The translations under genes and the position numbers were made by a program. Below, one piece after another: positions 1 through 64,000 of a DNA stretch of 64,000 nucleotides. Under the pieces are notes generated by a model, which saw only the letters and a program-made list of their open reading frames with translations, was not told where the DNA came from and made no database searches. The stretch is taken from NCBI RefSeq assembly GCF_017312725.1, contig NZ_BOPO01000110.1, forward strand, positions 1 to 64,000, read 5' to 3'. Each line of letters starts with the position of its first letter. Position 1 is the first letter of the stretch. Source of the stretch: Actinocatenispora comari. GTDB lineage: Bacteria > Actinomycetota > Actinomycetes > Mycobacteriales > Micromonosporaceae.

Positions 1-110
1 GACCGCCTAGCGCCCACCTCGGCGCCGACGACCCGGCGGTCGGGCCGAGGTCCGTGCCGACCCGGCGCCCCGGCCGGTCCGCGGTGCGCGCGGCCGGCCG
101 GGGCGGACCG

Positions 111-4220
<4,110 letters not shown>

Positions 4221-4227
4221 TCAATAT

Positions 4228-4247
4228 TTGTCGAAGCGCTTTCGGTT
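4228..4247. promoter_or_regulatory. Possible LacI-type operator upstream of beta-galactosidase
   Basis: An 8-bp perfect palindrome AAGCGCTT (4234-4241) with a central CG dyad lies about 150 bp upstream of the beta-galactosidase start. LacI-family regulators of sugar genes in actinobacteria bind sites of this shape. The outer arms do not extend the symmetry, so the call is tentative. The rest of 4083-4527, between the galactosidase and clpP, shows no coding potential I can support. Confidence 0.3.
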
Positions 4248-4527
4248 CTGTGTGTCTGTGTCGCGACGTGAAACATCCTGCTCTGCGTTGTTTGGCCGGA
4301 AACTGCCGCCGGGCAGCGAGGGCGCCGGCCGCGGAACGCAGGTCACGGCGGCACGGTGCGGCGCGGTCGGCGCCGACGGATCCACCGCGCCGGCGGCGTG
4401 GCTCGATCGCCGCGGTCGCGGGAGACGCCGCCGCGGGCGCACCGCACGGCCGGGCGCCGACACGGCGCTGCCGTCCGCCCGGCGCGACTCGATCGCGGCG
4501 GGACGGACGGCAGCGGAACGTGCTCGG

Positions 4528-5127
4528 TCAGGGGGTCGGCATCGTGGCCAGGACCCGGTCGACCATGCCGTACTCCCGGGCCTCGTCGGCGGTGAACCAG
4601 CGGTCCCGGTCGGCGTCCTCGGCGATGCGCTCCACCGGCTGACCGGTGTGCCGGGCGATGACCTCCTGGTTCTCCCGCTTCATCGCCATCATGTTCTCCG
4701 CCTGGATCGCCACGTCGGCCGCGGTGCCGCCGACCCCGCCGGAGATCTGGTGCATCATCACCCGGGCGTGCGGCAGCGCGAACCGCTTGCCCGGCGCCCC
4801 CGCACACAGCAGCGTCTGGGCCATCGACGCCGCCATGCCCATCGCGTAGGTGGCCACGTCGGCCCGGATCAGCTGCATCGTGTCGTACACCGCCATGCCG
4901 GCGGTCACCGAGCCACCCGGCGAGTTGATGTACAGGTGGATGTCGCGGTCGGAGTCTTCGGCGTCCAGCAGCAACAGCTGGCCGCAGATCATGTTCGCGT
5001 TCTCCTGCTTGACCTCGTCGCCGAGGAAGATGATCCGGTTGCGCAGCAGCCGCTGGAACAGCTCGCCGTCGATGCCGGTGCCGGGCGTCTCGCCGGACCG
5101 CCCGTGCATCGTGCCGAGGTCGACCAT
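4528..5127 (-). CDS. clpP: ClpP-family serine protease subunit (paralogue)
   Basis: Proteolytic subunit of an ATP-dependent Clp protease; forms the barrel that degrades unfolded substrates fed by a Clp ATPase. 199 aa, the usual length. The triad is present: Ser101 in GMAASMA, His126 in VMMHQ, and an Asp in DADRDRWF (171-178). The residue after the catalytic Ser-Met is Ala, where housekeeping ClpP usually has Gly (AASMG), and no ClpX or second clpP lies beside it. This looks like one of the extra ClpP copies common in actinomycetes rather than the main clpP1P2 operon. An AAGGAG sequence lies about 13 nt upstream of the ATG; the internal Met7 is an alternative start. Confidence 0.88.
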   Translation of the reverse strand: MVDLGTMHGRSGETPGTGIDGELFQRLLRNRIIFLGDEVKQENANMICGQLLLLDAEDSDRDIHLYINSPGGSVTAGMAVYDTMQLIRADVATYAMGMAASMAQTLLCAGAPGKRFALPHARVMMHQISGGVGGTAADVAIQAENMMAMKRENQEVIARHTGQPVERIAEDADRDRWFTADEAREYGMVDRVLATMPTP

Positions 5128-5333
5128 CTCGTACCACCTGCTCCTTCTGCCCTGACCTGATCGCGTGACGCTTCGACCCTACGGGCCGGGCAGTGGTGTC
5201 GTCCGCGGTGTTCGCCCAGGGCCGATTCCGCTGAGAGCCGACTGAGCACCCGCGGCAGAGCCCGCCGCACCGGCGGCCGGCGGCGATCCACCGCCGGAGG
5301 TCGCCCGGCGCCGCGGCCGGTCGGTGGCGCCTG

Positions 5334-5654
5334 TCAGGCCAGCCCCGTCGCCGGAGCGCCGGTGATGCCGAGGGAACGGCGAATCGTGGCGAGGGCGTCC
5401 CGCCCGGCGGTGACGCCTTCGGGGGTGAGCCGGTAGTAACGGCGCGGTGGCCGGCCGATCTCGCTGGCGTCGGCGCTCTCCCACTCGCCCGCCACCCAGC
5501 CGGCCCGGTGCAGGCGGGTCAGGATCGGGTACAGGGTGCCGCTGGCTTGGCCGGTGGCGTGCATCAGCTCCAGCCCGTAGCGCGGGCTGTCCGGTTCGGT
5601 GAGGAACACGGTGAGCACGGCTGCCACCGCGGTGGTGACGCGAAGCTGGGCCAC
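5334..5654 (-). CDS. PadR-family transcriptional regulator
   Basis: DNA-binding regulator of 106 aa with the PadR winged-helix layout: an N-terminal helix followed by YGLELMHATGQASGTLYPIL, where the recognition helix sits, then LHRAGWVAGEW and the beta-wing RPPRRYYRLTPEGV. PadR proteins usually repress a neighbouring transporter or detoxification gene in response to a ligand. Start GTG at 5654 with AGGG seven bases upstream. It is divergent from the dehydrogenase at 5788 with a 133-bp gap, so that gene is the most likely target; this is inference only. Confidence 0.85.
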   Translation of the reverse strand: MAQLRVTTAVAAVLTVFLTEPDSPRYGLELMHATGQASGTLYPILTRLHRAGWVAGEWESADASEIGRPPRRYYRLTPEGVTAGRDALATIRRSLGITGAPATGLA

Positions 5655-5787
5655 GCCGGGACCCTACATAGCCCCTCGACGGCCGGCAAGTGTGTCACCG
5701 ACCGGTACCAGCCGGCACAATCTCCACGGGGCCCGGTCCACCGTGGCGATCCGGGCCGGCGACGAGCACCGGCGAAGGTGAGGAACG

Positions 5788-6831
5788 ATGACCGACGTGC
5801 GCACCGTGGCAGCGCTGCCGACCACCATGCGGGCCAGCGTGCTGTACCGGGTGGGTGAGCTGGGTGTCGAGGACCGGCCGGTGCCGGTGCCGGCCGCCGA
5901 CGAGGTCCTGGTCGAGGTCGGTTCGGTCGGGGTGTGCGGATCCGACGTGCACTACTTCCGGCACGGCCGGATCGGCGACTACGTGGTCCAGGCACCGCTG
6001 GTGCTGGGGCACGAGGCCGGCGGCCGGGTCGTCGGGGTCGGCGCGGAGGTCCCGGCGCAGCGGCTCGGCCAGCGGGTGTCGCTGGAGCCGGGCATCCCGT
6101 GCCGGCGCTGCGAGGCGTGCCGGCACGGCCGGTACAACCTCTGCCCGGACGTGCGGTTCTTCGCCACCCCGCCGGTCGACGGCGCGTTCTGCCAGTACGT
6201 CGCGGTGCCGGCGGACTTCGCCTACCCGGTGCCGGAAGCGGTGTCGGACGACGCGGCCGGCCTGCTGGAGCCGCTGTCGGTGGGCATCTGGTCCTGCCGG
6301 AAGGCGGGCGTCGGGCCGGGCAGCCGGGTGCTGATCGCCGGCGCCGGGCCGATCGGGTTGGTGACCGCGCAGGTGGCGGTCGCGTTCGGGGCGATCGAGG
6401 TGATCGCCACCGACGTGGCGGCGCCCCGGCTGGACGCGGCCCGGCGGCTCGGCGCCACCGGTACCGTCCCGGCCGGTACGGTGCTCGCCGCCGGCGACGC
6501 GGTCGACGTGTTCATCGACTGCTCCGGCGCCGCGCCGGCGGTCGACGCCGGGATCCGGTCGGTACGCCCGGCCGGCTCGGTGGTGCTGGTCGGGATGGGC
6601 GCCGACACGATCCCGGTGCCGATCCCGGTGATCCAGGGCCGGGAGCTGCGGGTGACCGGCACGTTCCGGTACGCGAACACCTGGCCGCTGGCGATCGCGC
6701 TGGCCGCGGCCGGCCGGGTCGACCTGGACGCGCTGGTCACCGGCCACTTCGGGCTGGCCGAGGTGGGTGCCGCGCTGGCCGCCTCGGCGGACCCGACCGC
6801 GATCAAGGCGATCGTGACGCCACAACACTGA
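5788..6831 (+). CDS. Zinc-dependent sorbitol/L-iditol-type dehydrogenase (MDR family)
   Basis: NAD(P)-dependent medium-chain dehydrogenase, probably oxidising a polyol or sugar alcohol to a ketose in the cytoplasm. 347 aa. Catalytic zinc ligands are visible as Cys50 (GVCGSDVHYF) and His74-Glu75 (LGHEAGG); the structural zinc lobe has Cys105, 108, 111 and 119. The Rossmann GAGPIGL motif is near residue 186, followed by VIATD. The early HYFRHGRIG segment is typical of sorbitol/xylitol dehydrogenases. An AAGGTGAGGA ribosome-binding region precedes the ATG. The exact substrate cannot be assigned from sequence. Confidence 0.85.
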   Translation: MTDVRTVAALPTTMRASVLYRVGELGVEDRPVPVPAADEVLVEVGSVGVCGSDVHYFRHGRIGDYVVQAPLVLGHEAGGRVVGVGAEVPAQRLGQRVSLEPGIPCRRCEACRHGRYNLCPDVRFFATPPVDGAFCQYVAVPADFAYPVPEAVSDDAAGLLEPLSVGIWSCRKAGVGPGSRVLIAGAGPIGLVTAQVAVAFGAIEVIATDVAAPRLDAARRLGATGTVPAGTVLAAGDAVDVFIDCSGAAPAVDAGIRSVRPAGSVVLVGMGADTIPVPIPVIQGRELRVTGTFRYANTWPLAIALAAAGRVDLDALVTGHFGLAEVGAALAASADPTAIKAIVTPQH

Positions 6832-6842
6832 CCGGTCGGCCG

Positions 6843-7565
6843 TCAGGCCAGGCAGGCGAGGGCGGTGCGCAGCGCGGCCGGCAGCGGGTGGTCGGCGGGC
6901 AGCCGGTCCACGGTGGCCTCGACGAACTCCGCCGGGGACAGCTGCGCGGTGACCGCCCCGGGGTCGTCGACCTCCACGTGCCAGCGGTTGTCGGCCTCCC
7001 GGACCAGCACCGGACGGTCCTGCTCGGCGAGCACGAACGCGCCGAACCGGGCCCGCCAGTCGGTGCGGTCCGGTTCGTCCGCCGGTGGCGTCCGGTAGCC
7101 GACGTCGTCGGCGTGGGTGGCGAGCTCCGAGGCGTAGTGCAGCGCCTGCAGCCCCACCGGGTACGGGCCGGCCTGGGTCGGCAGCAGCGCGTCGGCGCCG
7201 CGGGCCCGCAGCTCGGCGCGGGTCCGACCGTTCGCCGCGCGCCACTCCGACAGCACCGTGTCCACCGGTACGTCCCGGCGTTCGTCGACGGTCCACTGGT
7301 TGAAGCCGTCCAGGCCGTCCACGCCGGCGTCGGTGAGCAGCCGGTTGAGTCCGGCCAGGTCGTCGTCCAGACAGGCGTGGTTGTACAGCTCCTCGCCGGC
7401 CAGGTGGGCCAGCACGTCGCGGACCGACCAGCCGGCGCAGCGCGACGGCCGGTCCCAGTCGGCGCCGGCGAGCCCGGCGAAGTGTTCGTCCAGCCGGCGG
7501 GCCTCCCCGTCGTACAGCGCGAACGGGTCGAGGTCGGCCAGCGCACCGGCCGTTGCGTGGTTCAC
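6843..7565 (-). CDS. Maleylpyruvate isomerase/mycothiol S-transferase-like protein
   Basis: 240 aa. The N-terminal half has the DinB-like four-helix metal-binding domain (AGWSVRDVLAHLAGEELYNH) found in mycothiol-dependent maleylpyruvate isomerases and many uncharacterised actinobacterial relatives; the C-terminal part is a small alpha/beta domain. Metal ligands would be His residues in AHLAGEE and ASELATHADD. Start GTG at 7565 with AGGGAGGA upstream, inside the 3' end of malQ and 3 bp after its stop, so it is probably translated with malQ. The true reaction is unknown; members of the family act in detoxification and thiol transfer. Confidence 0.75.
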   Translation of the reverse strand: MNHATAGALADLDPFALYDGEARRLDEHFAGLAGADWDRPSRCAGWSVRDVLAHLAGEELYNHACLDDDLAGLNRLLTDAGVDGLDGFNQWTVDERRDVPVDTVLSEWRAANGRTRAELRARGADALLPTQAGPYPVGLQALHYASELATHADDVGYRTPPADEPDRTDWRARFGAFVLAEQDRPVLVREADNRWHVEVDDPGAVTAQLSPAEFVEATVDRLPADHPLPAALRTALACLA

Positions 7566-7568
7566 GGG

Positions 7569-9590
7569 TCAGTCCTCCCTGGTTCGGTTGTCCGGCACCG
7601 CGTCCGGCGCCGGCATCGCTGCCGGTCCGGGCGGGACGTCCGGGTCGGGTGCATCGTCGGGCAGCGGCGCGGTGGTGGGCGGGCGCAGCAGGGCAGCCAC
7701 CCGGCGCAGTCGCAGGTCGTCGACCAGCTCGGTCACCGTGACCGGCAACGGGATCCGCCAGTTCGGGTAGCGGTCGGTGGTGCCCGGCAGGTTCGGTGCG
7801 CGCAGCTCGCCGAGCACGTCGGTCGGCGCGACCGCCTTGATCCGGCACGGCGTGCGGTGCAGCAGCGTGTGCATCGCGAGGATCGCGTCGTCCAGCTCGG
7901 CGCGCCGGGCGAGCAGCCCGCGCCGGGTCAGCTGCGCCAGCAGCGCGCGCCGCTCGGCGTCGGCGGAGTGCCGGGCCGCGGCCGGATCGGCGAGCAGCCC
8001 GAGCTCCTCGCGTACCCGGACCGCCTCGCCGGTGAGGAAGCCGGCCGCGGTGGGCAGATCGTGGGTGGAGATGCTCGCCATCGCCCGCTCCGGCCACGCC
8101 TCCGGCGGCAGCGGCCGGCCGGCGTCGTCGCGGGCGAACCAGAGCACCTCGCAGCCGAGCATCCCGCGCTGCGCCAGGGCGGCGGTCACCGCCGGCTCGA
8201 CCGTACCGAGGTCCTCGCCGACGACGACCGCGTCCGCCCGGTACGCGGCGAGGGTCAGCGCGCCGAACATCGCCGCCGCGTCGTAGCGCACGTACGTGCC
8301 GTCGGCGGGGGAGCCGCCGCGCGGGATCCACCACAGCCGGGACAGCCCGGCGACATGGTCGACCCGCAGCCCGCCGCCGTGCGCGAGCAGCGCGTCGAGC
8401 ATCTGCCGGTACGGCAGGTAGCCGACCTCGGCGAGCCGGTCCGGCCGCCACGGCGGGAAACCCCAGTCCTGCCCGGCGGCGGTGAACGCGTCCGGCGGGG
8501 CGCCGACCGAGGCGCCGCCGGCCAGCACGTCCTGCAGCGCCCAGGCGTCCGCGCCGGCCGGGTCGACGCCGACCGGCAGGTCGTGCAGGACGCCGACGGC
8601 CATCGCGCCGGCTGCCGCGTCGACGGCGGCCAGCTGGTCGGCGCAGCGTCGCTGTACCCAGGCGTGGAAGCCGATCCGGTCGGCGAGCTCGCCGGTGGCG
8701 CGACGTACCGCCGGGGAGTCCGGCCGGCGCAGTTCGGCCGGCCAGCGCCGCCAGTCGCCGCCGTGCCGTTCGGCCAGCGCGCACCAGGTCGCGTACTGCG
8801 CCAGCGCCGGGTCGGGCGGCGCGGTCGGCAGCCGGTAGGGCCAGAGCAGGGTCAGCGCGGCCTGCTTGGCCGCCCACACCGCGTCGTGCTCGATCAGCGG
8901 CCCCGTCGCCGGGCGCAGCGCGTCCACCTGCCGCCGGGTCGCGTCGTCGGCCGCCGCGTACTCGGGCAGCTCGTCGATGCGCAGGTACAGCGGGTTGGCG
9001 TAGCGGCGGCTGGCCGGCGAGTACGGGGACGGCTCGACCGGCGGCCCCAGCCGCGGCGCGCACAGCGGCCCGGCGACCAGCACGTCCGCGCACAGCTGGG
9101 CCCGGCTCGCGGCGACCAGCTCGCGCAGGTCGGCGTACTCGCCGATGGCCCAGGACCGGGCCGAGTGCAGCGCGTACGGCTGGACGGTGAGCCCCCAGCA
9201 CGGTGGCACCGGCGGCAGGCTGCCCGGCGCCACCAGCACGGTCGACTCGCCGCCGGCGTACCGCAGCCGGTACCAGCCGGGCGGCAGGCTGGCCGGCAGC
9301 GCGTCGCCGATCCGCCACCGGGTACCGTCCTGCGCGCTCAGCGTGCCCGCCGGCACCGGATAGGCGGTACCGGCCGGCACGGTCAGGGTGGCCGGGACCG
9401 GCCCGGCGTGCCGGTCGGCGAGCTCGGCGCGGGAGGCCCGGATCGCACCCGGGCCGGACGCGTCGATGCCGAGTTCGGCGAGCACCGCGACGACCACCGC
9501 CGGGTCGACCGCAACCGGACGATCGGCATCGTCCCGGTATTCGGTGGCGACTCCGGCCGCGTCCGCCAGTTCGGCCAGTTCGGCATCCAC
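7569..9590 (-). CDS. malQ: 4-alpha-glucanotransferase (amylomaltase)
   Basis: Transfers glucan chains between maltodextrins (GH77), acting in glycogen/maltose metabolism. About 673 aa from the GTG at 9590, where the protein begins [20 protein letters not shown], typical of actinobacterial MalQ. The reading frame stays open to a TTG at 9689, but the extra residues have no family likeness. GH77 features include [17 protein letters not shown] (acid region), [11 protein letters not shown] with the catalytic Glu, and SISTHDLPT. The start is uncertain because no strong ribosome-binding site precedes 9590. It is divergent from the clpC-like gene and followed by the mycothiol-type gene. Confidence 0.88.
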
Positions 9591-9843
9591 TCCGACAAGT
9601 CTGGCAGCGCGGCGGCTGTCAGGCTGGCCGAATGCCCACGCCGCCGCGGGGTACCCCGCTAGCGTCGGAGCTAGGGTCCGTGTCGCCAACCCCCGGGGTA
9701 GTGGCGCCGGTCCTGGACGTCACGGGCCGGCGCCTGGCAGTGCCGGCGGGTGTCGCGTGCGCGGGCCGCCCGACGCGACCCGGTCTGGTACCGCGCCGGC
9801 GCCCGGCGGGCGGGCCGGTGCCGGCCCCTGCGAAGGGGGAGAC

Positions 9844-12420
9844 GTGTCGAACAGTTACCTGGGGCCGGACGAGGTACCCGATCCACTCAGCCAGCTGCTG
9901 TCCCAGTTCCTCGGCGGCGGTGGCCTGCGCCGGCCGGTACGGCGGATCGACATCGGCCGGCTGATGAGCGCCGAGACCCGCGAGCTGGTCGCCGCGGCCG
10001 GTCGGGAGGCGCAGCGGCACGGGGACGCCGAACTGGACACCGACCACCTGTTGTGGGCGGCGACCCAGCTGGACCGGACCCGGCAGCTGCTGTCCGCGGC
10101 CGGTGGCGACCCGGACGCGATCGCGCAGCGGATCGAGGCGCAGCCGTCCGGGCCGGGCGCGGACGGCGGGCCGGACTCGCTGACCCCGGCGACGAAGCGG
10201 GCGCTGCTGGACTCGCACCAGATCGCCCGCAGCATGGGCGCCACCTACATCGGGCCCGAGCACGTCCTGCTGGCGCTGTCGGCGAACCCGGAGTCGCAGG
10301 CCGGGCGGGTGCTCGGCAGCATGCGGATCGGCCCGGCCGAGCTGGCATCCGGTGCGGCCCCGCGGCCGGGCCTGGAGCGCGGCATGGAGCGCGGCATGGA
10401 GCCCGGCGGGCGCGGCGGCGGATCGTCCACCCCGACGCTGGACCAGTACGGCCGGGACCTGACCGAGGAGGCGCGCGACGGCCGGGTGGACCCGGTCGTC
10501 GGCCGTACCGAGGAGATCGAGCAGACCGTCGAGGTGCTGTCCCGCCGGACCAAGAACAATCCGGTACTGGTGGGTGAGGCCGGCGTCGGCAAGACGGCCA
10601 TCGTGGAGGGGCTGGCGCAACGCATCGCGGACGGCGACGTGCCGAAGGTGCTGGCCGGCCGGCGCGTGGTGCAGCTGGACCTGTCGTCGATGGTCGCCGG
10701 CACCCGCTACCGGGGCGACTTCGAGGAGCGGATGAAGCAGGCGATCGACGAGATCCGGTCGCACGCCGACGAGCTGATCGTGTTCATCGACGAGCTGCAC
10801 ACCATGGTCGGCGCCGGTGGCGGCGGCGAGGGCGGCGGCAGCATGGACGCCTCCAACATGCTCAAGCCGGCGCTGGCGCGCGGCGAGCTGCACGTGGTCG
10901 GTGCGACGACGCTGGACGAGTACCGCAAGTACATCGAGAAGGACGCGGCGCTGGCCCGCCGGTTCCAGCCGGTGATGGTGCCCGAGCCCAGCGTGGACGA
11001 CACGGTGGCGATCCTGCGCGGCCTGCGGGACCGGTACGAGGCGCACCACCAGGTGCGGTTCACCGACGAGGCGCTGGTGGCCGCCGCCGAGCTGTCCGAC
11101 CGGTACCTGACCGAGCGGTTCCTGCCGGACAAGGCGATCGACCTGATGGACCAGGCCGGGGCCCGGGTGCGGCTGCGCGCGCTGGCCCCGGACACCGACG
11201 TACGGGAGCTGACCGAGCAGGTGGAGGCGCTGCGCCGGGACAAGGACCAGGCGGTCGCCGGCGAGGAGTACGAGCGGGCCACCGAGCTGCGGGACCGGAT
11301 CGTCGCGCTGGAGAAGCAGATCGACGAGGTGCGCGGCACCGCCGCGACCGGCGGTTCGGTGCCGGAGGTGACCACCGCGGACATCGCCGAGGTGGTGTCC
11401 CGCTCGACCGGCATCCCGGTGGCGGAGCTGACCGAGGAGGAGCGCGACCGGCTGCTGAAGCTGGAGCAGCGGCTGCACGCCCGGGTGGTCGGCCAGGACG
11501 ACGCGGTCGAGGCGGTCGCCGAGGCGGTCCGCCGCTCCCGTGCCGGTCTCGCCGACCCGAACCGGCCGATCGGCAGCTTCCTGTTCCTCGGCCCGACCGG
11601 GGTGGGCAAGACCGAACTGGCCCGCGCGCTGGCCGAGGCGCTGTTCGGTTCCGAGGACCGGATGGTACGGCTGGACATGAGCGAGTTCTCCGAGCGGCAC
11701 ACGGTGTCCCGGCTGGTCGGCGCGCCACCCGGGTACGTCGGGTACGAGGAGGCGGGGCAGCTGACCGAGGCGGTACGCCGGCATCCCTACTCGGTGCTGC
11801 TGCTCGACGAGATCGAGAAGGCGCACCCGGACGTGTTCAACATGCTGCTGCAGGTGCTCGACGACGGCCGGCTCACCGACGGCCAGGGCCGTACCGTCGA
11901 CTTCAAGAACACGGTGCTGATCATGACCAGCAACCTCGGTTCGGACCTGATCTCCGGGCAGGGCGCCGCGCTCGGCTTCGGCTCCGGGCGGTCCGGTACC
12001 GACGGCGCCGACGAGCCGGTCGACGCCGGGCTTCGGGACCGGCTGATGCGCCGGCTGCGCGACTCGTTCCGGCCGGAGTTCCTGAACCGGATCGACGAGA
12101 TCATCGTCTTCCGCCGGCTCGGTACCGAGCAACTGCGCCAGATCACCGAGCTGATGTTGGACCAGACGGCCCGTCGGGTACACGGTCAGGGCGTGACGAT
12201 GGAGGTCACGCCGGCGGCGGTGGACTGGCTCGCCGAGCACGGGTACGAACCGGCGTTCGGCGCCCGGCCGATGCGCCGCACGATCCAGCGCGAGGTGGAG
12301 AACCGGCTGTCGGCGATGTTGCTGGCCGGCGAGTTGTCGGCCGGGCAGCACGCCACCGTGGACGCGGTGGACGGCCACCTGAGCATCCGGGTGGGCGAAC
12401 CGGCGGCGACCGGTTCCTGA
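9844..12420 (+). CDS. ClpC/ClpB-class AAA+ chaperone ATPase
   Basis: Hexameric Clp ATPase that unfolds proteins for ClpP or disaggregates them. 858 aa from GTG 9844, chosen because GAAGGGGGA ends four bases before it and the protein then begins [10 protein letters not shown]; the open frame upstream is non-coding in character. Order: Clp_N repeats (about 40-150), D1 with Walker A GEAGVGKT (244-251) and Walker B FIDELH (near 315), a UVR-like middle segment ([13 protein letters not shown]), D2 with Walker A GPTGVGKT (583-590) and [13 protein letters not shown], and ClpB_D2-small at the end. The UVR motif and short middle domain favour ClpC over ClpB. It differs from housekeeping ClpC in its N-terminus and is probably a paralogue. 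Confidence 0.87.
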
Positions 12421-12433
12421 CTTCGTCCGTACC

Positions 12434-12460
12434 CCGCGGTGGCCGGCGGGGCCACCGCGG
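12434..12460 (+). terminator. GC hairpin between the clpC-like gene and its small neighbour
   Basis: An 11-bp perfect stem (12434-12444 with 12450-12460) and a 5-base loop start 14 bp after the Clp ATPase stop codon. There is no T-run. It could attenuate read-through to the next gene or stabilise the upstream mRNA. Confidence 0.5.
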
Positions 12461-12483
12461 TCGGCGATCAGCAAGGAGTCGGT

Positions 12484-12900
12484 ATGGAACTCGGCAACAG
12501 CAAGCACGCGGGCCACCGGGACACCGAGCTGGCCCGCGAGACCCGCGAGTACGTCGAGGCCGGGCACAGCTCGCGGGCCGAGCCGTGGCGGGAGACCGAA
12601 CCAGCGGACGGCAGCGGTCCGGAGGCGGAGCTGCTGCCGACCGCGGAGGGCGTCGGCGGCACCCCGCCCGGCATGGACGGCGACGACGTCGCCGGCCGCA
12701 GCGACCTGGCCCGGCTGCTGGACCCGGGCGAGTTCCCGGCGGACGCCAAGCGGCTCGCCGCCACCGCGGCACGCCACCAGGCCGACGACGCCACCGTCGC
12801 GGCGCTGCGGGCGCTGCCGGCGGACCGCCGGTACCGCACCGTGTCGGAGGTGTGGGCGGCGCTCGGCCACCGGACCGAGGACGACACCCGCCGGTTCTGA
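12484..12900 (+). CDS. DUF2795-type small acidic protein
   Basis: 138 aa, hydrophilic. The C-terminal part (about 75-125) resembles DUF2795: RSDLARLLDPGEFPADAKRL, then VAALRALPADRRYRTVSEVW. Proteins of this kind are common in actinobacteria, often near stress or chaperone genes, and have no established activity. ATG 12484 is preceded by AAGGAG at good spacing. It lies 63 bp downstream of the Clp ATPase, past a hairpin, so partial co-transcription is likely. Confidence 0.7.
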   Translation: MELGNSKHAGHRDTELARETREYVEAGHSSRAEPWRETEPADGSGPEAELLPTAEGVGGTPPGMDGDDVAGRSDLARLLDPGEFPADAKRLAATAARHQADDATVAALRALPADRRYRTVSEVWAALGHRTEDDTRRF

Positions 12901-12909
12901 CCCGCGGCA

Positions 12910-12944
12910 CGGCGTGCCCGGCGCCGGTACCGCCGGGCACGCCG
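12910..12944 (+). terminator. Strong hairpin terminator
   Basis: A 14-bp perfect inverted repeat (12910-12923 with 12931-12944) around a 7-base loop, 9 bp after the DUF2795 gene stop. It sits between this plus-strand gene and the convergent acetate kinase operon and may serve both strands. Confidence 0.65.
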
Positions 12945-13066
12945 CGGGACCGCTGCCGCCGCCGCTCGATCCCGGTGCTCCTGGCGGCGGTTCGGGGCGG
13001 CTCGACGGTCGGGGCGGCTCGACGCCGGTGGCGTCCGGAGCGAGGTGTGCGGCGCGGTCGACCGGT

Positions 13067-14161
13067 TCAGCGGTGCGCGAGCGCGGTGCGGGTCTCGATC
13101 GCGATCTGCTGGATCTCGCCGGTCGGTACCACCAGCACCGGCACCCGCGCGCCGGTGGGCGAGACGATCGTCGGCTCGACCGGCTCGGCCGGACCGCTCA
13201 GCGTCCGGGGCAGGCCGAGCACCCGCAGCCCGGCGGACACCTCGACGCGCACCTCGGGCTGGTCGGTACCGATCTCGCCGGTGAACACGACCGCGTCGAG
13301 CCGGTCCAGGCTGGCGGCCATCGCGGCCACACCCGCCCGGACCCGGTGGGTGAACACGGCGAGCGCGAGCTCCGCGGCGCGGTCCCCGCGGGTACGCGCG
13401 CGGACCAGGTCGCGGGTGTCGTCGGAGCTGCCGGACAGGCCGAGCAGTCCGGACCGGTGCTGCAACGCATCGGCGAGCTCGGCGGCGGACAGGCCGTGCT
13501 CGGTCTGCAGCCACAGCAGCAGTCCCGGGTCGACCGATCCGCTGCGGCGGCTCATCGCGAGGCCCTCCAGCGGGGTGAAGCCCATCGTGGTGTCCACGCT
13601 GTGCCCGTCCCGGACCGCGCAGGCCGAGCAGCCGCCACCCAGGTGCGCCAGGACCACCTGCAGGTCGTCGGCCGGCCGGTGCAGCAGCGCGGCGGTCTGC
13701 CGCAGCGCCCACGCGTACGACAGGCCGTGGAAGCCGTACCGGCGCAGCCCGTACCGGGTGTCCCAGCCGTGCGGCAGCGGGTAGCTGCGCGCCGCCGCCG
13801 GCAGCTCGGCGTGGAACGCGGTGTCCAGGCACACCACGTGCGGCAGGTCCGGCAGCGCGGTACGCGCCGCGTCGAGCGCGGCGAGCGCCGGCGGCACGTG
13901 CAGCGGAGCGAGCCGGGCCGCCGCGTCCAACCCGGCCCGTACCGTGTCGTCCACCCGGACCGGCGCGGTCAGCTCCGGGCCGCCGTGCACCAGCCGGTGG
14001 CCGACCGCCGTCACCGGTGGCAGCCGCGGTACCAGCTCGGCCAGCTCGTCCGGCGCGGACAGGTCGTGCGTGCGCACGACGGTGCCGGCCCGATCCAGCA
14101 CGGACACGTGCAGGCTGGCCGAACCGGCGTCCACCACCAGGACCGCGCCGTCCTCGGTCAC
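13067..14161 (-). CDS. ackA: Acetate/propionate kinase-family protein
   Basis: Phosphorylates acetate (or a short acyl acid) with ATP to give the acyl phosphate. 364 aa from GTG 14161; the frame runs on upstream but the family N-terminus VLVVDAGSASLHVSVLD begins here. Motifs include GHRLVHGG, CLDTAFHAELP, RRYGFHGLSYAWA, LAHLGGGCSACAV, DTTMGFTPLEGLAMSRRSG and the C-terminal FTGEIG. Some positions differ from classical AckA (DAGSAS for NCGSSS, FHGLSY for FHGTSH), so activity or substrate may differ. The start overlaps the deaminase stop (GTGA), showing translational coupling. No phosphotransacetylase gene lies beside it. Confidence 0.85.
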   Translation of the reverse strand: MTEDGAVLVVDAGSASLHVSVLDRAGTVVRTHDLSAPDELAELVPRLPPVTAVGHRLVHGGPELTAPVRVDDTVRAGLDAAARLAPLHVPPALAALDAARTALPDLPHVVCLDTAFHAELPAAARSYPLPHGWDTRYGLRRYGFHGLSYAWALRQTAALLHRPADDLQVVLAHLGGGCSACAVRDGHSVDTTMGFTPLEGLAMSRRSGSVDPGLLLWLQTEHGLSAAELADALQHRSGLLGLSGSSDDTRDLVRARTRGDRAAELALAVFTHRVRAGVAAMAASLDRLDAVVFTGEIGTDQPEVRVEVSAGLRVLGLPRTLSGPAEPVEPTIVSPTGARVPVLVVPTGEIQQIAIETRTALAHR

Positions 14162-14940
14162 CGTCGGCCCGCTTCCTCGCCGGCGGGCTGCTCCCCGGCG
14201 GCCGGATCTCCGGCGCCGCCGAGCCGTCCGGCAGGGTCTCCGGTTACGGCGTGCCGGCCGTCGGGATGTTCGGTGCCGGCGTGCTGGCCGGCGAGGTGCT
14301 CGGCGCCGGCGAGCTGTCCGACGGGGTGCTCGGTGCATGCGGGGTGCTCGGTGACCAGGTCGAACAGCCCGGCGGCCGAGGCGTCCGGCTGCCGCGCGTC
14401 CAGGGCGACGATCCGCCGGGCCAGGTCGAACAGCTCCGGCATCACCCGGCGGTGCACCGCGACGGCGGGTGCGTCCGGCTGAGTGCGCAGGTAGTACGCC
14501 AGGTGCAGGGCGCTGCCGAGCGCGCCGGCGGGGCCGCGCACCGGCCCGTCGACCCGCAGCGGCAGCTCGTCCAGGTGCGGGGTGCGCCGGTAGTGCCGGC
14601 TCGCCCCGGCGTACGGGTCGGCGCCGAGGAAACGCAGCCGCCCGAGCGCGGCCATGCCCGCCGCGCCGACGCACATCAGGCACGGCTCCAGGCTCACGTG
14701 CAGGGTGTGGTCCGGGCGCTGGCCCGCGACGGGCAGCTGCGCCAGCGTGTTGATCTCCGCGTGCGCGATCGCGCAGCCGGCGAGCCGGCCGGGCCCCGGT
14801 GCGGACCCGAACATCCGGCCACGTTCGGCGGCGACGACCGTACCGGCGGCGTCGGTGACGACCGCGCCGACCGGCAGGGTGCCCGCGCACCAGCCCTCCC
14901 ACGCCAGCCGCAGGCACCGCGTCGCGATCGGGTCCGGCAC
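14158..14940 (-). CDS. Cytidine/guanine deaminase-superfamily protein with repetitive tail
   Basis: 260 aa zinc deaminase of the CDA/TadA superfamily. Zinc site: His60-Ala-Glu62 (CAIAHAEIN) and Pro86-Cys87-x-x-Cys90 (LEPCLMC). The N-terminal two thirds resemble nucleoside deaminases that act on free bases or nucleosides rather than tRNA. Residues from about 195 on are a low-complexity tail of imperfect TEHPxG/GAEHLAG/TGDPAG units rich in Gly, His and Pro with no known fold. It begins one base after the stop of the 56-aa gene upstream and its stop overlaps the kinase start, so the three genes form an operon. Confidence 0.75.
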   Translation of the reverse strand: MPDPIATRCLRLAWEGWCAGTLPVGAVVTDAAGTVVAAERGRMFGSAPGPGRLAGCAIAHAEINTLAQLPVAGQRPDHTLHVSLEPCLMCVGAAGMAALGRLRFLGADPYAGASRHYRRTPHLDELPLRVDGPVRGPAGALGSALHLAYYLRTQPDAPAVAVHRRVMPELFDLARRIVALDARQPDASAAGLFDLVTEHPACTEHPVGQLAGAEHLAGQHAGTEHPDGRHAVTGDPAGRLGGAGDPAAGEQPAGEEAGRR

Positions 14941-14941
14941 G

Positions 14942-15112
14942 TCAGGGCACCGTCTTCTCGATCGCGGCCGGACCCTCCTCGTCGAGCTCCTCGGCTGCCC
15001 TGCGCACGTTCTCCGGCGTCGGGTCCTCGCCTTCGGCCTCGGCCAGGTCCTCCGGATCCCACGGCTGGTCGGCGCCGGTGCGCGCCACCGGTTCCGGCTT
15101 CTCCTCGCTCAT
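14942..15112 (-). CDS. Small acidic conserved protein
   Basis: 56 aa, too short for a standard ORF cut-off. It begins MSEEKPEPVARTGADQPWDP and continues as EDLAEAEGEDPTPENVRRAAEELDEEGPAAIEKTV; about one third of the residues are Asp/Glu. ATG 15112 is preceded by GGGGTGAGCAGG. The stop is one base from the deaminase ATG, so it is the first gene of the deaminase-kinase operon. No domain is recognised; proteins of this look are widespread and unnamed in actinobacteria. Confidence 0.7.
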   Translation of the reverse strand: MSEEKPEPVARTGADQPWDPEDLAEAEGEDPTPENVRRAAEELDEEGPAAIEKTVP

Positions 15113-15134
15113 CCTGCTCACCCCCAGCGGTTCG

Positions 15135-15785
15135 CTACCCGCCGTACGAGCCGTTAATCGCAGTGACCACCACCCGCAGGTCGGACACCAGCGCGGCGAG
15201 CGCCTCGTCGCGGGCGTCGTCCGGTGCCCGCAGGATCGCCGACGGGTGGGTACTGATGACCGCCCGCGCGTCGGCGCCCGCCTGCGGGCACGGCAGCAAC
15301 CGGCCCCGATCGGCGGTCACCTTGTAGCGGGTGCCGAGCACCGCGCGTACCGCGGTCGCGCCGAGCGCCACCACCACGGCCGGTCGCACCGCGGCGTACT
15401 CGGCGGTCAGCCACGGACGGCACGCGTTGATGTGGCCCACCGACGGCTTCTTGTGCAGCCGCGGCTTGCCCGGCGCACGGGTGAACCGGAAGTGCTTGAC
15501 CGCGTTCGTCAGGTAGCACCGGTCCCGGTCGAGGCCGGCGTCGGCGAGCGCGCGGTCCAGCAACCGGCCGGCCGGGCCGACGAACGGTTCGCCGGCCCGG
15601 TCCTCCTTGTCGCCCGGCTGCTCGCCGACGAGCATCACCCGGGCCGCCGCGGCGCCGTCGCCGAACACCGTCTGGGTGGCGTCCCGGTACAGCTCGCAAC
15701 CGCGGCAGCCGGCCGCCGCGGTGCGCAGCGCGGCGAGATCGGCGTCCTCCGGGACGAACTCGGCGGCGCTCTCCGGCTCGCTCAT
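15135..15785 (-). CDS. udgX: UdgX-type uracil-DNA glycosylase/crosslinker
   Basis: Uracil-DNA glycosylase superfamily, 216 aa. It has the Fe-S family 4-like layout (Cys27, Cys30 and later Cys residues). The water-activating motif is GEQPG (54-58) as in UdgX, not GEAPG. The R-loop region RAPGKPRLHKKP places a His at residue 111; in characterised UdgX this histidine attacks the sugar and leaves the protein covalently bound to the uracil site. THPSAILR near 190 is the second active-site motif. Start ATG 15785 gives MSEPESA. It stands alone between two other transcription units. Confidence 0.85.
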   Translation of the reverse strand: MSEPESAAEFVPEDADLAALRTAAAGCRGCELYRDATQTVFGDGAAAARVMLVGEQPGDKEDRAGEPFVGPAGRLLDRALADAGLDRDRCYLTNAVKHFRFTRAPGKPRLHKKPSVGHINACRPWLTAEYAAVRPAVVVALGATAVRAVLGTRYKVTADRGRLLPCPQAGADARAVISTHPSAILRAPDDARDEALAALVSDLRVVVTAINGSYGG

Positions 15786-15955
15786 ACCGTCATGGTCGCG
15801 CCGATCGCCGGGCGCCGCGACCGGAACCGGCCGCCCGGAGGGGAACGGAATCAGCCGGTGTGCGGGTCTTTCGCCCGCCGCGGGTCCGGGTGCACGATGG
15901 GCAAGATCCTCATTCGCGGCGGCTGCGGGGGACGCCCGAGGGCAGGGAGAGGCCC

Positions 15956-17572
15956 ATGGACGCTCTTGCGCAGTCCTTCCACCAACCGTTGACCCCGCTC
16001 GGCGGGGTCCTGGGATCCACCCTGATCGCCCTGGTACCGGTCGCGGTGCTGCTCGTGCTGCTCGCGGTGGTACGCATGTCCGCCTGGCGCGCGGTGCTGG
16101 TCGGCTCCGTGGTCACCGTGCTGCTCGCGATCTTCGCCTGGCACGCCCCGGTCGGCGACGCGTTCGCCGCGTACGGGCTCGGCGCCGCGAGCGGTGTCTG
16201 GTCCGTCGACTGGATCGTGTTCTGGGGCGTGATCATCTACAACATCATGCGGGTCACCGGCGCGTTCGACGCGTTCAAGGACTGGCTGGTGCACCGGGCG
16301 ACCGCCGACATCCGGGTGCAGACGATCCTGCTCGCCTGGGCGTTCGGCGCGCTGATGGAGGGGCTCGTCGGGTTCGGCTACCCGTGGGCGGTGGTGGCAC
16401 CGATCCTGATCGGGCTGGGTGTGGCCGACCTCGCCGCGATCCGGGTCGCCGCCATCGCGAACAACGCGCCGGTGTCGTTCGGCGCGCTCGGCGCCCCGAT
16501 CGTCGGCCTGGCCGCGGTCACCGGGCTGCCGCTGATGGACCTGTCCGCCTCCATCGGCAAGATCGTCGCGGTACTGGCGCTGCTGCCGCCGTGGATCCTG
16601 ATCTACCTCGTCGCGGGCCGGCGCGGCCTGCGGGACGGCTGGCCGCTCGCGGTGGTCGGCTCGCTCGCCTACATCGCCGGCCAGTTCCCGGTGTCCCAGT
16701 GGGTCGGCCCGTACCTGCCGGACATCACCGGCTCGCTGGTCTGCTTCGTCGCGCTGCTGGTACTGCTGAGGTTCTGGCGGCCCAAGCGGACCCTCGGCTA
16801 CGGCGGGGTGGAGCTGCCAGCGTCCACTGTGGAGTCTCACGGGCCGGGGATCCGGACCGCGGTGCGCGGGCTGATCCCGTTCGGGATCCTGATCGTGGTC
16901 GTGGTGGCGTGGACCGGGCCGTGGTCGCCGCTGCCCAAGTGGGTGCCGTTCAAGCCGGCCATCGAGGCGGTCGGATCGCTGGACCACAAGCCGCTGTCGG
17001 TGAACTGGTCGTTCGCGCCGGCGATCGCCGGGACCGCGATCCTGGTGGCGGCGCTGATCGTCGCCGCCGTGCTGCGGCCGCGGCCGGCCCAGATCCGTAC
17101 CGTGTTCGCCGACACGTTCCGGCAGATGTGGGGCGCGCTGCTGGTCGGGCCGCTGGTGTTCGGACTGGCGTACGTGTTCAACTTCGCCGGGATGGCCAAC
17201 TCGATGGCGAACGGGTTCGCCAAGCTCGGCGTCGCGTTCATCATCGTGGCCCCGCTGCTGGGCTGGATCGCGGTCGCCCTGTCCGGCTCGAACACCTCGT
17301 CCAACGCGGTGTTCGGCGCGTTCCAGCTGTCGGTGGCGCGCATTCTCGGCGCGCCGCCGCTGCTGTTCCCGTCGCTGAACTCGGTCGGCGCCGAGGTCGG
17401 CAAGCCGGTCGCGCCGCAGACCGCGAGCGTCGGCGTCTCGACCACCAGGTTCGTCCGCAACGAGGGCGAGGTCATCCGGTACAACCTGGGCTGGACCCTG
17501 GTGATCCTGGTCTGGCTGGTGCTGGTCGGCCTTCTCTACTACTTCGTCTTCCCGGACACCATGCGCCTGTGA
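15956..17572 (+). CDS. lctP: L-lactate permease (LctP family)
   Basis: Proton-coupled uptake of lactate or glycolate across the membrane. 538 aa with 12 or more hydrophobic segments. ATG 15956 is preceded by GGGAGA, and the protein starts MDALAQSFHQPLTPLGGVLG, normal for the family. Signatures include EGLVGFGYPWAVVAPILIGLG, IANNAPVSFGALGAPI, LSGSNTSSNAVFGAFQ and GKPVAPQTASVGVSTTRF. No lactate dehydrogenase operon (lutABC or lldD) is adjacent, so it may be regulated separately. Confidence 0.93.
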   Translation: MDALAQSFHQPLTPLGGVLGSTLIALVPVAVLLVLLAVVRMSAWRAVLVGSVVTVLLAIFAWHAPVGDAFAAYGLGAASGVWSVDWIVFWGVIIYNIMRVTGAFDAFKDWLVHRATADIRVQTILLAWAFGALMEGLVGFGYPWAVVAPILIGLGVADLAAIRVAAIANNAPVSFGALGAPIVGLAAVTGLPLMDLSASIGKIVAVLALLPPWILIYLVAGRRGLRDGWPLAVVGSLAYIAGQFPVSQWVGPYLPDITGSLVCFVALLVLLRFWRPKRTLGYGGVELPASTVESHGPGIRTAVRGLIPFGILIVVVVAWTGPWSPLPKWVPFKPAIEAVGSLDHKPLSVNWSFAPAIAGTAILVAALIVAAVLRPRPAQIRTVFADTFRQMWGALLVGPLVFGLAYVFNFAGMANSMANGFAKLGVAFIIVAPLLGWIAVALSGSNTSSNAVFGAFQLSVARILGAPPLLFPSLNSVGAEVGKPVAPQTASVGVSTTRFVRNEGEVIRYNLGWTLVILVWLVLVGLLYYFVFPDTMRL

Positions 17573-17582
17573 CGCCGTCGGT

Positions 17583-17625
17583 CGTGGCGCCGTGCCCGTG
17601 CCGTACCGGCGGGTGCGGCGCCACG
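17583..17625 (+). terminator. Candidate terminator hairpin after lactate permease
   Basis: Ten-bp perfect arms CGTGGCGCCG (17583-17592) and CGGCGCCACG (17616-17625) with a 23-base GC-rich loop that can pair further. It lies 11 bp after the permease stop and before the convergent DinB-fold gene. Confidence 0.4.
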
Positions 17626-17706
17626 GCTGCGCCCGGCGCGCGATGCCGGGGCGCGGGCGGGCCACGGTGCCGTACCCGGCCGGCGCGCTTCCGCCCGCTG
17701 GAGCGG

Positions 17707-18303
17707 TCAGGCCGGTACGGGGTGGCGGCCGAGCAGCAGCAGGATCTCGGTCAGCGCGTCGGCGCCGGTCGGTACCGGCCGGGCCGGGGCGAACGCGGCG
17801 CCGGGGGCGAGCCGGTCCGCGCCGTCCGGTACGGCCCGGGCGATGCGCAGCGCCGCCGCGAGCACCGCGTCGTCGAGTGGTGGCGCGTCGATGCCGAGCG
17901 CGGTGGCGACGTCCCAGCCGTGCACGACGTAGTCGACCAGGTGGAAGCCGATCGCCTGGGTGGCGGGGAAGTCCGGCGCGCGGGTGATCTCCGGCAGCAC
18001 GAACCGCCGGCCGTCGAGGCCGGGTGCGGCGAACGCGGCGAGCACCTGGTCGGCGGCGGCCAGGTGGGCGGCGACCGGATCGGCCGCGGGCACCGGTTGC
18101 CAGCCGGCGAGGTCGCCGCCGTGTCCGGCCGCGGCGGCCGCGAAGCCGCGGTGCTGCGCGGTCATGTGGGCGAGCAGCGCGGCGACGTCCCAGTCGCCGC
18201 ACGGGGTGGGCCGGGCCAGGTCGGCGGGGGTCACCCGGCGCACGACGTCGGCGCTGGCGCGCACGGCGCGGCCGTCCAGCTCGATCAGCGAATCAATGTG
18301 CAT
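17707..18303 (-). CDS. TIGR03086-like DinB-fold metal-binding protein
   Basis: 198 aa, a relative of mycothiol-dependent maleylpyruvate isomerases (TIGR03083/TIGR03086 group). PTPCGDWDVAALLAHMTAQHRGF carries the metal-binding His, with further His in FHLVDYVVHGWDVATALG. Members are predicted to use mycothiol in detoxification, but the reaction here is unknown. ATG 18303 lies immediately beside the palindrome at 18313-18328, leaving almost no leader. It is divergent from the MarR gene and is the obvious target of that regulator. Confidence 0.75.
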   Translation of the reverse strand: MHIDSLIELDGRAVRASADVVRRVTPADLARPTPCGDWDVAALLAHMTAQHRGFAAAAAGHGGDLAGWQPVPAADPVAAHLAAADQVLAAFAAPGLDGRRFVLPEITRAPDFPATQAIGFHLVDYVVHGWDVATALGIDAPPLDDAVLAAALRIARAVPDGADRLAPGAAFAPARPVPTGADALTEILLLLGRHPVPA

Positions 18304-18328
18304 GTGCTTACGATGTGCTCAAGCACAT
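18302..18328. promoter_or_regulatory. MarR operator between divergent genes
   Basis: A 16-bp palindrome ATGTGCT-CA-AGCACAT (18313-18328) with an extra half-site ATGTGCT at 18302-18308 fills the space next to the DinB-fold gene start and 27 bp before the MarR start. MarR dimers bind such 16-20 bp dyads in divergent promoters, usually repressing both genes until a ligand binds. Confidence 0.65.
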
Positions 18329-18354
18329 GATTTGTCAAGGCGTAGATTCCCGGT

Positions 18355-18804
18355 ATGGCCGAGCCCGCGAACCGACCCGACCTGGCTGCGATGATCGTGC
18401 CGCTCGGCAGGTCGTTGATGGCGGCCGAGCAGCCGGTCCTCGCCGCGCACGAGCTGACCATGTGGGGCTACGTGGTGCTCAGCCACCTGCGCGGCACGCC
18501 GACCCGGACCCAGGCCGTGCTCGCCGACGCGATCGGCGCCGACCGCACCCGGATCATCGGCGTGCTGGACGAGTTGCAGCAGCGCGGCCTCATCCGGCGC
18601 GAGGCCGACCCGGCCGACCGCAGGGTGCGGCTGCTGTCGCTGACCGCGGCCGGCCGCCGGCTGCGCGACACGGTCAGCGCGGAGATCCAGCGCAACGAGG
18701 AACGGCTGCTCGCCGCGCTGCCGGCCGCCGACCGGCGGGCGCTGCTGCGGTCGCTGCGGGTCCTCGCCGAACTCCCGCGGGACCGGATCGTCGGCACCGA
18801 CTGA
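18355..18804 (+). CDS. MarR-family transcriptional regulator
   Basis: 149 aa winged-helix regulator. It shows the MarR order: N-terminal dimer helix, LTMWGYVVLSHL, recognition helix region TQAVLADAIGADRTRIIGVLDELQQRGLI, wing RREADPADRRVRLLSLTAAG, then the C-terminal dimerisation helix. It is divergent from the DinB-fold protein with a clear palindrome between them, so autoregulation and control of that gene are expected. The inducing compound is unknown. Confidence 0.88.
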   Translation: MAEPANRPDLAAMIVPLGRSLMAAEQPVLAAHELTMWGYVVLSHLRGTPTRTQAVLADAIGADRTRIIGVLDELQQRGLIRREADPADRRVRLLSLTAAGRRLRDTVSAEIQRNEERLLAALPAADRRALLRSLRVLAELPRDRIVGTD

Positions 18805-18834
18805 CCGGCGCCGTCGATCCGGCGGCGGGTCGGG

Positions 18835-19053
18835 TCAGGAGGCGGCCTGGCCGCGGACCTCGAGGTGGTCGAGCAGGTGCTGGGTGGCGTGCGCGATCTC
18901 GGCGACGGCGCGGTCGAACGCCTCCTGGTTGTGCGCCGCCGGGGCGCGGAAGCCGCTGATCTTCCGCACGTACTGCAGGGCGGCGGCACGCACGTCGGCG
19001 TCGGTGACCTCGGTCGCGTACGGCGGGCGCAGCGTCTTGATGCTTCGGCACAT
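18835..19053 (-). CDS. DUF2277 family protein
   Basis: 72 aa. It begins MCRSIKTLRPPYATEVTDAD and continues with VRAAALQYVRKISGF, the characteristic start of DUF2277, a small actinobacterial family of unknown function. Conserved features are the N-terminal MCR(S/N)I and the aromatic-basic YVRKISG segment. Monocistronic; converges with the MarR gene. Confidence 0.8.
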   Translation of the reverse strand: MCRSIKTLRPPYATEVTDADVRAAALQYVRKISGFRAPAAHNQEAFDRAVAEIAHATQHLLDHLEVRGQAAS

Positions 19054-19143
19054 GCCCAGACCGTAGCGCCACGGTCTGACGAACGGTGCCGGCCGCGCAC
19101 CGCGGGATACCCCCGTACGGAGGCTTGACCGGGCCGGTTGCCG

Positions 19144-19179
19144 TCAGGTAAAACGTTGAACCACTCAGGTAAAACGTTT
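19144..19179. promoter_or_regulatory. Tandem LacI-type operators
   Basis: Two identical 14-base direct copies, TCAGGTAAAACGTT, begin at 19144 and 19165, exactly 21 bp (two helical turns) apart. Each contains a CG-centred dyad (AACGTT; the second extends to AAACGTTT), the hallmark of LacI-family sites. They end 10 bp before the first possible start of the MaoC gene, where a bound repressor would block transcription. The LacI-family gene at 19781 in the same cluster is the likely ligand. Confidence 0.7.
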
Positions 19180-19188
19180 GTTCACCCG

Positions 19189-19665
19189 ATGGGGATGGGC
19201 GTCGTGCAGACAGTCACGCGGTACTTCGAGGACCACGCGGTCGGGGATCGGCGGGTGAGCACCGGCCGGACGATCACCGAGTCGGACATCGTCCTGCACG
19301 CCGGGCAGACCGGCGACTGGTTCCCGCACCACGTCGACGCGCAATGGTGTGCCGAGCAGGAGTTCGGCCAGCGGATCGCGCACGGCACGCTCGTCCTGTC
19401 GGTCGCGGTCGGGATGACCGCCGGCGACATCAACCCGGCCTCGGTCAGCTACGGCTACGACCGGATCCGGTTCGTCGCGCCGGTGTTCATCGGCGACACG
19501 ATCCACGTCGAGGCGCGGATCACCGCGCTGCGCGACCACCGCAGCCGCACCGACGTCGGCTTCGTCGACGAGCTGGTCACCGTCACCAACCAGCACGACG
19601 CGGTGGTGCTCGTGCTCACCCACCTCTACCTGGTGCAGCGACGGCCGGCCGGGGACGCCTCGTGA
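19189..19665 (+). CDS. MaoC-like (R)-hydratase / dehydratase
   Basis: Hot-dog fold hydratase of about 158 aa, acting on an enoyl-CoA or related thioester. Motifs: [35 protein letters not shown] with the catalytic Asp/His region, [18 protein letters not shown], and [17 protein letters not shown]. Starts at ATG 19189, ATG 19195 or GTG 19204 are possible and none has a good ribosome-binding site. First gene of the LacI-controlled cluster, directly behind the paired operators. Confidence 0.82.
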
Positions 19666-19780
19666 GCGCGGATCGGCGCGCGAACCCGCGGTGCCTCGGC
19701 GATGTTCCGGCGAGGCGGGAGCGGCGACGGCGAGCGGGTGCCGGGGTGCCCGCGCGGCGCCCGGCGAGAAAGGACCCCCG

Positions 19781-20905
19781 ATGAGCCGCCGACCCAGCCT
19801 GTCCGACGTGGCGAAGCGGGCCGAGGTGTCGGTCTCGCTGGTGTCGCGCATCCTGTCCGGCGACACCACGGTACGGGCGCGCCCGGAGACGCAGCAGCGG
19901 GTGCACGAGGTCGCCGCCCAGCTCGGGTACCAGCCGCACGGCGCGGCGCGGGCGCTGCGGCTGTCGCGCGCCGGCGCGCTGGGGCTGGTCGTGCACGAGG
20001 TGTCCAACCCCATCCACGCCGAGATCATCCGCGGCGCGCAGGCGGCCGCGACCGCCGCCGGCCAGGTACTGCTGCTGTCCGACGCGCCGGAGCTCGCGGC
20101 CAACGCCGACGCGTTCGCCCAGCTGGTCGGTACCGGCCGGATCGACGGGCTGATGTGGCAGGGCAGCGGCGAGGACTACGACGACGAGCTGGTCGCCCGC
20201 GCGGCCCGGCAGCTGCCGACCGTGCTGGTCAACAGCCGCCCGCGGGCCGGCGTACCGGCGTTGCGGCTGGACGACGAGGCCGCCGCGCGGCTGGCCGTCG
20301 AGCACCTGATCGGGCAGGGCCACCGGCACATCGGGTACGTCGGAGGTCGGCCGGGCGCCGACCTGACCGAGCGCCGGTACGCCGGCTACCTCGCCGCGCT
20401 GCGCGACCACGACCTGCCCGTCCGTCCGGAGTGGACGGTCGAGCGGGAGTGGGACGCGCCGGCCGGCCACGCCGCGATGGCCGCACTGCTCGCCACCGAC
20501 CCGCGACCGACCGCGGTGTTCGTGGCGAACGTGGTGGTGGCGGTCGGCGCGCTCGCCGCCGCCCGGGAGGCCGGCGTCGCGGTGCCCGAGCAGCTGTCGG
20601 TGATCGCCGTGCACGACGCCTGGTTCGTCGCGCACGGGGCACCGCCGTTGACCACCGTCCGGCTGCCGCTGGACCGGCTCGGCGCCGAGGCGGTGCGGCT
20701 GCTGCTGTCCGGCGAAGGCAGCCCCGTCCCGGCCGGCACCGCCGCAGACGGCGCGGCCGGCGGGGGCGGCTCCGCCGCGATGGGTGACCCGGGTGGCGGG
20801 GGCGACCCGGTCGGCGGCTCCGCCGGCCGGGGGATCGTGCTCGCCGATCCACCGCCGCAGTTGCTGGTCCGAGGCTCCACCACCCGACCCGAAGGGATGC
20901 GCTGA
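19781..20905 (+). CDS. LacI-family transcriptional regulator
   Basis: 374 aa. The N-terminal LacI helix-turn-helix is clear: LSDVAKRAEVSVSLVSRILS, hinge YQPHGAARALR, followed by a periplasmic-binding-like effector domain (GRIDGLMWQGS, GHRHIGYVGG). Start ATG 19781 follows GAAAGGA. Residues 318-352 are a Gly/Ala-rich insertion just before the C-terminal segment, absent from typical family members. It probably represses the operon 19189-27357 through the paired sites at 19144-19179. The effector is likely the compound degraded by the cluster. Confidence 0.88.
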   Translation: MSRRPSLSDVAKRAEVSVSLVSRILSGDTTVRARPETQQRVHEVAAQLGYQPHGAARALRLSRAGALGLVVHEVSNPIHAEIIRGAQAAATAAGQVLLLSDAPELAANADAFAQLVGTGRIDGLMWQGSGEDYDDELVARAARQLPTVLVNSRPRAGVPALRLDDEAAARLAVEHLIGQGHRHIGYVGGRPGADLTERRYAGYLAALRDHDLPVRPEWTVEREWDAPAGHAAMAALLATDPRPTAVFVANVVVAVGALAAAREAGVAVPEQLSVIAVHDAWFVAHGAPPLTTVRLPLDRLGAEAVRLLLSGEGSPVPAGTAADGAAGGGGSAAMGDPGGGGDPVGGSAGRGIVLADPPPQLLVRGSTTRPEGMR

Positions 20906-20908
20906 CCC

Positions 20909-22114
20909 GTGTTGCGCGGCATGACCTGGAACCACCGGCGCGGCCTGGCGCCGTTGCTCGCGGCGACCGAACGGTTCGGCGTACCGATCCGCTGGGAGGC
21001 GCGGTCGCTGCGCGAGTTCGAGGACGTGCCGGTGGCCGAACTCGCCGCGAAGTACGACCTGATCGCCGTCGACCACCCGCACGTCGGCCAGGCCGCCGCC
21101 ACCGGCGCGTTCCTGCCGCTGGACGGGGCGCTGCCGCCCGGCGTGCTCGATGCGCAGCGGGCCGGCAGCGTCGGACCCAGCTTCGCCAGCTACACCTGGC
21201 AGGGCCGGCAGTGGGCGCTGCCGATGGACGCCGCGGCACAGGTCAGCGCGTACCGGCCGGATCTGCTGCCGTCGCCGCCGACCCGCTGGGACGAGGCGCT
21301 GGAGCTGCTGCGCGGCGGGGCGGTGACCGGCCTGCTGCCGGCGAACCCGACCCACCTGTGGTCGACCTTCCTGTCGCTGTGCCACCAGCGCGCCGCGGGC
21401 GGACCCGCCACAGCCGGCGGGTCGGGCGGCTCCGGGGTGTCCGGCGGAGCCGGGGCGGCCGCCGGGCCAGGTGTGGTCGATGCGACGGGGCCGGACTCGC
21501 GGCCCGGGTGGTGGCCGGCCGACGGGATCGAGCCCGACGTCGCCGCCGCCGCGTTGGCGCAGCTGCGCGCCGTGCTCGCCGTGGTCGACCCGGCGTCGCT
21601 GGACAGCGACCCGATCCAGGTGCTGGACGAGATGGCGACCGGCGACCGGATCGGCTACGCACCGCTGATCTTCGGCTACGTCAGCTACGCCCGGCCGACC
21701 GCCGGCCGGCGGCTGGTCCGGTTCGCCGACGCGCCGAGCGCCACCGGCGCCCCGGTCGGCACCATGCTCGGCGGTGTCGGGCTGGCTGTCTCGGCCCGTT
21801 GCACCGACCCGGGCGCCGCGCTGCGGTTCGCCGCCGCGGTGGTCGATCCGGACTTCCAGGCCGGCGAGTACGCGAGCGCCGGTGGGCAGCCCGGCCACCG
21901 CGCGGCGTGGACCGACCCGGTGGTCAACGCCGCCAGTACCGACTTCTACGTCGCCACGCTGGCCACCCTGGACCGGTCGTTCCTGCGCGGCCGGGACGCC
22001 GGCTACCCCGCCTTCCAGCGCGCCGCAGGCGAGGCGCTGCATGCCGGGATCCGGCGTGGCGACGGCGATCGCGCGATCCTCGCCGCGATCCGGGAACGGT
22101 GGCAGCGACGATGA
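20909..22114 (+). CDS. Family-1 solute-binding-like protein lacking a signal peptide
   Basis: 401 aa resembling extracellular solute-binding proteins (MLRGMTWNHRRGLAPLLAATE, DLIAVDHPHVGQAAATGAFLPL, LPMDAAAQVSAYRPDLLP, later ADAPSATGAPVGTMLGGVGLAVSA). It starts at GTG 20909 (ATG 20921 is alternative), three bases after the LacI stop. There is no hydrophobic or lipoprotein N-terminus, so it would remain in the cytoplasm, and no ABC permease genes are present. A Gly/Ser/Ala-rich insertion covers about 165-190. It may sense or sequester the cluster substrate together with LacI; that role is inference. Confidence 0.7.
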   Translation: MLRGMTWNHRRGLAPLLAATERFGVPIRWEARSLREFEDVPVAELAAKYDLIAVDHPHVGQAAATGAFLPLDGALPPGVLDAQRAGSVGPSFASYTWQGRQWALPMDAAAQVSAYRPDLLPSPPTRWDEALELLRGGAVTGLLPANPTHLWSTFLSLCHQRAAGGPATAGGSGGSGVSGGAGAAAGPGVVDATGPDSRPGWWPADGIEPDVAAAALAQLRAVLAVVDPASLDSDPIQVLDEMATGDRIGYAPLIFGYVSYARPTAGRRLVRFADAPSATGAPVGTMLGGVGLAVSARCTDPGAALRFAAAVVDPDFQAGEYASAGGQPGHRAAWTDPVVNAASTDFYVATLATLDRSFLRGRDAGYPAFQRAAGEALHAGIRRGDGDRAILAAIRERWQRR

Positions 22115-23922
22115 CCGACACCACCCTGGCCGGGCTGACCCGGCGCGCGCACGAACGGTACGCGACGGCCCCCGCGCTGCTCGGCCCGGCCGGATGGCGG
22201 GACTTCGCCGACCTGGGCGCGGCGGCCCGGCGCACCGCGTACCGGTTGGCGCGGCTCGGGTTGCGGCCCGGTGACCGGGTGCTGCTCGCGCTCGCCAACT
22301 GCGCGGAGCTGATGGTCTGCGAGCACGCCCTGTTCGGCAGCGGCCTGGTCCGGGTCGCGGTGTCCGAACGGTTGCACCCGCGCGAGATCGCCGGCATCGC
22401 GGCCGACTGCGCCGCGGCGCTGGTGGTCTGCGAGAACGACGCCGCGGCACCCGTCCGCGCGCTGCTCGCCGCCGGCCCCACCGGCACCGAGGCGCCGGCG
22501 CGCGCGGCACGGGCTGGCACCGAGGGCGGTGCGGCACCCGCCGGCCTCGCACGGGAGGACGAGGGCGGTGCGGCACCGGCCGGCCTCGCACCGGAGGACG
22601 AGGGCGGTGCGCCACCGCTGGCCGCCGGTACCGACCGGGCCGGCATCGCGGCACCGGCCGGCGAGGGCACGTGGCAGCCCGGCGGTAACGGCGGGGCCGG
22701 CACGGTGGTGCTCTCGGTGGCCGAGGCGGCCGAGCTGGCGGCGCCCGGCGTACCGGACCGGTGGCCCGACTGGCCGCTGCCCGGCGTCGACGACCTCGCC
22801 GCGTTGATGTACACGTCCGGTTCGACCGGGCAGCCGAAGGGTGCGATGGTCAGCCAGCGTGGCTGGGTGGCGATGCTGCGCGGGTTCTGGGCCGCGCTGC
22901 CGCCGCTCGGGCCCGGTGACGTCGCGGTGCACGCGGCGCCGATGAGCCACTTCGGCGGTTCGGTCGGCACCGCGGTCGCGTTGCGCGGCGGCGCGTCGGT
23001 ACCGGTGCGCCGGTTCGACGCCGCGGCCGTGCTGGACACCGTGGCCTGGCACGCCGCGACGGTGCTGCCCAGCGTGCCGACGATGCTCAAGGCGCTCACC
23101 GAGGCGGCCGCCGGACGTACCGATCTCGGTTCGCTGCGGGCGATCCCGTACGGCGGCTCGGGCATCTCGGCGCCCGCCGCGGCGCGGGCGCAGCAGGCGT
23201 TCGGCTCGGTGCTCTACCAGTGCTACGGCCTGAGCGAGGCGCTCGCTCCGGTCACCGTGCTGGACGCCCGGGACCATGCGGCCGGCGGCGACCGGCTCGC
23301 CTCGGCCGGCCGGCCGACCCCGGAGGTCGAGGTCCGCATCGTCCCGGTCGGCCCGGAGCCATCCACCGAACCCGGCGTCGACGGGGTGGCCGTCCCGGAC
23401 CCCGGCGAACACGTGTCCGATGTGGACGGTGCGGTCGGTGAGGTGTGGCTGCGCGGCGCCTGCGTGCTGCCCGGCTACTGGGGCAGGCCGGCGGCGAGCG
23501 TCGCGGCGCGCACCCCGGACGGCTGGTTTCGGACCGGCGACATCGGCCGCATCGACGCGGCCGGCTACCTGTACCTGGTCGACCGGATCTCCGACGTGAT
23601 CGTCTCCGGCGGCTTCACCGTCTACCCGTCCGAAGTGGAGCGTGCCATCGCCGAACTGCCCGAGGTCGCCGACGTGGTCGTCTTCGGGGTACCGCACGAG
23701 CGGTGGGGCGAGGCCGTCGCGGCGCTGGTGGTACCCGGCGCCGGTGCTCGACTGTCCACAGCGGACGTCGTCCAGGCCTGCCGGGACCGGCTGGCGAGCT
23801 ACAAGAAACCGTTGCAGGTCGAGATCGCCGACGTGCTGCCCACCTCCAGTACCGGCAAGGTCGCCCGCCGCGCGCTGCGCGCCGCGGCCTGGGACCGGTA
23901 CGAGCGTCGCGTCGGCGAGTGA
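22111..23922 (+). CDS. Class I adenylate-forming acyl-CoA ligase
   Basis: Activates a carboxylic acid with ATP and CoA. 603 aa; the start overlaps the previous stop (ATGA at 22111). AMP-binding motif MYTSGSTGQPKG at 233-244, YGLSEA in motif A5, GWFRTGDIGRIDAAGYLYLVDR (hinge/A8) and the C-terminal lysine in SSTGKVARRALR. Residues about 138-172 hold an insertion of imperfect GGAAPAGLAxEDE units that lengthens the N-terminal domain. It feeds the CoA transferase, hydratase and MaoC steps of the same cluster; the acid is unknown. Confidence 0.87.
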   Translation: MTDTTLAGLTRRAHERYATAPALLGPAGWRDFADLGAAARRTAYRLARLGLRPGDRVLLALANCAELMVCEHALFGSGLVRVAVSERLHPREIAGIAADCAAALVVCENDAAAPVRALLAAGPTGTEAPARAARAGTEGGAAPAGLAREDEGGAAPAGLAPEDEGGAPPLAAGTDRAGIAAPAGEGTWQPGGNGGAGTVVLSVAEAAELAAPGVPDRWPDWPLPGVDDLAALMYTSGSTGQPKGAMVSQRGWVAMLRGFWAALPPLGPGDVAVHAAPMSHFGGSVGTAVALRGGASVPVRRFDAAAVLDTVAWHAATVLPSVPTMLKALTEAAAGRTDLGSLRAIPYGGSGISAPAAARAQQAFGSVLYQCYGLSEALAPVTVLDARDHAAGGDRLASAGRPTPEVEVRIVPVGPEPSTEPGVDGVAVPDPGEHVSDVDGAVGEVWLRGACVLPGYWGRPAASVAARTPDGWFRTGDIGRIDAAGYLYLVDRISDVIVSGGFTVYPSEVERAIAELPEVADVVVFGVPHERWGEAVAALVVPGAGARLSTADVVQACRDRLASYKKPLQVEIADVLPTSSTGKVARRALRAAAWDRYERRVGE

Positions 23923-23949
23923 CCCCCTCCGTCACCGAAAGGTGCAGCC

Positions 23950-25278
23950 ATGACAGCAACGACGACCGGTGAGAGCCGGTTCCGGTACCGCTGGGCGGTA
24001 CTGAGCATGAACTTCCTGGTGCTCGGGCTCAACTACGCCGACCGGGCGGCGATCGGGGTGGCCGCACCACTGATCATCGCCGAGTACGGCTTCAGCAAGG
24101 GCACCTGGGGCTGGATCGCCGCGGTGTTCTCGCTTGGGTACGCGCCGTTCTGCTTCATCGGCGGCGCCACCTCCGACAAGTTCGGCCCGCGCAAGGTGAT
24201 GGCGCTCGCGGTCGGTTGGTGGTCGCTGTTCACGGCGCTGACCGCCGCCGGGTTCGGCTTCGTCAGCTTCATGATCATCCGCTTCCTGTTCGGCTTCGGC
24301 GAGGGGCCGCAGGCGTCGGTGACCGCGAAGACCATGTCGAACTGGTTCCCGCAGCGCAAGCTCGGCACCTCGCTGGGGCTGTCCCAGGCTTCCACGCCGC
24401 TCGGCGGCGCGGTCGGTACCCCGATCGTGGTGGCGCTGATCGAGGCGTTCGGCGGCAACTGGCGCGCCCCGTTCATCATCCTCGGCGCCATCGGGATCCT
24501 GTTCCTGCTCGGCTGGTGGGTCGTCGTCCGGGACCGCCCGGAGGGCCACCCGTGGGTCAAGCGCGTCGAGGTCGAGGAGATGCGGACCGACGCCGCGGCG
24601 CACGAGCAGGCCGCGGCAGGCGCGGGCGAGCCGGAGCGCAGCCTGTTCGGGTACCTGCGGATGCCGATCGTGCTCGCCACCGCGCTGACCTACTTCGGCT
24701 ACACCTGGGTGCTGTTCACGTTCCTCACCTGGTTCCCCGACTTCCTGCACGAGGCGCACCACCTGGACCTGTCGCAGATCGCCGTGACCGGCTCGATCCC
24801 GTGGCTGTGCGGGTTCGTCGGCCTCGCGCTCGGTGGGGTGTTCACCGACGCGCTGGGCCGGCGGATCGGGCTGTTCAACTCCCGCAAGTGGACCACCGTG
24901 GTCGGCCTGCTGCTGGTGGCCTGCGCGTTCGGCCCGGTCGGCATCGTGCGCTCCGCCTACGGTGCGGTGGCGCTGATGGCCGTCACCGTCTTCATCCTGT
25001 ACATCGTCGGGGCGCAGTTCTTCGCGATCATCGGGCCGGTGATCCCGTTCCGGCGGTTCGGCTCGGTGTCCGGGTTCGTGCACTTCATCGCGAACATCGC
25101 CGGCATCATCGCGCCGATCGTGCTGGGCTACGTGGTCGACGCCACCGGCTCCTGGGAGCTGTCGTTCGTGGTGTCCGCGATCGTCGTCGCGATACCGGCC
25201 ATCCTGCTCGCCGTGCTCGGCCGGGACCGCCGCCGGTACGTGCCGAGCACCGAACCCGCCGCCGCGGCGGCATCGTAG
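23950..25278 (+). CDS. MFS transporter (anion:cation symporter type)
   Basis: 442 aa with 12 predicted membrane segments. It begins RYRWAVLSMNFLVLGLNYADRAAIGVAAPL, the arrangement seen in the ACS family that imports organic acids such as hexuronates, phthalate or tartrate. The loop 2-3 motif SDKFGPRKVMA is the MFS signature. AAAGGTGCAGCC precedes the ATG, 27 bp after the ligase stop. It probably imports the acid activated by the adjacent ligase. Confidence 0.85.
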   Translation: MTATTTGESRFRYRWAVLSMNFLVLGLNYADRAAIGVAAPLIIAEYGFSKGTWGWIAAVFSLGYAPFCFIGGATSDKFGPRKVMALAVGWWSLFTALTAAGFGFVSFMIIRFLFGFGEGPQASVTAKTMSNWFPQRKLGTSLGLSQASTPLGGAVGTPIVVALIEAFGGNWRAPFIILGAIGILFLLGWWVVVRDRPEGHPWVKRVEVEEMRTDAAAHEQAAAGAGEPERSLFGYLRMPIVLATALTYFGYTWVLFTFLTWFPDFLHEAHHLDLSQIAVTGSIPWLCGFVGLALGGVFTDALGRRIGLFNSRKWTTVVGLLLVACAFGPVGIVRSAYGAVALMAVTVFILYIVGAQFFAIIGPVIPFRRFGSVSGFVHFIANIAGIIAPIVLGYVVDATGSWELSFVVSAIVVAIPAILLAVLGRDRRRYVPSTEPAAAAAS

Positions 25279-25292
25279 AGAGGGGACCGCTG

Positions 25293-26555
25293 ATGCCCGG
25301 GGCACTGGACGGCATTCGCATCCTGGACTTCACCCAGATGATGCTCGGCCCGTACGCCACCCAACTGCTCGCCGACCTCGGCGCCGACGTGATCAAGGTC
25401 GAGCGCCGGGAGGGCGAGTGGGAGCGCCGGCTGGAGATGATGGGCGAGCTGGTCGGCACCGGCGGAGCCGCCGGCGACCCGCCGGCCACCGGTGCGGCCG
25501 GCGACGGCGCCGCCACCGGCTCGGCCGGGAGCGCCACCGGCGCACCCGACTCCGCCGCGTTCCTTGCCATGAACCGGAACAAGCGGTCGGTCGCGGTCGA
25601 CCTGAAGTCGCCGGCCGGCCGGGACGCGCTGCTGCGGCTGGCCGCGACCTGCGACGTGGTGGTGGAGAACTTCCGCCCCGGCGTCCTGGCCCGGCTCGGT
25701 CTCGGCTACGAGGAGCTGCGCGCGGTGAAGCCGGACATCATCTACTGCTCCGGCTCCGGTTGGGGGCAGGACACGGTGTTCGCGAAGGAGGGTCGGCCCG
25801 GCCAGGACCTGCTGATCCAGGCGATGTCCGGGCTCGCCGCGGCCGGCGGCCGGGCCGGCGACCCGCCGACCCCGGCCGGTACGTCCATCGTGGACGCGTC
25901 GACCGCGCTGACGCTGTCCAACGGCATTCTCGCCGCGCTGGTGGCGCGGGAACGCCACGGCATCGGGCAGCGCGTCGAGGTCGACCTGTACTCGACCGCG
26001 ATCGCGCTGCAGTGCCAGGAGATCTCCGCGATGGTCAACCAGCACCGGCCGTGGGAACGGTCGGCCGCCGGGGTCGGCCAGGCGTGGCTGTCCGCCCCGT
26101 TCGGGGTGTACGCCGCCGCCGACGGCCACGTCGCGATCGCGATGGCGCCGGTGCCGAAGGTCGCCGAGCTGCTCGGCGTCGACGGCCTCGCCGACGCCGA
26201 CGCCTGGGCCGACCGGGACGCGATCAAGACGGCGCTGGAGGCGGCCACCGCGCGCCGGCCGGCGGACGAGCTGGTGGCGTCGCTGCTCGCGGCGGGCATC
26301 TGGTGCGCCCGGGTGCGGACCACCGCGGAGGCGGTCGACGAGCTGCGCGAGCAGGGCCACGACCTGGTCGTCACCGTCGACCACCCGAGCCACGGCCGGC
26401 TGGAACTGATCGGCTGCCCGGTACGGCTGTCGGACACGCCCTGGCAGCTGCGACTGCCGCCGCCGATCGCCGGCCAGCACACCGACGAGGTGCTCGCCGA
26501 GGTCCTCACCGGCGACGAGCTGGCGGCGCTCCGCGAGCAGGGAGCGGTCGGATGA
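25293..26555 (+). CDS. Family III CoA transferase (CaiB/BaiF)
   Basis: Transfers CoA between acids. 420 aa from ATG 25293 behind AGAGGGGACC. It begins LDGIRILDFTQMMLGPYATQLLADLGADVIKVE, diagnostic of the family. The catalytic Asp is Asp201 in IVDASTAL. It is shifted about 30 residues from the usual place (~169) by a Gly/Ala/Thr-rich insertion at about 54-86. NRNKRSVAVDLKSPAGRDAL follows the insert. Works with the upstream ligase and downstream hydratase. Confidence 0.9.
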   Translation: MPGALDGIRILDFTQMMLGPYATQLLADLGADVIKVERREGEWERRLEMMGELVGTGGAAGDPPATGAAGDGAATGSAGSATGAPDSAAFLAMNRNKRSVAVDLKSPAGRDALLRLAATCDVVVENFRPGVLARLGLGYEELRAVKPDIIYCSGSGWGQDTVFAKEGRPGQDLLIQAMSGLAAAGGRAGDPPTPAGTSIVDASTALTLSNGILAALVARERHGIGQRVEVDLYSTAIALQCQEISAMVNQHRPWERSAAGVGQAWLSAPFGVYAAADGHVAIAMAPVPKVAELLGVDGLADADAWADRDAIKTALEAATARRPADELVASLLAAGIWCARVRTTAEAVDELREQGHDLVVTVDHPSHGRLELIGCPVRLSDTPWQLRLPPPIAGQHTDEVLAEVLTGDELAALREQGAVG

Positions 26556-26583
26556 GTCACTCGACGCGGCGGGGAGCGGCCGG

Positions 26584-27357
26584 ATGAGCCACCTGGTGAT
26601 CGAGCGCGCCGGTGCGGTGCTGACGATCCGGATCGACCGGGAGGAGGCGCTCGGTGCCCTGTCCCGGTCGATGGTCGCCGAGCTGGGGGAGCGGCTGCGC
26701 GCGGTCCGGGCCGACGACACGGTGCGCGCGGTGGTCCTGACCGGCACCGGCCGCGGGTTCGTCGCCGGCGCCGACATCGGCGAGTACGACGGGGCCAGCG
26801 CGGCGGAGTTCGACGCCTACCAGCGGCTGTCCCGATCGGTGTTCGGAGAGCTCGCCGCGCTGCCGCAGCCCACCGTGGCCGCGGTCAACGGGTACGCGTT
26901 CGGCGGCGGCTTCGAGCTCGCGCTGTGCTGCGACTTCATCGTCGCCTCGGAGCGGGCCCGGTTCGCGCTGCCAGAGGTGAAGCTCGGCCTGATCCCCGGC
27001 GGTGGCGGCACCCAGCGGCTGGCCCGCGCCCTCGGTACCCGGCTGACCAAGGAGCTGGTGCTCACCGGCCGCACCCTCCACCCGGACGAGGCCGACCGGC
27101 GCGGGCTGCTCACCCGCCTGGTCCCGGCGGACGAGCTGGCCGGCGCCGCCGCGGAGCTCGCCGGGCAGCTGGCCGCCGGCGCCCCGCTCGCGGTACGGGA
27201 GGCGAAGCGCGTGATCGACGACGGCGTCCGGCAGGACCTGGACGCCGCGCTGACCGCCGAGCAGGCCGCGCTGGCCCGGTTGTACGCCTCGGCCGACGGC
27301 CGGGAGGGCATCGCCGCGTTCCGCGCCAAGCGACCGCCCACCTTCACCGGCCGGTGA
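26584..27357 (+). CDS. Enoyl-CoA hydratase/isomerase (crotonase family)
   Basis: 257 aa. Crotonase fold with oxyanion-hole segments AGADIGEY and YAFGGGFELAL. Both catalytic glutamates of true hydratases are present, Glu111 (GGFELALCCDF) and Glu131 (LPEVKLGLIPGGGGTQRL), so hydratase activity is likely. ATG 26584 is 28 bp after the CoA-transferase stop. Last gene of the catabolic cluster. Confidence 0.9.
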   Translation: MSHLVIERAGAVLTIRIDREEALGALSRSMVAELGERLRAVRADDTVRAVVLTGTGRGFVAGADIGEYDGASAAEFDAYQRLSRSVFGELAALPQPTVAAVNGYAFGGGFELALCCDFIVASERARFALPEVKLGLIPGGGGTQRLARALGTRLTKELVLTGRTLHPDEADRRGLLTRLVPADELAGAAAELAGQLAAGAPLAVREAKRVIDDGVRQDLDAALTAEQAALARLYASADGREGIAAFRAKRPPTFTGR

Positions 27358-27369
27358 CGGCCGGCCCGG

Positions 27370-27918
27370 CTACTCGCCGGTGCTGCCGTCGGCGAGTTCC
27401 CGGGTGATGTCGAGGTGGCCGAGGTGCCGGGCGTACTCCTGGATCAGGTGGCAGTAGATCCAGCCGAGCGTCGGTGCCTGCTCGTCGCCGGCGAACCGGC
27501 CGGTGTCCGCGCCGCGGTCGGTGATGCGGTGCCCGGCGACGGCGGCCCGGCACCGCTCGACCTCGTCCCGGTGCCCGGCCAGCAGGCTCGCCGCGGTGGC
27601 GCCGGCCGGCACCCGCCACGGCGCGTCCGTCTCGTCCGGGTCGGCGTCGGCCCACACGTCGTCGAGCCGCTCGCCGGCGAAACCCCAGCGCAGCCAGCGG
27701 CGCTCCACGTTGGTCAGGTGCCAGACCAGCCCGAGCGGCGACCAGCCGGACGGCACCCGGCTGACCATCAGCTGCTCGTCGCTCAGCCCGGCCAGCTTGC
27801 GGGCCAACGCTTCCCGGTACCCGTCGAGGAACCCGACCAACAGTTCGTTCAGATCGCCGACCGCCGGGCTCGGCTCCTGCAACGCGTCCCGCCGCGGCGC
27901 GGCCTGCTGCTCACCCAT
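27370..27918 (-). CDS. DinB-family protein (DUF664)
   Basis: 182 aa four-helix-bundle protein. The metal-binding histidines are expected in LGLVWHLTNVERRW (DUF664 signature) and in CHLIQEYARHLGHLDITRE near the C-terminus. Family members may be mycothiol- or bacillithiol-dependent enzymes; this one is not assigned. It converges with the enoyl-CoA hydratase gene with only 12 bp between the stops. Confidence 0.8.
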   Translation of the reverse strand: MGEQQAAPRRDALQEPSPAVGDLNELLVGFLDGYREALARKLAGLSDEQLMVSRVPSGWSPLGLVWHLTNVERRWLRWGFAGERLDDVWADADPDETDAPWRVPAGATAASLLAGHRDEVERCRAAVAGHRITDRGADTGRFAGDEQAPTLGWIYCHLIQEYARHLGHLDITRELADGSTGE

Positions 27919-27960
27919 CCCGGCACCGTACCGCCTGCCGCCGACACGACCCCGTGCACG

Positions 27961-28524
27961 TCAGCGACCCGGCGCGGGTGGCCGCGGCGGCGCCGGCGGC
28001 GCGGGTGGACGGGGCGGCGCTGGCGGGGTGGGTGGGCGTGGGGGAGCCGGGGGAGGGGGTGGCAGCGTGGTGAGGTTCGGCGGTTCGTCCGGCCAGACCA
28101 GCAGGACCCGGCAGGGCGCGTGATCCAGGACGAACCGGGTCGGTGGCGCGATGCTGGGCGGGCCGAGCCTGGTGTGGTCGCCGTCCCGGGCCAGCACCAG
28201 CAGGCCGGCGCGTTCGCAGGCGGCCACCACGTCGCGCTCGGGGTGCCCGGACCGGCGGGCCTGCCGGTCGGCGTCGCGACCCAGCCTGCTCGCCGCGGCC
28301 GCGAGCAGCAGGTCGGCGGCGCGGTCCTGCTCGGCGCCGAGCCGGTCGAGCGGGTCGGGTCCGCCGCGGCCGAGCAGCGCCTCGTCCGCCCCGCCGGCCA
28401 GCTCGACCAGCCGGTCGTCGGCGGTGGCGAGCAGTACGAGGTCGTCGTCGGCGTCCGCGACGGCGCCCGCGGCGTCGACCACCGACTCCCAGGTACCGGG
28501 CAGCAGCCAGGCCACGATGCGCAT
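27961..28524 (-). CDS. UspA-like protein with proline-rich tail
   Basis: 187 aa. Residues 1-145 look like one degenerate universal-stress (UspA) domain: an N-terminal beta strand, a long helix with GAEQDRAADLLLAAA, ERAGLLVLARDG, and the closing strand TRFVLDHAPCRVLLVW typical of Usp domains. The rest is a tail of PPAPPRPP units. The usual ATP-binding GxxG(9)GS motif is not clear. It begins 4 bp after the ArsB-like permease stop, so the two are co-transcribed. Confidence 0.6.
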   Translation of the reverse strand: MRIVAWLLPGTWESVVDAAGAVADADDDLVLLATADDRLVELAGGADEALLGRGGPDPLDRLGAEQDRAADLLLAAAASRLGRDADRQARRSGHPERDVVAACERAGLLVLARDGDHTRLGPPSIAPPTRFVLDHAPCRVLLVWPDEPPNLTTLPPPPPAPPRPPTPPAPPRPPAPPAPPRPPAPGR

Positions 28525-28528
28525 CGAA

Positions 28529-29770
28529 TCACCCGATTCCGGTCAGCCGCAGCCCGCACCATAGCGCGACGGTGGCCACGACCAGGCCCGCCGGTACCGT
28601 CGACACGCCGAGCCGCAGGAACTCGCCGGCGGCCGGCCGGGCGTCGTGCGCGTGCAGGATCCGGCGCCACAGCAACGTGGCGAGCGATCCGACGTAGGTC
28701 AGGTTCGGCCCGATGTTGACGCCCAGCAGCACCGCGAGCACCAGGCCCGGCCGCGCCGCCACGACCGGTACCAGGATCAGCGTGGCGGGCAGGTTGTTCA
28801 CCAGGTTGGCGAGGATCGCCGCGAGCACCGCGACGGCGAGCAGGGTGAGCAGCCCGGTACCGCCGGGTACCAGGGTGTCGACCAGGTCGGCGAGCCCGGC
28901 CCGGCGCACCGCGAGGACCACCACGCCCAGGCCGAACACGAACGCGAGGAAGCCCGGGTTCGCCGCTCGCACCAGGTGCAGCAGTGCGGCCGGCCGGCGT
29001 ACCCGGCGGGCGGCGAGGACGAGCGCGCCGGCCGCGGCCACCCAGGCCGGCGCGATCCCGAACGGCTCCGCCACCGCGAACCCGACCAGCGTGGCGGCCA
29101 GTACGGTCAGCGCGAACACCGGCGGCCGCGGGCCCGGCAGCGGCGCCACCGCGTGCGTCGGGGTGCCCAGGTCGGCCGCGAAGAACCGGCGGAACACCAG
29201 GTACTCCACCGCGATCACGGCCAGCCACGGCACCGCCATCAGCCCGGTGAACGACACGAACCCCAGCCCGGACGCCGCGAACGCGAGCAGGTTGGTCAGG
29301 TTCGACACCGGCAGCAGCAGCGAGGCGGAGTTGGCCAGGTGGGTGCAGGCGTACACGTGCGGCCTGGCCCGCACCGACAGCAGCGCGGCGGTCCGGAACA
29401 CCACCGGGGTCAGCAGCACCACGGTGGCGTCCAGGCTCAGCGCCGCCGTCACCACCGCGGCCACCGCGAACACCACCGTCAGCAGCCGGCGCGGCGAGCC
29501 GCGGCTGGCCCGGGCGGCGAGCGTACCGGCGAAGTCGAACACCCCGGCGTCCGCGGCGAGCTGGGCGAGCACCAGGACCGCGGCGAGGAAGCCGACGGTG
29601 GGGCCGAGCGAGCCGAGCTCGTGCACCGCGAGCCGCACCGGCACCAGCCCGAGGGCGACCGCGAGCAGCGCCGCCGGTACCGCGGCCACCGCCTCGGGCA
29701 GCCGGCGCGGCCGCACGATCGCGAACGCGAGGACGGCGAGCAGCAACGCCACCGCCCCCACCGTCCGCAT
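28529..29770 (-). CDS. ArsB/SLC13-type ion permease
   Basis: 413 aa integral membrane protein with about 11 segments. Resembles ArsB/NhaD/SLC13 permeases: LSLDATVVLLTPVVFRTA and LANSASLLLPVSNLTNLLAF match the conserved re-entrant motifs (GLDATVVLLTP; ANxAS). Such proteins export arsenite or transport anions. No arsR, arsC or acr gene is adjacent, so arsenite export is only one possibility. Followed at 4 bp by the Usp-like gene. Confidence 0.8.
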   Translation of the reverse strand: MRTVGAVALLLAVLAFAIVRPRRLPEAVAAVPAALLAVALGLVPVRLAVHELGSLGPTVGFLAAVLVLAQLAADAGVFDFAGTLAARASRGSPRRLLTVVFAVAAVVTAALSLDATVVLLTPVVFRTAALLSVRARPHVYACTHLANSASLLLPVSNLTNLLAFAASGLGFVSFTGLMAVPWLAVIAVEYLVFRRFFAADLGTPTHAVAPLPGPRPPVFALTVLAATLVGFAVAEPFGIAPAWVAAAGALVLAARRVRRPAALLHLVRAANPGFLAFVFGLGVVVLAVRRAGLADLVDTLVPGGTGLLTLLAVAVLAAILANLVNNLPATLILVPVVAARPGLVLAVLLGVNIGPNLTYVGSLATLLWRRILHAHDARPAAGEFLRLGVSTVPAGLVVATVALWCGLRLTGIG

Positions 29771-29949
29771 GCCGGCAGGTTACGCGACGTACCGGCCGGC
29801 GTTCGGCGGAAGAGTCGGTGCGTCGAACGGGTTTCGCCGGGCCGGACGCGGGCTTACGATGCGCCTGCCCGTCGCGTGACGGGCGTCATACCGCTCGGTG
29901 CGGGTGAACCCCCAGCCGCACCGTTCCGGGAGGAGGAGGCGGTCTCACC

Positions 29950-30225
29950 GTGACCGAACCTGAATCAGGCGGCGCGTCCGGCTCGGACGGCGCCGCCGGG
30001 GAACCGACGTCCGGCGACGTGCCCCGCCGGTCCGACCGCAGCGCCTGGAACTGGCTGCTGCTGTTGCCCATCGTCATCCCGCTGATCACACCGCTGTTCA
30101 ACCGGGACCATCCGCGACTGGCCGGGATCCCGATGTTCTACTGGCTCCAGATCGCGTTCATCATCCTCGGCGTCGGCGCCACCACGATCGTCTACCAGGT
30201 CGGAAAGCGGAGGCGGTCCCGATGA
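29950..30225 (+). CDS. DUF3311 small membrane protein
   Basis: 91 aa. After a hydrophilic N-terminus there are two membrane helices (WNWLLLLPIVIPLITPLFN, then FYWLQIAFIILGVGATTIVYQVG) matching DUF3311. This family is nearly always encoded just before a monocarboxylate sodium/solute symporter, as here, and is thought to assist it. GTG 29950 follows GGAGGAGGCGG. Confidence 0.85.
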   Translation: MTEPESGGASGSDGAAGEPTSGDVPRRSDRSAWNWLLLLPIVIPLITPLFNRDHPRLAGIPMFYWLQIAFIILGVGATTIVYQVGKRRRSR

Positions 30226-30288
30226 GCGAGCGTCAGCGAGCGAATCATGAGTGCCGCGTGGCGAGCGAGCGTGAGCGAGCGAGTCATG
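30224..30288 (+). repeat. Pair of 26-nt direct repeats between DUF3311 and symporter genes
   Basis: Copies at 30224-30249 and 30263-30288 differ at two positions; each ends in TCATG and is built from AGCGAGCG units. The first copy begins at the DUF3311 stop codon. The segment replaces a normal short operon spacer. Repeats of this AGCGAGCG type occur in intergenic DNA of several actinomycetes. Confidence 0.7.
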
Positions 30289-30337
30289 GGCATCGTGCGT
30301 CGTGCCCGATCGGGGTTCCGACGAAGGAGGAACGCCG

Positions 30338-31930
30338 ATGAGTGCCGGGCATGTGACCGAACTGGTCATCTTCGTCGTGCTGTTCTGCGCCGTGGCGGCG
30401 ATGGGTTTCTGGGCGGCGCGGTGGCGCAAGCCCGGCGACATGATGCACCTGGACGAGTGGGGTCTGGGCGGCCGTAGCTTCGGCACCTGGATCACCTGGT
30501 TCCTGGTCGGCGGCGACCTCTACACCGCGTACACCTTCGTCGCGGTGCCGGCGCTGGTGTTCGGTGCGGGCGCGGCCGGCTTCTTCGCCGTGCCGTACAC
30601 GGTCGTGGTGTACCCGCTGATGTTCCTGGTCCTGATCCGGCTCTGGTCGGTGTCGCACCGGCACGGCTTCGTCACCCCGGCCGACTTCGTCCGGGCCCGC
30701 TTCGGCTCGCCGACGTTGGCGCTGCTGGTGGCGATCACCGGCATCGTGGCGACGATGCCGTACATCGCGCTGCAACTGGTCGGCATCTCCGCGGTGCTCA
30801 AGACGATGGGGCTGGGCTCGCACTGGCCGCTGGTCATCGCGTTCCTGGTACTGGCGGCGTACACGTTCCAGTCCGGGCTGCGGGCGCCGGCGCTGATCGC
30901 GTTCGTCAAGGACCTGCTGATCTACGCGGTCATCATCGTCACCGTCATCTACATCCCGTACAAGCTGGGCGGGTTCGGCCACATCTTCGACGCGGCGAGC
31001 AAGCACTTCACCGCGACGACGCCGCCGACCGGTTCGACCGTGCTGGGTGCCAACAACCAGCTCAACTACGCCACCCTGGCGTTCGGTTCGGCGCTCGCGC
31101 TGTTCCTGTACCCGCACAGCGTGACCGGGGTACTGGCCTCCAAGAGCCGCAACGTGATCAAGCGCAACATGTCCGCGCTGCCGGCGTACTCGTTCCTGCT
31201 CGGGCTGATCGCGCTGCTCGGCTTCATGGCCATCGCGGCCGGTACCACGCCGATCGGCAAGGACGGCAACACGATCGTGCCGCGGCTGTTCGACCAGATG
31301 TTCCCGAGCTGGTTCGCCGGCGTCGCGTTCGCCGCCGTCGGCATCGGCGCGCTGGTACCGGCGGCGATCATGTCGATCGCGGCGGCCAACCTGTTCACCC
31401 GCAACATCTGGCGCGAGTACATCAAGAAGGACGCGTCGCCGCGGCACGAGGCGTGGGTGAGCAAGATCGTGTCGCTGCTGGTGAAGTTCGGTGCGCTGCT
31501 GTTCATCGTGTTCCTGAACCCGCAGTTCTCCATCGACCTGCAACTGATCGGCGGCGTGATCATCCTGCAGACGCTGCCGTCGGTGGCGCTGGGCCTGCTC
31601 ACCCGGTGGTTCCACCGGTGGGCGCTGGTGCTCGGCTGGGTGGCCGGCATGGCGATCGGGATGTGGATGCTCTACACGATCCCGAACCCGAAGACCGGAC
31701 ACCTGCACTTCGGTGGGTCGGCGTTCGCGCTGTCCAAGCTCGGCTTCGACACCGACTGGACGATCTACACCGGGTTCGTCGCGGTCATCGTCAACCTGCT
31801 GGTCGCGGTGATCGCCACGCTGATCTTCAAGGCGGCCAAGGCGCCCGACGGTGCCGACGCCACCACGCCGGACGACTACACGGCCGACGAGGGCGACCCG
31901 AAGGTCTCGGAGCTGCCCGTGACGGCCTGA
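30338..31930 (+). CDS. Sodium/solute symporter (MctP-like monocarboxylate transporter)
   Basis: 530 aa, SSS family, about 13 membrane segments. Begins LVIFVVLFCAVAAMGFWAARW and has LGGRSFGTWITWFLVGGDLYTAYTF, typical of MctP-type carriers for lactate, pyruvate and other monocarboxylates. ATG 30338 has a perfect AAGGAGG at 30324-30330. Paired with DUF3311 upstream. Its promoter and possible regulation cannot be read from the repeat-filled spacer. Confidence 0.88.
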   Translation: MSAGHVTELVIFVVLFCAVAAMGFWAARWRKPGDMMHLDEWGLGGRSFGTWITWFLVGGDLYTAYTFVAVPALVFGAGAAGFFAVPYTVVVYPLMFLVLIRLWSVSHRHGFVTPADFVRARFGSPTLALLVAITGIVATMPYIALQLVGISAVLKTMGLGSHWPLVIAFLVLAAYTFQSGLRAPALIAFVKDLLIYAVIIVTVIYIPYKLGGFGHIFDAASKHFTATTPPTGSTVLGANNQLNYATLAFGSALALFLYPHSVTGVLASKSRNVIKRNMSALPAYSFLLGLIALLGFMAIAAGTTPIGKDGNTIVPRLFDQMFPSWFAGVAFAAVGIGALVPAAIMSIAAANLFTRNIWREYIKKDASPRHEAWVSKIVSLLVKFGALLFIVFLNPQFSIDLQLIGGVIILQTLPSVALGLLTRWFHRWALVLGWVAGMAIGMWMLYTIPNPKTGHLHFGGSAFALSKLGFDTDWTIYTGFVAVIVNLLVAVIATLIFKAAKAPDGADATTPDDYTADEGDPKVSELPVTA

Positions 31931-31955
31931 CCCCGAGCCGTCGGACACGCTCGCG

Positions 31956-31987
31956 CGGCGCCCGCTCCGTGGCCGGAGCGGGCGCCG
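31956..31987 (+). terminator. Intrinsic terminator after the symporter
   Basis: A 14-bp perfect stem (31956-31969 with 31974-31987) and a TGGC loop start 26 bp after the symporter stop. No T-tract, as is common in high-GC actinobacteria. Confidence 0.75.
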
Positions 31988-32035
31988 TCGTCTGCCGACA
32001 ACCCCCTGGTACGACGCGGCCGGCGGCTCCCGCCG

Positions 32036-32180
32036 GCGCACCGGCAGCACCGAACTCTCCCGGTATCCGGGGTAGCGCCGGACCAGCCCGGCGAGCGCCA
32101 GCGCGGGCGGCCGGCACGCCAGCTGCCACCAGCCGTCCGGCGTGCCCCCGCGACCCAGCCGCACCGCCGTCCCGCGCACG
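32036..32180 (-). pseudogene. Remnant of an AraC-type regulator N-terminus
   Basis: On the minus strand the frame reads PDGWWQLACRPPALALAGLV and then RRYPGYRESSVLPVRRREPP, which closely resembles the first ~45 residues of actinobacterial AraC-family regulators (WxLAxRPxxxxLxGYVxxYxGYxE, then PVxRxExP). The likeness ends around 32036 and no DNA-binding domain follows, so the gene appears to have lost everything downstream. A possible GTG start is at 32180. The remaining bases of 31931-32407 hold only a terminator and short tandem repeats. Confidence 0.5.
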
Positions 32181-32213
32181 CTACCCGCGCCCGCCGACAC
32201 CCTGCGACCGTTC

Positions 32214-32299
32214 ACGACCGGCATCCGCCGAGCCGTTCGCGAACGACCGGCGCCGCCGAGCCGGCCGCGAACGACCGGCATCCGCCGAGCCGGCCGCGG
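32214..32299. repeat. Three-unit tandem repeat of about 29 bp
   Basis: Units at 32214-32242, 32243-32270 and 32271-32299 share ACGACCGGC, CCGCCGAGCCG and CCGCGA blocks with few changes; the middle unit is one base shorter. Lies in the non-coding gap next to the AraC remnant. Confidence 0.6.
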
Positions 32300-32407
32300 T
32301 TCAGCTGCCGGCGGGGGGGGCGTCCGGCTCGGCGGGTTGCCGGGGACACCGCGCCCGACCACGGATTCGCGGCGGAGCCGGTCGCCACTCGTGAAGCGGG
32401 CGGCGAG

Positions 32408-33634
32408 CTAGCCGGTCGGGGCGTCGGCCAGCGGGCGGTCGGCCGGCGCGGTGGCGCTGCGGCGTACCCGGTGGACGGTGGCCGCGGTGGCGCCGAGCCC
32501 CAGCAGTGCCGCGGTGACCACCACCAGGTGCGGCGCCAGGTACTCGGCCGCCGCGCCGGCCGCCGCCATCCCGATCGCCTGGCCGAGCATCAGCCCGCCG
32601 GAGTTGACCGCCATCGCCCGGCCGGCCAGCTGCTCCGGTACCGCGGCGAGGAACCACTGGTCGAGCCCGACCAGGTAGGCCGAGCACAGCCCGGCACCGA
32701 ACAGCGCCAGTACCGCGACCGGCAGGCCGGGGTGCACCGCGAACACCGTCAGCGGCAGCAGCGAGGCGCTCGCGAGCGGCAACACCAGCCGGGACCGCAG
32801 CCGGGCGGAGAGCATCCCGGCGCCGAGCTCACCGAGTACCGTGCCGGCCGGTACCGCGGTCATCAGCAGGCCGAGGCCGACCGACCCCTGCCCGATCCCG
32901 TGCGCGTACGGGGCGGCGAGCGCCTCCGGTGCCACCGCGAACACCGGCGGCACCCACCACAACGCCAGCAGCACCCGGATCCGCGGCGCGCCGAACACCG
33001 CACGCAGGCCGTGCACCGAATCGCCCAGCATGGTGCGGCCGGTGCCGCCGCGCGCCGGCCGCCACCGGGTACCCAGGCGCAACAGCAGTGCGGACAGCAC
33101 GAAACCGGCCGCCTCGCCGGCCAGCGCGAACCGCGGCGACACCGCGACGAGCAGCAGCCCGCCGACCGCGAACCCGACCAGCTGGGACGACTGCGTCACC
33201 ACCCGGATCAGCGACCGGGCCAGCACCGCGGCCGGCCCCGGCACGATCTCCGGGATGCTCGCCGCCCGGGCCGCGCCGAAGACCGGCGCCACCGTCGCGC
33301 TCGCGAACCGCAACCCGAGCAGGGCGGCGACCGGCAGCCCCGGTACCGCCATGGCCGCGATCAGCAGTGCGGACAGCAGGTTGCACCAGACCAGGACCGT
33401 CCGGGTCGGGTAGCGGTCGGCGATCGAGGCGAGCACGGTGCCGCCCAGCGCGTACGGGACGAAACCGACGGCGAACGTGGCCGCGGTCAGGAACGGCGAC
33501 CCGGTCGACCGGTACACCAGGACCGACAGCGCGACCTCGGCGACCATCGTGCCGAGCATCGAGATCACGTGCGCGACGAACATCGGGCGGTACTCGCGCA
33601 CCGCGAACACCGCCCCGTACCGGGTGACAGCCAT
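32408..33634 (-). CDS. MFS transporter (drug/macrolide-efflux type)
   Basis: 408 aa, 12 membrane segments. The start is ATG 33634, giving MAVTRYGAVFAVREYRPMFV, as in actinobacterial multidrug MFS proteins; a longer open frame reaches 34990 on this strand but is antisense to the ArsR-type gene. SIADRYPTRTVLVWCNLLSALLIA is the loop 2-3 region. Divergent from the ArsR-type regulator with a 58-bp gap, so it is probably that regulator's target. Confidence 0.85.
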   Translation of the reverse strand: MAVTRYGAVFAVREYRPMFVAHVISMLGTMVAEVALSVLVYRSTGSPFLTAATFAVGFVPYALGGTVLASIADRYPTRTVLVWCNLLSALLIAAMAVPGLPVAALLGLRFASATVAPVFGAARAASIPEIVPGPAAVLARSLIRVVTQSSQLVGFAVGGLLLVAVSPRFALAGEAAGFVLSALLLRLGTRWRPARGGTGRTMLGDSVHGLRAVFGAPRIRVLLALWWVPPVFAVAPEALAAPYAHGIGQGSVGLGLLMTAVPAGTVLGELGAGMLSARLRSRLVLPLASASLLPLTVFAVHPGLPVAVLALFGAGLCSAYLVGLDQWFLAAVPEQLAGRAMAVNSGGLMLGQAIGMAAAGAAAEYLAPHLVVVTAALLGLGATAATVHRVRRSATAPADRPLADAPTG

Positions 33635-33692
33635 GCCCGGCAGCCTCGCGGCCGGTACCGTCGCCGGCGAGAGATTCGGTGAGGAGCGAATG

Positions 33693-34676
33693 ATGGCGGT
33701 GACCCTGCGGTTCGGCTCGGACGACGCGCTGCGCTGCCGGTTCGCCATCTCGCCGCTGTGGGAGGCGCACGCCGCGCTGTACACGCTGCGCGACGCCACC
33801 GAGGCGCACCACCTGCCGTGGGTGCGCCGGGCCCGCGCCGCGCTCGCCGACGTCGACCTGTCCCCGCTGTACGCGGTGCTGCCGACCCGCGGGTACACCC
33901 CGGACTTCGTCGCGCCGCCGCCGGCCGGCCCGGCCGAGACGTTCGACGCCGAACTGGCCCGGGTCCGGGCGACCGCGCCCGAGGTCGCGGCCCGCGAGCT
34001 CGCCCTCAGCCTGGACCGGCCCGGTGACCCGGAGGCGGCCCGGGCGGCCCCGGACCTGCTCGCCGACCCGGCCGCCACCATCGGCCGGCTCGCCGACCTG
34101 GTCGCGTCGGTCTGGCGGGCCGCGGTCGAACCCGACTGGCCGCGGCTGCGCGGGCTGCTGCAGGCCGACGTCGCGTACCGGGCCAGGATGCTCGCCGACC
34201 ACGGCCTCGCCCGGCTGCTCGACGACCTGCACCCCCGCCTGTCGTACGCCGACGGCGTGCTCACGTTCGCCGCACACTGGGGCCACGACCGGCACCTCGA
34301 CGGCGCCGGCCTGCTGCTGATGCCCAGCGCCTTCGTCGGCGACCGGATCGCCACCGGATTCCCGCCGCCCTGGCAGCCGACCCTGGTGTACCCGGTCCGC
34401 GGCGCCGCCACCCTGTGGCGCCCGGCCGAGTCACCCGACGAGCCGCTCGCCCGGCTGCTCGGCCGCGGCCGAGCCCGGATCCTGCTCGCGCTGGCCGAGC
34501 CGGCCACCACCACGGCGCTCGCGCACCGGTTGCGGCTCGCCCCGGCGACCGTGTCCGCGCACCTCGCGGTCCTGCGCTCGGCCGGCCTGGTCACCGCCGG
34601 TCGGCACCGGCACGAGGTGCTGTACCGGCAGACCTCGCTCGCCGACGCGCTCATCGCCTCGTGCGCCACCGGCTGA
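33693..34676 (+). CDS. ArsR-type regulator with DUF5937-like N-terminal domain
   Basis: 327 aa. The C-terminal 75 residues form the winged helix (GRGRARILLALAEPATTTAL, then the recognition helix APATVSAHLAVLRSAGLVTAGRH and LYRQTSLADALI). The long N-terminal domain (RFAISPLWEAHAALYTL, LPTRGYTPDFVAPPP) matches the DUF5937 type found in actinobacterial ArsR regulators. GAGGAG at 33681-33686 gives better spacing to ATG 33693 than to ATG 33690. Likely controls the divergent MFS gene. Confidence 0.82.
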   Translation: MAVTLRFGSDDALRCRFAISPLWEAHAALYTLRDATEAHHLPWVRRARAALADVDLSPLYAVLPTRGYTPDFVAPPPAGPAETFDAELARVRATAPEVAARELALSLDRPGDPEAARAAPDLLADPAATIGRLADLVASVWRAAVEPDWPRLRGLLQADVAYRARMLADHGLARLLDDLHPRLSYADGVLTFAAHWGHDRHLDGAGLLLMPSAFVGDRIATGFPPPWQPTLVYPVRGAATLWRPAESPDEPLARLLGRGRARILLALAEPATTTALAHRLRLAPATVSAHLAVLRSAGLVTAGRHRHEVLYRQTSLADALIASCATG

Positions 34677-34842
34677 TCGTCGGTGCCTGCCGCCGTGATC
34701 GTCGTGCCGGTCGGTGCCTGCCAGTCCGCGATCCTCGCTGCCGGCCGGTGTCTGCCAGTCCGCGGTCCTCGCTGCCGGCCGGTGTCTGCCACCGGGTGCT
34801 CGTCGGTACCGGACGGCGCCCGCCACCGGGTGATCATCGGTG
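34674..34842. repeat. 34-bp tandem minisatellite before rnpB
   Basis: Four full 34-bp units lie at 34707-34740, 34741-34774, 34775-34808 and 34809-34842, with a degenerate fifth before them reaching back to the stop of the ArsR-type gene. The first two carry CCAGTCCGCG, the last two CCACCGGGTG; all share the CCGGNCGGYG start. Confidence 0.75.
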
Positions 34843-34870
34843 CCGGGCGGCGACGTACGATGGCCGCGGT

Positions 34871-35281
34871 GGACGAGCCGGCCAGACGGTCGCGTCGCCG
34901 GGAGCGATCCCGGCGCCGAGGAACGTCCGGGCTCCACAGGGCAGGGTGGTTGTCAACGGCAACCCGGGGTGACCCGCGGGACAGTGCCACAGAAAACAGA
35001 CCGCCACGGCCGCTTCGGCGACCGCGGTAAGGGTGAAACGGTGGTGTAAGAGACCACCAGCGCCCCGGGTGACCGGGGCGGCTCGGTAAACCCCACCCGG
35101 AGCAAGGTCACAAGGGCCGTGGCGACACGGCCTGCGCAGGCGTTCGAGGGTAGCCCGCCCGAGCCTGCGGGTAGACCGCTCGAGCCCGTCGGCGACGGCG
35201 GGCCTAGATGGATGGCCGTCACCCGGGGCAGTGCCGCAAGGCGCCCCGGGCACAGAACCCGGCGTACCGGCCGACTCGTCC
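34871..35281 (+). ncRNA. rnpB: RNase P RNA, bacterial type A
   Basis: Catalytic RNA that matures tRNA 5' ends. Recognised from conserved blocks in order: GAGGAACGTCCGGGCTCCAC (P3/P4 region), CACAGAAAACAGACCGCC, AAGGGTGAAACGGTG, TAAGAGACCACCAGC, GGTAAACCCCACCCGGAGCA, CGAGCCTGCGGGTAGACC, AGATGGATGGCC, and the closing ACAGAACCCGGCGTAC. The ends pair as P1: GGACGAG at 34871-34877 with CTCGTCC at 35275-35281. All core elements are present, so the gene is functional although an integrative element is inserted in its 3' end; the element restores that end exactly. Confidence 0.93.
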
Positions 35282-35287
35282 ACCCCA
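35258..35287 (+). repeat. attL in the 3' end of rnpB
   Basis: 30-bp sequence identical to 49731-49760; flanking bases differ on both sides. It covers the last 24 bases of rnpB (ending at 35281), including the 3' strand of P1, plus 6 bases beyond the gene. Confidence 0.88.
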
Positions 35288-35462
35288 CCCCAGCTCCCGG
35301 CGCCGATCATGGCGCTGACCTGCATTGACGCTGGTCGACGGTGGTCATGAATGGTCGTCGTCGGTGGTCGTCGGAGCCCCCAACGAGCCCCCAGAGCCCC
35401 CGACGAGCCCCCGAGATTCTGTCCATCCCGTCTGCCGTCGGCCCACCCTCCGGGTAGCGGGG

Positions 35463-35524
35463 CTGTCCTGTCTGGTGAAGGTGGAGCGCCCGACCGGACG
35501 TACGACCTTCGCCAGACAGGACAG
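35463..35524. repeat. 20-bp inverted repeat near attL
   Basis: Arms 35463-35482 and 35505-35524 match at 19 of 20 positions around a 22-base spacer. About 35 bases further on, GGATGGACAGCC is partly mirrored by GGCTGTCC with ATCCATCC near 35615. The 407-bp gap 35288-35694 otherwise holds GAGCCCCC-rich direct repeats (about 35390-35423) and no gene. It could be an integrase/excisionase arm-site region, a transfer or replication site, or a terminator. Confidence 0.6.
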
Positions 35525-35694
35525 GTCTGCTAAGGCGTCGCCTGGGTCGTCGGCGGGCGGGATGGACAGCCTTCGGCAACCAGCCATCGACCCGCACCCG
35601 CCCGGCTGTCCCCATCCATCCTGGAGCCTGAGCGCCCCCGCCGGAGGCGTGTTCCTCGGGCGGCGATGTCGCAGCGGGTGGCTAGCGTGTCGGC

Positions 35695-36639
35695 GTGAGC
35701 GAGTCATTCGATCTTGAGCCGGGTGCGGTGTTGACGCGAGGCGAGCGGGCTGCGCGTTGGGGTGGTGGTACGCAGCGGGGGATTGAGCCGTCGACGCGGA
35801 CGCCGAACGTGTTCCTGTACGCCGACCCGGCGGAGGCAGGCAAGTTCGGCTACGTCGATGGGTGGGCGCCGGACGGCGACGTGTTCCTGTACACCGGTGA
35901 GGGCAGCGAGGGTGACCAGCAGCTGGCGCAGGGGAACGTGTCGGTGTTGGAGCATCGTCGGCAGGGCCGGGCGCTGCGGTTGTTCGTCGCGGTGTCGGGC
36001 AAGCAGCGCGGCGGAAAGCTGCATCGCTACGTGGGCGAGTTCGAAGTGGACCGCGACATCCCGTTCACCCGGGAGGATGCGCCGGATGCGTTGGGCGCCA
36101 TCCGGTCTGCGCTGGTGTTTCGGCTGCGCCCCGCGGGATCTGTCGAGCATCGCGAGTCGGATGCCAGCCACGTCGACACCGCGATGATTGGCCCTCGCGC
36201 CGAGCTGGTGGGCGTCGAACGTGCCGTGGCTGTGGAGTCGGATCGTAAGGCCACGCCGGGTGGCAAGGCGCGCCGTCGTGAGGCTGAGCTGACCGAGCAG
36301 TACCGGGCGTGGTTGGAGGCGCAGGGCCACGAGGTCAAGCAGTGGAAGCTGCATCTACCTGGGCAGGTGGCAGCGCTCCGCACCGACCTGTTCGACGTGA
36401 CGGCTGGCGAGATTTACGAGGCGAAGGGCTCGATCGCGCGAGAGAGCATCCGCATGGCGATCGGGCAGCTGCTCGATTACCGCCGTCACGTGCCGGTGCC
36501 GGGTGCCGTGCTGGCCGTGCTGCTTCCTGCCCGTCCCTCGGATGACCTCGTGGATCTGGTGACCTCTGCGGGCATGAGCTGCGTGTACCGGCAGGATGCG
36601 GGGAGCTTCGCTCGGGTCGGCCCGGCCACGGTGAGTTGA
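35695..36639 (+). CDS. Predicted modification-dependent (type IV) restriction endonuclease
   Basis: 314 aa. Residues about 12-150 resemble the ScoMcrA-type SRA domain that reads modified cytosine or phosphorothioate DNA: LTRGERAARWGGGTQRGIEP, NVFLYADP, GYVDGW, VFLYTGEGSEGDQQLAQGN, then RALRLFVAVSG and YVGEFEVD. The C-terminal third is a PD-(D/E)xK nuclease: RTDLFDVTAGEIYEAKGSI, with an Asp near 230 and Glu242-x-Lys244, followed by AIGQLLDYRRHV. Together these suggest cleavage of modified foreign DNA. GTG 35695 start. First gene inside attL, a typical place for defence cargo. The gene is somewhat less GC-rich than the chromosome around it. Confidence 0.72.
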   Translation: MSESFDLEPGAVLTRGERAARWGGGTQRGIEPSTRTPNVFLYADPAEAGKFGYVDGWAPDGDVFLYTGEGSEGDQQLAQGNVSVLEHRRQGRALRLFVAVSGKQRGGKLHRYVGEFEVDRDIPFTREDAPDALGAIRSALVFRLRPAGSVEHRESDASHVDTAMIGPRAELVGVERAVAVESDRKATPGGKARRREAELTEQYRAWLEAQGHEVKQWKLHLPGQVAALRTDLFDVTAGEIYEAKGSIARESIRMAIGQLLDYRRHVPVPGAVLAVLLPARPSDDLVDLVTSAGMSCVYRQDAGSFARVGPATVS

Positions 36640-37015
36640 GGCAGCGCCTTTCGGCAGGCAGCGTGTGCGGCCGCGGCTCGTGCCCAGCTGACTCGGGGGC
36701 AAGATGGCCCCGGGGTTGGGCCATCGCGGCAGCGCTCGCCCGCAAGCACGGCGAAACGGTGGCCACGCAGAGGCGAGCGTAAGGCCGTGCCCGACAGCTC
36801 GCTCTGGCCCTGGCGGTGCTCGTCGACGGCGGCGCCGGGCGCGGGCCGGCCTTCCGCCCGCCGAGGCCGCCAGGCCGTAGGCGGGCGGCCCTTCCCGGAC
36901 CGTGCCCGGCGCCTGCGCCGCGCAGCGGCGCCTTGATCCAGTAGAGACCAATTCGGCAATAGCAGAGGCTAGGCTCGTGTCCTGTCTCGGGTGATGCTTG
37001 ACGTGCCGGCCCCCG
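36640..37015. other. Non-coding or decayed spacer inside AICE-1 cargo
   Basis: No supported gene. One short plus-strand stretch ends WAIAAALARKHGETVATQRRA before a stop near 36780 and may be a decayed gene end. A 13-base direct repeat GAGGCTAGGCTCG lies at 36965-36977 and again at 37468-37480, flanking the minus-strand gene in between. Confidence 0.4.
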
Positions 37016-37384
37016 TCAGCGTTGGAAGTGACGCGGGTCGGCCACGTAGCGATCGAGGCCAGGATCCTCGTAGAGGTCCTGAAACGCGTCGACGAGCTCC
37101 CAGCCGGGGCCAAGCTCCTCGCTGAGCTGATGGAGAGCATGACGGACTGCCCGGTTGAAGCGCTCACACTCGTGCTCGCGCCACGGACCCGGATCCGGCG
37201 GGTAGTCCCAGTTCAGTGACCCGTCGTACTGCTCGACGAGCGATGCGAGCTGGTCCCGGAGAGGCTGGCCGATCGGCAGACGTACGAGGTCAACCGGGAA
37301 GCCGTACCGCTGCTGATCCTGGTCGGACTCCGGCCACAGGACTCCTCCGGAGCCCGCGTCGAAGAAGAACCGGACCCGTGGCAT
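37016..37384 (-). CDS. Hypothetical protein, cargo of AICE-1
   Basis: 122 aa from ATG 37384 (MPRVRFFFDAGSGGVLWPES); an upstream start at 37420 is possible but its residues look non-coding. It is acidic with the segments PVDLVRLPIGQPLRDQLASL, WDYPPDPGPWREHECERFN and GPGWELVDAFQDLYEDPGLD. No family recognised; similar small proteins occur singly in actinobacterial genomes. It is opposite in strand to its neighbours and bracketed by the 13-base repeats noted at 36965 and 37468. Confidence 0.6.
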   Translation of the reverse strand: MPRVRFFFDAGSGGVLWPESDQDQQRYGFPVDLVRLPIGQPLRDQLASLVEQYDGSLNWDYPPDPGPWREHECERFNRAVRHALHQLSEELGPGWELVDAFQDLYEDPGLDRYVADPRHFQR

Positions 37385-37505
37385 GGCTCGGATGCTGGCC
37401 GCTGCCCGATCACCTGTCAAGCGTCAGCCGATACAGATCCGTCAGGCATCACCTGAGTCAAGGCACGGAGGCTAGGCTCGCGACATCTATGTGGAGGTAT
37501 GCGTG

Positions 37506-38963
37506 ATGGAGAAGCCCCCGCTAACGCAGATTCTGTCGCCTGGAGAGTATCGTGTTGAATGGGATCTACCCACACAAGATGGCGTAAGCACCGTTAGTCT
37601 CGATGGCGATATACATCTACGAGCCGATCGTCAACCAATCGGATATGCGTACGGTCCAGTGCCATCAGTCTATTCGCATGAGAATGGCACTTCCTGGGCC
37701 GGCTTTCCTCAGGTTTACAAACCCGGCTTAATTCGCGGAACACTACTAAATGGCCTTCAGGTGGTGCTCATCGACCCGACTGTTGAAATCTGGGTAGATA
37801 CCAGAGCAGTAATAACGGCTCGGGCCGCGCTTGTTGGCCGCGCGGATAGGTTCCCGGAAGAGCCTGGGATCGCGGTCTCACAAATAGAGATGCAGATAAG
37901 CGGATTGGATTGTATCGCGGGGATCCCGCCGCTACGCAGCTCAGGGCGAAAGGAGAATAGCGGTGCGACTCTGGACTGGTCGTGGGAGGTGCGGGGTGAG
38001 CCCGCTAGCGTCAGTAGCTGGTCCGACGACGTGGCTCAGGTCGAGGTTCGGTTCCTTCCGGGGTGGCGGCCGTCAATGGATCATTATCGGTTCTACGTGA
38101 TATTTAGCCCGATTGTCCGCGTGAAGCTGCAGCGATCCATTTCGTTCAATGAGGCGATTTCTGATTGGGTATCGCCACTGAGATATATAGTTGCGTTGGG
38201 TACGGGCCGCAAGGAAGAATCCACCTATTTAAGCATTCGGGTCGGCCCGGATAGGAGCGATGACTTGACGTTTCAAGTTTACGGTTCGTCGCTTGGGCAG
38301 ATGCCATACGCGTCCGATGGCAATGCTATTTTGAAGGTGCGCCGGGCGTTTTCTATCTCAACCCATCACTTGTCGCTTCTGGAATTGCTGAGATCGTGGC
38401 AGGAGTTGGAACGGCTACACCATCCGCTGTTGGAGACTTACGGATCTCTTATGTTTGTGGCAGAACAGCATCCGCGTTCTCGCTATCTATTGTTGATTCA
38501 GGCACTGGAGGGCCTGGATGGATTCGATACACGTGCGGACCGGCAGAAGAATGTAGCTGCGCACTCTGGGCGCCGAACCGCGGTTCTGGAAGCCCTCCAG
38601 AGGTTGGCTGGTGCTCTCGGTTCGGAAGAGATTAAGTTCATTAAGAAATTTTTAAATAAGAGGCCGCTATCTAGCCTGGATGATTGTCTTCGGAGAACCA
38701 TTCAGGGCCTGCCAATCGACACTGCCTCCGAGCTGGGTGATACGGCCCTCGTCCGTTCTGTCATGGCGGAGCGCGCCAATGGCGACTATGCGACGTGCCT
38801 TAGAATCGTTCGGAATGATTTGGCGCACGGAAACCGCGGCTATGATGCGTTCGAATTGCACGAAGCGGCAGAGATACTGGACCGAGTGGTACGGGCGCAT
38901 CTGGCGAAGGCTTTGGGCTGCGGCGATACTGTACAGTCAAGAATCCTTGAAAAGGATCACTAA
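37506..38963 (+). CDS. ApeA-like HEPN protein, candidate abortive-infection effector
   Basis: 485 aa, visibly AT-richer than everything around it and with different codon use, so recently acquired. The N-terminal half is a beta-rich domain with IRGTLLNGLQVVLIDP, ARAALVGRADRF and EMQISGLDCIAG, similar in layout to the ApeA N-terminal domain. The C-terminal part is helical and contains SRYLLLIQALEGLDGF and the HEPN motif RNDLAHG with Arg436-x4-His441, the ribonuclease active site of HEPN toxins. ApeA in enterobacteria stops phage growth by an RNase-type abortive response. ATG 37506 has GGAGG at 37493-37497. Function here is by family analogy. Confidence 0.6.
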   Translation: MEKPPLTQILSPGEYRVEWDLPTQDGVSTVSLDGDIHLRADRQPIGYAYGPVPSVYSHENGTSWAGFPQVYKPGLIRGTLLNGLQVVLIDPTVEIWVDTRAVITARAALVGRADRFPEEPGIAVSQIEMQISGLDCIAGIPPLRSSGRKENSGATLDWSWEVRGEPASVSSWSDDVAQVEVRFLPGWRPSMDHYRFYVIFSPIVRVKLQRSISFNEAISDWVSPLRYIVALGTGRKEESTYLSIRVGPDRSDDLTFQVYGSSLGQMPYASDGNAILKVRRAFSISTHHLSLLELLRSWQELERLHHPLLETYGSLMFVAEQHPRSRYLLLIQALEGLDGFDTRADRQKNVAAHSGRRTAVLEALQRLAGALGSEEIKFIKKFLNKRPLSSLDDCLRRTIQGLPIDTASELGDTALVRSVMAERANGDYATCLRIVRNDLAHGNRGYDAFELHEAAEILDRVVRAHLAKALGCGDTVQSRILEKDH

Positions 38964-38973
38964 CCCGAAGGTG

Positions 38974-39798
38974 TCATACGCGTGCCGCTTTCGCAACTGA
39001 CACCCACGAGTAGATGCGGTCGAGGTCTACACGAAGTTCCTTTGATAGAAAAGCGATGGCGCTTTGAAATGTATTTGTATCGAGCTTGGATACTGCAATC
39101 GCGACGTCATACGCTAGTTCGCCGCTAGTGCCCCGCGGATCGATTAGGCTTAGATGGTCCCGATGTTTGGTCAGAATGTTCCAGGGCGAGGCGTCGCCAT
39201 GGCATAAGGAAGGGATATGGCTCTGAGCGAGTTCGTCCAGGAGGATGATGGCCTGGCTGCGTTCGGGAAGTGGTGCCACGCTACGGCCTCGGGGTAGGTC
39301 GTTCAGGTGATCGTCGGTGAGGCGGCCACGGAGCCAGTGAAAGATGCTGGGCAGGTCGGCGTCTGGTGCGGGTTGGTCGGCTAGGGGCTGAAGCATTTCG
39401 ACGATGGCGCCGGGCGTCGGCGGCTCGGTGAGATCGCCGAGTGGGATACCTGGCGTGACGCGATCCATGACGGTCCATATGCCGATGTCGGTGGTGCGGA
39501 CCTGATGGAGGCGCGGGGACACGCCAAGCTTGGCGAGCGCGCGACTGACGGTGGCCTGGTGGCCTCCGTCGGGGTCCGGCGTCGACCGGAATACGAGGGG
39601 GCCGGTCGGGGTGTCGGCGCTGACGACTAGTCCGTAGCGGGCGGGCATGACCTGGGGGTGGGTCGCGTGGTGCTCGGCCAGTAGCTCGTGCAGCTCGTCG
39701 ACGACTACGGCGGACCAGGCGGGGCCGACTGCTGGCCAGCGTCGGTGGACCTGCTGCCGGACGCCTTCCGGTACGGCGAGTTGGGCGAGGTTCGTCAT
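38974..39798 (-). CDS. APH/choline kinase-fold phosphotransferase
   Basis: 274 aa from ATG 39798, which overlaps the HAD gene stop (ATGA). The catalytic loop LCHGDASPWNIL (about 198-208) has the HGDxxxxN signature; LIDPRGTSGELAYDVA supplies the metal-binding Asp. The family covers aminoglycoside and small-metabolite kinases; an AICE-borne copy coupled to a HAD phosphatase is more likely to act on a metabolite than on an antibiotic. The last ~60 codons (38974-39180) are clearly AT-richer than the rest, so the low-GC block containing the HEPN gene extends into this gene. Confidence 0.75.
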   Translation of the reverse strand: MTNLAQLAVPEGVRQQVHRRWPAVGPAWSAVVVDELHELLAEHHATHPQVMPARYGLVVSADTPTGPLVFRSTPDPDGGHQATVSRALAKLGVSPRLHQVRTTDIGIWTVMDRVTPGIPLGDLTEPPTPGAIVEMLQPLADQPAPDADLPSIFHWLRGRLTDDHLNDLPRGRSVAPLPERSQAIILLDELAQSHIPSLCHGDASPWNILTKHRDHLSLIDPRGTSGELAYDVAIAVSKLDTNTFQSAIAFLSKELRVDLDRIYSWVSVAKAARV

Positions 39799-40496
39799 GG
39801 CATCGTCCGGTCCTCGGTGCCGGTGTCCAGGCTGAGTGCCTCGGCGAGTTGGTACATGTCGGTGACCGTGGTGGTGGCGCCAGCGTTCGTGAGGCGGTCG
39901 GCTTTGCCGGGCTTGTTGGCGTAACCGATGCTGGCGGCTCCGGCAGCCTGGGCTGCCTCGATGTCGGTGATGGAGTCCCCGATCAGGACGCATTCAGCGT
40001 TGGGGACGTGGTGGCGGCGTGCGGCCTCCTGCAGCGGCCACGGGTCGGGCTTCATGCGTTCGGGAGCGGCGTGGGGCCGGCCGATGACTCCGGCGACGTG
40101 CTCGCCGAGCTGGTGCAGTACGAGGTAGGTGCGGACGGCGGCGGCTGAGTTGTTGCTGACGATCACGACGGGGCGGCCTGCACGGTGGGCGGCGGTCAGC
40201 ATGTCCAGGCATCCGGGGGTCGGCTCGGCGGTGCGGGCGGCTTCGACCTCGGCGGCGGTCACGAGGGTTTCGATGGTGTCGGCCTGGTCGCGGTGCTGAC
40301 GGATCAGCTCGGCGCCGAGCTCGGGCGGTCCGTACTGGTCGGCGTCGTCGGGCAGCGGGACACCGGCGGCGGCGAGCTGGGCGGCGAGTCGGTTCGCGAC
40401 GGTGCGGGCTGGGGTGCCGGCGAACAGGTGGGCGGTCGGTCCGTCGAAGTCGAGCAGGATGAGGCGGGTGGCGGCGAAGATCTGGGTGGGGGTCAT
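39795..40496 (-). CDS. HAD-family hydrolase
   Basis: 233 aa. HAD motif I LILLDFDGPTA with nucleophile Asp16 and Asp18, motif II VVIVSNNS, motif III Lys in PERMKPDP, motif IV LIGDSITDIEAAQAAG. The cap insertion after motif I is helical (type C1), so a small phosphorylated metabolite is the likely substrate. The start overlaps the GntR stop and its stop overlaps the kinase start (both ATGA), so the repressor, phosphatase and kinase are translated as one unit. Confidence 0.85.
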   Translation of the reverse strand: MTPTQIFAATRLILLDFDGPTAHLFAGTPARTVANRLAAQLAAAGVPLPDDADQYGPPELGAELIRQHRDQADTIETLVTAAEVEAARTAEPTPGCLDMLTAAHRAGRPVVIVSNNSAAAVRTYLVLHQLGEHVAGVIGRPHAAPERMKPDPWPLQEAARRHHVPNAECVLIGDSITDIEAAQAAGAASIGYANKPGKADRLTNAGATTTVTDMYQLAEALSLDTGTEDRTMP

Positions 40497-41356
40497 AGCG
40501 GGTAGTCCTGGGCGATGGTGTCCCAGCGGGTGTCGAACCACTGCTGTGCCTGCTCGATGAACTCCCGGGAAATCGACGTGTCGCCGTCGCTGTCGGCGAA
40601 GTGGAACAGGGTCGAGTCTTTGCCCAGAACGTCGCGGATGACGGTCGGGGTGCCGTCGATGCTGACGCGGTTGTCGATCACCGAGTACAGGCCGAAGAAC
40701 GCTTCGGCGTGGTTGATCACGTAGAGCTTGAACGACGGCGGCATGTCGTGGGTGCGTACCTCGACGCGGGCGCTGGGCACCAGCCCCATCCCGGCCAGTT
40801 CGCGCACCGGCTCGGCGATGCTCTCGACCGACCGGCGGATGATGCGGTCTGCGCGGGCTCGTACGGCGGGGTCGTCTTGGCCGGTCTCGGCGTTGGATGG
40901 CAGCATCGTGGGCCGGCTGACGTCGGTCAGTAGCAGCCGGATCGCGATGGACTGCGGGGTGAGGCGTCCGGCGCGGACCTTGTCCAGCGGCTCGGTAATG
41001 GCTCCGGCCAGCGTCTCGCCGGAGAACCCGGCGAAGTCGATCGACACGTGCGCGCGGTCGAAGGCGGCTTCGATGTGCGGCCGGAGTCCGACCGCGCGCT
41101 CGGTGCGCTGCTTGACGAACACACCGCTGCCCTGTCGGCTGACCGTGAGGTGTTCGGCGTGCAGCTGCGCCAGTGCACGCTTGACGGTCTCGCGGGCCAC
41201 GTTGTACCGGGCCGCGAGGTCGTTCTGCGAGGGGAGCTTGTCGCCGGGCGCGAACCGGCCGGTCAGGATCGCTGCTCGTAGCGCGTTCGCGATCTGCTGT
41301 GCCGGGGACCGGGGGTCGTCCGGGTCGAGATCGGACAGCGCATCCGTCTGCGTCAT
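40493..41356 (-). CDS. GntR-family repressor of AICE-1 (KorSA-like)
   Basis: 287 aa from ATG 41356 (GTG 41362 is alternative). N-terminal GntR winged helix (AQQIANALRAAILTGRFAPG, then DKLPSQNDLAARYNVARETV, then KRALAQLHAEHLTVSRQGSG). The C-terminal domain is longer than in simple GntR regulators and unlike a standard UTRA domain. In pSAM2 the GntR protein KorSA represses pra and thereby replication and excision; the same neighbour, Pra, is divergent here. Three related operators fill the intergenic space and one overlaps the pra promoter, so autoregulation and repression of transfer are likely. Confidence 0.85.
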   Translation of the reverse strand: MTQTDALSDLDPDDPRSPAQQIANALRAAILTGRFAPGDKLPSQNDLAARYNVARETVKRALAQLHAEHLTVSRQGSGVFVKQRTERAVGLRPHIEAAFDRAHVSIDFAGFSGETLAGAITEPLDKVRAGRLTPQSIAIRLLLTDVSRPTMLPSNAETGQDDPAVRARADRIIRRSVESIAEPVRELAGMGLVPSARVEVRTHDMPPSFKLYVINHAEAFFGLYSVIDNRVSIDGTPTVIRDVLGKDSTLFHFADSDGDTSISREFIEQAQQWFDTRWDTIAQDYPL

Positions 41357-41374
41357 TGCCACAGGGTACGGGCT

Positions 41375-41469
41375 GACTAGCCAGGATGGCTAAATCTGCC
41401 CGACATGGTTGACATGGCTAGCCAAGCGAGTCATGCTGATCTCAGCACACACGACTAGCCAAGCTAGTC
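41375..41469. promoter_or_regulatory. Three GntR/KorSA-type operators and the pra promoter
   Basis: Site 3, 41453-41469, is a perfect 17-bp dyad GACTAGC-CAA-GCTAGTC. Site 2, 41416-41432, matches it at 15 of 17 positions. Site 1, 41375-41391, keeps GACTAGCCA and a mirrored TGGCT. A TTGACA at 41409-41414 and CATGCT at 41432-41437 (17-bp spacing) give a plus-strand promoter that overlaps site 2, so a bound repressor would silence the pra operon. Confidence 0.72.
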
Positions 41470-41525
41470 ACAAAGTAGCCCGGTCGAGAGCGGCCAATGG
41501 GGCATCGAGTAGAGGAGTGGTTGTT

Positions 41526-41948
41526 GTGCTGGAGCGTGGTACGCGGTTCTCGGTTCCGTTCGAGGTGCCGTTCCCGAAGGGCCTGATGCAGTCCGGCCCG
41601 GTAATGCCGGACTACGAGTACAACCCGAACAAGAACGCGCCGAAGGTGCAGAAGCGCGATGAGGTCACCGGGAAGCTTCAGTTCAAGGCGAACGTGACGG
41701 ACCCGGCGGAGACCAACGCGAAGCGGGCGTCGTTCGCGCTGCTGTTCGTGGCGGATGTGCAGCCGGTGCCGGAGACCCCCGAGCTGGTGCCGGGTACCGA
41801 CATGCGGCTGATCGAGCTGGAGGGCCTGACCGCGGAGCCGCGGGTGATGGGGCAGGGCGAGTTCAAGTACCTGGGCTACATCTTCCGCGCCGAGGGCTAC
41901 CGCCCGGCGGGCGGGAAGTCGGCGTCTCGTTCGGACAAGGCGGCCTGA
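41526..41948 (+). CDS. pra: Pra-like activator of AICE replication, integration and excision
   Basis: 140 aa. Matches the Pra pattern: FEVPFPKGLMQSGPVMPDYE, KVQKRDEVTGKLQFKANVTD, a segment with ALLFVADVQPVPE, then LIELEGLTAEPRVMGQGEFKY and a final GYRPAG. In pSAM2, Pra switches on rep, xis and int and so starts the mobile state. GTG 41526 follows GAGGAG at 41512-41517. It is under the operators at 41375-41469. Confidence 0.78.
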   Translation: MLERGTRFSVPFEVPFPKGLMQSGPVMPDYEYNPNKNAPKVQKRDEVTGKLQFKANVTDPAETNAKRASFALLFVADVQPVPETPELVPGTDMRLIELEGLTAEPRVMGQGEFKYLGYIFRAEGYRPAGGKSASRSDKAA

Positions 41949-41958
41949 TTCGTGACGT

Positions 41959-41987
41959 GGGCCGGGCTGCGGCATGGTTCCCGGCCC
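41959..41987 (+). terminator. Hairpin after pra
   Basis: Eight-bp arms GGGCCGGG (41959-41966) and CCCGGCCC (41980-41987), 13-base loop, 10 bp after the pra stop. Probably reduces read-through into the following small genes. Confidence 0.5.
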
Positions 41988-42028
41988 GGCCTGCGTCGAC
42001 CAATGCGGTGTGTGGGAGGGAGTGGGCG

Positions 42029-42403
42029 GTGACCAGGAAGCATGAGGCGGCGGCGTTGGCAGCGCGGGGGATCGACGCGATTCGGGATGCGTACCTGACG
42101 GGTGGGTCGGATGCGCAGCGGGTGGCGGCCCTAATCGAGATTGCCGGTGCTGCGGCGGCGCTGGCCCGGACGGTGGCCCGGTTCCGGCACGTGGACCGGG
42201 TGGAGCTGTTCGAGCTGGTGTCGCGGCGCTCCGATGTGCTGCCGGTGCTGGGTCGCGGGCAGTGGCTGCCCACGATGACCTACCACGTCCCGGCCCCGGG
42301 CAAGCGGCGGGTTCGCCGTCGTAGCAACACATCCACGGCGGAGGTGCCGGTGCCGGCGGTGATTCAGCCGGAGCTGTTCGCGGACGTGGACGGTGCGGCG
42401 TGA
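42029..42403 (+). CDS. Conserved AICE hypothetical protein
   Basis: 124 aa from GTG 42029, preceded by GGGAGGGA. Helical, Ala-rich first half (TRKHEAAALAARGIDAIRDAY, ALIEIAGAAAALARTVARFR), then WLPTMTYHVPAPGKRRVRRRS, a basic linker and an acidic end. No family recognised. Its stop overlaps the next start (GTGA), starting a chain of coupled small genes before traB. Confidence 0.6.
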   Translation: MTRKHEAAALAARGIDAIRDAYLTGGSDAQRVAALIEIAGAAAALARTVARFRHVDRVELFELVSRRSDVLPVLGRGQWLPTMTYHVPAPGKRRVRRRSNTSTAEVPVPAVIQPELFADVDGAA

Positions 42404-42621
42404 ACGGCGAGGACTCGTTCCGCGGGCGGCATGTGGCGTTGGTGTCGGCAGGGGTGTTCGACATCCCGTGCGCGTTCCGGCGGATCTCCACGGCGATCGC
42501 GGATCAGGACTACCCGCTGGCGCTGCGGGCGATCGAAGACGCGCGGTCGGTGCTGGACGAGACGGCCCGGCTGGCGCGGCTGTCGATCCCGGACGGCGCG
42601 TTGTCGGGTGGTGGCCGGTGA
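42400..42621 (+). CDS. Small AICE hypothetical protein
   Basis: 73 aa, GTG start overlapping the previous stop. Segments FRGRHVALVSAGVFDIPCAF and SVLDETARLARLSIPDGAL. Helical, acidic; no known domain. The stop overlaps the next ATG by one base (TGATG), implying coupled translation. Confidence 0.55.
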   Translation: MNGEDSFRGRHVALVSAGVFDIPCAFRRISTAIADQDYPLALRAIEDARSVLDETARLARLSIPDGALSGGGR

Positions 42622-42812
42622 TGGCGCTGGATTGGGAGGACCTGGCGGCGGTGGTGGAGCTGGCGGACGCGGAGTTGCGGGCGTTGCGGGGTGCAGTGGT
42701 GGCTCGGGACGTGGAGGCGATGACGGCTGCGGGTGAGCGGCTGCGGGCGGTGTCGGTGACGGCGAGGCAGTTCGTGCAGGCCCTGGCGGCGCGGGAGCGA
42801 GGTGGCTGGTGA
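42621..42812 (+). CDS. Small AICE hypothetical protein
   Basis: 63 aa. Likely one long helical hairpin: LAAVVELADAELRALRGAVV, VEAMTAAGERLRAV, FVQALAARERGGW. Start ATG 42621 overlaps the preceding stop and the stop overlaps the next start. No family assigned. Confidence 0.5.
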   Translation: MALDWEDLAAVVELADAELRALRGAVVARDVEAMTAAGERLRAVSVTARQFVQALAARERGGW

Positions 42813-43081
42813 TGGACACGGAAGGGAGGCCGGTGTTGTCGGCGGCGGACGTGATGGATCAGGTGACGTTGGGCCGTGATCCGGGGCCGGATGCGCGGGA
42901 GCGGTTGCGCGCCTGGTGTGGCTTGAGCGAGGCGCTGGTGTCGGGGCTGGTGAGCCTGCGGGCGTCGATGGGTGGTTCGGGTGACTACTTGTCGCGGCTG
43001 GTCGATGAGGCGCAGCAGGCCATGACCGAGCTGTCGGAGCGGCTGTCGTACACGCGGCAGCGTCTCGACACCGACCGGTAG
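42812..43081 (+). CDS. Small AICE hypothetical protein
   Basis: 89 aa. ATG 42812 overlaps the previous stop. Contains LSAADVMDQVTLGRDPGPDA and two helices, LVSGLVSLRASMGGSGDYLS and DEAQQAMTELSERLSYTRQ. No domain recognised. Confidence 0.5.
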   Translation: MDTEGRPVLSAADVMDQVTLGRDPGPDARERLRAWCGLSEALVSGLVSLRASMGGSGDYLSRLVDEAQQAMTELSERLSYTRQRLDTDR

Positions 43082-43087
43082 GGGCTC

Positions 43088-43687
43088 GTGGTGGCGGTGT
43101 CGCGGCGGCTTCGGCAGGCGGTAGCGGTGTCTCGCCGGGTGCGGTGGCAGGTGCGGAGCTCGGTCATGGGTTCGGTGCCGGTGCGGGCGTGGATGCGGGC
43201 GACCTACCGGACCGGCAAGACGGTGGCGTCGATGCGCTACGGGCTCCCGCAACGGGGCGTGGTGGCGGTACGGCGGTCGGGTGGCCGGACGAGGTTCGCT
43301 CGTCGTCCGGCGGGCCGCTCGGGGATGAGTCGTCCGGCGGTGGGTCGGCCGGCTCGTCCGGCAACTGGTGGTGGCCGGTCGGCTCGTCCGGCGGGTCAAC
43401 GGAATGTCCGGCAACAGGTGAGGAGAGCAGTCATGGCAGACGAGGCGTTGGCGCAGGTCCGGACCGCGCTACAGGGCAAGGTCGGCAACGGTGAGGGTCT
43501 GGCGCTGGTCCGCTCGTGGGCGGCGTCGGTGCGCTCAGCGGCCGACGAGGTGGCGTCGGTGCAGCGGAAGTTGTCGGTGGCTGAGGATGAGTTCCTGGAC
43601 CGTCCGGCGCAGCAGTCGTTCAACTGGCTGGCGCGGCTGACCGACAACCTGGATCACTTGGCGCGCAAGCTGTCCGCCGGCCAGTAG
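43088..43687 (+). CDS. AICE hypothetical protein with Arg-rich N-terminus
   Basis: 199 aa if read from GTG 43088. Residues 1-115 are very basic and low in complexity (RSGGRTRFARRPAGRSG type). Residues 116-199 are a normal helical domain (ADEALAQVRTALQGKVGNGE, SFNWLARLTDNLDHLARKLS). An internal ATG at 43433 has GAGGAG at ideal distance, so the real product may be only the last 84 aa, or two products may be made. Followed by a strong terminator. Confidence 0.5.
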   Translation: MVAVSRRLRQAVAVSRRVRWQVRSSVMGSVPVRAWMRATYRTGKTVASMRYGLPQRGVVAVRRSGGRTRFARRPAGRSGMSRPAVGRPARPATGGGRSARPAGQRNVRQQVRRAVMADEALAQVRTALQGKVGNGEGLALVRSWAASVRSAADEVASVQRKLSVAEDEFLDRPAQQSFNWLARLTDNLDHLARKLSAGQ

Positions 43688-43717
43688 GCGGCACGGTAAG
43701 TCACGGAAGGTAGGGCG

Positions 43718-43755
43718 AGGGCCGCCCGTCACGCACACAGCATGCGGGCGGCCCT
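43718..43755 (+). terminator. Terminator upstream of traB
   Basis: 11-bp perfect stem (43718-43728 with 43745-43755), 16-base loop, followed by TTTCTG. It separates the pra/small-gene operon from the transfer operon. Confidence 0.7.
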
Positions 43756-43803
43756 TTCTGTGCCAAAACACGGTTACGCACGGTGAGCGGAGGGGTAGGG
43801 GTC

Positions 43804-45432
43804 ATGGCTAAGCGGGTGGTGGCCACGCAGGTCTATCGCGAGTCGATGGGCCAGCGGCTGTGGGACGCGATGCCGCTGGTGGTGCAGATCCCGGTAGCGG
43901 TGGGTGTCGGCGTCTACCGGGTGATCAAGCTCGCGGTCCAGCACCCCCGCACCACCGGCGTGGTCGCCACGCTCGGCACGGCGGGGCTGGTCGGGGGCCG
44001 GTGGGCGCTGGCCGGCGTCGTCCTGGCCCCGATCGTCGCCGGTGCGGTGTTCCGGATCTGCTGGCCGGCCTCGTTCAAGCAGCGGGTCACGCCCCACATT
44101 CTGCGGTGGCAGCGTCGCTGGATCCGCTACGGCCGGCGGTGGGACCGCTGGATGACCCGGTGCAAGCTGACCGTGCGGGACCACGACGGCGAGGTCATTC
44201 CCAGCATCCGCAAGGTGCAGGTCCTGCCGGCGGCCGATCGGCTGCTGGTCGACGTGCCGGTCGGGATGACCGTGGACACCCTGCGCGGCAAGACGGGGGA
44301 GCTGGCGAACGCGGCGCGGGCGCTGGCCTGCCGGGTGTGGGAGGTGCCGGGCAGTCCCGGCGAGGCGTGGGTGGAGTTCCAGCACACCGACATCCTGACC
44401 TCCACGGTGGCGGCGCTGCCGATCCCGCAGGCCGACGAGTCGGGCATGGTGCCGGTGGACCTGGCGGCCGTCCCGGTCGGCATGCGTGAGGACGGGACCG
44501 CGTGGGTGATTCCGCTGCTGGCCCGGCATGTGCTGGTGGCGGGCCGGTCCCGGTCGGGTAAGGGCTCGCTCATCTGGTCGGTACTGCGGTACCTGGCGCC
44601 GGCGATCCGGGCCGGTCTGGTGAAGGTGACCGGGATCGACCCGAAGGGCGGCATGGAGCTGTCCATCGGGCGCCCGTTGTTCACCCGGTATGAGGCGGAC
44701 CGGGCCGAAGCCATGGTCGAGCTGCTGGAGGCAGAGGCCGATCATATGGACTGCGTGGCGTTGGAGCTGGCGGGCAATGTCCGCAAGTTCACCCCGTCGA
44801 TGACCCACCCGCTGCATCTGGTGATCGTGGACGAGTTGGCGACGCTGACCGCGTACGCGCCGATGGATGTGCGGCGCCGGGCTGAGTACGCGTTGGGGCG
44901 GCTGCTGACCAAGGGCGCGGCGGTCGGCTGGGTGGTGCTCGGGTGCGTGCAGGAGCCGTCGAAGGACATCATCCCGATGCGCGGCCTGTTCACCTACCGC
45001 ATCGCCCTCGGGCTCGACACCCCGTCGCAGGTGGACATGGTGTTGGGCGACGGGATGCGCGACCTGGGTGCGCTGGCCGATCAGATCCCGTTGACGGCGC
45101 CGGGCATGGGCTACGCGCTGTCGGAGTTCGAGAAGAACCCGTTCCGGGTGCGTGCCGCCTACGTCGATGACGACCAGATCCGCGACATGGCCGCCGAGTA
45201 TGCGCCGATCACCACCGACGCCAACGACGTCGAAGACATCCCGGCTGCCCCCATGGCTGGCAACCGCAACGAGGGCCAGGCGGACGAGGCCAAGCGGCCG
45301 GAGCCGGTGGAAGTGGTCGACCTGGAGGAATGCCCGCCGGCCGACGCGACGCCGGTAGTGCCTGACTCGCTGCTGGCCAAACTGCGCAACCTGCCGGCAG
45401 CGGACGGCTCGGACGGATCGGAGGCGGCGTGA
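43804..45432 (+). CDS. traB: TraB/FtsK-type DNA translocase of AICE-1
   Basis: Single-protein conjugation motor that pumps double-stranded DNA between mycelial cells. 542 aa. Two N-terminal membrane helices (about 25-85), then the FtsK/SpoIIIE motor: Walker A GRSRSGKGS near 246-254, IDPKGGMELSIGRPLFTRY, Walker B LVIVDELATL near 340, and GCVQEPSKDIIPMRGLFTYR. The C-terminal ~80 residues are acidic and would carry the DNA-recognition element. ATG 43804 follows GGAGGGGTAGGGG. Confidence 0.9.
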   Translation: MAKRVVATQVYRESMGQRLWDAMPLVVQIPVAVGVGVYRVIKLAVQHPRTTGVVATLGTAGLVGGRWALAGVVLAPIVAGAVFRICWPASFKQRVTPHILRWQRRWIRYGRRWDRWMTRCKLTVRDHDGEVIPSIRKVQVLPAADRLLVDVPVGMTVDTLRGKTGELANAARALACRVWEVPGSPGEAWVEFQHTDILTSTVAALPIPQADESGMVPVDLAAVPVGMREDGTAWVIPLLARHVLVAGRSRSGKGSLIWSVLRYLAPAIRAGLVKVTGIDPKGGMELSIGRPLFTRYEADRAEAMVELLEAEADHMDCVALELAGNVRKFTPSMTHPLHLVIVDELATLTAYAPMDVRRRAEYALGRLLTKGAAVGWVVLGCVQEPSKDIIPMRGLFTYRIALGLDTPSQVDMVLGDGMRDLGALADQIPLTAPGMGYALSEFEKNPFRVRAAYVDDDQIRDMAAEYAPITTDANDVEDIPAAPMAGNRNEGQADEAKRPEPVEVVDLEECPPADATPVVPDSLLAKLRNLPAADGSDGSEAA

Positions 45433-45686
45433 TGAGTGCGGTACCAGCAGACAACGACGGGGCGCGGCTGTTCCGCATCCGGGTCCCTGGATCGGAGAAG
45501 TCCACGGCGGTCACGGTGCGGATGACCGACGAGTCGGCGTGGATCGCGATCGGGGCACGACATCGCAGGCTTCCGCTCACGGTCCCGGAGGCGTGGGCGC
45601 TGTTCAAAGCCCTGGCCGACGCCCTGGACACCGCCGGGGAACCGCCGGCGTTCCTGTCTCGTCCTGTCAAGCGCGACACCAAGTAG
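45432..45686 (+). CDS. Small AICE protein following traB
   Basis: 84 aa; ATG overlaps the traB stop (TGATG). Beta-rich core KSTAVTVRMTDESAWIAIG then LTVPEAWALFKALADALD. No known domain; similar small proteins follow traB in other AICEs. Confidence 0.55.
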   Translation: MSAVPADNDGARLFRIRVPGSEKSTAVTVRMTDESAWIAIGARHRRLPLTVPEAWALFKALADALDTAGEPPAFLSRPVKRDTK

Positions 45687-45702
45687 AGGGAGGTGACCTG
45701 TG

Positions 45703-46422
45703 ATGGCTGAGGCAAGCAAGACCCAGCGGGTGGAGGACATCGCCCGGCTCGGGATCATGGGCGCGATCGGCGTCATGGCCGGTGCCGCGTCCTTCACGCA
45801 CATGCACGACTGGACGATGCAGGCGCTTCCGCACGGGACGGCCGACTGGTTCGGCTGGGCGAACGCGGTCGCTTCCGAGCTGATGCCCACGTGTGCGCTG
45901 TTGGAGATCCGCCGGAAGCGCCGCTCAGGCGGCTCGATCGGCTACCCGGTCGCGCTGCTGGTCGCCTCCGGCCTGCTCTCGCTGGGCGCCCAGGTCTCGC
46001 AAGCCGGAGACTCCCTCACCTCGAAGGGTCTGGCGGCGTTACCGGCGTTGGCGTTCATGCTGCTGGTCAAGCTGGTGTTCTCCGGGCTGCCCCACGGCAC
46101 GCCGGCGTCGCAGGCTTCGGCTGACGAGGATGCCGCCGACCATCAGCACCAGACCTCCGCCGGCGATCACCGCGGTATGCCACACGCGCTCGTGGCGGAC
46201 GGCCCGCACGATCGTGAAGAAGACACCGACCCACGCGATCGACAGACCGAACTGGCGCAGCACATCCCCGCCGTTGCGGACGGGCCACAAGGGGTACCAG
46301 CGAGGTCGGCGCATGATCAGAACGTAGCGGCGCCCGGACCGGTGACGCCTCGTCCGATCGTCCCGTCTGCCCCGGTGGTGCCGGGTCGTGTTAACGGCCG
46401 TCCGGTGGTGGTCGGCCGATGA
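45703..46422 (+). CDS. SpdB-like DUF2637 membrane protein
   Basis: 239 aa. Four hydrophobic helices between residues 10 and 130 (LGIMGAIGVMAGAASFTHMHDW, WFGWANAVASELMPTCALLE, GYPVALLVASGLLSLGAQVSQ, LPALAFMLLVKLVFSG), the DUF2637 layout of mycelial spread proteins that help transferred DNA cross septa. From about residue 138 on, the protein is hydrophilic and unusual (HDREEDTDPRDRQTEL), and this part is antisense to a plausible membrane protein gene at 46039-46314. The stop overlaps the rep start (ATGA). Confidence 0.75.
   Translation: MAEASKTQRVEDIARLGIMGAIGVMAGAASFTHMHDWTMQALPHGTADWFGWANAVASELMPTCALLEIRRKRRSGGSIGYPVALLVASGLLSLGAQVSQAGDSLTSKGLAALPALAFMLLVKLVFSGLPHGTPASQASADEDAADHQHQTSAGDHRGMPHALVADGPHDREEDTDPRDRQTELAQHIPAVADGPQGVPARSAHDQNVAAPGPVTPRPIVPSAPVVPGRVNGRPVVVGR
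46039..46314 (-). CDS. Candidate antisense two-helix membrane protein inside spdB
   Basis: 91 aa from ATG 46314, opposite to the 3' half of the SpdB-like gene. It begins MRRPRWYPLWPVRNGGDVLR and has two good membrane helices (LSIAWVGVFFTIVRAV and WHTAVIAGGGLVLMVGGILVS) ended by SRSLRRRR, then a Gln/His-rich tail that simply mirrors the spdB membrane segment. The first 65 residues look more protein-like than the sense frame. Ribosome-binding site is not evident. It may be a real convergent gene or a relic inverted into spdB. Confidence 0.4.
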   Translation of the reverse strand: MRRPRWYPLWPVRNGGDVLRQFGLSIAWVGVFFTIVRAVRHERVWHTAVIAGGGLVLMVGGILVSRSLRRRRAVGQPGEHQLDQQHERQRR

Positions 46423-48206
46423 GCACCGACATGATGACGCTGCCCGGTCTCGGGCAGGACGAGGCACCCCGGCAGGGGTCGCGGGCGGCTCGACTGTTGC
46501 AGCCGATCGCGAAGGACGTTGCGGTTGAGCTGGCGAAGCAGTTCGGGGTGTGCGTCAAGCCGGTCTGGCTTCGGCGCACCAACACGGCGACCGGGGAAAC
46601 CGAGCTGGTGTCGGTGCCGTGCGGCGCTACCTCGGCGGCGAAGTGTGAGCCGTGCGCGGAGGCGAACCGCAGGCTGCGGATGCAGCAGATTCGGGAGGGC
46701 TGGCACCTGACCGACGAGCCGGTCACGACCCCTGATGCCCCGACCGATGAGCAGCGGGAGTTGGTGGAGTACCGGGCGGTGTTGGAGTTCGCCCGGACCT
46801 CGGTTGTCTTGGCGGCCGAGTGGGACCAGGTGCGCGAGCTGGACGCGGAGATTGACCGGGTGGACGAGCAGATCACCGCGGCCGGTGTGCGCGGCTCGGT
46901 CCTGCCCGGCGGCCGGAAAGACGGCAGCGATCCGGACGAGTCGGCCCCGGCCCGGAAGCGGTCCACGAAACGGCGGCAGGACGCACCGGACCTTCCTCGG
47001 CTGCCCGTGGCGAACCGGACGATCCCGCATCCGCACATCGGTACGGACGGGCGGGAGCACCGGGACTCGATGTTCCTGACGCTGACGCTGGGCTCGTACG
47101 GGCCGATCCACTCCGCCTACCGCCGTCGCGGCCGGGTGCAGGTATGCGAGTGCGGACAGCTGCACAGCCCCCACGACCCCCGCATCGGGACCCCGGTGGA
47201 CCCCGACTCCTACGACTACCGGGCCGCGGCGCTGGACTGCATCCACTTCGCCAAGGTCCTCGACCGGTTCTGGCAGAACCTGCGCCGGGCCGTGGGCTGG
47301 AACGTGCAGTACGCGGGGTCGGTGGAGATGCAAAAGCGGCTGGCCCCGCACGGGCACTTCGCCGTCCGGGGCGCACTGGCCCGCAAGCTGGCCAACCAGG
47401 TCGCGGCGGCGACCTACCACCAGGTGTGGTGGCCCGCCCACGACAAGATCGTGTACGACCCGGACGGGGCAGTACCGGTGTGGGACCCAGACACGAAAAC
47501 CTACCGGGACCCCGAAACCAGCGCGGCGCTGCCGACCTGGGACGAGGCGCTGGACGCGATCGACGAGGACCCGGACGCGGAGCCTGCGCACGTGGTGCGG
47601 CTGGGCGCTCTCAACGCCAAGGGCGTACGGGGTGGCTCCGAGAGCGCGGAGAAGACGATCCGCTACATCACGAAGTACATCACCAAAGACATCACCGACG
47701 CGGTCGCACCGGGGTCGCGGGCGCAGGAAGACCACCTCGCTCGCCTGGCGGCGGAGCTGCAAGTCCTGCCGTGCTCTCCGACGTGCGCGAACTGGCTGCT
47801 GTACGGGGTGCAGCCCAAGAATGCCAAGGCCACGGCGCGGCCGGGACGGTGCAAGGGCAAGGTGCATCAGCGGCGCACGCTCGGGTTCACCGGGCGGCGG
47901 GTTCTGGTCTCCCGGCAGTGGTCGAACAAGACCCTGTCCGATCACCGGGCCGACCGGAAAGCCTGGGTCAAGGCTCTGCTCGCGCTTTCGGCAACCGGGG
48001 AGACGGCCGGCGAGCACGACCGGGTGCCCGGCGACCCGCCCCCGTTCGAGTACGAGTTGGCGTCGAGGGACGACCCGGACGTGCCTCCGCCGCACGTGCA
48101 CTTCTTGCGCAAGATCGCCGAACGGCAAGCCTGGCGGGCACAACTCGACGCGGCGAAACAACAGGTACAGCAGCAGCTTTCGGCAACGCAAACCGTTGCG
48201 GCATAA
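46419..48206 (+). CDS. repSA: RepSA-type rolling-circle replication initiator
   Basis: 595 aa. Starts double-stranded replication of the excised element by nicking its origin. Cys68/Cys76/Cys79 form a zinc-like knuckle (CGATSAAKCEPC). The HUH metal motif is RLAPHGHFAVRG (about 308-317) after the VGWNVQYAGSVE strand; the catalytic Tyr is expected in KTIRYITKYITKDI (near 412-420). FLTLTLGSYGP is the conserved first strand. Typical of pSAM2-like elements, whose origin lies in or beside this gene. Confidence 0.87.
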   Translation: MSTDMMTLPGLGQDEAPRQGSRAARLLQPIAKDVAVELAKQFGVCVKPVWLRRTNTATGETELVSVPCGATSAAKCEPCAEANRRLRMQQIREGWHLTDEPVTTPDAPTDEQRELVEYRAVLEFARTSVVLAAEWDQVRELDAEIDRVDEQITAAGVRGSVLPGGRKDGSDPDESAPARKRSTKRRQDAPDLPRLPVANRTIPHPHIGTDGREHRDSMFLTLTLGSYGPIHSAYRRRGRVQVCECGQLHSPHDPRIGTPVDPDSYDYRAAALDCIHFAKVLDRFWQNLRRAVGWNVQYAGSVEMQKRLAPHGHFAVRGALARKLANQVAAATYHQVWWPAHDKIVYDPDGAVPVWDPDTKTYRDPETSAALPTWDEALDAIDEDPDAEPAHVVRLGALNAKGVRGGSESAEKTIRYITKYITKDITDAVAPGSRAQEDHLARLAAELQVLPCSPTCANWLLYGVQPKNAKATARPGRCKGKVHQRRTLGFTGRRVLVSRQWSNKTLSDHRADRKAWVKALLALSATGETAGEHDRVPGDPPPFEYELASRDDPDVPPPHVHFLRKIAERQAWRAQLDAAKQQVQQQLSATQTVAA

Positions 48207-48225
48207 GGATCTGGGGAGGATCACT

Positions 48226-48423
48226 GTGTCCACGAAGGACGCGGTTCGGCTCGAACCTGCTTGGACGATTGACGACGTGGCGGCGTACCTGCGGGTGCCG
48301 GTCGAGACGCTACGGACTTGGCGAAAGAAGCGCACCGGCCCGCCGGCTCGTCGCTGCGGCAAGCACCTCCGGTACGACCCGGAGGCCGTCCGGGCGTGGC
48401 TCAGTTCGAGCGACGTGGCGTAG
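48226..48423 (+). CDS. xis: Excisionase (HTH_17/MerR-like)
   Basis: 65 aa from GTG 48226, with GGGAGGA five bases upstream. WTIDDVAAYLRVPVETLRTW, then RKKRTGPPARRCGKHLRYDP, is the winged-helix Xis pattern. It directs the integrase toward excision. 19 bp after the rep stop, and the integrase gene starts 11 bp after its stop; the usual rep-xis-int order of AICEs. Confidence 0.85.
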   Translation: MSTKDAVRLEPAWTIDDVAAYLRVPVETLRTWRKKRTGPPARRCGKHLRYDPEAVRAWLSSSDVA

Positions 48424-48434
48424 GGCGGCGGGAC

Positions 48435-49661
48435 GTGGCGCACATCGAGGATCGTTGGTACCGACCGACGCAAGACGAGTTCGGCAAGGTGGTCGTCAAC
48501 GGCCGCGGCAAGCCGGTGATGGAGCGGACGGAGAGGTACGGCAAGGGGGATCGGTACCGCGTTCGCTACCTGACCCCAGCGGGGGAGCGGCGGAGCAAGT
48601 CCTTCGCGGACAAGCAGAAGGGCGATGCTGAGGCGTTCCTCATCACCGTTGAGTCCGAGAAGCGGCGAGGGACGTACGTCGATCCCACCGCCGGCAAGGT
48701 CTTGTTCCGCGACTACGCGGAGCAGTGGATGCGCGGACAGACGTTCGATGAGTCGACCCGCGAATCGGTCGAGTACCGCGTTCGCAAGCACCTCTATCCG
48801 ATGCTCGGCGGCCGTCCGCTGGGCAAGATCAACCCCGGGCTGATCCGGGAGTGGGACCGTTCGCTGTACGACGTGCTGTCGGCGTCAACGCGCTCGGTCG
48901 TCTTCGCTCACCTACGGGCCATCCTCGGCGCGGCCGTCGATGACGAGAAGATCGTCAAGAACCCGTGTACCGCGCGCTCGGTACGACAACCGCGGCCCAC
49001 TGAACGCCGCGTCGTGCCGTGGACTCGCGAGCAGGTGGCTGGGATCCGCCGTGCGATGCCGGAGCGGTATCGGCTGGTGGTGGACCTCGGCGCCGGTTGT
49101 GGCCTTCGGCAGGGTGAGATTTTCGGTTTGTCTCCGGATGACGTGGACCTGGATGCCGGGGTGATCCATGTGCGGCGGCAGGTCAAGCGGGTCCGCTCGC
49201 GGTTGGTCTTCGGCCTGCCCAAGAACGATCGCGACCGGCATGTGCCGCTTCCGAGCATGATCGCGCGCCGAATCGAGGACCACATCGACGGTGGTCGGTT
49301 CGGCCCGACCTCGATCACGCTGCCGTGGGAGAACCCGCTGACCGGGAAGCCGACCACGGTCGACCTGCTGTTGACCACGACCCGGAACGGTGCGCTCAAC
49401 CGGTCGACGTTCGACAGCAAGATGTGGCATCCGGCCTTGGCCCTGGCGGGCATCGAACGGTCGCGCGCGACCGGCGTCCACGCGCTGCGGCACTTCTACG
49501 CCTCGGCGCTGCTGGACGCGGGGGAGAACATCAAGAGCCTGTCGAGCTACCTCGGGCACCACGACCCCGGCTTCACGCTGCGGGTGTACACGCACCTGAT
49601 GCCGTCGAGTGAGGACAGGGCGCGTCGCGCGATCGACAGCGTGTTCGGTGGGGACGAGTAG
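48435..49661 (+). CDS. int: Tyrosine integrase of AICE-1
   Basis: 408 aa from GTG 48435; the longer frame upstream overlaps xis. N-terminal arm-binding and core-binding domains (FRDYAEQWMRGQTFDESTRE), then the catalytic domain: Arg225 (GCGLRQGEIFGL), His349-x-x-Arg352 (HALRHFYAS), a His in YLGHHDPGFTLR and the nucleophile Tyr385 (VYTHLM). It catalyses recombination between the element site and the rnpB 3' end; attR begins 69 bp after its stop. Confidence 0.92.
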   Translation: MAHIEDRWYRPTQDEFGKVVVNGRGKPVMERTERYGKGDRYRVRYLTPAGERRSKSFADKQKGDAEAFLITVESEKRRGTYVDPTAGKVLFRDYAEQWMRGQTFDESTRESVEYRVRKHLYPMLGGRPLGKINPGLIREWDRSLYDVLSASTRSVVFAHLRAILGAAVDDEKIVKNPCTARSVRQPRPTERRVVPWTREQVAGIRRAMPERYRLVVDLGAGCGLRQGEIFGLSPDDVDLDAGVIHVRRQVKRVRSRLVFGLPKNDRDRHVPLPSMIARRIEDHIDGGRFGPTSITLPWENPLTGKPTTVDLLLTTTRNGALNRSTFDSKMWHPALALAGIERSRATGVHALRHFYASALLDAGENIKSLSSYLGHHDPGFTLRVYTHLMPSSEDRARRAIDSVFGGDE

Positions 49662-49730
49662 CCCCCACGCGACCCCCGGAGAGGTGCGGCCCGGGTGTTT
49701 TGCCAGGTCAGAGGCTACGTCGTGACAGTC

Positions 49731-49760
49731 CCCGGCGTACCGGCCGACTCGTCCACCCCA
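49731..49760 (+). repeat. attR of AICE-1, probably also attL of AICE-2
   Basis: Perfect 30-bp copy of 35258-35287. It carries the end of rnpB (including the P1 3' strand) but no upstream rnpB sequence. Integrase genes of two different elements flank it: one ends 69 bp before, the other has its stop 25 bp after. Confidence 0.88.
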
Positions 49761-49784
49761 ACGCTGTGACCTGCGGCGATATCA

Positions 49785-50930
49785 TCAGGCACCCCCGCTG
49801 TTCCGCCGCTGTTCCGCCGGCCGGATCGCGAGCAGCGCCTCGACGGCACCGCGGCCGAGGTCGGCGTCATCCGGGAACAGATGCCCGTAGGTGTCCATGG
49901 TCTCGGTGATCGTGGCGTGCCCGAGTCGGGTCTGTACCGCCTTCGGGTTGACGTTCGCCCGGATCAGCGCCGAGGCGTACGTGTGCCGCAGATCGTGGAA
50001 CCGGGTACCGGCCGGCAGACCAGCGCGGTCGACCGCCTCACGCCAGCAGTGGCCGAAGCTCGACCGCTGCGCGATCTTCCACGACCGGTTGGTGACCAGC
50101 ACACCGCCCGGACCCTCGCGGTACCCGTCCCGCTGCATGTGCTTGGTGATCTCGGCCAACACCCAGTCGTCGGCCGGGACGGTGCGGCGTGACGCGGCAG
50201 TCTTCAGCTCGACCAGCTCGCCGTTCTGCGCCTGCTCGCGCACCAGGACGCGGCGGCGCAGGAAGTCGACCTGCGGGACGGTGAGGCCGAGCGCCTCACC
50301 CTCGCGCAGGCCGAGGCCGAACCCGAGCACCACGGCGAGCCGGTACCGCTCGGTGATCGCCTCGCACAGCGCGAGCAGTGCCTCGGCCGGCAGCGGCTCG
50401 ACGGCGTGCGCGGTCACGCGGGGGAGCGGCACCCGCGAGCACGGGTTGACGCCGATCACCTGGTCGTCGACGGCGGACTGCATCAGGCTGCGCAGCACCG
50501 CGAACACGGTGTGCACGGTCGACGCGCTGAGCTTGCCGCTGATCGCCGTCACGAACGCCTTCATGTCGGACCTGCCGAGGCTGCCGATCGGGCGCTCACC
50601 CAGCGCCGGCAGGATGTGGTTCCGCAGGTGCCGGTCGTACGTCTCGGTCGAGTTGCTGCGCAGGTGAACCTGCGCCGGCAACCACCTGGTCGTGGCGTAG
50701 TCCGTGAGCCGGATCCGGCCGGCGCGCTGGTCGACGTACACGCCGCGGTGCCGGTCCGCTTCCATCGCGACCGAGTGCCGGTCGGCGTCGGTCCGCCGAG
50801 CGAACGCCTTCGTGTGCTCGCGGCCGTCCGGCCCGATCCATACAGCAAGCCACCGCTTCGCCCGCCCCGGGTTCGCCTTGGCACGCTCGCGCCGAGCCGG
50901 GTCCTCCCAGAGGTCCCTAACGCGCGCCAT
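49785..50930 (-). CDS. int: Tyrosine integrase of AICE-2
   Basis: 381 aa from ATG 50930 (MARVRDLWEDPARRERAK). Core-binding domain LTDYATTRWLPAQVHLRSNS. Catalytic residues Arg209 (GLGLREGEALGL), His312-x-x-Arg315 (FHDLRHTYASAL), His in RLGHATITETM and Tyr348 (DTYGHLF). It is clearly a different lineage from the AICE-1 integrase. The start overlaps the XRE gene end by 14 bases; the stop is 25 bp from the shared att repeat. Confidence 0.9.
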   Translation of the reverse strand: MARVRDLWEDPARRERAKANPGRAKRWLAVWIGPDGREHTKAFARRTDADRHSVAMEADRHRGVYVDQRAGRIRLTDYATTRWLPAQVHLRSNSTETYDRHLRNHILPALGERPIGSLGRSDMKAFVTAISGKLSASTVHTVFAVLRSLMQSAVDDQVIGVNPCSRVPLPRVTAHAVEPLPAEALLALCEAITERYRLAVVLGFGLGLREGEALGLTVPQVDFLRRRVLVREQAQNGELVELKTAASRRTVPADDWVLAEITKHMQRDGYREGPGGVLVTNRSWKIAQRSSFGHCWREAVDRAGLPAGTRFHDLRHTYASALIRANVNPKAVQTRLGHATITETMDTYGHLFPDDADLGRGAVEALLAIRPAEQRRNSGGA

Positions 50931-51630
50931 CGTCGCCGCCCTGGTCGCCGACCCGGATCTGCCCGGTGTCGATGCCGACCCGTGCCATGTCGTCGACGAC
51001 CCCACGATGCAGCCGCGGCGGGAGCACGTCCCGGTCGCGCATCTCCTTGTGCACGGTGGCCAGTGCGGCGAGCGCGTCGCTGTACTGGCGGCGTGCCTCA
51101 ACGGCAGCGGGTGAGTCGGCGCCGTCGGTGTACTCCTTCGTCTGCACTCGACCGTTGGCCTGCTCGACACGCTGTTGGGCCGCGTAGTGCTCGCGGTACA
51201 GCACGAGGGGCAGCGCGGCGCGCTGATAGAAGGGCACATCCCCGGTGACGTGGCGGTCCGATGTCGTCTGCGGAGTCTCACCCTCGATCCAGCGACGCAC
51301 CAGGTCCGGATGCAGCGCCACGTCGGGGACCGCTTCCATGCTGTCGCTCTCGCCGAGCGGCAGCAGCAGCGCCAGCGGCGGCACCGACAGTGCGTACGAC
51401 AGCGCCAGCCACTCGCCGACGGTCACGATGTTGCGCCGGCCGCTCTCCAGGTTGGCGATGGTCTGGCGATCCCACTGCAGGCCGATCTCCTGGCATCGCT
51501 CGGCGAGCCGTTGAGCGCTCATCGTGCCGCGGTACGTCTTGATCCGCTCGGCGACGATCTCGGCCAGCCCGGCGTCGGTCGGCACGAGCTCGGCGCGTGT
51601 GCGGCGCCCGCTGCGCGGTGTCTGTGTCAT
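50917..51630 (-). CDS. XRE-family regulator of AICE-2
   Basis: 237 aa from ATG 51630. Helix-turn-helix in MSAQRLAERCQEIGLQWDRQ, then TIANLESGRRNIVTVGEWL (about 36-75); ALSVPPLALLLPLGE follows. The C-terminal half is helical with QYSDALAALATVHKEMRDRD and has no known domain. It probably acts as the maintenance repressor; a 12-bp dyad lies just upstream of its start. Co-transcribed with the integrase. Confidence 0.8.
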   Translation of the reverse strand: MTQTPRSGRRTRAELVPTDAGLAEIVAERIKTYRGTMSAQRLAERCQEIGLQWDRQTIANLESGRRNIVTVGEWLALSYALSVPPLALLLPLGESDSMEAVPDVALHPDLVRRWIEGETPQTTSDRHVTGDVPFYQRAALPLVLYREHYAAQQRVEQANGRVQTKEYTDGADSPAAVEARRQYSDALAALATVHKEMRDRDVLPPRLHRGVVDDMARVGIDTGQIRVGDQGGDDGAR

Positions 51631-51638
51631 AGAAGCGC

Positions 51639-51684
51639 ACTCTAGCGAGTCCACATTGACAAAGCTAGCCCCGGGCCGGAAGAT
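51639..51684. promoter_or_regulatory. Operator/promoter between XRE gene and AICE-2 early operon
   Basis: A dyad ACTC-TAGC-GAGT (51639-51650) is followed by TTGACA at 51656-51661 and a weak GAAGAT 17 bp further (51679-51684), reading toward the Xis-like gene. Suits repression by the divergent XRE protein. Confidence 0.4.
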
Positions 51685-51734
51685 GCTCACCAACGACAGT
51701 CCAAAGCGCAGGACTGTGCGAGGGGAGCACAACC

Positions 51735-51932
51735 ATGGCCGAACGGCTTATGACGGTGGGCGAGGTCGCCGAGTACCTCGCCGTGCCGGTGCAGACGATC
51801 TACGCATGGCGGAAGCGGTCGGAGGGCCCGCGCGGATGCCGCGTTGGCCGCTACGTGCGATTCCGGCGGACGGATGTCGAGAAGTGGCTCGACCAGCAGG
51901 CGGCGGGCGGCGGCCCCGGGGCGGCGGCCTGA
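51735..51932 (+). CDS. xis: Excisionase-like HTH_17 protein of AICE-2
   Basis: 65 aa. LMTVGEVAEYLAVPVQTIYA, then WRKRSEGPRGCRVGRYVRFR, is a MerR-like winged helix, as in Xis proteins. First gene of the rightward operon, divergent from repressor and integrase. It could be an excisionase or an activator of the operon. Confidence 0.78.
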   Translation: MAERLMTVGEVAEYLAVPVQTIYAWRKRSEGPRGCRVGRYVRFRRTDVEKWLDQQAAGGGPGAAA

Positions 51933-51933
51933 C

Positions 51934-52233
51934 ATGCCGCAGACACGAAACCGCCGCACCGGCGACGACTCCGGTACGGCGGTCAACAACATGGTCGGCG
52001 AGACCGCTGTCAGCGTACCGCGCTTCCCCGTGGCGTACGCCTCGGCGTGGGCGCCGTCGGCTCGCCGCACCCGCTGGGTGGTCGTGACCCGCTGCCCGTT
52101 CTGCGGCGCCGGACACGTCAGCTACGCCCACGAGATCGAGCGGGCGGGCGGTCTGCGCCGACCCGGCTGCCGACCTGGTGCCCGGTACTGGGTGGCGGTG
52201 GCCCGCACCTACACGGGAGAGGTGGCGGAGTGA
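51934..52233 (+). CDS. Small zinc-ribbon-like protein
   Basis: 99 aa from ATG 51934, one base after the previous stop. RWVVVTRCPFCGAGHVSYAH has a CxxC knuckle with a nearby His, and RRPGCRPGARYWV follows. Zinc binding is likely; function unknown. Its stop overlaps the next start (TGATG). Confidence 0.6.
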   Translation: MPQTRNRRTGDDSGTAVNNMVGETAVSVPRFPVAYASAWAPSARRTRWVVVTRCPFCGAGHVSYAHEIERAGGLRRPGCRPGARYWVAVARTYTGEVAE

Positions 52234-52688
52234 TGAACGGATCCGTTACACCGCAACGTTCCTGTGACGGGTGCGGGGAGCCGTTCGCACCGCGCCGGTC
52301 GGATGCCCGGTACTGCTCGGGTCGGTGCCGCACTGCGGCCTATCGCAACCGTCACACCCCGGTGGAGACGAAACGGGTACGTCGTCGGCCGATCCGGGAC
52401 GCATGGCGGGATGCGGCGTGGGAGTACCTGCGGGCCGCCGAGCGCCTCGCCCGGCTCACCGAAGACGACCGGTTCGCCGGCGACGTCGACGAGCTGTTCA
52501 GGATCGGCGGCCGGCTGATCGCCGATGCTGACCTGGCGATGACCACCTACCACGCGCACGTCGACCAGATCGACAAGAAGACCCGGCAGCAGGTCCTCAT
52601 CGGGCGGGTACTGCCGCGGACCGAACGGGCGTTCCTGCGATCCGTAACAGGAGAGTCGTTCGGTGACGGATCGGGGGATGCGGCATGA
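52233..52688 (+). CDS. Zinc-finger hypothetical protein
   Basis: 151 aa. N-terminal CDGCGEPFAPRRSDARYCSG followed by RCRTAAYRNR: a CxxC...CxxxC zinc finger of the kind found in phage and plasmid proteins that bind DNA. The rest is helical. Overlaps the primase-like gene (ATGA), so probably part of the replication module. Confidence 0.62.
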   Translation: MNGSVTPQRSCDGCGEPFAPRRSDARYCSGRCRTAAYRNRHTPVETKRVRRRPIRDAWRDAAWEYLRAAERLARLTEDDRFAGDVDELFRIGGRLIADADLAMTTYHAHVDQIDKKTRQQVLIGRVLPRTERAFLRSVTGESFGDGSGDAA

Positions 52689-54622
52689 GCGCGCTGGACA
52701 TCGTGTTGGGCAAGCTGTCTGCGGCCACCGGCACCGCGCCGAGGCAGTCGGCCGGGCAGTACGTGCTGCGCTGCCCGGCCCATGAGGATCACTCGCCGAG
52801 CCTGTCGGTGCGGGGTATTGAGGGGCAGGCGTTGGTGTACTGCCACGCCGGGTGTGCGGTCGAGGATGTGCTCGCCGCGGTCGGGTTGACCCTCGCCGAT
52901 CTGTACGACGAGCGGCGTGCGGACTACCGGTACGACGACGGCCGGGTCGTGCGGCGTCGGTACGAGCAGGGGAGGCGGATCTTCAAGCAGTCGGGGACCG
53001 ACCGGCCGCCGACCCTGTACCGGCTCGCCCGGGTCGCCGATGCGGTCGCGGACGGACGCCGGGTGTACCTCGTCGAGGGTGAGAAGGACGTGCACGCCCT
53101 GGAGTCGCTGGGCGCGGTGGCGACCACGGCGCCGATGGGCGGCGGCAACTTCGACAAGGTCGACGTCTCGCCGCTCAAGGGTGCCGAGGTGGTCGCGGTC
53201 GCCGACCGGGACGCCACCGGGGTCCGGTGGGCCGAGGTGGTGCGGTCCCGGCTCGTCGGGTACGCCGGCAGCCTCGCCGTGGTCGAGGCAGCCGAGGGGA
53301 AGGACGCGGCCGATCATGTCGTGTCTGGGCATGGCCTGGCCGACTTCGTGCCGGTCGACGAGCCGAGCGCCGGTACCCCTGGAGATCAACACTCCGAGCT
53401 GCCGCCGAGCCGGCGGGTGGACTTCTGGCGGGCGCGCCCGTACTTGGCCCACATTCGCCAGTACGCGCAGGCCCGGATGGTCGGGCCGTGGGCAGTGTTG
53501 GGCAACGTGCTGGTGCGGGTGGCGTGCGCGACCGAGCCGACCACGATGCTGCCCAAACTGATCGGCCACTACGGCAGCCTGAACACGTTCATCGCGTTCG
53601 TGGGGCCGTCCGGACTCGGTAAGGGCACTGCGGCCGCCGCCGCCGACGATCTGCTCCAACTGTCCGACGAGATCGACGAGATGCCGCCCGGGTCCGGCGA
53701 GGGCATCGCCCGGATGTTCGCCCACCGGTACAAGGAAGGCGCCGGCGCCGACGCCACCTGGACGCTGACGAAGGACCGCACCCGGCTGCTGCTGGTGGCC
53801 GACGAGGTCGACTCCTTGGCCGCGCTGGGTGGACGCAAAGGCGCGACGCTGCTGCCGGAACTGCGTAAGGCGTGGTCGGGTGAACGGCTCGGATTCGCTT
53901 ACGGCGACCGGGAGAAGGCCGTCATCCTGCCGGCACACTCCTACCGGCTCGGCCTGACCGTCGGCGTACAGCCCGAACGGGCCGGGGCGCTGCTCGACGA
54001 CGCCGCCGGCGGCACGCCACAGCGGTTCCTGTGGCTGCCGGTCGGGGACCCGGATGTGCCCGAGTGCGACGTCGACGACCCCGGTACGGCCGAGCTGACT
54101 CTCCCGAAGGTGGGCGCCATGACCGTGCCCGCGGCGATCGGCGCCGAGATCAAGGCCAACCGGCGTCACCAACTGCGCACCGAGACCAGCAACCACGACA
54201 TGATGCTCCGGCTCAAGGTCGCCGCGCTACTGGCCCTGATGGACGACCGGGGCGACATCAACGCCGAGGACTGGGAGCTGGCCGGGGTCGTCAAGGCGGT
54301 GTCCGACGAGACGCAGCAGCGGATCCGTGACGCACTGTCGGATGCCGCCCGCCGGACCAACCACGGCCGCGCCCTGGCCGACGCCGACCGCGAGATCGTC
54401 AAGGCCGACCGGGTCGCCGAGGCGACCGGGCAGCGCATCGCCCGGTTCCTGCGGCGCAAGATCACCGCGCAGGGTGTGTCGCTGCGCGACGTCCGTCATG
54501 CACTGGCCTCCCGGGACCGGCCGGACTTCGAGAGCGGTCTGGACCGGCTCGTCGCCGCCGGCGAGGTCGAGATCTACGACGCCGACAAGGGTCAAGCGGT
54601 CCGACTCAAGGCGGGTTCCTGA
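52685..54622 (+). CDS. Toprim-helicase replication protein (DUF3987-like)
   Basis: 645 aa. N-terminal CHC2-type zinc finger (RCPAHEDHSPSLSVR, YCHAGC), Toprim domain (YLVEGEKDVHALESLGA near 129-145; VVAVADRDATG near 175), then a DUF3987/RepA-like ATPase with Walker A FVGPSGLGKGTAA near 305-316 and LLLVADEVDSLAAL as Walker B. The C-terminal part is helical with a final winged-helix-like end. Likely primes and unwinds the element's DNA, replacing the RepSA initiator of AICE-1. Confidence 0.82.
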   Translation: MSALDIVLGKLSAATGTAPRQSAGQYVLRCPAHEDHSPSLSVRGIEGQALVYCHAGCAVEDVLAAVGLTLADLYDERRADYRYDDGRVVRRRYEQGRRIFKQSGTDRPPTLYRLARVADAVADGRRVYLVEGEKDVHALESLGAVATTAPMGGGNFDKVDVSPLKGAEVVAVADRDATGVRWAEVVRSRLVGYAGSLAVVEAAEGKDAADHVVSGHGLADFVPVDEPSAGTPGDQHSELPPSRRVDFWRARPYLAHIRQYAQARMVGPWAVLGNVLVRVACATEPTTMLPKLIGHYGSLNTFIAFVGPSGLGKGTAAAAADDLLQLSDEIDEMPPGSGEGIARMFAHRYKEGAGADATWTLTKDRTRLLLVADEVDSLAALGGRKGATLLPELRKAWSGERLGFAYGDREKAVILPAHSYRLGLTVGVQPERAGALLDDAAGGTPQRFLWLPVGDPDVPECDVDDPGTAELTLPKVGAMTVPAAIGAEIKANRRHQLRTETSNHDMMLRLKVAALLALMDDRGDINAEDWELAGVVKAVSDETQQRIRDALSDAARRTNHGRALADADREIVKADRVAEATGQRIARFLRRKITAQGVSLRDVRHALASRDRPDFESGLDRLVAAGEVEIYDADKGQAVRLKAGS

Positions 54623-54927
54623 TGGGGTGGACGCGCCTGAATCCGGGGACACGTGGGGACATTGTCCCCGGTACCTCAAGCACAACGGCCGATCACCGAC
54701 TACCCGCACCCCGGGTGACCAGCGAAAACACTTCTAGCCGGGGACAGATTCCCGCAGAACGCGGGGACATTGTCCCCACGTGTCCCCGACCAGACGTGAC
54801 CATCGCCGAACCCGTCGACGGCCCCGACTGCGGCTGGTGGCTCGTCGCCAGCCGCGGCGAGCACGGCACCGACTGCCCCGGCTGCCGGCAGGCAACCGGG
54901 GGGCCCGACCACCGGGAGGCGTCGTGA
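54622..54927 (+). CDS. Small protein overlapping dyad repeats
   Basis: 101 aa, ATG overlapping the primase stop. The first half (RGDIVPGTSS ... ERGDIVPTCP) is largely dictated by the GGGGACATTGTCCCC repeats underneath; the second half GPDCGWWLVASRGEHGTDCP with GCRQ looks like a small zinc-binding protein. The real start may therefore be further in, and the repeat DNA may be regulatory. Confidence 0.45.
   Translation: MGWTRLNPGTRGDIVPGTSSTTADHRLPAPRVTSENTSSRGQIPAERGDIVPTCPRPDVTIAEPVDGPDCGWWLVASRGEHGTDCPGCRQATGGPDHREAS
54645..54787. repeat. Inverted pair of 25-bp GGGGACA...TGTCCCC sites
   Basis: Copies at 54645-54669 and 54763-54787 are inverted relative to each other and differ only at the central base of the dyad. 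Each holds the 15-bp palindrome GGGGACA-T-TGTCCCC (54655-54669, 54763-54777) with an extra half-site. A weaker third, GGGGACAGATTCCC, begins near 54740. Sites of this form bind repressors or initiators. Confidence 0.75.
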
Positions 54928-55055
54928 CCGTTACCGACCCCGACCTCGTCGACGAGCAGCTCGCCGCCGCGCTCGCCGGACTGTCCGCCGCCGCCGACCA
55001 GCTCGCCGCGGCGATCCGCGAACTGACCGACACCACGAAGGAGAAGACGACGTGA
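54924..55055 (+). CDS. 43-aa helical protein (copy 1 of a pair)
   Basis: GTG 54924 behind GGGAGGC. Sequence pattern TDPDLVDEQLAAALAGLSAA then ADQLAAAIRELTD: an amphipathic helix. Same length and pattern as the gene at 55318. Too short for a usual ORF cut-off but fits tightly between coupled genes; its stop overlaps the next GTG. Confidence 0.6.
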   Translation: MTVTDPDLVDEQLAAALAGLSAAADQLAAAIRELTDTTKEKTT

Positions 55056-55321
55056 ACGACGAGACCACCACCGAGGCGCTGCGCCGGTTCCGCGAGCGGC
55101 TCGGCTACTTCACCGAGCGGATCGCGCTCGGTGCCGGCGACGACGTCGACGACCTGCCCGACGTGATCTTCCAGGAGGTCGCCTACCTCGCCCAGAAAGG
55201 CCCGGTCGCGTACGTCCGGTACGTGGAAGGTCTCGATGCGCTGGCGCGCGGCGGCGCCGAACTACGGGCAGGCCTTGACCGGGAGCTGCGGCTGATCCTT
55301 GGCGAGGGAGACGACCGGTGA
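55052..55321 (+). CDS. AICE-2 hypothetical protein
   Basis: 89 aa. GTG 55052 with AAGGAG upstream, overlapping the previous stop. Acidic helical protein: EALRRFRERLGYFTERIALG, LPDVIFQEVAYLAQKGPVAY, and a third helix DALARGGAELRAGLDRELRL. No domain recognised. Confidence 0.6.
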   Translation: MNDETTTEALRRFRERLGYFTERIALGAGDDVDDLPDVIFQEVAYLAQKGPVAYVRYVEGLDALARGGAELRAGLDRELRLILGEGDDR

Positions 55322-55449
55322 CAGCGTCCGCCAGCGCCGAGTCGGACATCGGCGAAGTCGCTGCCGCCGTGGCCGCGCTGTCCGCGGCCGTCGACCATCT
55401 GGGCGCAGCGATCCGGGACCTGACCGGCATGACCGAGGAGGCGCCGTGA
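55318..55449 (+). CDS. 43-aa helical protein (copy 2 of a pair)
   Basis: GTG 55318 overlaps the previous stop. Pattern EVAAAVAALSAAVDHLGAAI then RDLTGMTEE aligns along its length with the 54924 gene (shared ALxAAxxxLxAAIRxLT). Evidently a duplicated small gene. Confidence 0.6.
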   Translation: MTASASAESDIGEVAAAVAALSAAVDHLGAAIRDLTGMTEEAP

Positions 55450-55784
55450 GCGACGAGGCGGTTGAGGCGCTGCTGTGGCCGCCGGAGCTGGGCGGGCGAG
55501 CTGGCGGTCCGTACCTGCAGCTCGGGACGGACGGTGCGCTGATTCTGACGGTGGCGTCGGCGGCGCTGCTGATGGGCGTGGATCCCGACGAGATGGCCCG
55601 GGTGCACGAGGCGCACGTCGAGGACACCTGCCTGGTCGAGGACGTTCGCTTCCCGCCCGGCTGGATGGCGCAAGGCAAGGCGACGATCGCGCGCGTAAGC
55701 GAGCAGTACGGCGCCGAAACGCTGATCGAGGTGCTGCTGATCCTGCTCGCCGAGCGCGAGCAGTCGGCCCGAGCAGAGGGGTAG
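55446..55784 (+). CDS. AICE-2 hypothetical protein
   Basis: 112 aa, GTG overlapping the previous stop. VSDEAVEALLWPPELGGRAG, LILTVASAALLMGVDPDEMA, FPPGWMAQGKATIARVSEQY, LIEVLLILLAEREQ. Helical with two hydrophobic stretches probably buried in a soluble fold. No family assigned. Confidence 0.6.
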   Translation: MSDEAVEALLWPPELGGRAGGPYLQLGTDGALILTVASAALLMGVDPDEMARVHEAHVEDTCLVEDVRFPPGWMAQGKATIARVSEQYGAETLIEVLLILLAEREQSARAEG

Positions 55785-55790
55785 GGCACC

Positions 55791-56045
55791 TTGGCGCTGG
55801 ACACCCGTGAGCGGCTCATCCTGCGGTGGTGCGCGGAGAACAGCCGCGACCCCCGTATCCCGGGCATCCTGGCGGCGCTCGCGACCCGTACGGCCACGCC
55901 CGGCCTGTGCGCCCGGTGCGGCGAGGAGTTGCCCGCCCCGGCCGCAGGGAAGTGTCACGGACGGCCGCGCCGGTATTGCCTGCGCTGCAGGCCATCCCGG
56001 GCCAAACTCCCGCCAAACTCGGTGCCGGTCGCAGGCTCGGTGTAG
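55791..56045 (+). CDS. Small zinc-finger protein
   Basis: 84 aa from TTG 55791 behind AGAGGGGTAGGG. LDTRERLILRWCAENSRDPR, then LCARCGEELPAP and RRYCLRCRP: two CxxC knuckles of a zinc ribbon. Possibly DNA-binding; function unknown. 56046-56169 after it is non-coding. Confidence 0.6.
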   Translation: MALDTRERLILRWCAENSRDPRIPGILAALATRTATPGLCARCGEELPAPAAGKCHGRPRRYCLRCRPSRAKLPPNSVPVAGSV

Positions 56046-56169
56046 CCGCAGGTTGGCCTGGCACTGGCCGGCCTGCGGTCAGCACCGCCCACGGAGCGGC
56101 CACCGGTACCGCCCCGAGCCGTGGCACTCGGCGAGGTGTGATTCCGAACCGACGTAGTGGAGGCCCTTC

Positions 56170-56349
56170 ATGGTCACCCTGCTGACCGACGTGATCGCCG
56201 CCGAGCAGCGTTATCTCGACGCCCGCAAGGCCGGCGACCGCGCAACCATCCGCGCCGCCGAGGACGAGCTGAGGACCACTCAACGCCTGTTCGGTGCCGG
56301 CGCGGACCGCCAGGCCGCGCCAGGCGCGGCCGGACAGGAGAACCGATGA
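56170..56349 (+). CDS. 59-aa helical protein
   Basis: ATG 56170; reads MVTLLTDVIAAEQRYLDARK then AGDRATIRAAEDELRTTQRL and a short Gly/Ala-rich end. Short but clearly coding by codon use, and its stop overlaps the next ATG (ATGA). No domain recognised. Confidence 0.5.
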   Translation: MVTLLTDVIAAEQRYLDARKAGDRATIRAAEDELRTTQRLFGAGADRQAAPGAAGQENR

Positions 56350-56822
56350 GCTGGACCATGGGGCACCGCGACGGTGCTCTCACCATCGCCGCCGCGCGTG
56401 GCCTGATGTTCATGGGCGAAGAGGACCGGGAGGCCGCTCAGTACCGGTACGACCGGTCCGTTGCCCGTGCCCAGCGTGTTGCCCGCGAGAACCGGCTGGA
56501 GGCCAAGGTCGCGGAGCTGGAGGCGGAATCTGCCGCGCGCCACGCTGCCCGCCTTCGCCGCCTCGCGGGGATGCCGACGCGGACGGCTGTGCTCCCCGTT
56601 GCCACCCGCACGACGGCCCGCAGCGTCTCGCGGCGCCCGGTGGACAGCATCGAGCGGGCGCGAGAGGAGGCCCGTCGCCACCCCGGCGTGGCCATCCCGT
56701 ACTCGGACGGCCACATCACGTACGCCGACGGCTTCCACTGCAGCGGGACGCAGGTGGCGGCCGAGAACGTCCTGGCACGCAACGCCGAGCGCAGTACCCG
56801 AGCGGGTCGGGAGACCCGGTGA
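56346..56822 (+). CDS. Coiled-coil hypothetical protein
   Basis: 158 aa. ATG 56346 overlaps the previous stop. A charged helix (EDREAAQYRYDRSVARAQRV, then RLEAKVAELEAESAARHAAR) is followed by a linker and a C-terminal segment PGVAIPYSDGHITYADGFHC that looks like a small beta domain. Precedes the tape-measure-like gene in the operon. Confidence 0.58.
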   Translation: MSWTMGHRDGALTIAAARGLMFMGEEDREAAQYRYDRSVARAQRVARENRLEAKVAELEAESAARHAARLRRLAGMPTRTAVLPVATRTTARSVSRRPVDSIERAREEARRHPGVAIPYSDGHITYADGFHCSGTQVAAENVLARNAERSTRAGRETR

Positions 56823-57079
56823 TCACCGTGCCGGCCACGCCGCGGGTCCCCGCCGCGCTCGCCTACGAGCGCGCCGTGGCCGAGCGCGGCTGGCTCGGCG
56901 CGGATCCCGCCATGGTGCGCGACAACATCCTTGCCGCCGCCCGATCGGCCGTCGCGGCAGTCGAGGCCGCACAGCAGGGCCCTGCGCGAGGCCAGGTCGA
57001 CGAGCCGACCGACGAGCGGCTCGCCGCCATGCTGGCCCGCCTGCAGGCTGTCATCGGCTCTCTGGAGGGTGAGCGCTGA
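56819..57079 (+). CDS. Small helical protein before tape-measure gene
   Basis: 86 aa, GTG overlapping the previous stop; the stop overlaps the next ATG by one base. ALAYERAVAERGWLGADPAM, NILAAARSAVAAVEAAQQ and RLAAMLARLQAVIGSLEG are helices. Unassigned; position recalls small tail-assembly genes that precede tape-measure genes in phages, but likeness is only positional. Confidence 0.55.
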   Translation: MITVPATPRVPAALAYERAVAERGWLGADPAMVRDNILAAARSAVAAVEAAQQGPARGQVDEPTDERLAAMLARLQAVIGSLEGER

Positions 57080-59394
57080 TGCGCACCGTGGGGATCAAGG
57101 TGCTGGCGGACTCCGCACAGTACGAGCGGGCCATGCTGGAGTCGGGGGCGTCGACCGAGGCCCTGGCCAAGACGATGGACAAGGCCGCGAAGCAGTCGCG
57201 GAACCTGACGCAGGCGACGAACAGCGCCCGGACGGCGGCGCTGGAGCAAGCCGCAGCTGAGCGCGCTGCAGCATCCGCCACGGACCGGTCTGCGGCGGCA
57301 GCGAAGAAGGCCGCGAAGGCGCAGATCGAGGCCGGCGCGGCAGCCGAGAACGCGGCCGAGGCTGCGCAGAAGCTGGAGCGAGGCAAGATCTCCGCAGCGG
57401 AGGCGCAGAAGCTCGCCGCGACCGCGGCCCGGAAGGACCGCGACGCGCAGTTCGCGAACGCAGCGGCAGAGAAGGCCGCGGCGGTCGAGGCTGAGCGGCT
57501 GGAGCGCGCCTCGATCAAGGCGGCGGCAGCGCAGTTGGCGATGGCGAAGGCTGCCCGCGCTGCGGGCGAGTCCGCCGGGTCGCGTGGCCTGACCCGCAAG
57601 CAGGGCGGCAACCTGCTCGACTCGCTCGTCGGCGACGGGACGATCGTCGGCGAGGACGCGGCGAAGGCGTTCATCGAGGGCTTCCAGGCGACGGCGCAGG
57701 CCGGCTCGAAGAACGTGCTGAAGGACCTTGCGGCCGGCGTCGGCTCCGCCGGTGAGGTGCTGATGCCGGCGCTGGTCGGTGCGGCCATCGGTGCCGCGCC
57801 GTTCGTGCTGGCCGCGGTCGGCGGCGCAGTGCTCGCCGGGGTCGGTGCGGCCGGCATCGGGCTGGGCATCGCGGGCCAGGTGCAGAGTCCGGCCGTGAAG
57901 TCCGCCTGGGTCAACCTGGGCAACTTCGCCAAGCAGCGGCTGTCGCTGGCGACGCTGGGCGTGGAGCAGCCGCTGATCCACGCGGCGAACATCTTCGGCC
58001 ACCAGCTCGACCTGTCGACGGGCGATTTCCAGAAGTTCGTCAACGAGGTGGCGCCCGAGATCGACTCGCTGGCGCAGGGTCTCGCGTCGATGTTCGGCAA
58101 CATCGGCACCTACCTGCCGCAGGTCGGGGAGGCGGCGAAGCCGATCCTGGATCTGCTGGCGAACGAACTGCCGAAGGCCGGCGAGTACATCGGGCAGTTC
58201 CTGCAGGACATCACCGCCGACACCCGTGGCGCCAGCGAGGGGCTCGCGGTGCTGTTCCAGCTGTTCTACGCCGGGCTGCAGCTGGTCGGGCACACCATCG
58301 CCGGCGCCGAGTTCGCGGTCGACAACTTCTTCCAGTCGATCTACCAGATGATCGCGCTGGCTGCGAAGATCCCGGGCCCGTTCCAGGAGACTTTCAAGTC
58401 GCTGAAGCGGACGATGGAGGACAACCTCGACGCGTCGCACAAGGCGGCGAACGGGCTCGACGGGTTCGGCAAGTCGGCGGATGCCGCGGGCACGAACGCG
58501 CAGGCGCTTAACGATCAGCTCAGCGCGCTGTCCGACCAGTTCGATTCGCTGGTGACCGCCGCGATCGCCGCGTCGAACGCTGACCTGGCGTTCCGCGACG
58601 CGCTGGCGAACGTCACGAAGGCGGCGCAGGAGAACGGCACCAGCCTTGACGTGAACACCGCCAAGGGCCGCGCGAACGTCAAGATGTTCAACGACCTGAT
58701 CAGCTCGGCCGAGGCGGACCGGCAGGCGAACATCCGCAACGGCATGAGCATCGACGCGGCGAACGAGAAGTTCGACCAGCAGATTGGGCAGATCTACAAG
58801 CAGGCCGCGGCCGCCGGCTACAACCGACAGCAGATCAACCGGATGGTCGCGTCCCTGCTGGGGATCCCGCCGAAGGTCGCCGCGCAGGTGGGACTCACCG
58901 GTGCGAAGAACGCCAAGGAGGAGGCCGACGCGGTGCGTCTGGCCCTCGACAAGATCCACAACAAGATCGTCACGATCACCACCCGGCACATCGAGTACCG
59001 CACCGACAAGGGCGGTCGTGCACTCGTCGACCGCGCCAACGGCGGGATCCTGGACTACTACGCCAACGGCGGGATCCGCGAGCAGCACGTCGCGCAGATC
59101 GCCCCGGCCGGCGCATACCGGCTGTGGGCGGAACCGGAAACCGGCGGGGAGGCGTACATCCCGCTGGCACAGTCCAAGCGGCCCCACTCGATCGACGTGT
59201 GGCGGCAGGCCGGCGAACGACTCGGTGTGAGCCCTAACGTGATCGCTGCCGCAACGCCGGCCGTCACCGTCGCGCCGAACATCAACGTGCAGGTGCTGAT
59301 GGGCACCAAGGACATCACCGACGTGGTCGACGTCCGGATCACTGAGCAGAACCGCCAGACCAACCGCCACATCGGAGCGGGAGTACGCCGGTGA
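57079..59394 (+). CDS. Phage tail tape-measure-like protein
   Basis: 771 aa. Begins MRTVGIKVLADSAQYERAML and continues with a long Ala/Lys/Glu coiled coil to about 180, then a Gly/Ala hydrophobic region near 230-275 (LVGAAIGAAPFVLAAVGGAV), further helices, and the C-terminal DRANGGILDYYANGGI and WAEPETGGEAYIPLAQS, a sequence frequent near the end of actinophage tape-measure proteins. No portal, capsid, tube or terminase genes are nearby, so it is isolated from a virion. It may have been captured from a phage and reused, for example in cell-envelope passage. Confidence 0.75.
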   Translation: MRTVGIKVLADSAQYERAMLESGASTEALAKTMDKAAKQSRNLTQATNSARTAALEQAAAERAAASATDRSAAAAKKAAKAQIEAGAAAENAAEAAQKLERGKISAAEAQKLAATAARKDRDAQFANAAAEKAAAVEAERLERASIKAAAAQLAMAKAARAAGESAGSRGLTRKQGGNLLDSLVGDGTIVGEDAAKAFIEGFQATAQAGSKNVLKDLAAGVGSAGEVLMPALVGAAIGAAPFVLAAVGGAVLAGVGAAGIGLGIAGQVQSPAVKSAWVNLGNFAKQRLSLATLGVEQPLIHAANIFGHQLDLSTGDFQKFVNEVAPEIDSLAQGLASMFGNIGTYLPQVGEAAKPILDLLANELPKAGEYIGQFLQDITADTRGASEGLAVLFQLFYAGLQLVGHTIAGAEFAVDNFFQSIYQMIALAAKIPGPFQETFKSLKRTMEDNLDASHKAANGLDGFGKSADAAGTNAQALNDQLSALSDQFDSLVTAAIAASNADLAFRDALANVTKAAQENGTSLDVNTAKGRANVKMFNDLISSAEADRQANIRNGMSIDAANEKFDQQIGQIYKQAAAAGYNRQQINRMVASLLGIPPKVAAQVGLTGAKNAKEEADAVRLALDKIHNKIVTITTRHIEYRTDKGGRALVDRANGGILDYYANGGIREQHVAQIAPAGAYRLWAEPETGGEAYIPLAQSKRPHSIDVWRQAGERLGVSPNVIAAATPAVTVAPNINVQVLMGTKDITDVVDVRITEQNRQTNRHIGAGVRR

Positions 59395-59431
59395 GCAGGC
59401 CGGCACGCCAGCAGGAGATAGGAGAACCGGG

Positions 59432-59707
59432 ATGAGCATCGAGGCTCGCAGCGAACAGCAGTACAACGGCCCGTACCGCGCCGAGTGGGGGCGGCCACCA
59501 CGCAACCTGGAGGCTCGGCGCGCCTGGATCCTCCGACACATCAAGCCCGAGCACCGCCCGAGCCCGCGACAGCAGCTCGCCGCAGCCGAGCGCCGCTGGT
59601 CGGAAAGCGACGGCCCGCTGCGCTACCAGCGGCAGCTGGATCAGGCGAGCATCAGGTACCTGAACATCGCCCAGCAGGCTGCCATCGCTGCTCGCGAACG
59701 CGGCTGA
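59432..59707 (+). CDS. Hypothetical protein
   Basis: 91 aa, ATG 59432 behind GGAGATAGGAGA. Basic and hydrophilic: YNGPYRAEWGRPPRNLEARR, AWILRHIKPEHRPSPRQQLA, RYQRQLDQASIRYLNIAQQA. No domain recognised; lies between the tape-measure and HNH genes. Confidence 0.55.
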   Translation: MSIEARSEQQYNGPYRAEWGRPPRNLEARRAWILRHIKPEHRPSPRQQLAAAERRWSESDGPLRYQRQLDQASIRYLNIAQQAAIAARERG

Positions 59708-59783
59708 CAGCGCTGCCCGCGCCCCTTGCTGGCCCGCCCGTTGACTTCCGCACCGGGCGGGCCGACACCATTCGGAGGTGAGC

Positions 59784-60119
59784 ATGCCCAGCAACGCGTC
59801 CGGCCTTGGACACCACCACCAGGCGCGACGGCGTGCCATGCTCGCCGCTCTCGTGCCCGGCACACCCTGCGAGCTGTGTCAGCGGCCGATGTACCCCGAG
59901 CGGCCGCTCGACGTCGACCACGTCATCCCGCGTGCTGAGGGCGGTGCGCACGGACCTGTGCGCCTTGTGCATCGAGGTTGTAATGCCCGACGCGGGCAGG
60001 CGCTCGGGGTACAGCGACGTCGCGCAGGGGTAGGCATGCGGCCCGACACACCGAAGACCCTGCGATGGTGCGAGGCACACGAGGCGTACTGCAGCACGTC
60101 GCACTCGCGGGCATGGTGA
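59784..60119 (+). CDS. HNH endonuclease
   Basis: 111 aa from ATG 59784 behind GGAGGTG. CELCQRPMYPERPLDVDHVI, then PRAEGGAHGPVRLVHRGCNA with RRG, gives the zinc pair CxxC and the HNH catalytic His in VDHVI, ending with LVHRGCNARRG. A C-terminal CEAH...YCSTSHS tail is extra. HNH proteins in mobile elements often nick DNA in packaging, transfer or restriction. Confidence 0.85.
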   Translation: MPSNASGLGHHHQARRRAMLAALVPGTPCELCQRPMYPERPLDVDHVIPRAEGGAHGPVRLVHRGCNARRGQALGVQRRRAGVGMRPDTPKTLRWCEAHEAYCSTSHSRAW

Positions 60120-60143
60120 GCCGGCCGTTTTTTGAAGGCCGGC
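60120..60143 (+). terminator. Terminator after HNH gene
   Basis: Seven-bp stem GCCGGCC (60120-60126) with GGCCGGC (60137-60143) and a T-rich 10-base loop (GTTTTTTGAA), immediately after the HNH stop. Confidence 0.6.
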
Positions 60144-60255
60144 CGTCCGGGACCCTATCTACCCTCCCGAGAAATCTCTCCGAGCGGTTCTGAGTCACGT
60201 GACATCGCCGGATCGGCCCGAATACCTGCGGAAACCCGCTGAGATCGCCGTAGAG

Positions 60256-60299
60256 CGCCAAACGGACCCTCACCCATAGTCGGGTAAGGGTCCGTGGCG
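60256..60299. terminator. Long hairpin between convergent operons
   Basis: Stem ACGGACCCT-C-ACCC (60262-60275) with GGGT-A-AGGGTCCGT (60282-60295), 6-base loop, extendable through CGCC/GGCG outside (60256-60259, 60296-60299). It sits between the plus-strand HNH operon and the minus-strand gene at 60311; could end transcription in both directions. Confidence 0.6.
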
Positions 60300-60310
60300 T
60301 CTCTGGTGTG

Positions 60311-60538
60311 CTACGCGCGCCGTCGGGCGGCCCAGTTGGCCGCGCGTCGGCCGAGTCGGAGCCGGCGGCCGGTTCCGGAGCAGCGGCGGCAGTCGCGCCA
60401 TGCGCGCCCGGACGGCGACCGGTGGGTGCCGGATCCCGTGCAGCGCGGGCAGGCCACGAACGGCCAGACCCAGCAGGCGACGGCGTAGGCGGTGGCCCAC
60501 AGCAGGCCGGCGGCGATAGCGGCGGCGATCAGTCTCAT
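60311..60538 (-). CDS. Membrane-anchored protein with DnaJ-type zinc motifs
   Basis: 75 aa from ATG 60538. One N-terminal membrane helix (LIAAAIAAGLLWATAYAVAC) followed by CPRCTGSG and CRRCSGTG, two CxxCxGxG motifs as in the DnaJ zinc domain, and a very basic end. Similar tiny proteins accompany TraB in other AICEs; function unknown. Confidence 0.65.
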   Translation of the reverse strand: MRLIAAAIAAGLLWATAYAVACWVWPFVACPRCTGSGTHRSPSGRAWRDCRRCSGTGRRLRLGRRAANWAARRRA

Positions 60539-60628
60539 GATGTGTCTCCCTGACGGGTGGAGGGTGGTCCGGCGGCGCCGGCGCAATCAGCGATCGCGCA
60601 GGCCACGGCCGGGATCAGGCGCTAGCGC

Positions 60629-60698
60629 CGCCGCAACCGGTTGCGGCGCCGCCGCGATCGGGCCGCCAGGGGTACGCACGATCTGCGTACCCCTGGCG
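60629..60698 (-). terminator. Two hairpins downstream of the TraB-like gene
   Basis: A perfect 15-bp stem with a 5-base loop (60664-60678 with 60684-60698) lies 5 bp after the TraB-like stop (minus strand). A 20-bp perfect palindrome (60629-60648) follows. The first is a convincing terminator; the second may be a binding site. Confidence 0.65.
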
Positions 60699-60703
60699 CG
60701 CGA

Positions 60704-62743
60704 TCAGGACTTCAGTTGCCGGGCAGTGATCCCGGCGTCGAGCGCGTCGAGCCGCACGCCCTTGCGGGTGGTCTGCCGGCCGTCGATGCGCCGTCCGATG
60801 TCGACGGTGCGGACCCCGGCTGAGGCCATGAGGCTGCCGAACTGCTCGACGGTCAGATCGGCGTAGGCGTCGGGCCAGCGCTCGGCGAGCAGCGGCACGA
60901 CGACTTCCGACCACACCGCGTCGCCGCCGGGCCAGACCTCTCGGACGTCGGCGAGCAGGTTGCGCGCCTCGGCGCGGATCGGGTCGGGCCGGTCGACGCC
61001 GTGGCGCAGCTGTTCGGCCCGGGCGCAGATCGCCGCCGCGGCCCGGTCGTCAAGGTAGGCGGCCCGGCGGGTGCCGAACCCGGTACCGAGGCCGGCAACC
61101 ACCATCCACCCGGCATCCTCGATCGGCTGGAACGCGTTGGGCCGTGCTCCCTGCTTGTAGGCGCCGGTACCGAGCACCATGTCGCACTCGACCTGTCCGG
61201 GCACCGACAGGCAAGCCCGGTTGCTGACGTTGGACGTGATGCCCTTGGGCAGGCTGTCCTTGTCGAGCCGCTGCGTGGCGAGCACCAGGTGCACCCCGAG
61301 CGCCCGGCCCCGCTTGACGAGGCTGGTGAGCATGGCCGCGACCTGCTTGCCGTGCTCAGGGTCGGTGATCGCTTCCTGCACCTCGTCGAACACCGCCACG
61401 ATGGGCCGCAGCCGCTCGTCGCGCTCGGCCATGCGCCGGTTCAGCGCCTTCACGCTGTTGAGGCCCTGCCGGGCGTAGCGGGCGATCAGGTCGGGCCGTA
61501 TCTCGCATTCGGTGAGCAGGTACTCGAGCATAGCCACGGTCGCCCTGGTCGCCGCGGTGGTCGCCCCGCACACGTACCCGCCGGGCGGGCACAGCGGCTC
61601 GAAACAGTCCCAGTCACCCGAGCCCTTCAACTCCGACACCAGCGGGATCACCAGCGGGTCGAGCACCGCACCCAACGCCACATTCCGCGCGGCGAGCGTC
61701 TTACCGCTGCCGGGCTGGCCACCGAACACGCTGTTGCGCTGCTCCAGCGACCACGTCACCTCCCGCATCCGCACGTCGAACCCGTACGGCATCGGCTGGA
61801 AGTAGTCCAGCTGCAGCGCCTCGTCGAGCAGCGGCGACGCGGGCTGCCGCATCGCCGACACCGGCCGGTCGGCCACCCAGACGTCCAGCCGGCCGGGGTG
61901 CTCACCCTTGACCGCCTCGGGCCACACCTGGTCGAACGGAAGCCGCAGACCGCCGGCGAGCTGCTCGCGCTTGTCGATGATGTCGGTGGCGATCACCCCG
62001 GACGGCAGCTCGACCGACGCCAGCCAGCCCGGCCCGTCACGGCCGATGTCACGCGGGAACGACGGCGCCGCCTCGTCACGCACCTTCCCGGTGGCGACCA
62101 GGGCACGGCGCACCTGATCGGCCGTGAGCTTGATGAACCGCGGCCCGACGCTCACCCGGTCGAGGATCGGGCGGTGCGCGGGTCGGCCGGCCAGGGCCAG
62201 CGCCGGCACCGCGACCAGCCCGACCAGCGCGGGCACCCACCACGGGGCCAGGAACCGGGCCAGCAGGCCACCGGCGACCAGGCCGAGCAGCTCGGCGAGC
62301 AACACCAGGCCGCGGAACAGGCGAGCCTGACGCGCCTTGTCGTGCAACCGCATCCACGTCTCGGGATCGTTCGCGGTGGCCGCTTCCTGTTGCAGCACAA
62401 CAGAATCCGCGACGAACCACCAGCGGAGCTGCCGGGCGACCAGGCGCCCGGCACCCACCACCGACCACGCCGCCGTCTTCGCCGCGTACTTCGGTGCCCG
62501 CAGGGTGTGGAACGCCACGGTGTAGCCGGCGTAGCCGACCGCCCACCGGGCCACCTCACGCCGCTGATCGGCGTTGCGCGTCCACCCCGGCACCAGCGGC
62601 CGGCGCGGCTCCGCTTCCCGGGCCCGGATCGTGGCGTGCAACGGCCGCCGCTCGTCCGGCCCGTCCACGGGCGCGCCCGGCTGCCCGGGGCGGTACTCGA
62701 CCGCCTCGGCGTCACCGTCGACCCGGATCACCTCGTGCGTCAT
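60704..62743 (-). CDS. TraB/FtsK-like DNA translocase of AICE-2
   Basis: 679 aa. Helices near 160-195 (LVLLAELLGLVAGGLLARFL and PWWVPALVGLVAVPALAL) anchor the membrane; the motor domain has Walker A FGGQPGSGKTLAARN near 341-355, Walker B RPIVAVFDEVQEAI near 446-456 and ALGVHLVLATQRLDKDSLPK, an FtsK/SpoIIIE pattern. The C-terminal part ends with a DNA-binding-like segment RRIDGRQTTRKGVRLDALDA. Conjugative translocation of double-stranded DNA is the likely role. ATGA overlap with the upstream SpdB-like gene. Confidence 0.87.
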   Translation of the reverse strand: MTHEVIRVDGDAEAVEYRPGQPGAPVDGPDERRPLHATIRAREAEPRRPLVPGWTRNADQRREVARWAVGYAGYTVAFHTLRAPKYAAKTAAWSVVGAGRLVARQLRWWFVADSVVLQQEAATANDPETWMRLHDKARQARLFRGLVLLAELLGLVAGGLLARFLAPWWVPALVGLVAVPALALAGRPAHRPILDRVSVGPRFIKLTADQVRRALVATGKVRDEAAPSFPRDIGRDGPGWLASVELPSGVIATDIIDKREQLAGGLRLPFDQVWPEAVKGEHPGRLDVWVADRPVSAMRQPASPLLDEALQLDYFQPMPYGFDVRMREVTWSLEQRNSVFGGQPGSGKTLAARNVALGAVLDPLVIPLVSELKGSGDWDCFEPLCPPGGYVCGATTAATRATVAMLEYLLTECEIRPDLIARYARQGLNSVKALNRRMAERDERLRPIVAVFDEVQEAITDPEHGKQVAAMLTSLVKRGRALGVHLVLATQRLDKDSLPKGITSNVSNRACLSVPGQVECDMVLGTGAYKQGARPNAFQPIEDAGWMVVAGLGTGFGTRRAAYLDDRAAAAICARAEQLRHGVDRPDPIRAEARNLLADVREVWPGGDAVWSEVVVPLLAERWPDAYADLTVEQFGSLMASAGVRTVDIGRRIDGRQTTRKGVRLDALDAGITARQLKS

Positions 62744-63477
62744 CGCGACTCACCTGCCCGCACCAGGTGGGCCAGCGCCGCGCCCATCCCCAGGGTGGCG
62801 ATCGGCAGGCACGCGACCAGCGCCGTGATCGGCCACGGTGCCCGGGTCGCACCCGCAGCGGTCAGCAGGTGATAGCCGACCTGGCCGAGCGCGCCGGTGA
62901 TCAGCGACGCGATCGCCGACACCCGGGCGAACCTGCGGGCGCGATCACCGGTACCGGCGCCGAGCCACACCCGCAGCGCGTACGCGGCGTACGACTCGAC
63001 CCCGATCGGCAGGGTGATCGCGCTGTTGATCGTGAACCCGTCGGCGATCCCGGGCAGCGGGTGCACCGGGCCGAACCCGGTCATGCCACCCAGCCCGGTC
63101 CAGCCGCTCCAGATCGCCACGAACGCCGGCAGGGCCAGCAGCACCAGCGGCCACGACGCCACCCGGCGAGCGACGTTCTCAGCCGGTTCTACGGCCGGCG
63201 TGACCTGCGTGGTCGTCTGGCCCACGCAGGTCGGGCCAACCGTGGTCGTCTGCCCCATCGTTGCCGGCTCGGGTCCGTCCGGCGGGACGGTCGCGACCAG
63301 GTCGGCCGCCGCGGTCTCGTCGAGCTGCGCCAGCACCTCCCGGGCACGCGGCGCACCAACACGCAGGTGCTTGCGAACCTCCCGCTGCGACGGGGTGCGA
63401 CCCAGCTCGGCGACCAGGGCGCGACCGGCCGCGACCACCTCGGCGAGCGGTCGCGGGTACGCCGACGGGGCGCTCAT
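62740..63477 (-). CDS. SpdB-like DUF2637 membrane protein of AICE-2
   Basis: 245 aa from ATG 63477. An N-terminal soluble domain with a helix-turn-helix-like part (LGRTPSQREVRKHLRVGAPR, then AREVLAQLDE), a linker with VGQTTT repeats, then four membrane helices (WPLVLLALPAFVAIWSGW, INSAITLPIGVESYAAYALR, VSAIASLITGALGQVGYHLL, ITALVACLPIATLGMGAALA). Domain order is reversed compared with many DUF2637 proteins, which carry the HTH after the helices. Coupled to traB by overlap. Confidence 0.75.
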   Translation of the reverse strand: MSAPSAYPRPLAEVVAAGRALVAELGRTPSQREVRKHLRVGAPRAREVLAQLDETAAADLVATVPPDGPEPATMGQTTTVGPTCVGQTTTQVTPAVEPAENVARRVASWPLVLLALPAFVAIWSGWTGLGGMTGFGPVHPLPGIADGFTINSAITLPIGVESYAAYALRVWLGAGTGDRARRFARVSAIASLITGALGQVGYHLLTAAGATRAPWPITALVACLPIATLGMGAALAHLVRAGESR

Positions 63478-63671
63478 CGCGTCACCCCCGACGTGAGGCG
63501 CAGCGCCAACAGCGCGCCGCCGAGCAGCTCCAGGTCCGGCACCTGGTCGTGCGCCACCGACAGCGCCAGCGCCGAGGCAGGGCCGGCAGCGCGCCGCGCG
63601 TCGGCGAGCCGAGCGCGGTAGGTCGGGCGCCCGCCGCCGCCGGGCAGCACGATCAACGTGGGCGCAGTCAT
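63474..63671 (-). CDS. Small hypothetical protein
   Basis: 65 aa from ATG 63671; ATGA overlaps on both sides. Begins MTAPTLIVLPGGGGRPTYRA and ends with a helix VPDLELLGGALLALRLTSGV. No domain recognised; part of the transfer operon of AICE-2. Confidence 0.55.
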   Translation of the reverse strand: MTAPTLIVLPGGGGRPTYRARLADARRAAGPASALALSVAHDQVPDLELLGGALLALRLTSGVTR

Positions 63672-63907
63672 CGTGACACCCCCGACCACAGCCCAGCTGC
63701 GCGCTCGGCGGCGGCCCGCTCGTCGGCGAGGGCGGCCAGCAGCTCCGGCAACAGCACAGCCAGGGCATGCGGGTCATCGCGGCGCGCCGGGTCGCCGAGC
63801 ACCGACTCGACCAACGTCTCGGCGTACAGCAGACCCGACGACCGACCCGCGTCGTACAGCTGATCGATATCGGTGCGACGCACCAGCACGAACGGCAGGC
63901 GGATCAT
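63668..63907 (-). CDS. Small hypothetical protein
   Basis: 79 aa from ATG 63907. MIRLPFVLVRRTDIDQLYDA, then GRSSGLLYAETLVESVLG and a helical end. Proteins with this VLVRR opening occur near traB in many AICEs but have no assigned function. Overlaps its neighbours at both ends. Confidence 0.6.
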   Translation of the reverse strand: MIRLPFVLVRRTDIDQLYDAGRSSGLLYAETLVESVLGDPARRDDPHALAVLLPELLAALADERAAAERAAGLWSGVSR

Positions 63908-64000
63908 GCGACCACCGCCACGGCCAGCACCACGCCGGCGTCACCGCAGGTCTGGCACTGCCCCTCGCCAGCGCATGCCGTGCACTGCTCGGTCGGGGTG
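63904..64000 (-). CDS. Zinc-ribbon protein, 3' end only
   Basis: Partial gene entering from the right edge; only the last ~31 codons are visible. They read TEQCTACAGEGQCQTCGDAG followed by a hydrophobic end VVLAVAVVA. CTACAGEGQCQTC is a CxxC...CxxC knuckle like those of DnaJ-type zinc proteins. The stop overlaps the next start (ATGA). Confidence 0.6.
   Translation of the reverse strand, partial: TPTEQCTACAGEGQCQTCGDAGVVLAVAVVA

Follow-up and report, generated by a model that had tools for sequence, protein, structure and literature searches.

Evidence for serial stacking of integrative elements at the 3′ end of rnpB in Actinocatenispora comari

The 3′ end of rnpB in Actinocatenispora comari is very probably a chromosomal attB site that was entered serially by at least three integrase-borne elements, each of them rebuilding rnpB, with both integrase clades acting on one core. 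The window, meaning the whole stretch of DNA that was analysed, comprises the first 64,000 nucleotides of contig NZ_BOPO01000110.1. The host contig extends 12.5 kb beyond it (contig 76,452 bp, genome 7.96 Mb), and positions to the right of the window are given in contig numbering.

Core copies at the end of rnpB

A single match to RF00010 was obtained in the Rfam search of the genome, and this match is the rnpB gene at the left of the array. The 30-bp repeat CCCGGCGTACCGGCCGACTCGTCCACCCCA is present in exact copies at 35258-35287 and 49731-49760. When the whole genome was searched with a 22-mer of the core, allowing up to three mismatches, four exact copies were detected, all on one contig and one strand, along with three further places carrying three mismatches; the backward-read control gave 0 matches, and no exact core exists outside these four sites in the 7.96-Mb genome. 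The copies begin at 35259, 49732, 64834 and 66299, the third and fourth being located just right of the window (22-mer at 64838 and 66303), and the 26 identical bases common to all four sites are CCGGCGTACCGGCCGACTCGTCCACC.

34874-35282, + strand: rnpB, full-length class A RNase P RNA (Rfam RF00010, 259 bits), its 3′ end being the proposed attachment site
35259-35284, + strand: att-A core, 26 bp, exact repeat, equivalent to attL of element 1
49732-49757, + strand: att-B core, with the right end of element 1 to its left and the left end of element 2 to its right
contig 64834-64859: att-C core

The att-A core corresponds to the 3′ strand of helix P1 in rnpB, and comparison of its reverse complement with the rnpB 5′ end by eye gives one difference in 16 bases. 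The four cores delimit element 1, element 2 and, as a third segment of 1.5 kb, the decayed end of a further element of the element 1 type. Exact direct repeats thus stand between elements with different integrases, which is a feature of tandem accretion. An earlier sequence-only reading had proposed two stacked elements. Both are retained here, but a third, decayed segment has to be added and the cores number four rather than two. The further repeat copy to the right, which had been named beforehand as a test of stacking, was found at contig 64834 and is marked by an arm pair of element 2.

The third segment (1.5 kb, contig 64.84-66.30 kb) has cores at both ends, and one of its frames encodes a bacterial PH domain. 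Its left 181 bp match the end next to rnpB in the sister genome G003 with 86% identity, and a 278-bp block is 90% identical to element 1, while no integrase, rep or right-arm repeats were detected in it. Being att-flanked, devoid of an integrase and related at its ends to a full element, it has the features of a CIME-like remnant. Beyond the fourth core, att-D, the sequence runs into the same hydrolase gene as it does to the right of the last core in the sister genome G002, and att-D is therefore regarded as the chromosomal edge.

Gene content of the two larger elements

35263-49735, + strand: element 1, RepSA-type AICE of 14,473 bp, from att-A to att-B, with relatives in G002
35374-35414, + strand: arm-type repeats of element 1, four GAGCCCCC units, candidate integrase arm sites
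43804-45432, + strand: FtsK/SpoIIIE-type translocase, TraB-like (PF01580, 32.3 bits, cut-off 24)
46419-48206, + strand: RepSA replication initiator (PF20199, E=4.9e-93)
48226-48423, + strand: excisionase-like HTH protein, 65 aa (PF12728, 46.4 bits, above cut-off)
48435-49661, + strand: integrase 1 (PF00589, above cut-off), reading towards att-B in the rnpB direction

AICEs of the pSAM2 type carry RepSA, an FtsK/TraB-like translocase, an excisionase-like protein and an integrase adjoining att, and their attachment site is a tRNA gene. Element 1 shares this gene set, including the integrase adjoining att, the RepSA-type initiator and the FtsK-like TraB translocase, but is attached at rnpB instead of a tRNA gene. 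Its RepSA also lies far from the NCBIfam RepSA equivalog and is not placed close to that group, since only 55.9 of 700 bits were reached. Pairs of AGCCCCC (gap 0-6) occur nowhere in the 76-kb contig beyond the arm-type repeats of element 1, and the GAGCCCCC repeats are probably the arm sites of its integrase. In the stretch 36500-37100, which contains a conserved block, no Rfam match (E <= 1) was obtained. As stated in the sequence-only reading, 69 bp separate the end of integrase 1 from the second 30-bp copy (coordinates 49661 and 49731), and the stop of a second integrase in opposite direction just past the repeat was confirmed as well, at 49785 and with a measured distance of 24 bp.

49758-64000 in the window and on to att-C at contig 64834-64859, no strand assigned: element 2, mosaic, 15,102 bp (delimited by cores and arm pairs)
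49785-50930, - strand: integrase 2 (PF00589, above cut-off), reading towards att-B from the opposite side
49798-49816, + strand: arm-type pair CTGTTCCG-N3-CTGTTCCG of element 2, overlapping the 3′ end of the integrase 2 gene, with its partner at contig 64703-64721
50917-51585, - strand: HTH regulator (PF13560, E=9e-4, below cut-off)
51750-51932, + strand: excisionase-family protein (TIGR01764, 45.2 bits, above cut-off)
52685-54622, + strand: Toprim/DUF3987 primase-helicase-like protein (PF13362 and PF13148, above cut-off)
57079-59394, + strand: phage tail-tape-measure-like protein, 771 aa (PHROG tape-measure, best E=3e-7)
60704-62743, - strand: FtsK-like translocase (PHROG FtsK/SpoIIIE, E=1.5e-27)

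The CTGTTCCG pair was found just twice in 76,452 bp when both strands were searched, once beside the core at either boundary of element 2, and att-C is therefore taken as the right boundary of this element. The alternative att-D was rejected because the pair stands beside att-C and segment 3 starts with an element-1-type left end. The left pair overlaps codons of integrase 2, and the exact CTGTTCCG word is absent from the visible ends of three loci of the integrase 2 search (L028, L047 and L048). Homologues of the HTH regulator adjoin integrase 2 relatives in three loci (L024, L052 and L094).

Element 2 had been described as AICE-like. The description applies in part. An integrase adjoins att, and an excisionase, a primase and an FtsK-like translocase are encoded, but none of the scanned proteins matched RepSA, and a tape-measure-like protein is present. 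The primase-helicase-like protein matches a PHROG DNA polymerase/primase with E=5e-60. With 21.4 bits to PF01580 (cut-off 24) and 19.6 of 800 bits to the NCBIfam TraB model, the FtsK-like protein stays below both levels; a match to the SspH model of PADLOC (E=2.5e-15) was obtained for it as well.

It is possible, although somewhat doubtful, that element 2 is phage-derived or a satellite instead of an AICE, and the stacking at rnpB would be unaffected by this. The 771-aa tape-measure-like protein, for which no Pfam match was found, points in this direction, having 28% matches in the phage contig G748 of IMG/VR. The same contig, which carries an HK97 capsid gene and tape-measure-like frames, encodes an integrase 2 relative (62% identical) with the same arm pair. 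However, neither capsid nor portal was detected in nine element 2 proteins with PHROGs or, with several small frames added, in Pfam, and the terminase signal is limited to one marginal PHROG match (E=1.5e-4) of the FtsK-like protein. An 18-kb circular AICE-like plasmid of Streptomyces moreover encodes an FtsK to which this protein is 35% identical over 683 aa. Scans of IMG/VR with the tape-measure-like protein and with the FtsK-like translocase yielded no relatives.

Integrases and rnpB ends in other genomes

The two integrases are 31% identical over 409 aa and fall into two well-separated clades with support of 100/100 in a tree of 47 out of 65 rows (16 rows of the integrase 1 clade were thinned and two duplicates omitted); for the comparison of rows, only alignments of at least 270 aa were kept. 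The two elements had been called different and unrelated: they do differ in their integrases, but these are distant homologues, both belonging to PF00589.

Integrases of the first type are present in at least 86 of the 354 family genomes, a lower bound with five candidates scored per genome. The core was found on the same strand, 76-1375 bp downstream of the integrase, in 25 of the 30 loci examined for this type, and is absent from the available flank in five. The search with integrase 2 delivered 27 loci, 14 of them with a best identity of at least 50% and from other genomes. In all but one of these 14 close loci the core lies 63-97 bp past the integrase match on the opposite strand, and 11 of the 13 cores are the end of an Rfam-confirmed rnpB. 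For eight of the 27 loci, no core was found within the available flank. Close relatives of integrase 2 hence face the rnpB end in other genera, and the earlier suggestion of tandem accretion with both integrases using this end gains support, both clades being tied to rnpB in other genomes.

Not every related integrase behaves in this way. The rnpB core is absent, at up to four changes, from an 18-kb circular Streptomyces plasmid encoding an integrase 1 relative (48%), so related integrases can have other targets. A tRNA target was rejected for either integrase, as ARAGORN called no tRNA in any of the 17 loci examined out of 31 from the integrase 2 search (L022-L052), nor in any of the 18 examined out of 30 integrase 1 loci; within the window a single tRNA was called, at 19.5 kb. 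A rule placing the integrase 1 clade on one side of the core and the integrase 2 clade on the other fails, because five rows on the integrase 1 side of the tree have the layout of integrase 2.

In the sister genome G002, five near-identical element-1-type copies stand in tandem at rnpB, an array seen in one assembly, in which two integrase copies give partial matches only. An empty rnpB site was not found in the genus, G002 and G003 both holding elements or remnants there. The hydrolase beyond att-D was detected in three of 145 genomes, all of the same genus and all with elements or remnants between hydrolase and rnpB. In another genus (g23), the rnpB end of genome G158 is 3.7 kb away from a stretch that matches genome G151 (82% over 2.2 kb); in G151 this stretch is located 4.2 kb beyond the distal core, which itself is 17.3 kb from rnpB.

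These genomes also bear on whether the array can still move. A fossil state, with entry by site-specific recombination and later loss of movement, appears unlikely. Remnant 3, lacking integrase, rep and right-arm repeats, would fit it, as would G003, where element-1-type remnants occur at rnpB and no integrase 1 match was obtained at E <= 1e-90. On the other hand, the frames for integrase, excisionase, replication and translocase of element 1 and those for integrase and excisionase of element 2 are open, and the copies in G002, being nearly identical, point to recent activity of the element 1 type, provided that the assembly is right.

Proposed serial accretion and known systems

In the model we propose, the final ~26 bp of rnpB, which form the 3′ strand of the P1 helix, would be present in each attP as well. 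As attP carries the rnpB end, each insertion would restore an intact RNase P RNA on the left, so that the ribozyme gene stays intact, and would leave a new core on the right as landing site for the next element. The order along the contig is rnpB, att-A, element 1, att-B, element 2, att-C, remnant 3, att-D and chromosome, with the decayed remnant presumably being the oldest. Both integrases would read the common core and bind their own arm repeats, of the GAGCCCCC type in element 1 and as CTGTTCCG pairs in element 2, an arm function that we infer from the repeats as such. Each integrase probably serves the ends of its own element. Since the arm repeats differ, the likeliest reactions would be A x B, releasing element 1 alone, and B x C, releasing element 2 alone; joint excision by A x C or A x D may also occur, as the cores are identical.

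As a rival reading, the array might be a single composite element with two integrases, in which att-B would be an internal repeat and the mobile unit would reach from att-A to att-C or att-D; the 26-bp identity of all cores would in principle allow att-A to recombine with either of these sites. Two tandem Frankia AICEs, Fean5518 and Fean5534 at a tRNA-Lys gene, are described in PMC3218068 as excising both alone and together. Nevertheless, we consider a composite origin very unlikely here: the first integrase type occurs without the second in the G002 array, in several genera the second adjoins rnpB without the first, as judged from flanks of up to about 10 kb, and each element has its own repeats at its predicted edges. 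An origin of the rnpB-end copies in segmental duplication or in homologous recombination, with no part played by integrases, is scarcely credible. Element 1 and remnant 3 are homologous in parts, which would fit such an origin, but the edge repeats span only 26-45 bp beside integrase genes and the same arrangement is repeated in other genera.

Serial accretion remains our preferred reading, and at tRNA genes accretion as such is known. In a Streptomyces population, one to three AICEs of different families share one tRNA-Arg gene, with integrases 39-88% identical, identical direct repeats as flanks and an old remnant at the same site (PMC9513070). Elements of different families, identical direct repeats and an old remnant are common to both arrays; here, in contrast, the target is rnpB instead of a tRNA gene, and the integrases are 31% identical and located on opposite sides of the core. 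The Fean pair and the tandem AICEs Sav3708 and Sav3728 of S. avermitilis, whose integrases belong to different sub-families, are likewise tandem arrangements, but at tRNA genes (tRNA-Arg for the Sav pair; PMC3218068). Neither "rnpB" nor "RNase P" occurs in the main text of PMC3218068, and "rnpB" is not found in PMC9513070 either. The genomic islands of Islander (PMC4383910) resemble the present elements in that the element restores an RNA-gene target, but its title and the opening of its abstract name tRNA and tmRNA genes, not rnpB. Among the matches listed in the open full-text literature, which leaves most subscription journals outside, no description of rnpB as an integration site was found.

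It is quite likely that several integrase lineages, of AICEs and phages, share the ~26-bp core in at least three gene-to-core layouts, and that identical cores with private arms turn the rnpB end into an accretion hub, with elements of different kinds piling up there, decaying and perhaps moving in combination. Integration-site surveys centre on tRNA and tmRNA genes, and the rnpB end seems to be targeted often and to have been overlooked. Once it is named as a target, unassigned islands would receive exact boundaries. The array is a natural test of two integrases on one core with different arms, and as a conserved single-copy docking site the rnpB end might become relevant for actinomycete engineering. 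For many related bacteria, as for some of the viruses that infect them, the rnpB end apparently has the same role; in 97 of the 354 family genomes, its core is present in at least two exact copies.

Four copies of the rnpB end and the segments between them

The 22-base core of the repeat was searched genome-wide with up to three mismatches and with the backward-read core as a control. Exact copies are found at only four places in the whole genome, all on the plus strand of contig C110 (76,452 bases of a 7.96-Mb draft genome), at 35263, 49736, 64838 and 66303, designated att-A to att-D (A to D). Three-mismatch matches occur at three further places and the control has none in the genome. The sequence-only reading had proposed two integrative elements stacked at the rnpB end, and its 30-bp repeat is real, with copies starting at 35258 and 49731 that are identical over all 30 bases. 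As described there, integrase 1 stops 69 bp ahead of the second copy; the second integrase indeed faces this copy in opposed orientation, but 24 bp past it and not 25 bp. The third copy expected to the right is present 838 bases past the window end, which is base 64,000 of the contig, and a fourth exists as well. Across all four sites 26 bases are identical; pairwise, A/B share 30, B/C 27, C/D 26 and A/D 45 identical bases.

The core corresponds to the last bases of rnpB. Since the 5′ end of the gene matches it in reverse complement, the core forms the 3′ strand of the P1 helix. The four sites delimit three segments:

34874-35282, rnpB, intact, Rfam match
A to B, element 1, 14,473 bp
48435-49661, plus strand, integrase 1 (element 1)
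49785-50930, minus strand, integrase 2 (element 2)
B to C, element 2, 15,102 bp
C to D, segment 3, 1,465 bp, a single frame with a bacterial PH domain

At 19504-19601, ARAGORN reports a 98-base tRNA-Phe (anticodon at position 39); this exceeds the usual length, and the gene may be false or degraded.

Content and borders of the three segments

Element 1 carries an FtsK-like translocase, RepSA (PF20199, E=4.9e-93), an excisionase-like HTH protein and integrase 1, in this order, which agrees with the order att-tra-rep-int-att given as typical of Frankia AICEs in passages of PMC3218068. Its left end carries GAGCCCCC repeats (35374-35414), and similar words are found past integrase 1. Nested inverted repeats with arms of 27 and 38 nt follow at 35419-35569, similar in the same-genus sister G002. 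Among the cargo, the product of 35809-36639 resembles a type IV methyl-directed restriction enzyme model over a short stretch (E=1.6e-6). The cargo at 37491-41356 comprises an APH-type kinase, a HAD hydrolase, a GntR regulator and a weak ApeA-like hit that stays under its cut-off, with a GC content of 0.60 at 37-40 kb compared to about 0.7 around. Directly past the left cargo gene lies a conserved block of about 260-280 bp (36658-36930, and 1981-2256 of L009, the stretch right of the window, contig 65981-66256), with ~90% identity across element 1, remnant 3 and the sisters G002 and G003. It has no Rfam match and is perhaps a cis-acting locus.

Element 2 encodes integrase 2, an HTH regulator, an excisionase-family protein (TIGR01764, over cut-off), a Toprim/DUF3987 primase, a tape-measure-like protein of 771 aa and an FtsK-like translocase. 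In the whole contig there are exactly two occurrences of the pair CTGTTCCG-N(0-5)-CTGTTCCG, at 49798 (right of B) and 64703 (left of C), and none on the other strand. Since the pair is found at B and C only, the right end of element 2 is C, and D is ruled out. The tail-tape-measure-like gene lies at 57079-59394, and no capsid gene was found in element 2; the IMG/VR contig G748 combines a 62% relative of integrase 2 and the same arm pair with tape-measure-like frames and a gene for an HK97 capsid. Element 2 may thus be a mosaic of AICE and phage. Directly past its primase gene, a 27-nt inverted repeat (54644-54670 and 54762-54788, 96% complementary, 91 nt apart) is perhaps a replication origin or operator.

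No integrase was found in segment 3. Its left 181 bp have 86% identity to the rnpB-adjacent end in G003, and a block stopping 46 bp short of att-D has 90% identity to element 1. From these similarities, the segment is read as a decayed element-1-type element which would have lost its interior and right arm. D is the chromosomal border, because the right flanks of D and of the last core in G002 enter the same hydrolase gene (75% identity).

Segment 3 has repeats of its own, ACGGCCC/GGGCCCAG at 64952-65010, and the repeat-word pairs of element 1 and segment 3 occur nowhere else in the contig. Across the array there is thus one type of core and three types of repeats, as one would expect where lambda-type integrases share a core site and each presumably binds private arm sites. 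Inspection by eye revealed CTGTTCCG words adjoining the core in integrase 2 relatives too; in L024, L025, L029, L036 and L094 they are paired and close to the integrase. The elements of L027, L029 and L037 have such words at both ends (by eye): one end has a pair, the other either a lone word or a pair in which one base is changed. No such words stand at the ends examined of L028, L047 and L048; in L047, GGGGCACAT words take their place. Inside the repeats of the array, 30-62 bp from the core start, lie words resembling AGGTCAG on the left of B and C, and others resembling CTGACCT on the right of A and C and, with one change, of B. As such words make a terminator-like hairpin past rnpB in some genomes of genus g23, we make no claim on them.

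Related arrays, probable insertion and expected excision

In G002, five copies of an element-1-type element of 16 kb come after rnpB on one contig of 7.04 Mb, with pairwise identities of 98.5-99.98% and, in blocks, 86-92% to element 1. At each inner core, the integrase-side flank lies to the left and the left-end flank of the element to the right. If this assembly is right, AICEs of the element 1 type can multimerise at rnpB. An assembly error is possible, since the copy lengths vary by small indels and the integrase match is partial in two copies. No empty rnpB site was seen in the genus. In G151 (genus g23), one core is at the rnpB end and a second 17.3 kb away; from 4.2 kb past the distal core, its sequence matches (82% over 2.2 kb) a stretch of G158 lying just 3.7 kb from the rnpB end. 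This comparison supports a presumed insertion at rnpB, G158 not being a base-perfect empty site.

Integration at the rnpB end would restore the gene and leave a second core on the far side, and any core would be open to each later element; three elements would have entered. The decayed remnant is the segment farthest from rnpB, which fits older elements having been pushed outwards in a putative order of insertion. Expected circles are those of element 1 (14.5 kb), element 2 (15.1 kb) and, with the help of another integrase only, remnant 3 (1.5 kb), in addition to the composites A-C, B-D and A-D. Single excision should be favoured over composites because the repeats differ.

Integrases and repeated cores in other genomes

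Relatives of integrase 1 (E <= 1e-90, five candidates per genome scored) are present in at least 86 of 354 family genomes (Micromonosporaceae) and at least 12 of 44 genera. At 25 of the 30 loci returned, including the window and G002, the rnpB core (at most two changes) lies 76-1375 bp past the integrase on the same strand; the other five have none within a flank of at most 1.5 kb. For integrase 2, the 354 genomes gave three matches at E <= 1e-60, the window's own counted. The search yielded 27 loci in named genomes, 14 of them with a best identity of 50% or more, and 13 of these 14 have a core 63-97 bp past the integrase match on the opposite strand. This core is the rnpB end itself in 11 of the 13, each with a full rnpB by Rfam (11/11; Planomonospora, three Nonomuraea, two Planotetraspora, Actinomadura, Sphaerisporangium, Rugosimonospora and two MAGs), and in L029 and L036 an inner core is beside the integrase with rnpB further up. 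In the fourteenth locus (L045) the core is 162 bp off on the same strand, with no rnpB in its DNA. Among the 13 weaker loci, L028 is at rnpB, four (L030-L032, L034) have a core in other positions and eight show none within the DNA examined. In a tree of 47 integrases, integrases 1 and 2 are on opposite sides of a branch with 100/100 support; both sides include members with and without a core (none within the DNA examined per locus) and various layouts. A third layout, with the core upstream of the integrase match on the opposite strand, was observed in L030, L031, L032 and L091, from three Frankiales/Frankiaceae MAGs and one viral contig.

The pattern CCGGCGTACMGGYCGACTCGTCC matches in 279 of the 354 family genomes (control, 0). 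Two or more copies are present in 97, to be read as genomes with repeated cores and not as proven arrays, some copies being far apart or on separate contigs. Among the first 166 family genomes (to G165), 31 have two or more cores, and 19 have two less than 20 kb apart on one contig and strand. A slightly different core pattern, sought across a class-wide sample, was found in 53 of 394 genomes; 13 of them have at least two copies, not always on one contig (by eye). Stacks of AICEs with different integrases and a remnant at one tRNA gene are described in passages of PMC9513070, and tandem AICEs excising alone or together in passages of PMC3218068. Among the passages returned by full-text searches of the open literature, no statement of rnpB as an integration target was found. 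The kind of array is known; apparently new are the site, its breadth and the arrangement of one core with several arms.

In IMG/VR, the core is present in 10 stretches on 9 contigs; 8/9 contigs encode an integrase of the integrase 1/integrase 2 family in such a stretch, 5/9 contain an HK97-type capsid gene and 1/9 a portal gene. One contig (L096) contains rnpB itself with the integrase behind. The rnpB site thus seems to be used by phages too. On contig C1 of G163, two cores 3.2 kb apart on the plus strand are located on either side of an integrase 1-type fragment, and a third is about 1 Mb off on the other strand. Since at most one of these distant places is rnpB, there may be secondary sites with the core as well. 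Near the outermost core of a Microtetraspora rnpB array (L029:7464-7540), a group II intron match (60 bits) was observed.
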